DNA of 43,774 nucleotides from Rhodobiaceae bacterium (GTDB lineage: Bacteria; Pseudomonadota; Alphaproteobacteria; MED-G09): NCBI GenBank assembly GCA_002731945.1, contig PCCF01000052.1:1-43774 (forward strand), read 5' to 3'. Below, one piece after another: positions 1-43,774 of this stretch. Within the stretch, counting starts at the first letter, position 1. Every line of letters begins with the position of its first letter. Under the pieces are notes generated by a model, which made no database searches, was not told the origin of the DNA, and saw nothing but the letters and a program-made list of their open reading frames with translations. A program made the translations under genes and the position numbers.

Positions 1-21
1 AAAAAAATTATTAAAATATCT

Positions 22-513
22 TTAACGCTTAGAAAACTGAAAACTTCTTCTGGCTTTACGACGCCCGTATTTTTTTCTTTCAACAACCCTTGAGTCCCTG
101 GTTAAATAGCCGCCTGCTTTAAGGGGCTTCTTTAGCTCAGGCTCAAACAAAACTAATGCCTTTGAAATACCATGCCTAACTGCACCTGCTTGACCAGATA
201 ACCCCCCGCCTGTTACTGAACACGTAACATCAAACTGATCCAATCTCTGTGCCGACACTAAAGGTTGATTAATTAACATTCTTAAAACAGGTCTAGCAAA
301 ATATTCATCGCAATTTTTCTCATTAATTATAATTTTTCCAGGGCCCTGTTTTAACCAAACTCTTGCAACAGCATTCTTTCTCTTTCCTGTAGCATAAGAG
401 CGACCTAAATCGTCAATTTTTTTCTCTGGTAAATCATTATTCTCCTCCGAGGCCCCCTCTACAGGGATATCTTCAAGATTCTTAATTTCTTTATTTTCTA
501 TTTTTTCTTCCAT
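22..513 (-). CDS. rpsI: 30S ribosomal protein S9
   Basis: Ribosomal protein S9 of the small subunit; its basic C-terminal tail reaches the P-site tRNA. The 163-residue product has the S9 core beginning near residue 38 ([17 protein letters not shown]) and ends in the diagnostic basic tail with [17 protein letters not shown]. The first 35 or so residues are an acidic Glu/Asp-rich extension that bacterial S9 of about 130 residues lacks; such extensions are common in alphaproteobacteria. It lies 3 bases after the rplM stop, the usual L13-S9 operon, so co-transcription is expected. Identification is firm. Confidence 0.97.
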
Positions 514-516
514 AAT

Positions 517-978
517 TTATCTTTTTTTATTTTTATTATTTATATCTTTAAAATCTATAATTTCGGGTTTTTGCGCCTCGTGCGGATGTTTTTCGCCGCT
601 ATAGATCATTAAGTTGGTGAATTGTTTATTAGACAAAGGTCCAGAAGGCATCATTCTTCGAATTGCCTTTTGTAAGATTCTTTCGGGGAATTTACTTGCT
701 AAAATTTTTTCAGGGGTTGTTGATTTTATTCCTCCCGGATAACCCGTATGTTTGTAGTATTTTTTATCTACAAATTTATTACCTGTAAAATGAATTTTTT
801 CTGCGTTGATTATAATTACGTTATCACCATCATCAATATGTGGAGTATAAGAAGCTAAATGCTTTCCTCTAAGTCTATTAGCTACAAATGAAGAAAGTCT
901 ACCTACTACAACATCAGTAGCATCAATCAATATCCATTTCTTTTTTACGTCAATATCTTTTGTGGAAATTGTATTCAT
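517..978 (-). CDS. rplM: 50S ribosomal protein L13
   Basis: L13 of the large subunit, an early-assembly protein. I place the start at the ATG at 978 ([15 protein letters not shown]), giving 153 residues, close to the family length of 142-154. A GGAG sits a few bases upstream of this ATG. A reading frame continues 16 codons further upstream, but those residues do not resemble L13 and lack a ribosome site. The core contains the typical [13 protein letters not shown] and [18 protein letters not shown] segments and the [10 protein letters not shown] motif. It is first in a two-gene operon with rpsI. Confidence 0.96.
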
Positions 979-1070
979 TTTAACTCCAAATAGGGAACTC
1001 ATATATAGTCGACTCTTTAGTGTCAACTGCTAAATTAATACATTTAAAACAATCATTTATTATATGGTAA

Positions 1071-2117
1071 CTATTTACCAAGATATGACAAATAAGCATA
1101 AAATGAGACGCCTATAAATAGTGCTATTGAGAAGAATTGATGCATTAAAGATGTTTGCCAAGGCATGTAATTTACTAAGGAAACAACACCAAGGAAAATC
1201 TGAATTATTATTAATAATAATATTATTAAGGAGAATATGAAGAATACTCTTATCTTTCTAGAAACAAAAACATTAGCAACCCCTAAAAAAAATACCAAGT
1301 AACCCATTATCCTGTGATTAAATTGTATGTTAGTTCTGTTTTCAAAAAAGTTTAATAAGTCTAAATTATCTATCCAATAATCTTCTGGTACGAACGTATT
1401 ACCCATTAAAGGCCAGTTCGGATAAACCAGACCAGCATCTAAGCCAGACACAAGCCCACCCAAAAAAACTTGTAAAAAAATACTTAAAAGTAAAAGAGTT
1501 GGCAGGATTTTATTCGTCTTTCTATGATCCTGAAAACTTAAATCTAATGACTCAAATATTAATAAAAGTGTAACAAGCATAATAATGAAAGCCATAGTCA
1601 AATGCATGGATAAACGATATTGACTAACATCAATCCTTTCAATCAATCCACTTTGAACCATATACCAGCCGATATATCCTTGAAGACCAATCAAGAATAT
1701 TAATAAGATTGATTTTATTAGTATTCTTCGACTTAGCTTATTTTTTATTAGAAAATAAAAAAACGGAATTAGAGCTATGGCCCCTACAATTCTTGCCAAG
1801 AATCTATGTCCCCATTCCCATAGGTATATAGTCTTAAATTCCTCAAGGGACATATTATTATTTACAAAAATGTATTCCGGTATCTTTTTGTATTTATCAA
1901 ATTCGTTGATCCAAGATTCGTAACTTAAAGGCGGAAAGATACCTATAAAAACCTCCCACTCAGTAATCGAAAGACCTGAATCAGTTAGCCTAGTTCCTCC
2001 TCCAACTAAAACAAGAGAGCAAAGAAAGAATAATAGAACTGAAAACCAAATCAACACAGGAAAATTAATATTTGTTTTTAGTGCGGACATTTTAAGAAAA
2101 ATAGATAATTTTTTCAT
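1071..2117 (-). CDS. ctaA: Heme A synthase (COX15/CtaA family)
   Basis: Integral membrane enzyme that oxidises the C8 methyl of heme O to make heme A for cytochrome aa3 oxidase. The 348-residue protein has about eight hydrophobic segments and the four conserved heme-ligand histidines: H104 (EWGHRFLAR), H172 (SMHLTMAF), H268 (QFNHRIMGY) and H326 (SLMHQFFS). The conserved GGGTRLTDSGLSITEWE stretch follows the first membrane segment, and VYPNWPLMG lies between the two halves. Length and architecture fit the alphaproteobacterial/mitochondrial COX15 class. An alternative start at M10 is possible. It is divergent from the DUF2842 gene. Confidence 0.95.
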   Translation of the reverse strand: MKKLSIFLKMSALKTNINFPVLIWFSVLLFFLCSLVLVGGGTRLTDSGLSITEWEVFIGIFPPLSYESWINEFDKYKKIPEYIFVNNNMSLEEFKTIYLWEWGHRFLARIVGAIALIPFFYFLIKNKLSRRILIKSILLIFLIGLQGYIGWYMVQSGLIERIDVSQYRLSMHLTMAFIIMLVTLLLIFESLDLSFQDHRKTNKILPTLLLLSIFLQVFLGGLVSGLDAGLVYPNWPLMGNTFVPEDYWIDNLDLLNFFENRTNIQFNHRIMGYLVFFLGVANVFVSRKIRVFFIFSLIILLLIIIQIFLGVVSLVNYMPWQTSLMHQFFSIALFIGVSFYAYLSYLGK

Positions 2118-2151
2118 ATTAAAAAATTACTCATGTTATATAGATCCTCTT

Positions 2152-2361
2152 ATGAGAAAGCTCAATAAAAGAATAAGAAAATTTATAGGTACGATAATAA
2201 TTCCTTTATGGTTAATTTTTTTTATTGCTACAATCTCATTTTTAGCAGAATTAATCATACCGAATCTTAATCAAGTATACCTATTTTTATTTTATCTAAT
2301 TTCTGGAATTATATGGATTGTACCAGTTTTGCCTTTGATCTCTTGGATGCAAAAGGATTAA
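2152..2361 (+). CDS. DUF2842 family small membrane protein
   Basis: A 69-residue protein with a short basic N-terminus (MRKLNKRIRKFIGT) and two hydrophobic segments at about residues 13-34 and 40-62, ending WIVPVLPLISWMQKD. The arrangement and the final L-P-L-I-x-W-M pattern match DUF2842, an alphaproteobacterial inner-membrane family of unknown function. It is divergent from ctaA with only 34 bases between the starts. No ribosome site is visible, and an AT-rich -10-like TTATATAGAT lies just 8-10 bases before the ATG, so the mRNA may be leaderless (inference). Confidence 0.75.
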   Translation: MRKLNKRIRKFIGTIIIPLWLIFFIATISFLAELIIPNLNQVYLFLFYLISGIIWIVPVLPLISWMQKD

Positions 2362-2362
2362 C

Positions 2363-2443
2363 CTAATCAAACCGACCAGAAGTAACCTTATTTAAGATTA
2401 AAATAATACAAATAAACAATATAATAGCTATTATGGCAGACAT
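2363..2443 (-). CDS. Putative 26-residue single-pass membrane peptide
   Basis: A very short reading frame encoding a hydrophobic helix (residues 2-18, rich in Ile/Leu/Ala) followed by a polar tail ending SGRFD. An AAGGA stands seven bases before the ATG, better than many long genes here. It converges with the DUF2842 gene and ends one base from its stop, so it fills the gap exactly. One-helix peptides of this shape occur near respiratory genes in alphaproteobacteria, but I cannot name a family. It contains the perfect palindrome ATAATAGCTATTAT (2421-2434). Supported only by ribosome site, composition and placement. Confidence 0.42.
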   Translation of the reverse strand: MSAIIAIILFICIILILNKVTSGRFD

Positions 2444-2518
2444 AATTTTCCTTAAAGTTATGGAATAAATATTTTAAATTTTAATAGTTTGATGCTTAAT
2501 TTAAAAGAAACAAATAAT

Positions 2519-4567
2519 ATGATTAAAAAAATTAAAATCTTTTTTATATCTCTCCTAATAATTATCCCTATACACAAAACAGGGTTGACTGAGTCACTTC
2601 ATAATATGTCAAACATCGAGATTGGAAAAATTGCTTACGAAAAATATTGTGCTGAATGTCATGGCTATAAACTGCGAGGAACAGCTCACGGCTCAAATTT
2701 ATCTGATAACAACTTTTTGCAAAAATTAGGGAAGAATCCCGATAAACTCTACCAAGAAATAGTTTCTACTATGCCTCCAGGAAAGATTGGAATCATAGAA
2801 AAAAAGGATTATTTAAATATAACAAATTATATTTTAAATTTCAGCGATATAAAAGAAGACGGCATTCAAGATTGGGTGTCATTTAACGACCCTAGTACTA
2901 TAGATCAACCGGATGAGAGACAATCCATTTTTAAGAATAAAGTTCTTGAGAATTTTAATAATATTAGTGATAAAGATATAAACTATCCGGAAGAAAATGA
3001 TTGGACGTCATGGCGGAGAACTCCTTTAGGGCATGGTTACAGTCCTCTAAAACAGATAAATAAGGAAAATGTTAAGAAATTGAGACTTGCTTGGTCTCTA
3101 ACTATGAATGATGGAAGTAATCAAGGTACTCCACTTATATCACAAGGTATTATGATACTGACGCACCCCGGAAATATGGTGCAAGCTTTAAACGCAGAAA
3201 ATGGAAAATTGATTTGGGAGTACAGATATACATATCCTAAAGATTCTATGGTTCTAGGTGGGCCAACAAAAAATATTGCTATATATAAAGATAAAATCTT
3301 TATGGCGACTTATGATGCCGCATTAATAGCTCTCGACATTAGAACTGGAAAACTCTTATGGAAAACTATAAAGGCCAACTACAAAGATGGATATACACAC
3401 TCAAGTGGTCCAATTATTGCTAATGGAACTGTGATTTCAGGTATTAATGGTTGCGAAAGATATATTGAAGATGGATGCTTTATAACAGGTCATGACCCTA
3501 ATTCTGGGAAAGAGATATGGAGAACATCAACAGTTGCACTTTCTGGAGATATTAATAGTGCTTCATGGGGGGATACTCCTGATATTTTTAAAGCGGGGTC
3601 AGACACCTGGGTAGCTGGAAGCTATGATCCCATTCTTAATACCTTCTACATTGGCACATCTCAAGCGAAACCCTGGGTCGCTGCCAGTAGGGGTATGTCA
3701 CCAAACGAGAAAGCTCTATATACAAACTCGACATTAGCAATGGATCCCAAAACAGGAAAAATACTTTGGTTCTTCCAACACATACCAGGCGAAACCATAG
3801 ACATGGAAGTAGGTTTTGAAAGAATTTTAGCTAATATTGGTGATAAAAAAGTAGTACTTACTGTGGGAAAGGATGGAATCCTTTGGAAGCTTGATAGAGA
3901 AAATGGAAAATTTATAGATCTAAAGGAGACAATAAATCAGAATATTTACAAAACAGTAAACAGAAAAAAAGGGATGGTATCTTATAGAGACGATATTTTA
4001 TTATCAAAAATTGATACACCATTTTCGGCTTGTCCTGGAATCTATGGTGGACACAATTGGCAGGCTGCCTCTTATGATCCTGAAAATAACTTAATAGTTA
4101 TCCCCCTACATCAACTATGTGCGGATATGGTAGGTAGATATATTGAACAAAAAGAAGGAGGCGGAGGATATGGTGCGGATTCAAGATCTTATAAAATGGA
4201 CAACATTGATGGTAAGGTAGGAAAATTAGTATCAATCAATATAGAAAATATGAATCAAATTTGGGAATATGAACAAGATGCAATGTTTTTAACGGGTGCC
4301 TTAACTACAGCAGGAGGCCTTACCTTTATAGGAGATCTAGATAGAAAATTTATGGCTTTTAATACTAAAACAGGAGAACTTTTATGGCATTCAGTGCTTG
4401 GTTCGGCTTTACATGGATTTCCTGTCTCTTATGCAAAAAATGGAAAACAATATATTGCAGTACAAACTGGAATGGGAGTATTTCGTGCTTTAACTTCTTC
4501 AATAAGCCCAGAAATATATCAACCTGAGGGCGGAAATGCTATTTATGTATTTGAATTACAAAATTAG
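2519..4567 (+). CDS. PQQ-dependent dehydrogenase with N-terminal cytochrome c domain
   Basis: Periplasmic quinohemoprotein dehydrogenase, probably acting on an alcohol. Starting at the ATG at 2519 gives 682 residues with a classic signal peptide (MIKKIKIFFISLLIIIP). An in-frame ATG lies nine codons upstream. The cytochrome c domain has heme motif CAECH at 44-48 and a likely Met ligand at M85 (TMPPG). The rest is a PQQ beta-propeller with repeated LNAENGKLIWEY, LDIRTGKLLWKT and FNTKTGELLWHS blades. Asp428 in GETIDMEVGFER matches the family catalytic Asp. The calcium-ligand Asn of methanol dehydrogenase (GTGNP) is replaced by Gln (IGTSQAKPW). Heme at the N-terminus is unlike type II alcohol dehydrogenases (C-terminal) but resembles polyvinyl-alcohol dehydrogenase. 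No PQQ synthesis genes are nearby. Confidence 0.88.
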   Translation: MIKKIKIFFISLLIIIPIHKTGLTESLHNMSNIEIGKIAYEKYCAECHGYKLRGTAHGSNLSDNNFLQKLGKNPDKLYQEIVSTMPPGKIGIIEKKDYLNITNYILNFSDIKEDGIQDWVSFNDPSTIDQPDERQSIFKNKVLENFNNISDKDINYPEENDWTSWRRTPLGHGYSPLKQINKENVKKLRLAWSLTMNDGSNQGTPLISQGIMILTHPGNMVQALNAENGKLIWEYRYTYPKDSMVLGGPTKNIAIYKDKIFMATYDAALIALDIRTGKLLWKTIKANYKDGYTHSSGPIIANGTVISGINGCERYIEDGCFITGHDPNSGKEIWRTSTVALSGDINSASWGDTPDIFKAGSDTWVAGSYDPILNTFYIGTSQAKPWVAASRGMSPNEKALYTNSTLAMDPKTGKILWFFQHIPGETIDMEVGFERILANIGDKKVVLTVGKDGILWKLDRENGKFIDLKETINQNIYKTVNRKKGMVSYRDDILLSKIDTPFSACPGIYGGHNWQAASYDPENNLIVIPLHQLCADMVGRYIEQKEGGGGYGADSRSYKMDNIDGKVGKLVSINIENMNQIWEYEQDAMFLTGALTTAGGLTFIGDLDRKFMAFNTKTGELLWHSVLGSALHGFPVSYAKNGKQYIAVQTGMGVFRALTSSISPEIYQPEGGNAIYVFELQN

Positions 4568-4575
4568 AAAATCTT

Positions 4576-5388
4576 ATGTCACACAATAAAACCATCTTAA
4601 TAACTGGTTCATCAGCTGGGATTGGTAAAGCAACTGTAGAATATTTCATAAAAAAAAGATGGAATGTTGCGGCAACAATGAGAGATCCAAGTAAGTTTAA
4701 TGTCAAAACTGGAGATAATCTTAAAACTTATAAAATGGATGTTAATTCAAGTAAAAGCATTAAAGTTGCAGTATCTAAAGTTCTAAAAGATTTTGATTCA
4801 ATAGATGTCCTTGTTAATAATGCTGGCTTTGCTTCAAGGGGGCCATTAGAATTATCAACAAAGAAATCTATCAAAGATCAATTTGACACAAATCTATTCG
4901 GGGTAATTGATACGATAAAAGAGATATTACCTATAATGAGACAAAATAAAGAAGGAATTATTATCAATGTCTCTAGTGCACAAGTTTTGTTTCCTGGTCC
5001 ATATAATATACTTTACTCAACAAGTAAGTGGGCTCTAGAAGGTTTAAGCGAGGCGTTATCGGTCGAATTATATCCATTTGGAATAAGAACAAAAATAATC
5101 GTTCCAGGGGCAATAAATACAAACTTTAGAGAAAATTCAGTAATAGCAGATGTAATAGGATCTCCTTATGAAGATGGAATGGAGTCTTTTTGGAAAATGA
5201 TTAAAAATCTCGTTTCGGCTGGAAGTAGTGCTTCATCTGTTGCAGAAGCAATATATAAAGCTGCTACAGATAAATCTGATCGACTAAGATATCAGGTAGG
5301 AAAAGATAGTATTAAAAGTTATAAAAGAAGAAGTAAATTAGGAGATGAAGAGATTGTTTCATCATATAGAAAGCAATTATTCTCTTAA
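4576..5388 (+). CDS. Short-chain dehydrogenase/reductase (SDR)
   Basis: Classical SDR, NAD(P)-dependent alcohol/ketone oxidoreductase, cytosolic, 270 residues. Visible motifs: TGSSAGIGK at 10-18 (cofactor glycine loop), NNAG, catalytic Ser in NVSSAQ, and Y147-S-T-S-K151. The segment after the active site (PGAINTNFRE) is typical. It begins 8 bases after the PQQ dehydrogenase stop, so the two are probably co-transcribed and may act on related substrates (inference). Its last 12 bases overlap the convergent LLM monooxygenase gene. Substrate cannot be read from the sequence. Confidence 0.9.
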   Translation: MSHNKTILITGSSAGIGKATVEYFIKKRWNVAATMRDPSKFNVKTGDNLKTYKMDVNSSKSIKVAVSKVLKDFDSIDVLVNNAGFASRGPLELSTKKSIKDQFDTNLFGVIDTIKEILPIMRQNKEGIIINVSSAQVLFPGPYNILYSTSKWALEGLSEALSVELYPFGIRTKIIVPGAINTNFRENSVIADVIGSPYEDGMESFWKMIKNLVSAGSSASSVAEAIYKAATDKSDRLRYQVGKDSIKSYKRRSKLGDEEIVSSYRKQLFS

Positions 5389-6489
5389 ACCGGCTTGTTT
5401 CATAAGAGGCAGAATTTTTTCACCAAATTGACTAAGACCATCTTTGTAATCTACCCAACTTAAAGTAAGGCCATCTAAACCATTATTAGAAAATTCCAAT
5501 AATTTATCAACTATTTGTTCTGGTGTCCCAATCATTGGCATCGCCCCATAACCCGCTATCATATTTTCGGCCATAGATTCCCATCCATCACCTAAAGCGC
5601 TTTGGGAATTAGGTATCAAAACGTCTAGAAGATTTCTAACTCCCTTCCAATCCCCTTTTTCATGAACATAATATTCTAGATATTCTAAGGCTTCTTCCTT
5701 AGTATCACGACAAACAATATACGCCTGACCAAAAACTTTAATGTCTCGATTATATTTATTTTTTGCTAGCTCTTTAACTTGTTTAGAGATATTTCCTGCT
5801 GAATTGATATCTTTAGCAACTACAAAATTTAGATCAGTATTTTTGGCGGCAAATTCTTGTCCTCTTAGACTGTTTCCAGCGCTCATAGTAACCGGGCCTC
5901 CTTTTTGCAAAGGTTTCGGTTCTGAGTAAGCTCCGGGAGAATTAAAGTATTTACCTTTGTAATCAAACTCACCCTCAATTGACCACAAATCTTTACACAA
6001 ATTAAGCCATTCTTCTGCAACATCATATCTTTCATCATGGTCCCTTTGTTTTAATCCAAACATATTTATTTCATTTTCATTCCATCCAGCCACCAAATTC
6101 AAACCGAATCTACCTTTAGAAATATGATCTATAGTAGCCACTTCTTTAGCTGCACGTATAGGGTGTACGGTTGGGACATGAAACGTTGCAAAGATAGAAA
6201 TTTTTTCTGTTGCAGCGGATAGTCCTGCAGCCCATGTGAAAGTCTCAAAATTCCTGTGGTTAAAATTTATATCTCCACCCATGCCTTTCCATCTTGCAAC
6301 AGGAATAATAGCATCAATACCTAAGAACTCAGCAGTCTTAGCAATTTCAAGAGATTCATCCCATTCAATTTTTAAGGTATTATCTAAGTTAGTCATGGAG
6401 CACCCGCTACTAACGTTGAGCCCAAATACTGCTAGCTTAAGTTTATTCTTACTACTAAGGATTGGATGTTGTGCTTTTGTTTCACTCAT
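5377..6489 (-). CDS. LLM-class FMN-dependent monooxygenase (RutA/SfnG-like)
   Basis: Flavin-dependent luciferase-like monooxygenase of 370 residues. Family features are FETFTWAAGLSAATEKISIFAT, the HPIRAAKEVATIDHISKGRFGLNLVAGWN block (strand 4-helix 4, strongest in the RutA, SfnG and SsuD group), SEPKPLQKGGPVTMSAGNSLRGQEFAAKN and a C-terminal GTPEQIVDKLLEF. These enzymes use FMNH2 from a separate reductase to oxidise pyrimidines, sulfonates, sulfones or other small organics; no partner reductase is adjacent. It converges with the SDR gene and lies 12 bases downstream of the broken GST gene on the same strand. Substrate unknown. Confidence 0.88.
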   Translation of the reverse strand: MSETKAQHPILSSKNKLKLAVFGLNVSSGCSMTNLDNTLKIEWDESLEIAKTAEFLGIDAIIPVARWKGMGGDINFNHRNFETFTWAAGLSAATEKISIFATFHVPTVHPIRAAKEVATIDHISKGRFGLNLVAGWNENEINMFGLKQRDHDERYDVAEEWLNLCKDLWSIEGEFDYKGKYFNSPGAYSEPKPLQKGGPVTMSAGNSLRGQEFAAKNTDLNFVVAKDINSAGNISKQVKELAKNKYNRDIKVFGQAYIVCRDTKEEALEYLEYYVHEKGDWKGVRNLLDVLIPNSQSALGDGWESMAENMIAGYGAMPMIGTPEQIVDKLLEFSNNGLDGLTLSWVDYKDGLSQFGEKILPLMKQAGLRE

Positions 6490-6501
6490 ATTAGCGTAAC
6501 A

Positions 6502-7527
6502 TTATAGTAAATTTTCTAAACATCCTATTTCATTTAATATTTTGTTAATATTTGTTTTATTTTTTATAAGATTATATTTCTCCTTTAATACCTTTAAAGA
6601 TTTAACATGGTATTTTTGTGGCCCCCCAATAGAATGAATATAATCTTGTCCTTTGATTTTTACTGACACCTCTTCCTTAGCGGCGTTCATAGCGTTAGTT
6701 ACTGCATTAGACCACGGTAAAAAGACCTCCCCTACCTCAGTTTTCAAAATTGGGTATAAAGTGTTTTCTAATGTCTCCCATTTTTCAAAAGCTCCTTTAT
6801 TATCAGGATTATGCATTCTTTTAATCCAACCCAATAAACCACTATATTTATCGAGTATAAATTTATTGGGAGTCGGATCCTGCCACGCATTATAAATTTG
6901 TCCCCATAAAGAAAAATCTGCATATGAAGGTCTCTCACCAAAAATATATGACCTACCTTTCAAATGTTCTTGCAGTAAAGCTAAAAGATTATGGAAAGAT
7001 GATTCTATGGTTCTTTGAGTATTTTCATTAGACCCTATTACCCACAATCTATTACTCATTCTCTGTTTAATTGATTTAGAGATTTTAGACTTAAACAATT
7101 GTTTCACTATTGGAATAATTTTTATAAATAAGGGTAAATTCATATTCGCTATTCTTCTGCTTGCAGAGTCCTGATCTATTTCTGCTTTCCATCTATAATG
7201 AAACATATGTTTATTTCCCCATTCATCAGCATACTCTTCGAGTAGTATAGATAAAAATTTAAGGGTTTCATCCTCAGGGTACACTGATGGCTCAGGATAT
7301 AAATTTTCCATCATATCAATAATCGGGGTAGAATCTTGGAATCCTTCCTTAGTAGGGCTAACTACCAGAGGAATAATTGGTATCTTTGCATATTTTATAT
7401 ATTCTTTTTGATTTGTTGGTCCTCTAACCAGCTAATTGTAAGAAATTCCTTTATAACGAAAATATGACCTAACTTTAACAGAATAAGGGGATAACTCGGC
7501 TCCAAAAATTTTGTATTGTTCAGGCAT
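6502..7527 (-). pseudogene. Glutathione S-transferase gene interrupted by one in-frame amber codon
   Basis: Read from the ATG at 7527, which has AAGAGGA just upstream, one frame runs 341 codons to 6502 with a single TAG as codon 32 (7432-7434). The first part (MPEQYKIFGAELSPYSVKVRSYFRYKG) is a thioredoxin-fold GST N-terminus with the Ser/Tyr catalytic region. After the TAG it continues LVRGPTNQKEYIKYAK, IPIIPLVV and QDSTPIID, the cis-Pro and glutathione-binding Gln-Asp-Ser motif. A GST C-terminal helical domain follows (FGERPSYADFSLWGQ). Nothing else is shifted. By comparison with relatives the stop falls where Trp is expected (TGG to TAG, inference). The longest product after the stop (270 codons from 7314) would lack most of the glutathione site. 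Recent pseudogene, polymorphism or sequencing error are all possible. Confidence 0.82.
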
Positions 7528-7572
7528 GAATATCCTCTTAATAGCTTTCTATCATTCAATAATACATAACTT

Positions 7573-7591
7573 AAAAAGTTATAAAACTTTT
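7573..7591 (-). terminator. Weak hairpin downstream of the cyclopropane synthase gene
   Basis: On the minus strand AAAAGTTT and AACTTTTT can pair around a very short loop, and further T residues follow. It lies 35-53 bases past the cfa stop and before the GST start, where a terminator would be useful. The stem is nearly all A-T, so it is weak. Confidence 0.3.
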
Positions 7592-7625
7592 AACTAACTA
7601 AAGAAGATAATATACAAAATCCATT

Positions 7626-8741
7626 TTATCGAAATGAAATATCTAGTTTTTTTGAATCAGATTTAGATAAAAGAATTTGCCACAAATGATTCGAGCGTGT
7701 ACGGAAAGAAGCCGCGCTTTGTAATAGCCAATAAGTCCACATACGGTAAAATTTTTGGTCATACCTGTGCTTCAATGATTTGTAATGATCTGTAAAATTT
7801 TCATACCAACACATAATGGTCTTATCATAGTCGGGGCCAAAATTATGCCAATCATCAATTTTAAATAAGCCCTCCATTGCGGTTGTTATTTGTTTAGAAG
7901 AAGGCACAAGACCGTTAGGAAAAATATATTTGTTAATCCATGGGTCTGTTGAGGTATAAGACTTATCAACCCCAATAGTATGCAACAGGAAAACTCCATC
8001 GTCTTTTAAACATTTATTTACTGATTCAAAATATTTTCTAAAATTCTGATGACCAACTGCCTCAAACATACCTATTGAGTATATGGCATCAAATTGATCT
8101 TCTAAATCTCGGTAATCCATTAAAAGTATTTCTACATCTAACCCTGCACAGTTTTCTTTAGCATATAGATATTGTTCATTTGAAATAGTATTACCTATTA
8201 CTTTTACATCATATGTTTCGGCAAAATATTTTGCTGCACCACCCCAACCACAGCCTATATCAAGGACCTTCATTCCAGGTTTTAAATTTATTTTATTTGC
8301 TACTAAATCTAATTTTGATTTTTGGGACTCTTCTAAATTCAAAACATTTTCAGGCCAATATCCACATGTGTACATCATACGTTTGTCAAGCATCAAAGAA
8401 AATAAATCATTGCCAATATCGTAATGTTTCTCGCCTACAATAAAGGATCTTGAAATTGATTGTAAGTTTATTAGTCGGCTTACAATACTTGATAGTTGAT
8501 ATTGTAGTTTTCCAAATCTTGTGTCCAGACCAGCAGAGAGTATTTTTTCAAAGAACAGGTCTAGTCTTTGACATTCGAACCATCCATCCATGTAAGATTC
8601 TCCTAATCCCATGGACCCATTAAAAAATACTCTATTAAAAAGTTTGGAATTAATTATAGATATATCCCAAGGCCTCGAACCATCGACTCTAATATCATGT
8701 TCTTCTAATATTTTTCTAAAATAATTTTCTAAAATTTTCAT
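7626..8741 (-). CDS. cfa: Cyclopropane-fatty-acyl-phospholipid synthase
   Basis: SAM-dependent enzyme that adds a methylene bridge (or methyl group) across double bonds of membrane phospholipid acyl chains. The 371 residues fit the family (382 in E. coli). There is an N-terminal lipid-binding part with GLGESYMDGWF, then GEKHYDIGNDLFSLMLD, MMYTCGYW, SAM motif I KVLDIGCGWGGAAKY, SIGMFEAVGHQNF and IFPNGLVPS. The C-terminal segment aligns by eye with the E. coli end, but the E. coli Cys354 position is Ser here (LLQSAASF). It is preceded on the same strand by a TetR gene 45 bases away, which may control it. Confidence 0.94.
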   Translation of the reverse strand: MKILENYFRKILEEHDIRVDGSRPWDISIINSKLFNRVFFNGSMGLGESYMDGWFECQRLDLFFEKILSAGLDTRFGKLQYQLSSIVSRLINLQSISRSFIVGEKHYDIGNDLFSLMLDKRMMYTCGYWPENVLNLEESQKSKLDLVANKINLKPGMKVLDIGCGWGGAAKYFAETYDVKVIGNTISNEQYLYAKENCAGLDVEILLMDYRDLEDQFDAIYSIGMFEAVGHQNFRKYFESVNKCLKDDGVFLLHTIGVDKSYTSTDPWINKYIFPNGLVPSSKQITTAMEGLFKIDDWHNFGPDYDKTIMCWYENFTDHYKSLKHRYDQKFYRMWTYWLLQSAASFRTRSNHLWQILLSKSDSKKLDISFR

Positions 8742-8786
8742 TTAATTGATAATGTATAAAATTTTAATTAATCCATTCATAAATCT

Positions 8787-9449
8787 TTAACCTATTAAGA
8801 TTTTCTTCGATGTTTTACATAAATAATCATAGTAACTCTTTTTGATTATTAGTTTATTTTTTTTGTTTTCTAAATCTTTTTTTGCTTGGGCCAAAGAATT
8901 TATTAAAAAACTGCGATAATCATGTAATTTAATTGACCATAATTCATCATTTTTAATGTTGTTCTGTTTTCTTAGTGTTCGGTATAGATAATTTGTGGTT
9001 TTTGACATTCTGATATCAAATTTTTTATTTAATTCATCCGAGATATGAACTTGTTGAATAAAAAAAATATAATTTTTCCAAGATTTTTCTTTTAGAACTT
9101 TATTATATACAGGCGTTATTAAGATTTCGAGAATTTTATCGGTATTAAGTTTATTTTGATTAATATTAAATTCAGAAAGCATAGAAACAAATTCAACTTC
9201 TAATTTTTGTAATCTTAAATCCAATATTGAATCTATTAATGCGTCCTTAGCCCCGAAGTGATAATATATTGAAGAGGAATTTTTTTGATTAGCGTGCTTA
9301 TTTATATCTCTTGTAGTAACCCCAATACTACCATACTTTCCTATAAGATATTCTGCTGAATAAATAATTCTTAATTTGGTTTCAGAGCTAGTTTTATTGC
9401 TTTCAAATTCTGAATGAGGTCCAATAGATCTATTGCTTTTACTAATCAT
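8787..9449 (-). CDS. TetR/AcrR family transcriptional regulator
   Basis: A 220-residue one-component repressor. Residues about 22-68 form the TetR helix-turn-helix: TKLRIIYSAEYLIGKYG, then TTRDINKHAN and SSIYYHFGAKDALI. The C-terminal ligand domain is Lys/Asn-rich and not diagnostic. It lies directly upstream of cfa on the same strand and divergent from a P450 gene. A 16-base palindrome at 9510-9525 is a plausible operator. Effector unknown. Confidence 0.9.
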   Translation of the reverse strand: MISKSNRSIGPHSEFESNKTSSETKLRIIYSAEYLIGKYGSIGVTTRDINKHANQKNSSSIYYHFGAKDALIDSILDLRLQKLEVEFVSMLSEFNINQNKLNTDKILEILITPVYNKVLKEKSWKNYIFFIQQVHISDELNKKFDIRMSKTTNYLYRTLRKQNNIKNDELWSIKLHDYRSFLINSLAQAKKDLENKKNKLIIKKSYYDYLCKTSKKILIG

Positions 9450-9509
9450 TAATTCTCTTTCACTAAAACAATTAATATTATTTTTTATAATTTTTCAAGT
9501 CTAAATTAA

Positions 9510-9525
9510 TAATGCATTTGCATTA
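9510..9525. promoter_or_regulatory. Candidate TetR operator
   Basis: TAATGCATTTGCATTA: two perfect 7-base arms around a TT centre, 61 bases upstream of the TetR start in the intergenic region shared with the P450 gene. Short-spaced palindromes of this kind are typical TetR-family sites. Assignment to this TetR is inference. Confidence 0.4.
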
Positions 9526-9586
9526 GAAATAAAATAAATATATAATTTAGAAATTATAGTTAAAGACAGTTAACTTTACTAAATAT

Positions 9587-9654
9587 CTAACTACCCTCCC
9601 AAAGGTTAAGTTAGTATAATAATTCAACCCTTATTTATTTATAGATAAGGGTTG
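9587..9654 (+). promoter_or_regulatory. Two tandem stem-loops upstream of the P450 gene
   Basis: The first stem pairs CTAACT-ACC (9587-9595) with GGT-(TA)-AGTTAG (9604-9614) around an eight-base loop. The second pairs CAACCCTTAT (9625-9634) perfectly with ATAAGGGTTG (9645-9654) around a ten-base loop and is followed by TTTGCTTTCTT. The second looks like an intrinsic terminator but follows no gene on this strand; it lies 36 bases before the P450 start. It may be an attenuating leader, a small RNA end, or a protein site. No known riboswitch is recognised. Confidence 0.4.
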
Positions 9655-9690
9655 TTTGCTTTCTTAGGCAAGTGATAATAGTATTGTGAG

Positions 9691-10965
9691 ATGACTAATG
9701 TGGACAATAAAGATGTTGACCTTACTGATATAGAAATCCAGCAATGTCCTTATAATGCTTATAAAAAATTAAGGAATGAAAATCCAGTTTATCAAGATCC
9801 AAAAACAGGATTTTTTATAATAACTAAATATCAAGATGTAAGAAGAGTTTTAACAGATCCAAAAAACTTTTCTAATTCTATTGGTGCTGCAGGGCAAAGG
9901 GAAAAGGCAAATATAAATTCCGAACATGTAAGAAAAGGTATAGAACTTTTTGAAGAAAATGGATGGGTTCCTGCTCCAACTCTAGCCGCAAGAGATGATC
10001 CAAATCATAAAGAAATGAGATCAATTTTTGATCAGGCCTTTCGACCAAAAAGAATCAAAGAAATAGACCCAGATGTAGAAAGATTATCTTATAAATTAAT
10101 AGAAAATTTTTTGTCAGATGGATATTGTGATTGGGTTAAACAATTTTCTATACCCCTACCCTTAAAAATTATAGGAGTTCAAATGGGGATAGAGGACGAA
10201 GAAGACCTTTGGAAAATCAAAAACTCTACAGATGCTTTTTTTCATAGAATTGGAATGATGTTGTCAGAAGAAGAAGAGTTAAAAACCATTGAAAGAGAAA
10301 TAGAAGGTCAACACTACTTTCAACCTATCTTTGAACAATTAAGGAAATGTCCGAACGAGACATTGTTGAGTGAACTCGTAAACACAGAGATTGAAGCCTG
10401 GGGAAGGACTTTAAATGATAATGAGCTGCATGCTGAAATGATGGCTGATACTTTTGTGGGTGGAAGTGAAACTACAACTAATGCTCTATCGGCAGGCATT
10501 AAATTATTAATAGAAAAACCGGATATCTGGAATAAATTAAAATCTGATCCTTATAAATATTTAAAGGTTTTTATTGAAGAGGTTTTGAGACTTGAATCCC
10601 CCGTTCAAAGTCTAATGAGACACACGGTAAACAATGTTGAGTTAAGTGGTGTTAATATACCTAAAGGTTCAGTTATTAATGTTCGTTATGCTGCAGCTAA
10701 CAGGGATGAAGAATTTTTCGAAAATCCAGAAGAAATTGATCTTGAACGAAAGAAGCCTGGTTCTCATTTAGCCTTTGGATCTGGTATTCACCATTGTTTA
10801 GGAGCTCCCTTAGCAAGAAGAGAGCTTTATTGGGGTTTCAAAGCTGCTCTTGATTCTTTCGATGAAATAAAATTCTCTGAGGGCAAAAACACTTTTAGAT
10901 ATCACCCTCATTATTTATTAAGGTCATTAAAAGAATTACATATAGAATTCATTCCAACTAAATAG
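9691..10965 (+). CDS. Cytochrome P450 (class I bacterial type)
   Basis: Soluble heme monooxygenase of 424 residues. The I-helix oxygen-activation motif is VGGSETTTNA (about residue 255), the K-helix ExxR is in EEVLRLESP (about 296), and the heme loop is FGSGIHHCLGAPLARRE with ligand Cys369. These enzymes hydroxylate hydrophobic substrates with electrons from ferredoxin and ferredoxin reductase; neither is encoded nearby. The gene is alone on its strand, divergent from TetR, behind a structured leader. No clear ribosome site precedes the ATG. Subfamily and substrate are not determined. Confidence 0.93.
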   Translation: MTNVDNKDVDLTDIEIQQCPYNAYKKLRNENPVYQDPKTGFFIITKYQDVRRVLTDPKNFSNSIGAAGQREKANINSEHVRKGIELFEENGWVPAPTLAARDDPNHKEMRSIFDQAFRPKRIKEIDPDVERLSYKLIENFLSDGYCDWVKQFSIPLPLKIIGVQMGIEDEEDLWKIKNSTDAFFHRIGMMLSEEEELKTIEREIEGQHYFQPIFEQLRKCPNETLLSELVNTEIEAWGRTLNDNELHAEMMADTFVGGSETTTNALSAGIKLLIEKPDIWNKLKSDPYKYLKVFIEEVLRLESPVQSLMRHTVNNVELSGVNIPKGSVINVRYAAANRDEEFFENPEEIDLERKKPGSHLAFGSGIHHCLGAPLARRELYWGFKAALDSFDEIKFSEGKNTFRYHPHYLLRSLKELHIEFIPTK

Positions 10966-11124
10966 AATTATTTCTTAGGAAATGAAAATATTAAAGTACT
11001 TAGGAAAAAATAATCATTATTTTCAAAGTTTTATTTTAATTGAATGATTTTCTTTCCAAGATAGAGAATGGGAAAGAGCTAATATTTTGATTGTTATCTC
11101 ACTTTAATTAGTTATTATTATCGC

Positions 11125-12015
11125 ATGAAATTTCTCAAATACATAGGTTTTGTTGGGCTTTTAGCTGTAATTTCATTCTTTTTGTTTAATGAAAAAGAAA
11201 TAGCCTCATTAGAAAGACCTATACCAGCTAATCTTTCAGAAAATTTAAGAGAAGATAGTAGGAAACTTCCTTTTACAGGTGCTCATAATTTTAGAGATCT
11301 AGGTGGTTACAAAACTGCGGATGGGAAAACTGTTAAATGGGGCAAAGTTTATCGATCAGATAATCTCCATTCACTTACTGATGAAGATGTTAAATACATG
11401 GAAAGATTAAATCTAAAATCTGTAGTTGATTTCCGTTCTGATGAAGAAAGAAATGAGGAACCTGATAGATTAACTCCTGATATGACTCCAATTTTGCTAC
11501 CAATAAAGTTTGAGCCAGAGGGAATAACAGAAACTTTGATGAGGGATTTAACTTTTGGAGACCTCGATTCTTCAAATTTATTACGAGACTTTAATATTAT
11601 ATTAGTTAAAGAATTTACTGAAGAATACAGACAATTTTTTCGTCATATAGTCGATAATGGTGGAGAACCTTTTGTTTTACATTGTACTGCTGGAAAAGAT
11701 AGAGCTGGGTTTGGTAGCGCTATGATTTTAACAATTTTAGGCGTTCCAAGAGAAAAAGTTATTGAAGATTATTTATTAACCAATACATATGTCAGTGATC
11801 ATGTTGATAGTGAATTGCTAGAAATTGAACTTAAAACTTTTTTCAGAGCTGATAGTGATAATTTAAGAAAGATAAATCTAGTCGAGGAAAGATACATACA
11901 GGCGGCCTTTGATACTATTGATAGTCATTGGGGCGGAATGGACAAATACCTTTCAGAAGGCCTAAACTTGAATGAAAGTGATATTGAAAAATTGAAAAGT
12001 ATCTACCTTGAATAG
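11125..12015 (+). CDS. Tyrosine-protein phosphatase family protein, membrane-anchored or exported
   Basis: Protein of 296 residues with an N-terminal hydrophobic segment (residues 4-21) that could be an anchor or signal peptide, so the enzyme probably works outside the cytoplasm. The catalytic loop is HC-TAGKDRAG, with nucleophile Cys187 and Arg193 (CX5R). Upstream are FTGAHNFRDLGGYKTADGK and KVYRSDNLHSLTDED, characteristic of the bacterial Y_phosphatase3 group that also includes phosphoinositide-type phosphatases. It stands between P450 and SnoaL genes with no obvious operon partner. Substrate unknown. Confidence 0.88.
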   Translation: MKFLKYIGFVGLLAVISFFLFNEKEIASLERPIPANLSENLREDSRKLPFTGAHNFRDLGGYKTADGKTVKWGKVYRSDNLHSLTDEDVKYMERLNLKSVVDFRSDEERNEEPDRLTPDMTPILLPIKFEPEGITETLMRDLTFGDLDSSNLLRDFNIILVKEFTEEYRQFFRHIVDNGGEPFVLHCTAGKDRAGFGSAMILTILGVPREKVIEDYLLTNTYVSDHVDSELLEIELKTFFRADSDNLRKINLVEERYIQAAFDTIDSHWGGMDKYLSEGLNLNESDIEKLKSIYLE

Positions 12016-12082
12016 TAAATTATTTCAAATATTTAGAGTGGTGATTTAAGAATCCACAGCCTCTCATTCCTTAGAGCTCTTT

Positions 12083-12583
12083 TTACATACTCCTATATAA
12101 TTCGTGTCCTGGTTTAGAGATATCGGGAGTATGTAAAGTACCTCCCTCTAAAATTGCTCCTTGCGATAAGTCGGTATACGATTTTTTCCAATCCAAAATA
12201 TAAATTCTCTTGGAAATTCTCCATTCACCATTACGTTTTTCAAATTCATCTAAATAACGCCCACCATACATATTACTAGGGTCATCATTGCCACTTGATC
12301 CGGTAGAGATTCCATAGGATTCTACTTCCGCTTTGTTACCATTAATCTTGATTATCTCGCCGGCCACTAGATGCCACCTTTTGACTGCTTTTTGTTCATG
12401 CACCATAACCATAGGAACAAATTCGTCTGCACGGCCTGAAAAAAAACCATAATCTACATGAGCATCTGGCCAATAACAAGATGCTTGTCCAGCTTCATCA
12501 AGCCAATCCATAGTACGAGAATATCTTTGTAATATCTCATTTATTTCTTGTTTATCAAGAAGTTCTTGTAGTCGATCGTCCAT
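12083..12583 (-). CDS. SnoaL/NTF2-like domain protein
   Basis: A 166-residue protein with the alpha+beta-barrel SnoaL-like pattern: helical start DKQEINEILQRYSRTMDW, then CYWPDAHVDYGFFSG, HLVAGEIIKINGNKAEVESYG, and GGRYLDEFEKRNGEWRISKRIYILDWKK near the end. The family includes hydroxylating dioxygenase small subunits, cyclases and dehydratases acting on aromatic or polyketide substrates; fold does not predict reaction. AAGGAGATATAGA before the ATG is a good ribosome site. It is divergent from the MAPEG gene and shares a 194-base region with an inverted repeat. Confidence 0.85.
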   Translation of the reverse strand: MDDRLQELLDKQEINEILQRYSRTMDWLDEAGQASCYWPDAHVDYGFFSGRADEFVPMVMVHEQKAVKRWHLVAGEIIKINGNKAEVESYGISTGSSGNDDPSNMYGGRYLDEFEKRNGEWRISKRIYILDWKKSYTDLSQGAILEGGTLHTPDISKPGHELYRSM

Positions 12584-12644
12584 TCTATATCTCCTTATTA
12601 TATTTCTTATTATCTTTGTCTTGTCTTTCTTACTTAAAAGTAAA

Positions 12645-12677
12645 TTAGATAATAACCCAAATTTAACAATTATCTAA
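12645..12677. promoter_or_regulatory. Inverted repeat between divergent SnoaL-like and MAPEG genes
   Basis: TTAGATAAT (12645-12653) and ATTATCTAA (12669-12677) are perfect 9-base arms, 15 bases apart. They lie 62-94 bases before the SnoaL-like start and about 100 bases before the MAPEG start, so one site could control both (inference). It could equally form an RNA hairpin. Confidence 0.33.
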
Positions 12678-12777
12678 CTAATGTTAGAGATTAGTGGTGT
12701 TACACTTTTTTATTATTTAAACTCAATTGTGCTTTTCAAAGGTCTCATTGATTCAAAAAAATTAGAAGGAGAATATA

Positions 12778-13209
12778 ATGAATAATTTAATATTAAATCC
12801 AGTACTGTGTATGGCTATTTTGACTTTTTTTATGATGATTTGGATGTATGCCTCAAGGATTCCTGCATCAAAAATTCTTGAGGAAAAAGGAATAGATCTT
12901 CAAGATTTATCTCACCCATCAAAATTAGGTGGTATTTTTCCAAGTAAAGTAGAAAGAGTAGCAGATAATTATAATCATCTATTTGAACAACCAACTGTTT
13001 TCTACGCAATAATATTTATAATTTGGGCGCTCCAACTAACTGATAGTTTTTATATTAATTGCGCGTGGCTTTACTTTATCATTCGTCTAATTCATTCAAT
13101 CTTTCAATCAACGTTGAATATGGTTTGGGTTAGATTTGGATTATTTATGATAAGTTGGATTATATTAGCATTGATGATTTTTAGAGTAAGCTTTGCTGTA
13201 ATTTTTTAA
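12778..13209 (+). CDS. MAPEG family membrane protein
   Basis: Four-helix integral membrane protein of 143 residues with hydrophobic segments at about 5-25, 75-93, 97-112 and 118-141. LFEQPTVFYAIIF and the ARIVHS-like IIRLIHSIFQSTLNMVWVRFG are hallmarks of MAPEG (membrane-associated proteins in eicosanoid and glutathione metabolism). Relatives are microsomal glutathione transferases; the bacterial ones are mostly uncharacterised. AGAAGGAGAATATA gives a strong ribosome site. A glutathione role would fit the neighbouring (broken) GST gene, but that link is inference. Confidence 0.85.
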   Translation: MNNLILNPVLCMAILTFFMMIWMYASRIPASKILEEKGIDLQDLSHPSKLGGIFPSKVERVADNYNHLFEQPTVFYAIIFIIWALQLTDSFYINCAWLYFIIRLIHSIFQSTLNMVWVRFGLFMISWIILALMIFRVSFAVIF

Positions 13210-13218
13210 CGCTTTGGA

Positions 13219-13290
13219 TGACTGGAACTCAGAGGTTTGAACCCACAACCCTGCCCCTTAGTAACTATACCTCGAAGGGTTTATAATGGT
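13219..13290 (-). pseudogene. Decayed tRNA 3' half, tRNA-Pro-like (copy A)
   Basis: On the minus strand GGGTTGTGGGTTCAAACC has the T-arm, followed at the correct distance by seven acceptor bases, a discriminator and TCA in place of CCA. Aligned without gaps with the last 34 bases of the intact tRNA-Pro at 21144-21220, 23 positions match, including TTTGAACCCAC as read on the plus strand. The T-stem is mispaired and no 5' half can be found, so it is not functional. Left boundary is firm, right boundary approximate. Confidence 0.5.
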
Positions 13291-13374
13291 AGAATTCTCA
13301 CTTTATTAAAAGAATATGCCAAACACTAATGCCATAGATATCACAAAAATACTTCACGAAAGTACTTGTTAAAT

Positions 13375-13414
13375 CCAAAGAATATTTAAACTAACACATC
13401 CTTTGGTCTTTTTT
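13375..13414 (+). terminator. Candidate terminator between convergent MAPEG and OsmC genes
   Basis: CCAAAG (13375-13380) pairs with CTTTGG (13401-13406), and TCTTTTTT follows directly. The 20-base loop is long, so the hairpin is modest, but its position between two convergent genes suits a terminator for the MAPEG transcript. Confidence 0.35.
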
Positions 13415-13416
13415 AA

Positions 13417-13824
13417 TCATGATCCATAACTAAATTGGATATTTTGAATTAAATCCTCAGAAAGACTTTTTGCAACAGGACAATTTATTGCTGCTTGTTC
13501 AAGAAATTTCTTATATTTAATATCGTAATCGCTAAGGAAATAAAATTCGATTTTTATTTCAATAATTCGTCTAGGGTCAACACCCATAATCTTACTAACC
13601 TCGGCACGAGTTCCATTTATATCTATATTATGACGATTAGCTGTAATTCCCATGACAGTTAACATACAATTAGCTAAAGAAGTTGCTACTAGATCTGTGG
13701 GTGAAAATGCTTCTCCCTTTCCATTATTATCAATAGGAGCATCAGTCCTAACTTTGTTACCTGACTGAATATGTTTACTTTCCGTTCTTAGGTTTCCATA
13801 ATAAAGAACTTCTGAATCTATCAT
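13417..13824 (-). CDS. OsmC/Ohr-like family protein
   Basis: OsmC-fold protein of 135 residues from the ATG at 13824, which overlaps the stop of the upstream cupin gene as ATGA (translational coupling). The frame stays open 11 codons upstream, but those lie inside the cupin gene. Two conserved cysteines, C53 (LANCMLTVMG) and C115 (INCPVAKS), form the thiol peroxidase site of OsmC/Ohr proteins, which reduce organic hydroperoxides. GEAFSPTDLVATSLANC is the central helix signature. Which of OsmC, Ohr or the YhfA type it is cannot be fixed by eye. Confidence 0.88.
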   Translation of the reverse strand: MIDSEVLYYGNLRTESKHIQSGNKVRTDAPIDNNGKGEAFSPTDLVATSLANCMLTVMGITANRHNIDINGTRAEVSKIMGVDPRRIIEIKIEFYFLSDYDIKYKKFLEQAAINCPVAKSLSEDLIQNIQFSYGS

Positions 13825-14282
13825 TTTATTTCCCATGCTGTCTGTGCTCCTTGCCATGTCACAAGAGCTAAAGTATTTCCATCTTGGTCAATAAAATTCA
13901 AAGGCCCCAAAAAAGTCATATAAAATTCACTGTCTTCTTTAAAATAGGTTTTATCGTGCTGGGCATTACAAGGCTCATAACCATAACCAGGTGCTATAGC
14001 GGTTGACCCCCCGTCATCATCTCCACCCCTAACTTCCATATATCCTTTTGTTAAAAAATATTCACCTGGACCAATATGTACGTGTCTATTAAAAGAAGAT
14101 CCAGCAGGGCAATCAAAGATAGCCGTCCATGCTCCCGTTTCAGGTGAAACATTTAACAGTTTCCATTTTATTGGTCCCTCGCATAATCCTTCAGGAAATG
14201 ATGCCCATTCCAATTTTTCTATTTGAACATATCTTCCCTCAAGTGGGTTTTGGTGGCTAACTTCATGTGATGTATTGTTCAT
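13821..14282 (-). CDS. Cupin-domain protein (ChrR/acetylacetone-dioxygenase-like)
   Basis: A 153-residue single-cupin protein. Cupin motif 1 is H67-V-H69-IGPGE74-YFLTKG, and H109 (AQHDKTYF) is likely the fourth metal ligand, so a metal site is intact. WKLLNVSPETGAWTAIFDCPAGSSFNRH resembles the ChrR-cupin and diketone-dioxygenase groups, which are either anti-sigma-type sensors or metal dioxygenases. It is first of a two-gene unit with the OsmC-like gene (ATGA overlap). Redox or dioxygenase function is inferred. Confidence 0.82.
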   Translation of the reverse strand: MNNTSHEVSHQNPLEGRYVQIEKLEWASFPEGLCEGPIKWKLLNVSPETGAWTAIFDCPAGSSFNRHVHIGPGEYFLTKGYMEVRGGDDDGGSTAIAPGYGYEPCNAQHDKTYFKEDSEFYMTFLGPLNFIDQDGNTLALVTWQGAQTAWEIK

Positions 14283-14327
14283 CTTACTCTCCCGTTTCGC
14301 TTTAAATACAGTGTACTAAACTTAATT

Positions 14328-14370
14328 TAGAATGCAAATTATGGAAATAATCACAGGATTAATGTCCAAA
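14328..14370 (+). repeat. Direct repeat pair, left copy
   Basis: TAGAATGCAAATT (14328-14340) and ATTAATGTCCAAA (14358-14370) recur in the same order and orientation at 15434-15446 and 15519-15531. The two copies bracket the epimerase gene. The bases between the two words are not conserved, so this is a diverged duplication. Confidence 0.5.
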
Positions 14371-14452
14371 CATTTACTTAATGAAGTAATTAAGATTATT
14401 TGAATATGGACAATACTCCTTTACTCTTATTTGTTAAGATGAGGAGAATAAT

Positions 14453-15367
14453 ATGAAGGTATTTATGACCGGTACCACAGGCCACGTTGGTAGTGTCGCA
14501 CTAGACCATTTTGTCAATGAAGGCCATGAGGTATTCGCGCTAGTGCGACCACATCACATTCCTAATTTAGCAAAACGAAAACACGTTAACTGGATCGCGG
14601 GAGATTTTGCAGACACAGAAATTATTAATGACACAGCAACAAAAACCGACGCAGCTGTTCATATCGGTGCTTCCCACGATAATGAAATGGAGTACCTCGA
14701 TGCTAATGCCATCGCTGCAATCGCAGATGCTTTCAACCAATCTGGGAAAGTATTTGTCTCGACTAGTGCCGACATTGTGTACGGTGACACTGGATTGACG
14801 CCACGCGATGAGCATGAACCCATCGAAAACCCACCTCCTTTAAGAGTATGGCGTGCTCGTCATGACCTTGAAGTTGTTGCACTATCCGAACGTGGTATTC
14901 GTGGTGTTGTCCTGCGCCCCGGTCTGATTTACGGTCGTGCCGGTGGCTGGCTTTCAGGGTTGATACTGAGAGCTCAAGAGACTGGTATTTCTCGCTACAT
15001 CGGTAAAGGTCTTAATCTCACAAGCACAATTCACGTAGAGGCACTCGCCGATTTGTATCTAAAAGCCGTAATCAATGAGTCTGCTACTGGAATTTATAAC
15101 GCAGCTTCGGATGAAGTCGTGTGTAGTATGGATACCGCACATTTAATTGCTAAATATTATGGTCCAGGAATAGAAGCAATGTCCTGGCCAATCGAAGAGG
15201 CACGCGAAGCACTAGGAGATTTGGCTGACCTCAGTTTAATTGAGTGTATTGTGTCATCCAATCGTGCTCGCAGTGAACTTTGTTGGCATCCAGTTGCTCA
15301 AAGTCTCACTAGCGAACTGGCAAGTGGTTCGTATCGTAAAGGTCCGCTTATCCCATATCACATGTAG
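14453..15367 (+). CDS. NAD-dependent epimerase/dehydratase family protein
   Basis: Extended SDR of 304 residues. The cofactor motif is MTGTTGHVGSVALDHF near the start, then ADIVYGDTGLTPRDEHEP where the usual catalytic Tyr-x-x-x-Lys lies, and RPGLIYGRAGGWLSG. The likely active-site pair is weak: the expected YxxxK after the Ser-Thr loop is not clear, and ARHDLEVVALSERG aligns there. GAGGAG precedes the ATG. Base and codon use differ clearly from the neighbours: roughly half G+C, with GGT, CGT, CGC and GCC codons, which signals recent acquisition. It is bracketed by direct repeats and tRNA remnants. Substrate unknown. Confidence 0.88.
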   Translation: MKVFMTGTTGHVGSVALDHFVNEGHEVFALVRPHHIPNLAKRKHVNWIAGDFADTEIINDTATKTDAAVHIGASHDNEMEYLDANAIAAIADAFNQSGKVFVSTSADIVYGDTGLTPRDEHEPIENPPPLRVWRARHDLEVVALSERGIRGVVLRPGLIYGRAGGWLSGLILRAQETGISRYIGKGLNLTSTIHVEALADLYLKAVINESATGIYNAASDEVVCSMDTAHLIAKYYGPGIEAMSWPIEEAREALGDLADLSLIECIVSSNRARSELCWHPVAQSLTSELASGSYRKGPLIPYHM

Positions 15368-15383
15368 GAATCTAATTGAAAGT

Positions 15384-15434
15384 TGGCCGAAATAGCTAGA
15401 TTTGAACCTACAACCACAAGTTCCCTCGACCTGT
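15384..15434 (-). pseudogene. Decayed tRNA-Pro(GGG)-like gene, 3' half (copy B)
   Basis: On the minus strand a T-arm (GTAGGTTCAAATCTAGC) is followed by seven acceptor bases, discriminator G and CCA at exact tRNA spacing. An anticodon-type arm ACAGGT-CGAGGGA-ACTTGT precedes it, with a seven-base loop. Ungapped comparison with the intact tRNA-Pro at 21144-21194 gives 35 of 51 matches (24 of the last 34). The D-arm and 5' acceptor strand are missing and U33 is lost, so it is a remnant. Confidence 0.55.
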
Positions 15435-15531
15435 AGAATGCAAATTCACAATTATGGTTAAATTCCAAGTATTATGGTATTTTTAAGTTGAGGATCATCA
15501 GCTGATTCAAGTGAATCCATTAATGTCCAAA
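15434..15531 (+). repeat. Direct repeat pair, right copy
   Basis: TAGAATGCAAATT (15434-15446) and ATTAATGTCCAAA (15519-15531) repeat the pair at 14328-14370, with a longer spacer here. The left word abuts the end of tRNA remnant B. Confidence 0.5.
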
Positions 15532-15607
15532 ATTAATATTTATAGTTATTGGCAATAATAACTCTATTATTTAAATTTATTGGTCTTAAAAGGAAATAAA
15601 GTTAGCA

Positions 15608-16684
15608 ATGAAAAATTTAAATGATGAAATTATCTTTCCTTGTGGAACCTCTATGAAGAATCGATTCATGTTAGCTCCACTAACTAACACTCAAAGCCAT
15701 GAAGACGGTTGCTTGTCTGATGAAGAATTTAATTGGTTAACATTAAGAGCCAAAGGTAATTTTGGTATAACAATGTCCTGTGCCTCTCACGTGCAAGAAA
15801 TAGGTAAAGGTTTTTCAGGCCAATTAGGAATATTTAATGATAACCACATAGAAGGTTTAAAGAGATTAACTGATGAAATAAAAACTTATAATAGCCTTGC
15901 GATTGCTCAACTTCATCATGCAGGCATGAGATCTCCAGAGGATATAATTGGAGAAAAACCTGTATGTCCTTCTGCAGATGAAAAAACCAATTCTAGAGCA
16001 TTATCTCTAGATGAGATTAAACATTTACGTGATGACTTTATTAATGCAGCCGTAAGAGCAAAAAAATCCGGTTATGAAGGTGTAGAAATACATGGTGCTC
16101 ATGGCTATATCCTGTGTCAATTTTTGAGTTCAACAATAAATAAAAGAAAAGATGAGTATGGAGGTTCATTAGAAAATAGGTCCAGAATAATATTTGAAAT
16201 AGTTAAAGGAATTAGAGAAAATTGTGGGAATAGTTTTTTATTGGGAGTAAGGCTTTCGGCAGAAAGATTTGGGGTAAAGTTGAGTGAGATTAAAATAGTA
16301 TGCCAGAGACTAATTGATGAACAGAAAATAGATTTTTTAGACATGTCGTTATGGGATTCATTTAAATATCCAAATGAAGATGAGCATAAAGGAAAAACCT
16401 TACTTCAGCATTTTACAGAATTAGATTTTAAAGATGTTTTATTAACAGTAGCGGGAAATATCAGGACTAGTCAGAATGTAAATGATATCATTAATTCTGG
16501 AGTTGATTTTGTTACAGTTGGAAGAGCAGCAATATTACATCATGACTTTCCAGTCAAAATAATGGAAAACCCAAATTTCAACCCAATTGATCTCCCTGCT
16601 CCTAAATCGCATCTAAGAGAAGAAGGTTTAAGTGAAAAATTCATTGATTATTTAAAATTTTTTAAAGGCTTCGTTGAAGAATAA
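15608..16684 (+). CDS. NADH:flavin oxidoreductase / old yellow enzyme family
   Basis: FMN-binding TIM-barrel ene-reductase of 358 residues. Landmarks are MKNRFMLAPLTNTQS (strand 1), IAQLHHAGMRS, the paired VEIHGAHGYILCQFLSSTINKRKDEYGGSLENRSR (substrate and FMN site), GVRLSAERFGV, and GNIRTSQNVNDIINSGVDFVTVGRAAI (phosphate binding). There is no C-terminal FeS/FAD extension, so it is the short OYE type, which reduces activated C=C bonds such as enones. AAAAGGAAATAAAG precedes the start. It stands alone on its strand. Confidence 0.93.
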   Translation: MKNLNDEIIFPCGTSMKNRFMLAPLTNTQSHEDGCLSDEEFNWLTLRAKGNFGITMSCASHVQEIGKGFSGQLGIFNDNHIEGLKRLTDEIKTYNSLAIAQLHHAGMRSPEDIIGEKPVCPSADEKTNSRALSLDEIKHLRDDFINAAVRAKKSGYEGVEIHGAHGYILCQFLSSTINKRKDEYGGSLENRSRIIFEIVKGIRENCGNSFLLGVRLSAERFGVKLSEIKIVCQRLIDEQKIDFLDMSLWDSFKYPNEDEHKGKTLLQHFTELDFKDVLLTVAGNIRTSQNVNDIINSGVDFVTVGRAAILHHDFPVKIMENPNFNPIDLPAPKSHLREEGLSEKFIDYLKFFKGFVEE

Positions 16685-16715
16685 ATTTTGATAAAATTTT
16701 TATTTTGAGGAAATT

Positions 16716-16829
16716 TCATTCTTTTATGGTTAAGAAATTGTCTATATTTTTCTGAAGCAAAACTGTTATAGCAAATTGTTCAAAATATACGATAACTAGA
16801 ATAAGAACTATTGCTATTAACCATTCCAT
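16716..16829 (-). CDS. Putative 37-residue single-pass membrane peptide
   Basis: Short frame starting MEWLIAIVLILVIVYFEQ, a single hydrophobic helix, with a polar tail ending LTIKE. It lies 36 bases downstream of the MFS gene on the same strand and has AAGGG about 11 bases upstream. No family is recognised. Support is limited to composition, position and a moderate ribosome site. Confidence 0.33.
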   Translation of the reverse strand: MEWLIAIVLILVIVYFEQFAITVLLQKNIDNFLTIKE

Positions 16830-16865
16830 GCACTGTTTTACCCTTCACCACAAAACAATCAATAC

Positions 16866-18188
16866 TTATTCTACTGCCCAATCATCTGTTTTTTCTATTG
16901 ATAAGGCGTAGTGTTTTCTACCTAAACCAAGCAAAATAACACCTATTAAACCGAAGAAGATAGTCATGGTTATCATTGAGTAACGAACACCATCATAACC
17001 AGGAAAAATGAACTCATTGAAAGCTCCGGCCAATGGTGGTCCTAACATCATACCAATCGCTCCGGTAAGCATATATCCAGCAGCTACTCGCGCTCTTAAG
17101 TTAGGAGGAGTAATCACAGGTAAGGCACCACTTGCAATTCCAAAAGGAGAGTTAACGGCCGTAAGAGCTGGAGCGTAGAAAATAAAAGCCCAAAACGGAC
17201 TTGGTGCTACTAGAATTAGTAAAATAGTTGGAATAGTTATAATACCACCAATCATACCAGCTGTAATATTCGCATCTTTATGACCTCGATCAGTTAATTT
17301 TTTTGCTAAAAGAGCTACGAGTAAAGGCCCTAATGGGCCGAAGACCAAGAAAATCCAACCAAATATTTGAGATGCTTCAGCTGCTTCGAGACCATGAACT
17401 CGTACAAAAAAAGTAATACTCCAAAAAACAAAGGCGTAACCAGTTAAAACCAAAGATAAATTACCTAAATGATGATAGATGATGGTTGCTTTATGTTGTT
17501 TATAAAAGTCTAATAGTTGCTCTAGCCCTGGTTTATTCTCAATTGGTCCTACGGAAGGACGTCTAACAGGTTCTTTTATTAAAAGGAAAAAAATCGATAG
17601 AAAAAAACCGGGGATAGCCACATAAACAAAAGTTTGTTGCCATGGTCGTAGCTCGCCAATGATCGGTAAAATAAGTGGGTCTGCTTGCTCTACTGCACTA
17701 AGAACTAGTCCTCCAATAATGAAAGCGATTCCTGTTCCAATTACTGGTCCGGTTTGAAAAATGCTTACCGCCATTGGAATATCTTTTCGTGGAAAATAAT
17801 CACCTATAAGGGAGGTTGCAGAAGGGGTTAAGGTTGCTTCACCAACACCAACACCAATTCGTGCCATAAATATTTGCCAATAATTTTGGGTAAGGCCGCA
17901 TGCAACGGTGAGTAAAGACCAAAGAAAAATCCCAAATGTAATAATATGTTTTCTACTTTTTTTATCCGCAAGTGACGCGATAGGAATTGCTGCCGCGGCA
18001 TAGAAAAGGGCAAAAACACCATACAGCCACCCTATCTCGGTATCACCAACACCAAGATCATCTTTCATAGGTTCAACAACAATAGCTACGACTTGTCGAT
18101 CAACAAACGCAATTAAAGAGACAATGATTAAAACAAAAACAACGAACCATGCATAATTACGGTTGGGAAATGGAATTGGGCTGTTGAT
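16866..18188 (-). CDS. MFS transporter (spinster-like), non-standard or lost start codon
   Basis: Major-facilitator permease. From the first ATG (18068) the product is 400 residues, but the frame is open upstream to a TAA at 18192-18194 and encodes a normal MFS start: PFPNRNYAWFVVFVLIIVSLIAFVDRQVVA (membrane helix 1), then MKDDLGVGDTEIGWLYG. No ATG, GTG or TTG exists in that stretch. An ATC at 18186-18188 stands seven bases after GAGAG, exactly where a start is expected, giving about 440 residues. So either AUC is used or an ATG was lost. Other motifs: SLADKKSRKHI loop 2-3 and GVGVGEATLTPSATSLIGDYF. Substrate unknown. Confidence 0.85.
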   Translation of the reverse strand: MNSPIPFPNRNYAWFVVFVLIIVSLIAFVDRQVVAIVVEPMKDDLGVGDTEIGWLYGVFALFYAAAAIPIASLADKKSRKHIITFGIFLWSLLTVACGLTQNYWQIFMARIGVGVGEATLTPSATSLIGDYFPRKDIPMAVSIFQTGPVIGTGIAFIIGGLVLSAVEQADPLILPIIGELRPWQQTFVYVAIPGFFLSIFFLLIKEPVRRPSVGPIENKPGLEQLLDFYKQHKATIIYHHLGNLSLVLTGYAFVFWSITFFVRVHGLEAAEASQIFGWIFLVFGPLGPLLVALLAKKLTDRGHKDANITAGMIGGIITIPTILLILVAPSPFWAFIFYAPALTAVNSPFGIASGALPVITPPNLRARVAAGYMLTGAIGMMLGPPLAGAFNEFIFPGYDGVRYSMITMTIFFGLIGVILLGLGRKHYALSIEKTDDWAVE

Positions 18189-18320
18189 AGCTTAACTCTC
18201 TTTAATTCTTAGAAAATTAACTTTCGCAGTAAAAATACTTAAAATGCAAGACCTAAAACTATTTTAACATAATCTCTATTTCAGAACTGAAAAAAATAAC
18301 CGATACATCTATAATTCTTA

Positions 18321-18692
18321 TTAATTGAGATCTACCGCATATCTCTTAAGATCTTCAATATCAACATAATTGAGGGCCCCAATGTGTGTCGATGACAATA
18401 CAACTTTGGGTGCAGCATTTGCCTCCAAAGCTTCTTGCCATCTCGGTGCACATAAGCACCATTGATCCCCTGGATTTAATCCAGTGAAGCCAGATGCTGG
18501 CATTGGAGTGGAAAGGTCATTGCCCACAGAAGCGCTGTATTCTAAAAACTCCTCAGTAACTAAAGTGCAGACAGTATGACTACCCATATCTTGATCGGAT
18601 GTATCGCAACAACCGTTTCTAAAAAAACCGGTCATGGGTGAATTACTACACTCTTTAAGTGGCTCACCTAAAATATTAATCGACTCATCCAT
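18321..18692 (-). CDS. DUF2237 family protein
   Basis: A 123-residue cytosolic protein with the DUF2237 pattern: NILGEPLKECSNSPMTGFFRNGCCDT, GSHTVCTLVTEEFLEYS, GNDLSTP, LNPGDQWCLCAPRWQEAL, APKVVLSSTHIGAL. The conserved cysteines (ECS, GCC, TVC, WCLC) are all present and suggest a metal or redox role; the family function is unknown to me. It is divergent from the CYP153-like gene with 99 bases between them. Confidence 0.88.
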   Translation of the reverse strand: MDESINILGEPLKECSNSPMTGFFRNGCCDTSDQDMGSHTVCTLVTEEFLEYSASVGNDLSTPMPASGFTGLNPGDQWCLCAPRWQEALEANAAPKVVLSSTHIGALNYVDIEDLKRYAVDLN

Positions 18693-18791
18693 TAAATCTA
18701 CTCCCTTGCATAAATGAGGATAGTCAATTAGCTGATACGAGGCAATATAAAGAAGGTTTTATTGATGGTCTTAATATAATAGGATATTAAT

Positions 18792-20027
18792 ATGACTAAT
18801 TTCGATTTCGGCAATTCAACACATATCGCTGATCCGCATTTATTTGCCAACGGCGAGGTGCTTGAGCATTTTAAGCGGTTACGCATGGATGATCCGGTGC
18901 ACTTTAGTTCCGACAGTCCCTACGGACCATATTGGTCTGTTACCCGTTATAGCGATATCGTTAGGGTGGACAAGGACCATGCTGTTTTTTCCTCAGATGC
19001 ACATCTTGGAGGCATTATAATAGATGACGGTATATTCAAAGACGAGAATTCCGATTTCTTTATTCAAAATTTTATCTCTATGGATCCACCACGTCACGGT
19101 CCAGTTCGAAATTCAGTTAACAAAATAGTCTCTGCACCCAGTTTAGCTAATTTCGAGAATTTAATTCGATCTAATACTCAGATTATCTTAAATGATTTAC
19201 CGATAGGTGAAGAGTTTGATTGGGTAAGTCACGTCTCAATAGAACTAACAACCCGCATGTTAGCTATACTTTTGGACTTTCCGTTTGAGGACAGATACAA
19301 GCTTACACGTTGGTCCGATGTTGCGGCTGCAGAAAGTGATTCTCCTATCGTTGGGAGTCAAGAACAAAGATTAAAAGAACTCATGGAGTGCCTGGAATAT
19401 TTTTTAAATCTTAAAGCTGAAAGAACTGATGGTCCACCTAGATTAGACTTAGTCAGCATGATGGTTCAGGATGCTGCTACAAAAGATCAGCCCGATATAG
19501 AATTTTTAGGTAACTTGTTACTTCTTATTGTGGGAGGAAATGATACTACCCGAAACAGCATGAGCGGTAGCATTAATGCGTTTCATCAGTTCCCAGAACA
19601 ACTGTCAAAGTTAAAGTCTTATCCTAAATTTATTCCCAGTGCAGTTTCAGAAATCATTCGATGGCAGACGCCGCTGGCTCATATGCGCCGAACAGCTATC
19701 CAAGATGCTGAGGTTGGTTCTAAATTGATAAAAAAAGGTGACAAGATAGTTATGTGGTATATATCCGGAAATCGGGACACTGACATTTTTAAAAACCCTG
19801 ACAATATCGATATTGAAAGACACAATGTACGCAACCATATGTCATTCGGTTTTGGTATACATAGATGTCTAGGATTACGCCTTGCGGAGTTACAACTGAA
19901 AATTCTTTGGGAGGAAATACTCTCCCGGTTTGACAAAATAGAGGTTGTCCATGAGCCTACTCGAGTATTGTCGAATTTCGTAAATGGCTACTCAAAAATG
20001 CCTGTAGTTATTCATCCTAAAAATTAA
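18792..20027 (+). CDS. Cytochrome P450, CYP153-like alkane hydroxylase
   Basis: Class I P450 of 411 residues closely patterned on CYP153, the soluble terminal hydroxylases of medium-chain n-alkanes. I-helix VGGNDTTRNSMSG (about residue 247), SEIIRWQTPLAHMRRTA (ExxR), GDKIVMWYISGNRD, and heme loop SFGFGIHRCLGLRLAE with ligand Cys359 are CYP153 hallmarks; EFDWVSHVSIELTTRMLAILLDFPFEDR also fits. CYP153 operons normally include ferredoxin and ferredoxin reductase; none is here, so electrons must come from elsewhere. AGGATATTAAT gives the ribosome site. Codon use is slightly more G+C-rich than the core genes. Fatty acids or terpenes are alternative substrates. Confidence 0.92.
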   Translation: MTNFDFGNSTHIADPHLFANGEVLEHFKRLRMDDPVHFSSDSPYGPYWSVTRYSDIVRVDKDHAVFSSDAHLGGIIIDDGIFKDENSDFFIQNFISMDPPRHGPVRNSVNKIVSAPSLANFENLIRSNTQIILNDLPIGEEFDWVSHVSIELTTRMLAILLDFPFEDRYKLTRWSDVAAAESDSPIVGSQEQRLKELMECLEYFLNLKAERTDGPPRLDLVSMMVQDAATKDQPDIEFLGNLLLLIVGGNDTTRNSMSGSINAFHQFPEQLSKLKSYPKFIPSAVSEIIRWQTPLAHMRRTAIQDAEVGSKLIKKGDKIVMWYISGNRDTDIFKNPDNIDIERHNVRNHMSFGFGIHRCLGLRLAELQLKILWEEILSRFDKIEVVHEPTRVLSNFVNGYSKMPVVIHPKN

Positions 20028-20196
20028 AAGATTGTTGTCTCTTAATGAAATATTTAATGGTATTTTACATATTATTAAACTTGGTGCAGTTCCCTTAATA
20101 ATTGTTGTAATTATTTTATATATAAAATTTAAAGAAAGATTTTTTTAACATTTAATCAAAGGTCTGTTGGCTTATGACTGTGATTAGGAGGAAGAT

Positions 20197-20598
20197 ATGT
20201 CAGATAATGATGAAGATATTGATATTATAAAGAAATTACATAACAAATATTTTGAATTGTTATCCGATAATAATATGGATGAGTTAGAAAATTTATTTAG
20301 CTATCCGTCAGCTTTTAAAGGCTTTTTAAATGAAATAGATATAGCTAGTGATAGAGAAGACCTGAAAAGAGTATATGAGAAATTAGTTTCTTCAGCGCCT
20401 CAATCCGATCTTGATGCAAACATAACAACCTCAACTGAATTAAAAAATAGCATTCCTTATAAATTAAGAGACGATACTTATGTCATTATAATGGAATATT
20501 CTCAATACAAAGAAGATAAATCAGAATTTTTTACAGGTAGAGCTTGTTACTTATTTACTAGATCAGATGATGATTGGAAAATCTCCGGAGTGTTTTAG
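20197..20598 (+). CDS. NTF2-like domain protein of unknown function
   Basis: A 133-residue acidic protein with NTF2/SnoaL-like layout: helices IIKKLHNKYFELLSDNNMDELENLF, a short strand SAFKGF, then a C-terminal sheet (YVIIMEYSQY, FFTGRACYLFTRSDDDWKISGVF). AGGAGGAAGAT before the ATG is near consensus. It lies 169 bases after the CYP153-like gene on the same strand and may share its transcript. No catalytic residues are recognisable. Confidence 0.7.
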   Translation: MSDNDEDIDIIKKLHNKYFELLSDNNMDELENLFSYPSAFKGFLNEIDIASDREDLKRVYEKLVSSAPQSDLDANITTSTELKNSIPYKLRDDTYVIIMEYSQYKEDKSEFFTGRACYLFTRSDDDWKISGVF

Positions 20599-20634
20599 CA
20601 AATTAGTTATAATCATTTTTAGGGCGCTTCAATA

Positions 20635-21069
20635 TTAATTCATAGCCTCAGAATAAGTTTTAATATCAAAGTAATCCCTCCAGATTTTTATTTTACCATT
20701 TTCCATTTCAAAAACCCCAACACAAGGTAAATTTACCTTCTTTTCACCTGCAATCGTTCTGTCCAGCCTTTCAGCTATAACTATATCACCCTTAGATATG
20801 ATAGACAGTATATCCCAAGTTGTATTAGTCCAAGGCTGAATAAATCCATTAATAAATTGACGAATATTTTCTTTTCCTGCAACAGGCTCCATAGGCATAT
20901 TATGATAAACACCGTCATCAGTAAAATACTCCACTAATTCGTCAGCATCCAGATTAGACCAAGAAATTATAAAATCTCTTATCACATTTTCATTTGATTC
21001 ATTTGCCATCAAGTAATTCTTTCCTAATAACATAATACTCATTAATAAGACTAATAATATTTTTTTCAT
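20635..21069 (-). CDS. Limonene-1,2-epoxide-hydrolase-like protein with signal peptide
   Basis: A 144-residue protein with a signal peptide (MKKILLVLLMSIMLLGKNYLMA), so probably periplasmic. The remainder matches the limonene-epoxide hydrolase fold and keeps its active site: Y55-H-N57 (Rhodococcus Tyr53/Asn55), R101-L-D103 (Arg99/Asp101) and W130-R-D132 (Trp130/Asp132). GKENIRQFINGF and GVFEMENGKIKIWRDYFD are family signatures. The known enzymes are cytosolic, so export is unusual. It ends 36 bases past the convergent NTF2-like gene. Epoxide hydrolysis is inferred from the conserved Asp-Arg-Asp set; the substrate is unknown. Confidence 0.8.
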   Translation of the reverse strand: MKKILLVLLMSIMLLGKNYLMANESNENVIRDFIISWSNLDADELVEYFTDDGVYHNMPMEPVAGKENIRQFINGFIQPWTNTTWDILSIISKGDIVIAERLDRTIAGEKKVNLPCVGVFEMENGKIKIWRDYFDIKTYSEAMN

Positions 21070-21143
21070 ACCACCTACCTTTATAGAGCAAAAAAATTAT
21101 ATCCTATAATAATAAATTTATAATTAAGAATTGAAGGCCTTAA

Positions 21144-21220
21144 TGGTCGGAGCGGCGGGATTTGAACCCACGACCCCCGGTCCCCCAGACCGGTGCGCTA
21201 CCGGGCTGCGCTACGCTCCG
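21144..21220 (-). tRNA. tRNA-Pro (GGG)
   Basis: The 5' acceptor strand CGGAGCG pairs with CGCTCCG at the 3' end; discriminator A is followed by an encoded CCA. The anticodon loop CTGGGGG between CCGGT and ACCGG stems gives anticodon GGG. T-loop TTCAAAT and D-arm GCGCAGCCCGGTAGCGC are normal. It sits at the junction of the accessory region and the merR-ihfA core block, and two decayed copies of its 3' half lie at 13219 and 15384 in the same orientation. Confidence 0.97.
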
Positions 21221-21227
21221 ATAAAAT

Positions 21228-21602
21228 TTAGGTTAAAATTGAATGAATCTCCTTTAGATCATCCAAAATAATTTGAATGTCTTCTTTATAATGATCGGAT
21301 CCACTTTGATTTTCTCTACTCAGAAAAAGATTGCGACTTAATGAGGATATTTCTGAAAGATTAACTTTCTTAAGATGCTCTATCGCTCCCTTTATTGTCA
21401 AACCATCTTTATGTAGCAAAGTTTTAATAATCATCAAGATTTTTATATCATTAGGTCTATAAAAACGTCTTCCTCCTGATCTTTTTACTGGTCTAACTTG
21501 TTTAAATTTAGTCTCCCAGAACCTTAAAACGTATGAAGGGACCCCAACTTCTTCTGAGGCCTCTCCTATGGTTCTATAAGCATCCGGTCCTTTTGATATC
21601 AT
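21228..21602 (-). CDS. MerR-family regulator next to ihfA
   Basis: A 124-residue winged-helix MerR protein. The DNA-binding part is AYRTIGEASEEVGVPSYVLRFWETKFKQVRPVKRSGGRRFYRPNDI (residues 8-53), with the wing SGGRRFY. It has no C-terminal metal or drug domain. This alphaproteobacterial type normally follows ihfA and precedes tRNA-Pro, as here. Gap to ihfA is 15 bases, so the operon fabH-ihfA-merR is likely. Target unknown. Confidence 0.92.
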   Translation of the reverse strand: MISKGPDAYRTIGEASEEVGVPSYVLRFWETKFKQVRPVKRSGGRRFYRPNDIKILMIIKTLLHKDGLTIKGAIEHLKKVNLSEISSLSRNLFLSRENQSGSDHYKEDIQIILDDLKEIHSILT

Positions 21603-21617
21603 TATTACCTAACTTTT

Positions 21618-21908
21618 CTATTCGTTATTAACTCTTCTTTTTAACTCTTTGCTAGCTCTAAAAACTGTAACACGCCGGGGCTCAATTACTGCTTCTTCTT
21701 TAGTTTTAGGATTTCGACCAATTCTTTGACCTTTATGTTTTACTAGAAAAGTTCCAAAAGAAGTTAGCTTCACTGATTTACCATCAACCAAATCTAATAT
21801 CATTTCTTCAAAAAATTGATCAACTATTTCAGCAGACTCAGTTTTACTAATTCCAACTTCACTATAAATAATTTCTGAGAGCTCTGCACGTGTTAGTGTT
21901 TTAGTCAT
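21618..21908 (-). CDS. ihfA: Integration host factor alpha subunit
   Basis: DNA-bending HU-family protein of 96 residues. TLTRAELSEIIYSEVGISKTESAEIVDQFFEEM is the helical dimer part; VKLTSFGTFLVKHKGQRIGRNPKTKEEAVIEPRRVTVFRAS holds the beta-arm with the intercalating Pro in GRNPKT. IEPRRVTVFRAS and position between fabH and merR favour IhfA over HU. AGAGGATAAT precedes the ATG. Confidence 0.93.
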   Translation of the reverse strand: MTKTLTRAELSEIIYSEVGISKTESAEIVDQFFEEMILDLVDGKSVKLTSFGTFLVKHKGQRIGRNPKTKEEAVIEPRRVTVFRASKELKRRVNNE

Positions 21909-21968
21909 ATTATCCTCTTAATTAATAAGCATAAAACATTGATTTAAAAAAAAAATCAAGCTTTTAAA

Positions 21969-22952
21969 CTACCATCTAATCAAAGATGATCCCCATGTAA
22001 AGCCACCACCCATGGCCAAAAATAAAATTAGGTCACCTTTTGAGATTTTTCTATTTTCAACTGCGTCATATAAGGCCAATGGAATTGATGCTGCGGAAGT
22101 ATTTGCATGTCTATCTAAAGTCATAATAATTTTATTCCTATCCATTCCAACCTTTCTAGCAACCGCTTCAAGGATCCTTGAATTAGCTTGGTGAGGTATA
22201 AATAAATCTATATCATCAATTTTTAAATTATTATATTTTAGAGCCTCTTCAACTACTGATGAAAGATTCTTAACTGCATGTTTAAAAACTCCTGGGCCAT
22301 CCATCTTTAAAAAACCTACAGAAGAAGATGTTGATGGACCTCCATCAACATAAAGCATATCTCCATACTCGCCATCAGAATGAAGATGATTACTTAAAAT
22401 ACCAGAGTTAGTATTTGATGAATCTGATTGCAGCACCACTGCCCCCGCTCCATCTCCAAAAAGAACACAAGTAGATCGATCTCTCCAATCTAAAATCCTG
22501 CTAAAAGTTTCGGATCCAATTACTAAAGCATTTTTAACTTTTTCTAGTCTTATAGCATTATCGGCTGATTCAAGAGCAAAAACAAAACCAGAGCAAACAG
22601 CCTGTAAATCATACGCATAACCATTTTTAATACCTAAGCCTTTTTGAATTGCAGTAGCTGTTGCAGGAAACGTATTGTCTGGCGTAGCTGTGGCTAGAAC
22701 AATCATCTCAATATCAGAATTCTTAAGGCCTGAGTTTTTTATAGCTATCTCAGAAGCCTCTAGACCGAGAGTAGAAGTCAACTCATTGGTTGTTGCGATT
22801 CTTCTTTCTTTAATCCCTGTCCTTTCTACAATCCATTCGTCGTTTGTGTCTATAGTTTGTGAGAGATCTTTATTTGTTACAATCTTCTTTGGTAATGCTG
22901 CTCCAACTCCAATAATACGTGATCGGATTTTTTTGTTAGCAGTGGAGTCCAT
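21969..22952 (-). CDS. fabH: 3-oxoacyl-ACP synthase III
   Basis: Condenses acetyl-CoA with malonyl-ACP to start fatty-acid synthesis. The 327 residues carry the full triad: Cys120 (QAVCSGFVFAL), His254 (PHQANSRIL, also the ACP-binding motif) and Asn284 (HANTSAAS). The conserved GIKERR and GGGFTWGSSLIRW ends are present. Its ATG overlaps the plsX stop as TAATG, so the two are translationally coupled. Confidence 0.97.
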   Translation of the reverse strand: MDSTANKKIRSRIIGVGAALPKKIVTNKDLSQTIDTNDEWIVERTGIKERRIATTNELTSTLGLEASEIAIKNSGLKNSDIEMIVLATATPDNTFPATATAIQKGLGIKNGYAYDLQAVCSGFVFALESADNAIRLEKVKNALVIGSETFSRILDWRDRSTCVLFGDGAGAVVLQSDSSNTNSGILSNHLHSDGEYGDMLYVDGGPSTSSSVGFLKMDGPGVFKHAVKNLSSVVEEALKYNNLKIDDIDLFIPHQANSRILEAVARKVGMDRNKIIMTLDRHANTSAASIPLALYDAVENRKISKGDLILFLAMGGGFTWGSSLIRW

Positions 22953-23965
22953 TAGATATTTATTCCAATCAGATCTTCAATTTTTTTAGAAATATTAGAT
23001 CGTGCAAGATTTATACTAAATTCGATAGCTTTAGCAAAACTAGTTGCGTCGGCTCCTCCATGACTCTTAATAACTAATCCATTTAATCCTAAAAAAAAGC
23101 CACCATTATTTCCTCTAGGGTCCATTTTTTCCTTTAGAGAAAGAAATGAGTTTTTAGCAATAATCATTCCAATTTTTCCTCTTAAAGAAGATTTAAAAAT
23201 GGTAGACATATAATGTGATAAAAGTTTGGCAATACCTTCGGCCGTCTTAAGGGCTATATTTCCCGTAAAACCATCGGTAATTATCACGTCTGATTTTCCT
23301 AAAGACAAATCATCACCTTCAACAAAACCTATATAATCACCTTTAAAAATAGCGGAAAGTTTTTCAGAGGCAATCTTTAGATCTTCTGTTCCCTTAGTAT
23401 CTTCATGACCTATATTTAAAATAGCTACTTTTGGGTTATCTTTTTTTAGTACACAAACCGCATATGCATAGCCCATTATTCCAAACTGAACTAATTGATT
23501 AGGAGATACATCAACATTTGCTCCAAGATCTAAAACTACTGTATCTCCCTCAGGGTTAGGCCATAGAGCAGTTATAGCAGGCCTTTCTATTCCGCTTACT
23601 GTCTTTAATATTATTTTTGATAAAGCCATCAAAGCTCCAGTGTTTCCCGCCGATAATACAGCTTCTGATTCTCCTCTAGAAACAGACTCAATACTTGACC
23701 ACATAGAAGATTCTTTTCCAATTTTTCTTAATGCATCAATAGGCTTGACATCCATCGGAACAACTTCATTGCTATGGAAAATCTTCGTGTTGTCTCTAAG
23801 GTTAGAATATTTATTAATATGCTGTGCTATAATTTTCTCATCGCCATATATATTGGCATGTATATTTTCAACTTTTGAACAAGCCTTTGCTAAGCCTTTG
23901 ATAGTGACAGATGGACCAAAGTCTCCACCCATCGCATCAATAGCTATTGTAGTTAATTTATTCAA
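22952..23965 (-). CDS. plsX: Phosphate acyltransferase PlsX
   Basis: Peripheral membrane enzyme making acyl-phosphate from acyl-ACP for phospholipid synthesis. The 337-residue protein begins TTIAIDAMGGDFGPSVTIKG and contains SAGNTGALMALSK, VVLDLGANVDVSP, GFTGNIALKTAEG and a C-terminal GLVIKSHGGADATSFAKAI, all typical. It is first of the plsX-fabH-ihfA-merR run. In many alphaproteobacteria a DUF177 gene lies just upstream of plsX; only 33 bases separate plsX from the bc1 chaperone gene here. Confidence 0.97.
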   Translation of the reverse strand: MNKLTTIAIDAMGGDFGPSVTIKGLAKACSKVENIHANIYGDEKIIAQHINKYSNLRDNTKIFHSNEVVPMDVKPIDALRKIGKESSMWSSIESVSRGESEAVLSAGNTGALMALSKIILKTVSGIERPAITALWPNPEGDTVVLDLGANVDVSPNQLVQFGIMGYAYAVCVLKKDNPKVAILNIGHEDTKGTEDLKIASEKLSAIFKGDYIGFVEGDDLSLGKSDVIITDGFTGNIALKTAEGIAKLLSHYMSTIFKSSLRGKIGMIIAKNSFLSLKEKMDPRGNNGGFFLGLNGLVIKSHGGADATSFAKAIEFSINLARSNISKKIEDLIGINI

Positions 23966-23998
23966 AATATTTCTTTCTACTAGTACTGATAAAAATAA

Positions 23999-24541
23999 TT
24001 AAAATTCCTCTGAAGGTCTTTGTATAATATCTTTATATCCTTTATTGTTGTATTTCTTAATTTTATCATACACATAATTACTTAAAAGATTTGATTCCTT
24101 TATTTTTCCTTTTTCGAGAGGCCAGATATTTCTTTGAAGTGATTCAGAAAATAAATCAATATTATCAAATTGGTTATTATATGAATCAATTCGACCATAA
24201 ATTGATTGTGCGGCAATCTTCATCTTTTTAGCAAAAGTATTATCACTTATTCCAATTTCTCTATATGTTGAATCTAGTTCTTCAATAAATGTTTCTAGTA
24301 ATTTTTGTTTAAAAAATGTATTTTCTTCGTTTCTTTCATCCAAAATCTTGAAAAGAACAAATATGTGTAAGACAATAATCTCAAATCTTCCTTCAATAGT
24401 ATCATCAACTTTTAAATCTTTATAAAACCAATTGTTGTAGGAGGTTTGAAGAATCTTTCTATATAAAATTTCATGCGGAGAGGAATAATCCTTATGATCC
24501 GGAGTTTTTACAGAGAATATTTCTTTAATTTTTTTAAACAT
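23999..24541 (-). CDS. Ubiquinol-cytochrome c chaperone family protein (CBP3-like)
   Basis: A 180-residue cytosolic protein of the family related to mitochondrial CBP3, which helps cytochrome b/bc1 assembly. Recognisable pieces are HEILYRKILQTSYNNWFYKDLKVDDTIEGRFEIIVLHIFVLFKIL, then FIEELDSTYREIGISDNTFAKKMKIAAQSIYGRIDSY. Alphaproteobacterial copies sit between bamE and plsX, as here (bamE divergent). Assignment is good, the molecular role is from the family. Confidence 0.85.
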   Translation of the reverse strand: MFKKIKEIFSVKTPDHKDYSSPHEILYRKILQTSYNNWFYKDLKVDDTIEGRFEIIVLHIFVLFKILDERNEENTFFKQKLLETFIEELDSTYREIGISDNTFAKKMKIAAQSIYGRIDSYNNQFDNIDLFSESLQRNIWPLEKGKIKESNLLSNYVYDKIKKYNNKGYKDIIQRPSEEF

Positions 24542-24618
24542 TCTTTAATGGAACATTGACATACAGAATAAAAAGGATCATTTCTTTAATATTATTATAA
24601 TAATAGATAAACAATAGA

Positions 24619-25071
24619 ATGAAGTATATTAATTTAAATAAGACTTTAGTAATAATTTTATCGTTACACTTGTTTTCGTGTGCGCCAATAATTGAAAACA
24701 GGGGCTATGTTTTTGATGAAAAAGTAATAAGAAAAGTTGAGATAGGAAAAACAAATGCCGGTCAAATATTAGAGTTACTTGGCACACCTTCCACTACCTC
24801 AACAATAAACGCTACAACATGGTATTATGTGTATAGTAGAGCAGAAACAACTGCATTTAATCCACCAAAAATAACTAAAAGAAGGATTTTAACAGTCGAG
24901 TTTGATGAAAAAAGCCAAGTAGAAAATATTGGTGAATATGGACTAGAAGATGGAAATATAATATCCTATGTAGAAAGATCCACGCCAACAAGAGGTCGTG
25001 AATTGACTATAATTCAACAATTATTTGGGAATTTAGGAAGATTGGGAGCAGGTAACCTACCTGGAAACTAG
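24619..25071 (+). CDS. bamE: Outer membrane assembly lipoprotein (SmpA/OmlA, BamE-like)
   Basis: Predicted outer-membrane lipoprotein of the BAM complex, 150 residues. The signal peptide ends in lipobox LFSC with acylated Cys21. The BamE fold follows: RKVEIGKTNAGQILELLGTPSTTS, TWYYVYSR and RRILTVEFDEKSQVENIGEY. It is divergent from the bc1 chaperone gene, a conserved alphaproteobacterial arrangement. Its TAG stop shares a G with the GTG start of the next gene. Confidence 0.9.
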   Translation: MKYINLNKTLVIILSLHLFSCAPIIENRGYVFDEKVIRKVEIGKTNAGQILELLGTPSTTSTINATTWYYVYSRAETTAFNPPKITKRRILTVEFDEKSQVENIGEYGLEDGNIISYVERSTPTRGRELTIIQQLFGNLGRLGAGNLPGN

Positions 25072-25406
25072 TGGTTAATATAGAAAAATTTGAGATAAGT
25101 GAGGGTGCTGCTCAAAGAATTAATGAAATCGTAGCACAAGAAAGTGAAAATCTGCACCTCCGTGTATCAGTATTAGGGGGTGGTTGTGCAGGATTTTCTT
25201 ATAAATTTGATCTTGTTAAAAAAATAGATGAAGAAGATTTAATTTTTGAAAAAGATGGTGCTAAAATACTAATAGATAAAACATTTATGCCATATTTAGT
25301 TGGCTCGATAATTGAGTTCGAAGATGATCTAATAGGTAAATCCTTTAAGATTAATAATCCAAACGCAACCTCATCCTGTGGTTGCGGAACATCATTCTCA
25401 ATCTAA
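25071..25406 (+). CDS. Iron-sulfur carrier protein, HesB/IscA/ErpA family
   Basis: A-type Fe-S carrier of 111 residues with the three conserved cysteines: C39 (GGGCAGFSY), C103 and C105 (SSCGCGTSFSI). FEISEGAAQRINEI and the acidic FEDDLIGKSFKINNPNAT are typical of the ErpA/IscA2 branch. It starts with GTG, overlapping the bamE stop as TAGTG, so translation is coupled. The xthA GTG follows the stop by one base. Delivers clusters to apo-enzymes; ErpA versus IscA not resolved. Confidence 0.9.
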   Translation: MVNIEKFEISEGAAQRINEIVAQESENLHLRVSVLGGGCAGFSYKFDLVKKIDEEDLIFEKDGAKILIDKTFMPYLVGSIIEFEDDLIGKSFKINNPNATSSCGCGTSFSI

Positions 25407-25407
25407 A

Positions 25408-26190
25408 GTGAAACTCGCGTCTTGGAATGTTAATTCAATCCGTTCAAGAATATCTAATGTTCTTGAATGGATAGAAATTGAAAAACCCGATATCCTCTGT
25501 TTACAGGAAACTAAAGTTATAAATCAAGATTTTCCTACAAGCCCATTTGAAGATATTGGTTACAATATAATTACTCATGGGCAAAAAAGTTACAACGGTG
25601 TTGCTACACTTTCTAAATTTACCATTGAAGATTCAATTAAAGATCTACCTAACTATAATGATAATCAAGCAAGGTATCTAGAAACCACACATTCTGTCTC
25701 CAATAAAATGATTAGGGTTGCAAATATATATTTACCTAACGGAAATCCTACACCTGGAACCAAATATGACTATAAGCTAGAATGGATGAAATCCTTAAAA
25801 AATCATCTTGGTAAAACCTTAGAAAACGAAGAAATATTTGTCGTTGTTGGAGATTATAATGTAATTCCTGAAGAAATTGACGTCTTTGAACCAGAAAAAT
25901 GGTTAGATGACGCACTATTTAAAGTTGAAACTAGAAAAGAATTTAGAAAGATTCTAGCTTTGGGTTTTACTGACTCATTTCGCTCTCTGAATCCTGGAGA
26001 ACAACAATATACCTTCTGGGATTATCAAAGGGGAGCATGGCAGAGAAATAATGGGTTAAGGATTGATCACATTTTATCTTCACCTGAAGCTGATGATATA
26101 ATTTCAGAGGTGTATATATCAAAGGATACTAGAGACAAGGACAAACCATCCGATCATGTTCCAATAGTGAGTATTATGAATATTGACTAA
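25408..26190 (+). CDS. xthA: Exodeoxyribonuclease III
   Basis: AP endonuclease/3' exonuclease for base-excision repair, 260 residues from the GTG at 25408 ([14 protein letters not shown]), the usual family start. An in-frame GTG ten codons upstream lies within the Fe-S carrier gene and is less likely. Active-site motifs: LCLQETKV (metal-binding Glu), [13 protein letters not shown] (Asp/Asn), LRIDHILSS and PSDHVPIV (catalytic Asp-His). Its stop overlaps the convergent ilvD stop by four bases. Confidence 0.94.
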
Positions 26191-27911
26191 ATATCAGCAT
26201 AGCAATGTGTCTCGTCTCTGGCGCCTGGATGTGTTACTGCGCCATATCTCGCGGGCCCCACCTGTTCAGCATACTTCCATAAAGTTCCTGAGTTATAATC
26301 AGTTTTAGGTCTATTCCATTTTTTCCTTCTTCGTTTAAGTTCTTCTTCACTTAATTCAATATCAATTGTGCCTTTATCTGCATCAATAGATATAATATCT
26401 CCATCCTCAATTAGCGCTATTGGTCCTCCCTCAGCAGCCTCAGGTCCGACATGACCAATACAAAAACCTCTAGTTGCTCCAGAGAATCTTCCGTCCGTAA
26501 CCAAAGCAACCTTACCACCTTTCCCTTGTCCATAAAGGGCAGCTGTTGTTGAAAGCATTTCGCGCATTCCTGGGCCACCCTTGGGTCCTTCGTAACGAAT
26601 AACTAAAACATCTCCATCTTTATATTGATTATTCTCAACCGCCGTAAAAGCATCCTCTTCACAATCAAAACATCTTACTGGTCCAGAAAATTGAAGGTTA
26701 TCCATACCAGCAATCTTTACTATTGCTCCATCGGGAGCAAAACTACCTTTTAAACCTACTACGCCTCCGGTATTCATAATTGGTTTTTTTGCAGAATAAA
26801 TTACATCCTGTGAATCATCAAATTCTACAGATTCTAGATTTTCACCAATAGTTTTTCCTGTCACCGTTAAACAAGATCCATCAATAAATCCTTCTTCTAA
26901 GAGAGTTTTTAGCAACATAGGAACACCTCCAGCAAGATACATGTCTCTTGCTACATATTTTCCACCGGGCTTCAAATCGGCTATATAAGGAGTAGATTTA
27001 AAAATCTCAGCTACATCAAACAAATCAAATTTTATTCCTGCTTCATGCGCTATTGCAGGTAGATGAAGGGCTCCATTAGTTGAGCCCCCCGTTGCAGCAA
27101 CTACTACTGCTGCATTCTTAAGGGATTCCAGAGTTACTATATCTCTTGGACGAATATTATTTTCTAAGAGAGACATTACGGCTTTACCAGAATCAAGAGC
27201 ATATTTATCACGGCTTTCGTCAGGAGCTGGAGGCCCTGATGAATGTGGAAGAGCGAGCCCTATAGCCTCTGAAACGCAAGCCATTGTATTTGCGGTAAAT
27301 TGTCCTCCACATGATCCTGCACTAGGACAGGCTACACACTCGAGCTCTTTTAACTCCTCTTCTGTTATTTTTCCTGATGAATATTCTCCGACGGCTTCAA
27401 AAACATCCATGACCGTTACATCTTTTCCTTGATATCTTCCAGGTAGAATCGAACCCCCATAAATAAATACGGAAGGTACATTTAATCTTAACATCGACAT
27501 CATCATACCCGGTAAAGATTTATCACAACCAGCAACACCAACCAGAGCATCATAACAATGTCCACGCATGGATACTTCAATAGAATCAGAAATAATCTCT
27601 CGACTAACTAAGGATGATTTCATTCCTTGATGACCCATCGCAATACCATCAGTTACTGTAATTGTGCAAAACTCTCTAGGTGTTCCTCCATCACTAGAAA
27701 CACCTTTCTTCACACTTTGAGATTGTCTCATCAAGGAGATATTACAAGGAGCAGATTCATTCCAACATGTTGCAACACCAACAAAAGGTTTATCAATGTC
27801 TTCTTTCTCAAGTCCCATTGCATAATAGTAAGACCGATGAGGGGCCTTCTGTGGACCAATTCTCACATGTCGACTAGGTAGTTTTTCGTGATTGAATCTA
27901 TCTTTAGTCAT
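26187..27911 (-). CDS. ilvD: Dihydroxy-acid dehydratase
   Basis: Fe-S enzyme of branched-chain amino-acid synthesis. The start is ATG 27911 ([15 protein letters not shown]), 574 residues, with AAAGGAAAAGAT upstream; a TTG five codons earlier overlaps that ribosome site. Cluster cysteines are C49 ([10 protein letters not shown]), C129 ([10 protein letters not shown]) and C201 ([16 protein letters not shown]). [12 protein letters not shown] and [14 protein letters not shown] are also conserved. It lies 16 bases after the methyltransferase gene. Confidence 0.97.
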
Positions 27912-27927
27912 ATCTTTTCCTTTCAAT

Positions 27928-28728
27928 CTAAATGTTCGTTTTAGCCACCATCCACATATTATCGCTTGTTGGTTGTTTATCTAGGAAATTAAATTTAATT
28001 ATTCGATATCCAGTTGATTTAACCATCTCAGATAGTGTTTTGGGTGTAAATTGATTAACATGATCAGGGTATCTAAAACCACACCAGTTATCGCCTCTAA
28101 ATTTCCTATTTAAACTACCATAATTTGGAACTTTAATAATTATAATACCATCGAGAACTAGAGTATCTTTTAAAGCTTTTAAAACCTCAAAGGGTTGGTG
28201 TTCATGCTCAAGGTATGATCTTAAAATAGCGGCAGAAAATTTATTATTCCCAAATTTTGATACTACCTCTGTAGCTGGAGCACATAGTGCTTCACCACCT
28301 CTCTTCTGGAAGGAAACATCAGCCTCTCTTGCAGATCCTTCGGAAATATCTATACCGTAAGGAATATATCTTTCAGGTATATCATTAAACTTTATACCTG
28401 AACCACAGCCAATATCTAGAACATTGCCTTTTAAACAGTATTTATTCAATAAATACAATAGTTTATTTCGTTTTATTAAAGATTTAATAAATCTTCTATT
28501 TTTTTTAAGTATGCTTACCTTTTTAGAGGAATTAAAATTCCTTTCCCATGAAAATTCTTTTTTCATTCTCTCATAAGCAGGAACAATAGGCATATAAACA
28601 AAAGAACATTGTTCACACTGTATTAGCGACCATTCTTCTTTAGCGTGGAGAACTTTATTAGTATTTAACCTTTCTTCATGACAAGAAGGGCAATTTGTCC
28701 GTTCTTTGAGATTAATCTCTTTATTCAT
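27928..28728 (-). CDS. Class I SAM-dependent methyltransferase with N-terminal zinc-ribbon-like Cys pairs
   Basis: A 266-residue methyltransferase-fold protein. Two CxxC pairs (C13/C16, C38/C41) in the first 45 residues look like a zinc ribbon. SAM motif I is [13 protein letters not shown] (103-115), followed by YGIDIS, and the late motif [24 protein letters not shown] resembles methyltransf_23 proteins that modify small molecules or sugars. Its start overlaps the valS stop by eight bases (ATGAATAA), so it belongs to the popZ-valS-MTase-ilvD transcription unit. Substrate unknown. Confidence 0.83.
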
Positions 28729-31372
28729 TATTAGTTAACTTTTCTATTAAAGAAATCGATTGTCTTATTTTCTTAAGATTCTCATTCAAGCCCTCCAACC
28801 GATCCTTATTTTCTGACACTACATCCTCAGGAGCCTTAGAAAGAAAATTCTTATTTTTTAATTTATCTTGAATACCACCTATATTAGATTTTATTTTCAA
28901 TTCTTCCTTTTTCATTCTTTCAAATTCTTTTCTCAAATCAACATTATTTGGTATTTTTAAAGCGAGCTCAATATTGTCCGATGTGAAAATAGCGGATCTT
29001 TTTGAAAAATGTTCCTTTGAGTTAATCTTATTTACTTTTGCTAAATTCTCTAAAAATATACTCGAATCTTCTATATCAAATATATTTGAAAAATTCTCAG
29101 TTTTGACTTCTAGCTCAAGAAATTCTTTACTAGGGATATTGAGCTCCGCTCTTATTGATCTTACGTCTGAAATAATATTAATTAATTTGCTAACATTTTT
29201 AACATCTATACTGTCTTTATAATTAGGATAATTATTGTCCCATGAACCTGTTATTAAAGGTTCCCTCTCTTTTATACTTGACCAAATTTCTTCAGTTATA
29301 AACGGCATAAATGGGTGCAATATTATTAATATTGAATCTATTAAATATGCGCACGTATTCCTAACTTCCTTCACGTGTGGCGATTCATTGATGAAATGAG
29401 GCTTAATGAGCTCTAAATACCAATCACAAAACTCCCCCCAAACAAAATGGTAAATTACGTTTGCCGCATCATTAAATCGGTATTCTTCAATATTTCTTTC
29501 AACATGTTTCTTTGTTTCTGAAAATTCTGTAATTATCCATTTATTTACGGAATATTTTACTCCGTTAACATCAAAATTCTTACTTAGAGAACATTCATTA
29601 ATTTCGGAAAACCTTGCTGCATTCCATAACTTTGTTCCAAAGTTTCTATATCCTTCTACTCTGGATTCGGATAGTTTGATGTCCCTACCCTGAGCGGCCA
29701 TAGACGCTAACGTAAACCGTAGAGAATCTGCTCCGTATTTATCTATCAAAATTAGTGGATCAACGACGTTACCTTTAGATTTAGACATTTTTTGACCTTT
29801 TTCATCTCTCACGAGAGCATGAATATAAACTTCCGAAAAAGGTTCTTTTTTAAAAAAATAAAGCCCCATCATCATCATTCTTGCTACCCAAAAGAAAATA
29901 ATGTCAAAACCAGTTACCAAAAGATTAGTTGGATAAAATTTTTCTAACTCTTCTGTCTTTTCTGGCCATCCCAACGTTGAAAAAGGCCATAATGATGATG
30001 AAAACCATGTATCCAAAACATCTTCATCACGTTTGATTCTAGATAAATCTATATTTTTCTTTTTTGCTATTTCTTCTGCTTCTTCTTCATTATGAGCAAC
30101 TATGATCTCTCCATCCTCTGTATACCAGGCCGGTATTCTATGTCCCCACCACAATTGTCTAGAAATACACCAAGGTTGAATATTTTCCATCCATTCGAAA
30201 TAGGTCTTACTCCAGTTACCTGGTACAAACGATGTCTTATTCTCTTTTACAGAAGCTATGGCTGGTTGAGCTAACTTTTTAGCATCGACATACCACTGAT
30301 CGGTTAAGTATGGCTCAATAATAACATCTGATCTATCCCCGTAAGGTAAGGCGTTTTTATATTCATCAGCTTTTTCTAAATAACCTTTTTTTTCTAGTTC
30401 CTTTAGGAGTCTCTCCCTAGCTTCAAACCTATCTAAAGATTCCCAATCTTTAGGAACATTATTATTAAGCTTTGCATTTTCATCAAATATTGAAATCATC
30501 TCTAAATTATTTCTTTTTCCAACTTCAAAATCATTAAAGTCATGTGCTGGGGTAATCTTTACCGCTCCACTACCTTGTTCTGGGTCTGCATAATTATCAG
30601 TTATGATTTTAATTTTTCGATTTACAATTGGAATTAATACCTCTTTTCCTATTAAATTTTTATAACGTTTATCCTCAGGATGAACAGCAATTGCAGTGTC
30701 TCCAAACATAGTCTCCGGTCGAGTCGTAGCAATTACTATATTTTTCTTCTTGTCAGGTAAAAGAGGGTATTTAATATACCAGAGAAAACCGTCGCTCTCT
30801 TTTTGAACTACCTCTAAATCTGAAATAGCAGTCTTTAAAAGAGGATCCCAATTAACGAGTCTTTTGTCTTTGTAGATTAGTCCTTCATTATACAATTGTA
30901 CAAATACCTTATTTACAGCAGCGCTTAGACCTTCATCCATAGTAAATCTTTCTCTACTCCAATCGCATGATGCTCCTAACCTTCTTAATTGTTGGGTTAT
31001 TTTATTACCCGACTCATTTTTCCACTTCCAAACTTCTTCAATGAATCCTTCTCTACCAAGATCGTATCGAGTTTTGTTATCTTCATTTAAAAGTTTTCTT
31101 TCAACAAGCATTTGCGTTGCTATGCCAGCATGGTCCGTCCCTGGCTGCCAAAGGACATTCTTGCCTTTCATTCTCTGGAAACGAACTATTATATCTTGCA
31201 GAGTATTGTTCAAAGCATGGCCCATATGAAGATTACCTGTAACATTTGGTGGTGGAATAACTATGGAAAATGTTTCGCCTTCAACGCGGTTACAATTAAA
31301 CAAGCCATTTGATTCCCAAAAATCGTATAAACGACTCTCCGCTTCAGAAGGATCATAACTCTTGTTAAGCAT
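28721..31372 (-). CDS. valS: Valyl-tRNA synthetase
   Basis: Class I synthetase charging tRNA-Val, 883 residues from the ATG at 31372 (MLNKSYDPSEAESRLYDFWE), which begins one base after the popZ stop. The frame is open 19 codons further up inside popZ, but those residues do not fit. HIGH motif is HMGH at 49-52 in PPPNVTGNLHMGH; KMSKS is in GQKMSKSKGNVVDP near residue 527. The editing domain has ATTRPETMFGDTAIAVHPED; a C-terminal coiled-coil arm ends the protein. Order popZ-valS is conserved in alphaproteobacteria. Confidence 0.97.
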   Translation of the reverse strand: MLNKSYDPSEAESRLYDFWESNGLFNCNRVEGETFSIVIPPPNVTGNLHMGHALNNTLQDIIVRFQRMKGKNVLWQPGTDHAGIATQMLVERKLLNEDNKTRYDLGREGFIEEVWKWKNESGNKITQQLRRLGASCDWSRERFTMDEGLSAAVNKVFVQLYNEGLIYKDKRLVNWDPLLKTAISDLEVVQKESDGFLWYIKYPLLPDKKKNIVIATTRPETMFGDTAIAVHPEDKRYKNLIGKEVLIPIVNRKIKIITDNYADPEQGSGAVKITPAHDFNDFEVGKRNNLEMISIFDENAKLNNNVPKDWESLDRFEARERLLKELEKKGYLEKADEYKNALPYGDRSDVIIEPYLTDQWYVDAKKLAQPAIASVKENKTSFVPGNWSKTYFEWMENIQPWCISRQLWWGHRIPAWYTEDGEIIVAHNEEEAEEIAKKKNIDLSRIKRDEDVLDTWFSSSLWPFSTLGWPEKTEELEKFYPTNLLVTGFDIIFFWVARMMMMGLYFFKKEPFSEVYIHALVRDEKGQKMSKSKGNVVDPLILIDKYGADSLRFTLASMAAQGRDIKLSESRVEGYRNFGTKLWNAARFSEINECSLSKNFDVNGVKYSVNKWIITEFSETKKHVERNIEEYRFNDAANVIYHFVWGEFCDWYLELIKPHFINESPHVKEVRNTCAYLIDSILIILHPFMPFITEEIWSSIKEREPLITGSWDNNYPNYKDSIDVKNVSKLINIISDVRSIRAELNIPSKEFLELEVKTENFSNIFDIEDSSIFLENLAKVNKINSKEHFSKRSAIFTSDNIELALKIPNNVDLRKEFERMKKEELKIKSNIGGIQDKLKNKNFLSKAPEDVVSENKDRLEGLNENLKKIRQSISLIEKLTNNE

Positions 31373-31373
31373 A

Positions 31374-31763
31374 TTAATTACGTTTTTTAAAAAGCTTAGA
31401 TACTTCTTGTCTAACAGATTCTTCCACAATAGGTCTTAAATTTTTATCAAACCATGTATTTAGGGAGTCTTGAATCGTATCTCTGATAATTGTTTCCATG
31501 GAAAAAGTTGTTTCTTGATTATTGGAATCTTCCAAATTATCTTCTCCTTCAAATTCATCATTATCAGACAAGCTTTTTTCTCCACTGGTCGAGCCTTCAT
31601 CAGTTTCATCCTCTAATATGTCTGTTAATTCATAAATATTATCGTCTTCATCAAGGTCTTCTTGACGATCATTAGGGGAAGATTTCTCATTAGAAATTAC
31701 CTCCTTAATAGAAGACAAAATTTCATCAACTGACATTTCGGGTTTATTTTCTTCTGCCGACAT
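31374..31763 (-). CDS. popZ: Polar organizing protein PopZ (DUF2497)
   Basis: Short PopZ of 129 residues (Caulobacter 177). The N-terminal helix MSVDEILSSIKEVI is the client-binding region, the middle (about 26-85) is disordered and strongly acidic, and the C-terminal oligomerisation part is TIIRDTIQDSLNTWFDKNLRPIVEESVRQEVSKLF. PopZ forms a polar scaffold anchoring ParB/origin and cell-cycle proteins. Its presence is itself an alphaproteobacterial marker. It sits between tolC and valS as usual. Confidence 0.9.
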   Translation of the reverse strand: MSAEENKPEMSVDEILSSIKEVISNEKSSPNDRQEDLDEDDNIYELTDILEDETDEGSTSGEKSLSDNDEFEGEDNLEDSNNQETTFSMETIIRDTIQDSLNTWFDKNLRPIVEESVRQEVSKLFKKRN

Positions 31764-31793
31764 AAGGACACTTTACATCATGATACGTCGATA

Positions 31794-33164
31794 TCAATCA
31801 TCATTTCCAATAACTTGGATTCTTTTTAATCCAATTCTGGTATTTTTAACACGATTATAATTGATTTTAGGATCATAAGGATCGATCTTTAAAGATAAAT
31901 TCTGTGGAGAAAGATTTCCTAGATAAAAAGAAAGCAAAAACATAGATATATTTGAGTTGTTCTCAGCTCTGACTAAGGCCACTCTTGCATCTAGATTTTC
32001 TTGCTCGGCATCGAGAATGTCTAGTGTAGTTCTTGTACCCATCTGAAATTCTTGTTTGACACCTTCCAAAGCTATTTGATTTGCTCTAACTTGTTCTTTA
32101 GTAGAAGATATCTTTAGAAGAGAAGATTTGTAATTAGCATAAGTTGTCTTCACGAATTTCTTCAATTGTCTTTTTGAATCAATAATTAAGTATTTGTCTC
32201 TAGTATTAATTTCTTGAGCCTTCCTTATATTTGACCAATTCAAACCTCCATAAAAAATTGGTATTTTTATCGTTCCTGTTATCTGATATTGATCAACATC
32301 TTCATTCATTAAGAAATTACCTTCTTCGGCATAAATGTATTCTCCAGAAACTGAAATCTTTGGAGAGAGCAGGCCTTTATTTGAGGCTACTTGATATCTT
32401 GAAGATTTCTCGGATTTTTCAGTAAATCTAATTATAGGGTTTTGTTTAAGAGCAAATAATAATGCTTCATTCTCGGAAGATGGAATAAATAATTTCTTAA
32501 TATATGGTTCAAGTTTTTCTGGCTCATTTCCAATAATCGATTTGTAATTCGCCTTAGTTCCTTGCATTCGGCTTCTCGCTTCTGCCAAAGTTGCGATAGC
32601 CAACGATAGCCTCGCCTCAGCTTGAGCTACATCAGTTAAAGTCAATTCGCCCACATCAAACTGAATTTGAGTTGCTATTAATCTTTCTTTAAGTACTTCA
32701 AGATTGCTTTCTCTTAAACCAACAATTTGTTCACTTTTAAGATAATTAAAATAAGCCTCTGCCGCATCGTATAGTAACTCTTGTTCTAAATAATTTAAAT
32801 TTTCTCTTCCGGCAGAAACTTTGTTAACTGCGCTTAATCTATTATTAATTAAAGTTCCACCTGCAAAGATAATTTGATTAGCAGAAATTGAACCAGATAA
32901 AGGATTTGTCTTAACTTTGCTTAATTCACCATATTTTAGGTTTGTTTCACTATAGCTCCCTATAACCTCTATATTTGGAAAAAATCTGGATGTTGCAGCA
33001 CTAACATCCTCGTCAAACGATCTTAACTCAGCTCTTTTTGAATTTATTATAGGATTAGAAACGTAAGCATTACTTAAGGCCTCTTCGAGATTTTCTGATT
33101 TAGCATTATCAAATAACAAAGAAATACTTAATAAAACAAAGATTAATATCTTAAATTTAACCAT
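31794..33164 (-). CDS. tolC: TolC-family outer membrane efflux protein
   Basis: Outer-membrane channel for type I secretion and RND/MFS efflux, 456 residues. A signal peptide covers the first 23 residues, then ENLEEALSNAYVSNPIINSKRAELRSFDEDV, the classical first helix of the family. The internal repeat is visible in ALKQNPIIRF and EQVRANQIALEGVKQEFQMGTRTTLDILDAEQENLDA. GGAG stands before the start, just downstream of a perfect 24-base palindrome (33184-33207). popZ follows after 30 bases. Confidence 0.93.
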   Translation of the reverse strand: MVKFKILIFVLLSISLLFDNAKSENLEEALSNAYVSNPIINSKRAELRSFDEDVSAATSRFFPNIEVIGSYSETNLKYGELSKVKTNPLSGSISANQIIFAGGTLINNRLSAVNKVSAGRENLNYLEQELLYDAAEAYFNYLKSEQIVGLRESNLEVLKERLIATQIQFDVGELTLTDVAQAEARLSLAIATLAEARSRMQGTKANYKSIIGNEPEKLEPYIKKLFIPSSENEALLFALKQNPIIRFTEKSEKSSRYQVASNKGLLSPKISVSGEYIYAEEGNFLMNEDVDQYQITGTIKIPIFYGGLNWSNIRKAQEINTRDKYLIIDSKRQLKKFVKTTYANYKSSLLKISSTKEQVRANQIALEGVKQEFQMGTRTTLDILDAEQENLDARVALVRAENNSNISMFLLSFYLGNLSPQNLSLKIDPYDPKINYNRVKNTRIGLKRIQVIGNDD

Positions 33165-33183
33165 TAATAACTCCTAAATACAG

Positions 33184-33207
33184 AAAGATGACGCATGCGT
33201 CATCTTT
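33184..33207. promoter_or_regulatory. Perfect 24-base palindrome in the tolC upstream region
   Basis: AAAGATGACGCATGCGTCATCTTT is fully self-complementary, 20 bases before the tolC ATG and about 105 bases before tRNA-Cys. As RNA it gives a 10-base stem with a CATG loop. It may be an operator for a dimeric regulator, a hairpin in the tolC leader, or a bidirectional terminator; lack of a long T-run favours the first two. Confidence 0.5.
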
Positions 33208-33311
33208 ATAAGTATTAATATTATTTTGTAAAGGAAATAAAATTATCAATGATATAAGAATTATGCTTCTCTTCATATTTTACAGGTGATATTGATTATA
33301 TTAAGTAATTC

Positions 33312-33385
33312 GGCCACGTGGCGGAGTGGTTACGCAGCGGCCTGCAAAGCCGTGGACGTCAGTTCGATTCTGACCGTGGCCTCCA
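33312..33385 (+). tRNA. tRNA-Cys (GCA)
   Basis: Acceptor strands GGCCACG and CGTGGCC pair fully; discriminator T (U73, an identity base of tRNA-Cys) is followed by an encoded CCA. The anticodon loop CTGCAAA gives GCA. T-loop TTCGATT pairs with GTCAG/CTGAC stems. It separates the tolC core block from the G+C-richer CoA ligase and the catabolic cluster. Confidence 0.97.
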
Positions 33386-33538
33386 CTCATAAGGTATATA
33401 TAATGCCACGGGCAGGTTTACATATAAGATTTATTTAGGAAACGCCACATCTGAGAAGTATATAGGGGAATATAGTCTTTACATTAGGCAGAAAGCTGCG
33501 TTATTCCTGAAACAAAGGAAAGAATACGAGATCAAACC

Positions 33539-35233
33539 ATGACTATTTCTGTCAGTTATGCCAGCGGCCCTTCAGATAAACCCCTTCTGGGTATGACTAT
33601 CCCTGACCTCTTTGACAACATCGTGAGTGAGCATGGTGACCGAGAGGCGGTTGTTTGTCTGCACCAGGATCTTCGGCTTACATACGAACAGCTATCGGAA
33701 CGGGTAAATGTCCTGGCTAAAGCCTTCATTGCTGCCGGATTTAGCAAAGGTGACCGGGTGGGTATTTGGTCTACCAATAACATGGAATGGGTGGCCACAC
33801 AGTACGCCACGGCTAAAGCTGGTATTATTCTGGTAACAATCAACCCAGCATACCGTGTGCATGAACTAGCCTACGTGTTGGAGCAGTCTGGTTGTAAGGG
33901 ACTAGTGCTGCAGAGCCAGTTTAAAACCTCAGACTACGAAGGCATGATCGGTGAGCTGTGCCCAGAGCTCGCAAGTAGTGATGTAGGAAACCTTACCTCG
34001 GACAAGTTTCCCAACTTGAATCACATCATTTCGATGACCACGTCGGGACTGTCTGGTATCTATAACTGGGAAGATTTTCTCACTCTTGCCGATCAGTCAG
34101 GTGACGAAGACCTAGCGAAACGTCAATTCGATCAGGACATGGATGATGCTATAAATATCCAGTACACCAGCGGTACCACTGGTTTTCCCAAGGGCGCGAC
34201 ACTTAGTCACCACAATATTCTGAACAACGGTTATTTCGTGGCTTCTACGATGAACTTCACTGAGAATGACAGGCTAGTGGTTCCAGTGCCGCTCTATCAC
34301 TGCTTCGGCATGGTGATGGGCAACCTTGGTTGTCTCACCCATGGTGCCTGCGTCATCTATCCGAGCGAAGTCTTTGAACCAGAAGCAGTACTGAAGGCGG
34401 CGCAAGAGGAGAAAGCGACCGCACTTTATGGTGTGCCCACCATGTTCATTGCAGAGTTGGCATTGCCAAATTTCGCTGACTACAACCTCACCTCTCTACG
34501 CACGGGCATCATGGCCGGTGCGCCCTGCCCGACCGAAACCATGAAAAAGGTCAACGAGCTGATGCATATGACAGAGGTACAAATCGCCTATGGCATGACC
34601 GAAACCAGCCCTGTTAGCTTTCAGACCCGTGTGGATTCGCCTCTGGATAAACGTGTTAGCACGGTGGGCAAGGTTCACCCTCACGTGGAGGTAAAGATTA
34701 TCGATACCGAGACTGGCAAAATGTGTCCAGTAAATGAAATGGGCGAACTCTGCACCCGAGGTTACTCGGTGATGCTGGGCTACTGGAAAAATGAACAAGC
34801 AACTGTCGTTGCTATTGATAAGAGCGGTTGGATGCACACTGGGGATACCGCCGTGATGGATGAAGACGGTTACGTCAACATTGTCGGCCGTATCAAAGAC
34901 ATGATCGTTCGTGGTGGTGAAAATGTCTACCCCGTAGAGATCGAGGAATTCCTGATGACAAATAAAACAATCAAAGCGGTGCAAGTCACAGGCGTACCCG
35001 ATCCTAGATTCGGTGAGGAGATTATCGCATGGATCAGTCTCAAAGATAATGTCGAGCTGACTGAAGAAGAAGTGAAAGACTTTTGCAAGGGCAAGATCGC
35101 TCACTACAAGGTGCCACGTTATATTCGTTTTAGCGAAGACTTCCCCATGACCGTCACTGGCAAAGTTCAGAAGTTCAAGATGCGCGAGATCAGCATCAAG
35201 GAACTGGGACTGGAAGAACAGGCTACAGCGTGA
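33539..35233 (+). CDS. AMP-dependent acyl-CoA synthetase (FadD/medium-chain type)
   Basis: ANL-superfamily acid:CoA ligase of 564 residues. P-loop YTSGTTGFPKGATLSHHN (about 209-226), A5 AYGMTETSPVSFQT, A7 GWMHTGDTAVMDEDGYVNIVGRIKDMIVRGGENVYPVEIEEF, and the final catalytic Lys in MTVTGKVQKFKMRE are all intact. The protein resembles fatty-acid and short aryl/alkyl acid ligases. Base composition is clearly G+C-richer than its neighbours, with codons such as CTG, GCC and GGC, and it lies next to tRNA-Cys: transfer is likely. It probably activates the acid that enters the downstream genes (inference). Confidence 0.93.
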   Translation: MTISVSYASGPSDKPLLGMTIPDLFDNIVSEHGDREAVVCLHQDLRLTYEQLSERVNVLAKAFIAAGFSKGDRVGIWSTNNMEWVATQYATAKAGIILVTINPAYRVHELAYVLEQSGCKGLVLQSQFKTSDYEGMIGELCPELASSDVGNLTSDKFPNLNHIISMTTSGLSGIYNWEDFLTLADQSGDEDLAKRQFDQDMDDAINIQYTSGTTGFPKGATLSHHNILNNGYFVASTMNFTENDRLVVPVPLYHCFGMVMGNLGCLTHGACVIYPSEVFEPEAVLKAAQEEKATALYGVPTMFIAELALPNFADYNLTSLRTGIMAGAPCPTETMKKVNELMHMTEVQIAYGMTETSPVSFQTRVDSPLDKRVSTVGKVHPHVEVKIIDTETGKMCPVNEMGELCTRGYSVMLGYWKNEQATVVAIDKSGWMHTGDTAVMDEDGYVNIVGRIKDMIVRGGENVYPVEIEEFLMTNKTIKAVQVTGVPDPRFGEEIIAWISLKDNVELTEEEVKDFCKGKIAHYKVPRYIRFSEDFPMTVTGKVQKFKMREISIKELGLEEQATA

Positions 35234-35275
35234 GGGCTATAACTTTTTAAATATAGCATAACAAGGAGGATTATT

Positions 35276-35689
35276 ATGTCAGTTGAAGAGAATAAGCAGG
35301 TAGTGCATAAATTTTTTAACTCAGTGTCAAACGACGATTTTCAAGTTGCTCTTAATGTTCTAGATGTAGACATAGTGTGGACCATCATAGGTGATACACC
35401 CGTATCGAAAACTTTTCGAGGCCTAAAGGATGTAGAAGAGAATCTGCTTAAAGAAATATTCCGATGTACAAAACGAGAGGCAGGCATTAACCTAGAAGTT
35501 GTTGAAACCATCTCTGAAGGCGATAAGGTTGTAGCACGCGTTCAAGGCACAGTTGAAGCTAAATACGGCACTTATAACAATACTTATTGTCATGTGTTTA
35601 CAGTGGTTGATAAAAAAATCATTGAAGATATCGAATATCTAGATACTGCTCTTATTCAAAAAACATGGTATGGCAGAACTTTAAACTGA
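35276..35689 (+). CDS. SnoaL-like/ketosteroid-isomerase-fold protein
   Basis: A 137-residue NTF2-fold protein: VVHKFFNSVSNDDFQVALNVLDVDIVWTIIGDTPVSKTFRGLKDVEENLL, then VVETISEGDKVVARVQGTVEAKYGTYNNTYCHVFTVVDKKIIEDIEYLDTALIQKTWY. This is the SnoaL_2/limonene-hydrolase-like group; the Arg-x-Asp pair of limonene-epoxide hydrolase is absent (ARVQG), so hydrolase activity is doubtful. AAGGAGGATTATT is a near-perfect ribosome site. It begins 42 bases after the CoA ligase and 13 bases before the VOC gene, so an operon is likely. Confidence 0.83.
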   Translation: MSVEENKQVVHKFFNSVSNDDFQVALNVLDVDIVWTIIGDTPVSKTFRGLKDVEENLLKEIFRCTKREAGINLEVVETISEGDKVVARVQGTVEAKYGTYNNTYCHVFTVVDKKIIEDIEYLDTALIQKTWYGRTLN

Positions 35690-35702
35690 AGGAGAAAAAC
35701 TA

Positions 35703-36110
35703 ATGGTAGGACCTTTAAATCATGTTGGTGTGGCTGTTCCTTCAATTGAGAAGGCTGCTCAAACCTATAGAGACCTATATGATATTGCAGACATCACAGA
35801 ACCATCTGAAATGCCAACCCAAGGAGTAAGGTTTTGTTTTGTCAACCTAGAGAATAGCCAAATTGAACTTATTGAACCTTTGGGTGATAACTCCCCTATT
35901 GAAAAATTCTTAGAAAAGAATCCTAAAGGGGGTCAACATCACGTTTGCTTTGAAGTTAAAGATATTAATAAAGCTAAATCTGAAATGGAAAGAAAGGGGG
36001 CAACAGTTTTAAACGAACCAAGGATTGGAGCCCATGGTACTCTGGTTATTTTTATTCATCCCAAAGATAATAACGGCGTTCTAATAGAATTGATGGAAAC
36101 ACCCAAATAA
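35703..36110 (+). CDS. VOC-fold protein, methylmalonyl-CoA-epimerase-like
   Basis: Glyoxalase/VOC protein of 135 residues. LNHVGVAVPSIEKAAQTYRDLYDI, SQIELIEPLG, GGQHHVCFEVKDINKA and NGVLIELME follow the methylmalonyl-CoA epimerase template, with metal ligands H7, Glu of the IEL motif, His of QHH and the final Glu. Epimerisation of methylmalonyl-CoA would feed propionyl-CoA products into the TCA cycle; alternatively it acts on another CoA intermediate of this cluster. GGAG precedes the start; the PRISE-like gene follows after 10 bases. Confidence 0.85.
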   Translation: MVGPLNHVGVAVPSIEKAAQTYRDLYDIADITEPSEMPTQGVRFCFVNLENSQIELIEPLGDNSPIEKFLEKNPKGGQHHVCFEVKDINKAKSEMERKGATVLNEPRIGAHGTLVIFIHPKDNNGVLIELMETPK

Positions 36111-36120
36111 AATACAGGTA

Positions 36121-37212
36121 ATGAAAAAAGGTAAAATAATTATAGTTGGGGCAACAGGTGTTATTGGCAATGCTGCCTTAGAAAGATTTGTTTCTTCAGG
36201 TTGGGATGTAATTTCTGTTTCTAGAAGGAAACCAGAATGCAAATCCGGTAGTTTTAAACATATTTCGATAGATTTAACAAAAAAAAATGAATGTAATAAA
36301 ATTTTCTCTTCAATAAGCGATATCACGCATGTCCTTTATACTGCTCTCTTTGAAAAGCCTGGTCTAATTCTTGGTTGGTATGAAGAAGATCAAATGCAAA
36401 CAAATCTTGAAATGATGCAAAATATTATGGAACCGATTTCAGCCTCAAACCCAGGATTGAAACATGTATCTTTTTTGCAAGGAACAAAGGCTTATGGTGT
36501 CCATCATCACAGTATTTCTATTCCAGCAAAAGAATCTAGGTCACGTGATGATCATGAAAATTTTTATTGGTTTCAAGAAGATTATATCAAATCACTTCAA
36601 AAGGATTCTAATTGGACATGGACAATTTTTAGACCACAAATTGTTTTTGGTTATTCTTACGGAACCGCAATGAATCTTATTCCTATTATAGGCATCTATG
36701 CTGCAATCTGTAATGAAACAAAAAAACCCTTTAGTTTTCCTGGTAGATCAGATGTTATACTTGAAGCTGTAGATGCAAGACTTATTGCAAAAGCTTGTGA
36801 ATGGGCAGCTTTTAACAAAGAAAGTGAAAATCAAATCTTCAATATTACTAATGGCGACGTTTTTACTTGGGGTGATGTTTGGTCAACAATATCTCAGAGT
36901 TTAAATGTAAGCCCTGGCCCAGATGACCAAATTCAACTAAGCGCGTGGCTTCCAAAACAAAGTAAAATTTGGGAAAGTATAGTTGATAAATATGACTTGA
37001 AAAAAAACAAGTTAAGTGAAATGCTTGGTGAATCTCATTATTATGCAGATTTTTGCTTTGGACATGGGGTAGCGGAAAATATTAAAGCGGCTTTGGTAAG
37101 CACAATCAAGCTTCGCCAAGCTGGGTTTCATGAATGTATTGATACTGAAGAAATGTTCAAAGAACTCTTCAACGAATTCCAAGAAAGAAAAATTCTTCCC
37201 AAACTCAATTAA
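36121..37212 (+). CDS. PRISE-like short-chain reductase (progesterone 5-beta-reductase/iridoid synthase type)
   Basis: Atypical extended SDR of 363 residues. Cofactor loop IIIVGATGVIGNAAL is followed by VSRRKP. The catalytic Lys motif is LQGTKAYG with K123, and the tyrosine motif reads NFYWFQED with Y149; plant enzymes have NFYYxxED, so one of the two adjacent Tyr positions is Trp here. FRPQIVFGYSYGTAMN is also typical. Plant relatives reduce enones of steroids and 8-oxogeranial by 1,4-addition, so an enone or terpenoid substrate is plausible. It is last of the plus-strand unit and converges with doxX. Confidence 0.85.
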   Translation: MKKGKIIIVGATGVIGNAALERFVSSGWDVISVSRRKPECKSGSFKHISIDLTKKNECNKIFSSISDITHVLYTALFEKPGLILGWYEEDQMQTNLEMMQNIMEPISASNPGLKHVSFLQGTKAYGVHHHSISIPAKESRSRDDHENFYWFQEDYIKSLQKDSNWTWTIFRPQIVFGYSYGTAMNLIPIIGIYAAICNETKKPFSFPGRSDVILEAVDARLIAKACEWAAFNKESENQIFNITNGDVFTWGDVWSTISQSLNVSPGPDDQIQLSAWLPKQSKIWESIVDKYDLKKNKLSEMLGESHYYADFCFGHGVAENIKAALVSTIKLRQAGFHECIDTEEMFKELFNEFQERKILPKLN

Positions 37213-37635
37213 TTATTTGTTTCCTTTTATCATAAAAAATAATCCTAGAACAAATAAAAAAAATTGCTCTGTAGTAAAAATTTTTCCGGAAACAAACCAG
37301 TCTCTATGAACTAAAGAAAAAGCCCCTATCATAATGACAACCATAGCTCCCCCTGAAAGTCTTGTAATCACGTTACCTAAGGAACTCGAAATAAATCCTC
37401 CTACAATTATACCAATTCCTGAAATCAATTCGCCTAAAGCTACTAATGAACTAATTACTTCGGGAAAAGGTATACTCCAAAATTCAAATCCAGAAGTTAA
37501 TCTTTCTGGAGGAAGGGGAAATTTTCCGTAACTATGCAAAATAAAAGCCATTCCCAGGCTTAACCTTAATAACCAATTAGAAATACTAATAAAAGGGCTA
37601 GAAACCCTGTCTAGAAAATTACTAAATTTATTCAT
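37213..37635 (-). CDS. DoxX-family membrane protein
   Basis: Four-helix membrane protein of about 140 residues from the ATG at 37635; a GTG four codons upstream (37647) is an alternative. LLRLSLGMAFILHSYGKFP, FPEVISSLVALGELISGIGIIVGGFI, LSGGAMVVIMIGAF and FFLFVLGLFFMIKG match DoxX, associated with thiosulfate:quinone reduction in archaea and with redox stress in bacteria. Its start overlaps the stop of a 42-codon ORF by eight bases. Role here unknown. Confidence 0.85.
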   Translation of the reverse strand: MNKFSNFLDRVSSPFISISNWLLRLSLGMAFILHSYGKFPLPPERLTSGFEFWSIPFPEVISSLVALGELISGIGIIVGGFISSSLGNVITRLSGGAMVVIMIGAFSLVHRDWFVSGKIFTTEQFFLFVLGLFFMIKGNK

Positions 37636-37756
37636 CAGATTTTTCACTAACTAATTTCTTCTTTTTATAGTGAGCAAGATCAATCTGTTTTTGTTGTTCT
37701 AATTCTTTATCTACTTTTGTTTTTTTATCTGGTGTATTACAAACTGGAATTCCCAT
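37628..37756 (-). CDS. Small Lys-rich ORF coupled to doxX
   Basis: A 42-codon frame beginning MGIPVCNTPDKKTKVDKEL and ending KKKKLVSEKSDE, hydrophilic and highly charged. AAGGA lies seven bases before the ATG. It sits in the FAH-to-doxX gap and overlaps the doxX start, a sign of translational coupling. No family is recognised; a real small protein or a translated leader are both possible. Confidence 0.5.
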   Translation of the reverse strand: MGIPVCNTPDKKTKVDKELEQQKQIDLAHYKKKKLVSEKSDE

Positions 37757-37769
37757 AAATTTTCCTTAA

Positions 37770-38648
37770 TCAATATAATGTCGTGTTTGGCTCATTAATT
37801 ACTTCGTTTTTAATGTGACCAAGTTCCGAAATACTTATTTTGATAATATCTCCTTCTTTTAAGAATTTACCTTCCACACCCCCTACTCCGCTGGGTGTAC
37901 CTGTCAACACTAAATCTCCTGGCTCAAGTGTAAAAGCCGTAGAAAGATGTTCAACCAAATCAAAACAATTAAAAATAAGATTTTTGGTATTAGATTTTTG
38001 TCTTTCCTCTCCATTAACTTCAGTCATTAAATCTAAATTATGGGGATCAGAAATCTCATCCGGAGTGACGATTGCAGGACCAAATGGACAGTGAGTGTCA
38101 AAAGATTTACCTATAGTAAAGGTTGGAACACGAAGTTGCCAATCTCGAACACTTACATCATTGGCAATTGTGTAACCCGCAATAACTTCATTGGCTTTTT
38201 CTTTAGGAACATGACGGCATTTTTTTCCTATCACAAAAGTTAATTCACCTTCATAATCAAGCATTTCTGAGACCTTGGGATCATGAATATCGTCATACGG
38301 ACCAACCACAGAAAGTGATTGCTTATTGAAAATCATAGGTACTTTAGGGGCCTCCATTTCTCTTCCTGAAGCTTTGATTTCTTCAAGATGATCTGCATAA
38401 TTAAGCCCTATAGCAATAATCTTTGGTGGCCTAGAAATAGGAGCTAGGATATTAATATCATTTACAGCAATTCTCTTGTGAGTTGTTTCAAATAATTTTC
38501 TAGCAGCTTTTAATGCGCCTTCACCAGCTTCTAAAAAGCTCAACATATCTTCAGGTAAAGAGCTATCTTGAGAGAACGGAATAACCTCATCTTTATATAA
38601 AGCCCCTATCTGATTTCTACTTCCATTTTTAAAACTAATTAAACGCAT
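37770..38648 (-). CDS. Fumarylacetoacetate hydrolase (FAH) family protein
   Basis: FAH-fold hydrolase/isomerase/decarboxylase of 292 residues. The catalytic core is IAIGLNYADHLEEIK, then MLDYEGELTFVIGKKCRHV with the metal-binding Glu set, GYTIANDVSVRDWQ, FDTHCPFGPAIVTPDE and LVLTGTPSGVGG. Such enzymes hydrolyse or decarboxylate ring-cleavage products in aromatic and homoprotocatechuate pathways. It follows the SDR/hydroxylase/dioxygenase genes on the same strand, so a role on the meta-cleavage product is likely (inference). Confidence 0.92.
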   Translation of the reverse strand: MRLISFKNGSRNQIGALYKDEVIPFSQDSSLPEDMLSFLEAGEGALKAARKLFETTHKRIAVNDINILAPISRPPKIIAIGLNYADHLEEIKASGREMEAPKVPMIFNKQSLSVVGPYDDIHDPKVSEMLDYEGELTFVIGKKCRHVPKEKANEVIAGYTIANDVSVRDWQLRVPTFTIGKSFDTHCPFGPAIVTPDEISDPHNLDLMTEVNGEERQKSNTKNLIFNCFDLVEHLSTAFTLEPGDLVLTGTPSGVGGVEGKFLKEGDIIKISISELGHIKNEVINEPNTTLY

Positions 38649-38671
38649 GGCTTTGCCCTTTTATACATAAT

Positions 38672-39451
38672 TTACATTAAACCTTCATAAGAGCCACCGT
38701 CTAATTGAATGTTTTGCCCAGAAATATATCCTGCATGAATACTACAAAGAAACGCACAAGTAGAGCCAAACTCTTTAGGGTCCCCAAACCTTTTCGCGGC
38801 TAAAGTTGAAATTATCTCCTCCCTTGCCTCTTCTCTCGTTATACCTTTGCTGTTCATCAACATTTCAGTCATAAAGATTTGTCTATCAGTATCAAATCTT
38901 TCAGGTAACAAATTATTAATTGTGACATTATACGAGGATACGTCCTTTGAAAGGCTCTTACTTAAGGCTGTTAAACCAGCCCTTGCTGAAGTTGATAGAC
39001 TCATTAAGGGGTGTGGTGACTTAACCATAGCGGAAGTAATATTAATAATTCTTCCAAATTTTCTTTTTTTCATTCCGGGCAGTAATTCTTTTATCAGAAA
39101 GACCGCAGCCAACATATTCATTTCCAAAGCATCAATCCACTGTTCCTTTTCAATATTTAAAAATTCTGCAGGGGCTGGGCCTCCATTATTATTCACTAAT
39201 ATATCAGCATCTGGGCATGCATTAATTAAAGAAATTTTTCCTTCATCTGTATTAAGGTCTGCCTGTACCATAGTGATTTTTGCATCTGCGAACTTATTTA
39301 ATTCTTGAAAGGTCTTTTCTAAATTTGATTTGTTTCTGCTGTTAATTATAACGTTAACACCTTCTTTCAGTAAAGCCTCCGCACAGGCTCGTCCTAAGCC
39401 TTTACTAGACGCACATACTATGGCTTTTTTTCCTTTAATTCCTAAATCCAC
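38672..39451 (-). CDS. SDR family protein lacking the Tyr-x-x-x-Lys pair
   Basis: FabG-like SDR of 259 residues: CASSKGLGRA cofactor loop (13-22), NNNGGP (87-92), catalytic-type Ser140 in INITSA. The position of the catalytic Tyr is Ser153 and that of Lys is Arg157 (SLSTSARAGL). FabG-like paralogues with this change are known and poorly understood. A usable NAD site remains. It starts with GTG that overlaps the hydroxylase TAG stop (TAGTG), implying coupled synthesis with that enzyme. Confidence 0.88.
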   Translation of the reverse strand: MDLGIKGKKAIVCASSKGLGRACAEALLKEGVNVIINSRNKSNLEKTFQELNKFADAKITMVQADLNTDEGKISLINACPDADILVNNNGGPAPAEFLNIEKEQWIDALEMNMLAAVFLIKELLPGMKKRKFGRIINITSAMVKSPHPLMSLSTSARAGLTALSKSLSKDVSSYNVTINNLLPERFDTDRQIFMTEMLMNSKGITREEAREEIISTLAAKRFGDPKEFGSTCAFLCSIHAGYISGQNIQLDGGSYEGLM

Positions 39452-40977
39452 TAAACCTCCAACTGCGATTGTAAGTCGGTTAACAAATCAGAAAAAGAAA
39501 TATCTTTTGTGGTTGCCCCGAAAACATACCTATCTGGTCTAACAATATAAGTATCACTACTTTGCATAAACATACTAAGCCATTGATTTTCTTTAATTTC
39601 TTTATCTTTTAATATTATAAATTTAGCGTTTATCTTGTTGAGGAAAATTGATTCTCTTTTTTTTATATTAATATCAATTTTCGATAAAATAGAAAAATCA
39701 TCTCCCAAAATTTTGTCATTTCTTTCTTTAATTTTAGTGTTATGAAATTGGATGGGTTGGGGAAATAATTCACCAATTAAAGGATTATTACAAGAAGACT
39801 GATTAAATAAAATACCTTTCTCAAGGACTGGAATTCTAAAAGATCCATAGCCTCGATTGATAACCTCTTCTGGAATTTCGTCAATAGTATTATCTCTTGA
39901 ACCTATCGAATATGCTTCCATTAACTTTCCAATAGCAGCTGATCCCTCAACTATAAATTGAGCATGAGGACGTCTTTCGACATTGTATGTTTTAAGGATA
40001 TTTTCAGGAAATGATTTTTTCAGAACAAAATTTAATTTCCAATACAAATTAATTGCGTCTCTATAGCCTGACATCATTCCTTGTCCCATAAAGGGTGGAC
40101 CTTGATGAGCAGAATCTCCAACTAGAAAAACTTTCTCCTTTTGAAAATTTTTTGCCAAGACTGAATGAAAACGATAAGAGGCCGACCTAATAACTTTATA
40201 TTTCTCAGATTCTAACCAGGGTCCTATTAACTCACGAACCTTTCTCTCTTTCATCATTTCATGCTTATCTTCATCATCGAGCAAGAGAAATTCCCATCTC
40301 TTAAATGGTTTTGGGAATGGTATAAATGTTGTCATACGATCTGGGTCACATACTTGGATAGCATAATTTCCAAGATCGTGATCATCATTGGTCTCAACAT
40401 CAACCACTATCCAATCTTTATCATAACCAAGACTTTCGAGTCTTATTCCACATAATTTCCTTACTAAACTGGAAGCACCATCAGCCCCAATAAGATATCT
40501 TGACGTAAACTTACATTCTTTCTCACTTTCTGAATTATAAGCATTTAGTTCAACAATTTCTGAATTCTGAGAAAAACTCAATAATTCCGTACCCAAAGAT
40601 ATTGTCGCTCCACTATTTAATAAAAATTCTCTTATTGTTTTATCAGCATAGGGCTGCCAAAAAAAATAAGTTGGGAGCCAACCATTTCCTGTATAGAAAT
40701 CATCAGGAATATCCATGCCGCTTAACCTATTAAGATTTTTATCAGTGAAGATAGCTCCTGAAGGATTTGAAAAATGATCGCTATAAGCGCTTTCTAAGTT
40801 TACGCGTTGCATTATCCTCATGCCTTCATCGTCTATATTAGCTGCTCTAGGTAGAGGAAAAATACTAATATCCTTGTCTATCCCCAGAACTTTTATCCCA
40901 GCTTGATTTAATAACAATGTGAGTAAAGTGCCAACAGGGCCTAAACCGACAATAATCACATCAAAATGTTTAGTCAT
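39451..40977 (-). CDS. FAD-dependent aromatic-ring hydroxylase (MhpA/PheA-like)
   Basis: Class A flavoprotein monooxygenase of 508 residues. Dinucleotide-binding fold DVIIVGLGPVGTLLTLLLNQAG starts at residue 6. LIGADGASSLVRKLCGI is the DG motif and VFLVGDSAHQGPPFMGQGMMSGYRDAINLYWKL the GD motif binding FAD ribityl. The C-terminal thioredoxin-like domain of this group is present. Relatives hydroxylate phenolic rings with NAD(P)H, such as 3-(3-hydroxyphenyl)propionate, or resorcinol. It lies between the extradiol dioxygenase (10 bases upstream) and the SDR (overlapping), consistent with making the catechol that is then cleaved. Confidence 0.92.
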   Translation of the reverse strand: MTKHFDVIIVGLGPVGTLLTLLLNQAGIKVLGIDKDISIFPLPRAANIDDEGMRIMQRVNLESAYSDHFSNPSGAIFTDKNLNRLSGMDIPDDFYTGNGWLPTYFFWQPYADKTIREFLLNSGATISLGTELLSFSQNSEIVELNAYNSESEKECKFTSRYLIGADGASSLVRKLCGIRLESLGYDKDWIVVDVETNDDHDLGNYAIQVCDPDRMTTFIPFPKPFKRWEFLLLDDEDKHEMMKERKVRELIGPWLESEKYKVIRSASYRFHSVLAKNFQKEKVFLVGDSAHQGPPFMGQGMMSGYRDAINLYWKLNFVLKKSFPENILKTYNVERRPHAQFIVEGSAAIGKLMEAYSIGSRDNTIDEIPEEVINRGYGSFRIPVLEKGILFNQSSCNNPLIGELFPQPIQFHNTKIKERNDKILGDDFSILSKIDINIKKRESIFLNKINAKFIILKDKEIKENQWLSMFMQSSDTYIVRPDRYVFGATTKDISFSDLLTDLQSQLEV

Positions 40978-40987
40978 CCGGTGCTAT

Positions 40988-41959
40988 TTAAACACCTTCA
41001 TCGTTTCCAAAGGTTTGTGTGATATCAGGACCCCATTGCATTCCCGTTGCTTCAGCAATATTTGTTGTTCCGGTCTTAACTTTATTATCAAAGACGTCAC
41101 TATCAGTCATATGTTCATATACATGATTATAAGGTGATCTCCAATAATCAAAAACCTGACTACCAAGATAATGTCGGCCAATCCCCCACTCGTGCCGGTA
41201 CCCTTTTTCCTTCAACATCTCATACCCCAAAAACACATCATCTATATCTGTAACTTCATAGGAAACATGGTTTAATCCACTTTTCATTTCTGAGGGAATG
41301 TTTGACTGAATCAAAAGACTGTGATGATCAGTAGGGGCATCGCCTAAATCACATCTACTAAAAAAAGCACCAACAGTATTGGGTGCAATCTCAATGACAT
41401 CCGATGCTATAAAGCCAAGATATTCGTTATACCAATCAAAAGATTTATTGGGATCTAATACATTTATTCCTATGTGCCCTAATTTCTTTATTGTCGAAGA
41501 ACGGGGTTTACCAACTCTCTTTGTTTCATTAATTCTTTGATAGTTTTCTTTTCCTACACCACCTAAGTTACTAGGTTTGGGTGAAAGGGCTTCGTGATCC
41601 GGTTCTCTTTCTGTAATTCCAAACACTATTTCAACCAGAATATCATCTGGATCCCTAGCGCTAACTTTAATCCCTCCTCCAGGGGCTTGAATTTCTTGAA
41701 CCTCAGAAAAAGGGCCAGTTCCACTAATTTTTTTTAAGTCGTTTTCACTTTGTGCGTAGAAAGCAAGACCTATAAAACTTTTCTCCCCTTTTTGAGTAAC
41801 AGAAATATAATTCTGATTCCCTGATCCACGCATATACAGGATATCGTTTTCTAAGGATACCCTCTTCATTCCAAAATCAATCAAGAAAGTTTCTTGGATG
41901 CCTAAATCTGGTACTTGCAAAATAGGATAAGCTACATCTCTTACTTTAATCCCATTCAT
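40988..41959 (-). CDS. Extradiol ring-cleavage dioxygenase-like protein (type I, VOC fold)
   Basis: Two-domain VOC protein of 323 residues patterned on catechol 2,3-dioxygenases. The metal triad in the C-terminal domain is complete: H162 (LGHIGINV), H231 (LNHVSYEV) and E282 (HVYEHMTD). The second-sphere His at D211-H212-H213 and the GRHYLGSQVFDYWRSP segment are also present. The N-terminal domain lacks the His ligands, as in the known enzymes. TGAGGTAAA precedes the ATG. A Fe(II) meta-cleavage of a catechol made by the adjacent hydroxylase is the likely role; substrate unknown. Confidence 0.88.
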   Translation of the reverse strand: MNGIKVRDVAYPILQVPDLGIQETFLIDFGMKRVSLENDILYMRGSGNQNYISVTQKGEKSFIGLAFYAQSENDLKKISGTGPFSEVQEIQAPGGGIKVSARDPDDILVEIVFGITEREPDHEALSPKPSNLGGVGKENYQRINETKRVGKPRSSTIKKLGHIGINVLDPNKSFDWYNEYLGFIASDVIEIAPNTVGAFFSRCDLGDAPTDHHSLLIQSNIPSEMKSGLNHVSYEVTDIDDVFLGYEMLKEKGYRHEWGIGRHYLGSQVFDYWRSPYNHVYEHMTDSDVFDNKVKTGTTNIAEATGMQWGPDITQTFGNDEGV

Positions 41960-41965
41960 TTTACC

Positions 41966-42724
41966 TCACAGTAAGTTAATCTTCGTTCCACATAACTTTA
42001 AACTTAAATTACCTGAAATCTTATACTTTGAAATTATTTCTTCTTTTTTATCTTCATCGTTGATTTTTATGTCAATCTCTGACAAATACGTTAATCCTTT
42101 ATCAGAATCTTTAGAGAATCTAATTTCAAAATCTTCACCCTTGATCACATCGTGTTGATTTTTTTTTGATAATGGTAACTTAAGAAAAGAGCTCCACTTC
42201 CGTGATAATTCGTTCGGACTAACACAAGACATTTCTGCGCCTATAATTGCGAAACTATCGTTAACTTTACTAGTCATCCAATCTGTTCCAGCCCACTGCC
42301 AGTCGGAATATTTATTTTTCCATTTTTCATTATTCATGGAATCAACTGACATAATCACTCCACCGATATCTTTGGGATGAAAATGTGTGGCAATCACACC
42401 ATTTTCAAGGTTAGTTGTCCAAACTTGCCTTATATTTAATTCTTCTGCTTTTTCCCTGTAGATTTGGGCGTTTTCACATTGGAAAATTAACATATAACCG
42501 CTGTCACCTTTCATCCTGTCGAGATATCTTCCTGCAGTTGTGCTCTCTTCAGTTGGGGAAACGACTTCTAAGAAATCGCCTCCTACCTCTATTAGGCCAT
42601 TAGCCAAACCAAAATGCCCAACCCCTGGATCCCTGAAACAAACCTCAGCTTGTAAGAGGTCACAAAACTGATCTAAAGTTTTCTCAAGATCATGAGCTAC
42701 AAAACAAATTTGACGAAGTCTCAA
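41966..42724 (-). CDS. VOC-family protein (glyoxalase/dioxygenase fold)
   Basis: A 252-residue VOC protein: RQICFVAHDLEKTLDQFCDLLQAEVCF, GGDFLEVVSPTEESTTAGRYLDRMKGDSGYMLIFQ, ATHFHPKDIGGVIMSVDSM, with H10, E54 and a later His as possible metal ligands. The second half (TDWMTSKVNDSFAIIGAEM onward) is a weaker VOC repeat. It starts with TTG, eight bases after AAAGGA; no ATG is available. It precedes the dioxygenase by six bases. Function not assigned. Confidence 0.8.
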   Translation of the reverse strand: MRLRQICFVAHDLEKTLDQFCDLLQAEVCFRDPGVGHFGLANGLIEVGGDFLEVVSPTEESTTAGRYLDRMKGDSGYMLIFQCENAQIYREKAEELNIRQVWTTNLENGVIATHFHPKDIGGVIMSVDSMNNEKWKNKYSDWQWAGTDWMTSKVNDSFAIIGAEMSCVSPNELSRKWSSFLKLPLSKKNQHDVIKGEDFEIRFSKDSDKGLTYLSEIDIKINDEDKKEEIISKYKISGNLSLKLCGTKINLL

Positions 42725-42834
42725 TTTTTAATTCCTTTCATTTTCTTGACTTGCTTATTATTCTTAGAGCAGTTTTAATTGTATTTTTTTTCGAGCCATC
42801 AATTTATCACACTATATAGATCCACCCTTTACAA

Positions 42835-43774
42835 CTAAATCTTTACCATAAGTTTACCTGTGTGCCCTCCGTTGAAAAGCATCTTGAGGGCCCTTGGAAA
42901 AGATTCAATTCCATTTTCATAATGTGTTGGTACAATTATCTTTCCCTCTTCATAGAGGTCTAGAAGATTCTTAGTAGCTTCTTCAAACTTTTCAGAAAAA
43001 TGCATTACCGTGAAACCCTCCATCCTTGCATAGTTTTCGGCTAACTTAAGAAACATTTTAGGTCCGGTCACATTTTTCATGTCCGAATACTGTGAGATGG
43101 CTCCACATATGGCTACTCTAGCGCCCGTATTAAGATTGTTTAAAACGGCGTCAAGTATATCACCACCAACATTATCAAAAAATACATCAATTTTATCCTT
43201 TGCTATATTTTCCAGTTCCTTCTCTACGTCAGAGTTTTTATAATCGATAGCGTGGTCCATTCCCAGATCATTTAATAAATAAGAGCATTTCTCTGGGCCC
43301 CCGGCAATAGCAATAACCTTTGCGCCCAAAGCTTTTGCCAATTGACAAACTATAATCCCTACACCACCGGCAGCTCCCGAAACTACAACAGTTTCACCTT
43401 CTTTAACCTTCCCTACATCTATCAAACCAAAATAGGCGGTGAGACCGGAAGTTAAACCAATTAACCCAATATTTACTTCCGGGTCCAAGTGAGGATTATT
43501 GATCTTGTTGAAGGCTGCAGCGTGCATAGTTGAATGTGTTTGTGCTCCCAACGGTCCGCTAACAAAATCTCCCTCTTGAAATTTTTTCGATTTACTAATT
43601 AAAACTTCCCCAATTCCAAGAGCAGAAATTACCTTTCCCTCCTGAGCTGAGTCGTGATAGCTGCCCTCATGTAAAGTTGTTCTAATCCAAGCATCAATAG
43701 CTAAGGTATCAACTTTTATCAGTAGCTCGTCTTTTTCTGGAGCTTTTGCAAGATCCTCTACGACTTTAAAATTT
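42835..43774 (-). CDS. Zinc-independent MDR quinone/enone reductase, 5' end beyond the window
   Basis: Partial gene: the frame is open to the window edge, giving about 312 residues with the first ones missing. The N-terminal catalytic part (LLIKVDTLAIDAWIRTTLHEGSY, KKFQEGDFVSGPLGAQTH) and the NADP-fold VKEGETVVVSGAAGGVGIIVCQLAKALGAKVIAIAGG match the leukotriene/prostaglandin-reductase-like and CurA group of the MDR family. FDNVGGDILDAVL and HTGKLMVKI close it. A TTG at 43551 is internal, not the start. It may reduce an alkene intermediate of the cluster; 110 bases separate it from the VOC gene. Confidence 0.9.
   Translation of the reverse strand, partial: NFKVVEDLAKAPEKDELLIKVDTLAIDAWIRTTLHEGSYHDSAQEGKVISALGIGEVLISKSKKFQEGDFVSGPLGAQTHSTMHAAAFNKINNPHLDPEVNIGLIGLTSGLTAYFGLIDVGKVKEGETVVVSGAAGGVGIIVCQLAKALGAKVIAIAGGPEKCSYLLNDLGMDHAIDYKNSDVEKELENIAKDKIDVFFDNVGGDILDAVLNNLNTGARVAICGAISQYSDMKNVTGPKMFLKLAENYARMEGFTVMHFSEKFEEATKNLLDLYEEGKIIVPTHYENGIESFPRALKMLFNGGHTGKLMVKI

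Follow-up and report, generated by a model that had tools for sequence, protein, structure and literature searches.

The minus-strand operon at the right end of the window (the whole 43,774-nucleotide stretch that was analysed) is probably a composite, in which a native operon, here without its P450, has gained a dioxygenase-hydroxylase-SDR block whose related sets occur mainly in SAR86. The host is an alphaproteobacterial MAG of 1.37 Mb, a streamlined ocean bacterium whose many oxidative genes include P450s.

Gene order and the proposed layering of the operon

The gene coordinates (Table 1) reproduce the minus-strand order given in the original prediction (MDR, VOC, dioxygenase, FAD hydroxylase, SDR, FAH, 42-codon ORF, DoxX), as well as its two stop/start overlaps (FAD hydroxylase with SDR, and the 42-codon ORF with DoxX). 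Gaps between the first six genes, from MDR to FAH, are 110, 6, 10, -1 and 23 bases. The cluster start it placed at 37,628 is the edge of the 42-codon ORF; DoxX lies mostly to the left of it. The facing plus-strand genes are those it listed, except that the 135-residue VOC protein scores above the curated cut-off for methylmalonyl-CoA epimerase (150.4 bits, cut-off 114.95). These facing genes are at most candidate members of the pathway.

Table 1. Genes of the operon and related features of the window
Feature	Position	Strand	Remarks
MDR-type reductase (ADH_N_2/ADH_zinc_N; curcumin-reductase-like)	42835-43774	-	5' end cut by contig end
VOC protein (VOC252), two domains, 252 aa	41966-42724	-	no Pfam match
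Type I (VOC) extradiol dioxygenase, two domains, 323 aa	40988-41959	-	probable inserted block
Group A FAD hydroxylase, MhpA-like subfamily NF004829, 508 aa	39451-40977	-	probable inserted block
S-x3-R type SDR, 259 aa	38672-39451	-	probable inserted block
FAH-superfamily hydrolase, 292 aa	37770-38648	-	PF01557 4.6e-71
42-codon ORF, putative	37628-37756	-	sequence only; overlaps DoxX start
DoxX-family membrane protein	37213-37647	-	PF07681 9.7e-08
P450	9691-10965	+	~80% identity to P450 within sister-genus operon
FMN ene-reductase (Oxidored_FMN)	15608-16684	+	~80% identity to gene facing sister-genus operon
Facing genes: AMP-dependent CoA ligase, SnoaL, methylmalonyl-CoA epimerase-type VOC, PRISE-like reductase	33539-37212	+	

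The MDR gene was completed across the C51-C60 join, which is based on a 99-base overlap with contig C60 and an open frame rather than on reads. Extension of the contig to the right had been proposed as a way to find ferredoxin, transporter and regulator genes. None was identified right of MDR in the 9.5-kb extension, which instead encodes a desaturase followed by housekeeping genes (a COQ4-like gene, GH3, glucokinase and the rpoA/secY ribosomal region).

Three genomes of a sister genus carry the same locus in the order desaturase-MDR-P450-VOC-FAH, with orthologues of MDR (70-71% identity) and VOC252 (53-55%). Lacking between the shared flanks in all three are the dioxygenase, the FAD hydroxylase and the SDR, which in the window are placed between VOC and FAH. 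The P450 and ene-reductase are missing from this spot in the window, and the copies in Table 1 lie ~21-33 kb leftward. On gene position and identity, we assign MDR and the extra VOC protein to the native, family-typical layer. Gain in the window is favoured over loss in the sister genus, because the dioxygenase was not found in any of the 17 same-family genomes searched. FAH is common to the native operon and to the SAR86-type clusters (70-73% identity in the sister genus, 78% in the SAR86 locus L007), and neither source was favoured by a tree and AU test.

The original prediction read the whole run as one compact pathway, a view that the native and inserted layers of the sister-genus comparison do not bear out. 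In its full form, all eight genes would serve a single route dedicated to some unusual aromatic of terpenoid or steroid-like type, and MDR, the extra VOC protein and DoxX would be enzymes of that route. The close packing on one strand and the oxidative gene content of the host are consistent with this, but MDR and VOC252 accompany FAH at the sister-genus locus without the block, VOC252, MDR and DoxX are missing from all 32 hydroxylase-bearing SAR86 loci, and the model for the steroid dioxygenase HsaC scores 39 bits (cut-off 450). We thus regard a dedicated eight-gene pathway as improbable. DoxX, counted in the cluster originally, was rejected as a block member, given its absence from the SAR86 loci and the placement of its homologues (41-47% identity) elsewhere in same-family genomes. 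The PRISE-like reductase was likewise rejected, having been found neither in the 12 same-family genomes searched nor in the 32 SAR86 loci, from which SnoaL and the facing VOC protein are also missing.

Distribution of the block in SAR86 and other genomes

Among the genomes searched, the closest kin of the block are in SAR86 (dioxygenase 60% identity, in locus L093; hydroxylase 48%; SDR 72%). The hydroxylase family occurs in 57 of 199 SAR86-order genomes. We read 32 SAR86 neighbourhoods, picked by the hydroxylase, and counted a gene as present on its best BLASTP hit in a span of at most ~20 kb; a ring-cleaving VOC dioxygenase was nearby in 30, FAH in 26 and the S-x3-R SDR in 19. GST genes are frequent in these neighbourhoods, and seven loci encode a TonB receptor and a TetR regulator. 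Identities to SAR86 relatives range from 42 to 49% for the hydroxylase and from 67 to 72% over the full length of the SDR, with a partial SDR copy in L007 at 80%. Close relatives of the hydroxylase (E<=1e-95) were not found outside SAR86 in 399 genomes of the phylum, a thin sample. Sets of FAD hydroxylase, dioxygenase and FAH were also identified in distant alphaproteobacteria and other Pseudomonadota. A search for the same gene set elsewhere, suggested with the original prediction, thus finds these three genes together in many genomes, and this recurrence argues against chance juxtaposition. In plasmid records, relatives of the window SDR adjoin FAD monooxygenase, VOC and FAH genes, and the hydroxylase and dioxygenase relatives are all distant.

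In quick trees with long branches and thin sampling beyond SAR86, the dioxygenase and SDR group with SAR86 sequences or nest among them, and the hydroxylase branches next to SAR86. The nearest SAR86 locus is different for each block gene, so a single clean transfer is unlikely; the direction of block transfer is one that we infer.

The block could be non-catabolic, detoxifying or remodelling a phenolic compound from the cell or its neighbours. This would agree with the lack of an adjoining transporter or regulator in this genome and with the GSTs of many SAR86 versions. Hydrolysis of the FAH type after ring cleavage, however, typically feeds central metabolism, and the TonB receptor and TetR regulator of the seven SAR86 loci also speak against detoxification, which we consider rather unlikely.

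Enzymes of the block and predicted chemistry

The dioxygenase carries the 2-His-1-Glu iron site and catalytic His/Tyr of VOC extradiol enzymes in its C-terminal domain. Loss of the iron site on alignment had been named as fatal to the pathway idea; the site (H162, H231, E282) is intact, and both it and residues H213, H263 and Y272 are retained across the window protein and its 19 homologues. The protein falls in no named equivalog among BphC, HpaD, HsaC and C23O (best 51 bits, cut-off 366), and pathway models for steroid, phenylpropionate, biphenyl and catechol degradation all scored far under their curated cut-offs. A steroid HsaC/HsaD 9,10-seco identity was rejected on the HsaC score given above and the absence of a C-C alpha/beta hydrolase from the cluster. 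VOC252 is probably not a metal dioxygenase, since the His/His/Glu metal positions of its first domain are replaced (the reference being the window's own methylmalonyl-CoA epimerase), and it was rejected as a second dioxygenase on these grounds.

The hydroxylase matches FAD_binding_3 (PF01494, 6.7e-52) and has the GxGxxG, DG and GD motifs of group A enzymes. It passes the broad MhpA-like subfamily model (391.5 bits, cut-off 390). Identity as MhpA itself was rejected, given a best equivalog score of 302 against 546 bits and the absence of LigB and alpha/beta hydrolase genes from the cluster. FAH has the metal ExE motif and His dyad region of the FAA_hydrolase superfamily, and its relatives with solved structures include acylpyruvase and maleylpyruvate hydrolase.

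The SDR was originally described as inactive-looking. The YxxxK motif of classical SDRs is indeed absent, with S153 and R157 in its place, but the protein is not degenerate. Positions 140/153/157 are S/S/R in the window protein and all 20 homologues, and PDB entries 5va8 and 5vps carry the same Ser/Arg at the Tyr/Lys positions. A decaying gene was ruled out: S-x3-R is present in 21 of 21 sequences and marks a conserved SDR subfamily for which structures have been solved.

We predict that the block genes are co-transcribed. Enzyme anatomy gives good support for hydroxylation, extradiol cleavage and FAH hydrolysis, and the chemistry is predicted from it. With NAD(P)H and O2, the hydroxylase would hydroxylate a phenolic ring at the ortho position; the resulting catechol or trihydroxybenzene would be opened by the Fe(II) dioxygenase; and FAH would hydrolyse (or isomerise/decarboxylate) the ring-opened keto acid to central metabolites. 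The SDR may work on some intermediate via its unusual Ser/Arg centre. Of the aromatic catabolism originally proposed, the conserved set of hydroxylase, extradiol dioxygenase and FAH stands, with an intact active site and a match to no textbook substrate; nothing specific supports the "terpenoid or steroid-like" part.

One bolder reading, which we offer as speculative, is that hydroxylase, dioxygenase, S-x3-R SDR and FAH form a new and widespread marine ring-cleavage pathway whose substrate is a single abundant class of dissolved aromatics. SAR86 and small-genome alphaproteobacteria would have exchanged it, and the SDR would carry out an essential step with a catalytic centre not known in classical SDRs. 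The set bears on what streamlined sea-surface bacteria, SAR86 among them, consume besides simple compounds: three to four enzymes recur together in many SAR86 genomes and are seen inserted in an alphaproteobacterial operon, and because the set is defined and expressible, the aromatic substrate can be tested directly. The inactive-looking SDR is a conserved partner of ring cleavage, and its reaction is worth finding.

Comparison with known systems

The window SDR aligns over its full length with PDB 5va8, 5vps and 5idx (E ~1e-77 to 1e-78), sharing Ser/Arg; to our knowledge, no reaction has been assigned to the S-x3-R SDRs with these structures.

DntG of the 2,4-dinitrotoluene pathway is FAH-like, and we know of no S-x3-R SDR in that pathway. 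A route of the acylpyruvate/maleylpyruvate type, compatible with the composite operon and a sub-reading of it, is possible, and we hold it tentatively: the hydroxylase would yield a 1,2,4-trihydroxylated ring that the dioxygenase opens and FAH hydrolyses directly, as DntD and DntG do with 2,4,5-trihydroxytoluene. The pairing of the dioxygenase with FAH rather than an alpha/beta hydrolase and the solved FAH relatives named above agree with this. In SAR86 and alphaproteobacterial versions, moreover, a GST weakly resembling maleylacetoacetate isomerase adjoins FAH and dioxygenase, although the window cluster has no GST and maiA scores far under the cut-off (73 against 171 bits). The comparison with the Burkholderia pathway covers reaction logic, DntD being a trihydroxytoluene oxygenase that cleaves the ring and DntG a bifunctional isomerase/hydrolase (PMC10602510); the window, unlike that pathway, has no nitroarene dioxygenase.

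In enzyme type, the block also resembles fde (naringenin, Herbaspirillum) and ifc (isoflavone, Variovorax), in which a group A FAD hydroxylase is followed by a glyoxalase-type (VOC) ring-cleaving dioxygenase (PMC11069340, PMC11303751). A flavonoid-type pathway, with 8-hydroxylation of an (iso)flavonoid and extradiol cleavage of the A-ring, is nevertheless very unlikely here. The Rieske partner FdeD (PMC8552027) used by fde and the cupins IfcD1/D2 used by ifc are absent from the cluster and the 9.5-kb extension, and the habitat of the host, judged from SAR86 kinship, is the open ocean.

Our literature search found no marine description of the hydroxylase-dioxygenase-SDR-FAH set. The available text of PMC11582366 reports multiple catechol-2,3-dioxygenase-type genes, flavin hydroxylases and GSTs in SAR86 (Magnimaribacterales), the group in which the block has its closest relatives; it names single genes, and neither the four-gene set nor the S-x3-R SDR is described there. 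Lastly, the likeness to the mhp/hpp phenylpropionate pathway lies in the hydroxylase, which passes the broad MhpA-like model but fails all MhpA equivalog cut-offs, and the window encodes a VOC dioxygenase and FAH where mhp has MhpB (LigB type) and MhpC (alpha/beta hydrolase).

The gene run and its surroundings

The minus-strand run was recovered as originally predicted, with the same genes in the same order: MDR reductase, VOC protein (252 aa, here VOC252), dioxygenase (323 aa), FAD hydroxylase (508 aa), SDR (259 aa), FAH-superfamily hydrolase (FAH, 292 aa), a 42-codon ORF and DoxX. The first six genes (MDR to FAH) are separated by 110, 6, 10, -1 and 23 bases. The window is an entire contig of a 1.37 Mb genome (96% complete), and we take it to be alphaproteobacterial from the TolC-DUF2497 (PopZ-type)-ValS order and the DUF2497 match.

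Across its final 99 bases the window exactly matches the end of another contig of the same genome (C60), and the junction completes the MDR frame; the join rests on this exact overlap and the open frame, not on reads. Beyond MDR, C60 encodes (names from translations) a desaturase/hydroxylase-like protein, a COQ4-like protein, a GH3 glycosidase and glucokinase, followed by rplQ, rpoA, rpsK, rpsM, adk and secY. The ferredoxin, transporter and regulator genes sought to the right of the window are not among the genes of this extension.

The CoA ligase of the window has 49.6% GC (GC3 55.6%; other window genes ~35%, GC3 20-33%), which suggests recent acquisition; its plasmid relatives share up to 57% identity. 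Since the plus-strand VOC protein scores above the curated cut-off for methylmalonyl-CoA epimerase, it is probably an enzyme of propionate metabolism, not an aromatic one.

Coordinates of features in the window and in compared genome stretches
Feature	Stretch	Positions
P450, orthologue of sister-genus operon gene	window	9691-10965
FMN oxidoreductase, orthologue of sister-genus facing gene	window	15608-16684
CoA ligase	window	33539-35233
Plus-strand VOC protein	window	35703-36110
Sulfatase	L069 (SAR86)	5266-6819
Sulfatase	L026 (alphaproteobacterial)	1-1056
SDR split into two frames	L007 (SAR86 REDSEA-S09_B4)	6912-7674

Active sites and enzyme families

The dioxygenase iron site, flagged for checking by alignment, is intact. 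The type I extradiol set is complete (iron ligands H162, H231 and E282, plus H213, H263 and Y272), all six residues are shared by the window protein and the 19 homologues compared with it, and the C-terminal domain is alignable with BphC. The FAD hydroxylase has three flavin motifs, but scores barely above a broad MhpA-like subfamily model (391.5 vs 390 bits) and passes none of the true phenylpropionate hydroxylase equivalog models. The ExE and His motifs are retained in FAH, and HpaG, acylpyruvase and maleylpyruvate hydrolase are among its relatives of solved structure.

The SDR had been described as inactive-looking and without YxxxK. It does carry Ser153 and Arg157 at the classical Tyr/Lys positions, but this pair is invariant in 20 homologues (47-80% identity). 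Relatives on plasmids of Bradyrhizobium, Thioclava and Caballeronia share it, as do the solved structures 5va8 and 5vps. On this conservation we class it as a member of a conserved subfamily (S-x3-R), and a wrecked gene is ruled out. VOC252 probably does not serve as a second dioxygenase, because the His, His and Glu of the metal site are replaced in its first domain (reference: the window's own methylmalonyl-CoA epimerase).

An older operon and a block with SAR86 kin

Three sister-genus genomes have the locus between the same flanks, as a desaturase-MDR-P450-VOC252-FAH operon opposite an FMN oxidoreductase. Identity to the window and C60 is 74-76% for the desaturase, 70-71% for MDR, 53-55% for VOC252 and 70-73% for FAH. 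This is an uncharacterised family operon, conserved in place. The window orthologues of the P450 and FMN oxidoreductase (each ~80% identical) lie ~21-33 kb to the left. Comparison of the two arrangements shows that, in the genome of the window, these two genes are elsewhere and the dioxygenase-hydroxylase-SDR block stands between VOC252 and FAH. The dioxygenase is found in 0 of 17 same-family genomes (E<=1e-15), five of them at least 93% complete. MDR and the extra VOC belong to an older layer, which accounts for the odd gene content of the run and departs from the original prediction of a single pathway. DoxX homologues occupy other genome places in relatives. A second cluster conserved in the family, seen in the window's own genome (L122) and in L123, encodes an SDR whose catalytic positions read T..S...R, an enoyl-CoA hydratase, Rieske-oxygenase-like and amidohydrolase-like proteins and an MFS transporter (names from translations).

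In quick trees with long branches, the window dioxygenase groups with SAR86 (support 99 for the window and all SAR86 rows; nearest the SAR86 stretch L093, 60% identity), the SDR falls inside SAR86 (support 99) and the hydroxylase branches next to the main clade of SAR86 (support 100). For FAH, native descent (83/92) and exchange with SAR86 (p-AU 0.37) are not separated by the data. The nearest locus differs for each gene, which speaks against one clean transfer. One alphaproteobacterium has a dioxygenase 47% identical to that of the window, and no other hydroxylase turned up at E<=1e-95 among 399 genomes that sample the phylum thinly.

The gene set does recur in other genomes, as a search proposed earlier was meant to reveal. 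Hydroxylase matches (E<=1e-80) occur in 57 of 199 genomes of the SAR86 order, 31 of these at 42-49% identity. We examined 32 SAR86 loci selected by their hydroxylase, scoring genes as present by the best BLASTP hit in neighbourhoods reaching to about 20 kb. A ring-cleaving VOC gene is nearby in 30, the other two loci being partial or broken by contig ends; it is the window-type two-domain dioxygenase in 13, a single-domain protein retaining the His/His/Glu pattern in 21, and both in 4. FAH is present in 26 loci and the S-x3-R SDR in 19; many have GSTs, and 7 have both a TonB receptor and a TetR regulator. VOC252, MDR, DoxX and the facing PRISE-like gene are absent from all 32. The S-x3-R SDR of SAR86 REDSEA-S09_B4 (L007) is split into two frames, probably by a frameshift or an error of assembly; the remaining copies in SAR86 are unbroken. 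Sulfatase genes adjoin some ring-cleavage clusters (4 of the 32 loci, and one alphaproteobacterial stretch), hinting at sulfated phenolics. Alphaproteobacteria and other Pseudomonadota have recurrent hydroxylase-dioxygenase-FAH or FAD-dioxygenase-SDR sets at lower identity.

Proposed route and known systems

The gene anatomy is what is shown here; in the best-supported reading, with its chemistry taken from enzyme families, the FAD protein would hydroxylate a ring, the dioxygenase would then perform extradiol cleavage and FAH would hydrolyze the ring-opened product, with the SDR acting on a pathway intermediate. We tentatively favour a ring-opened product of the acylpyruvate or maleylpyruvate type, because FAH is used, there is no alpha/beta hydrolase, and GST genes stand beside FAH and dioxygenase in SAR86. 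A parallel is the step that acts on trihydroxytoluene when dinitrotoluene is degraded (PMC10602510). The fde/ifc flavonoid pathways also employ the enzyme types of the first two steps (PMC11069340, PMC11303751), but the further components known for them (PMC8552027) are absent from the window cluster.

Many aromatic ring-cleavage genes are already reported for SAR86 (PMC11582366). In the portions of the literature examined we found no description of the window set, the S-x3-R SDR or a patchwork arrival in an alphaproteobacterium.
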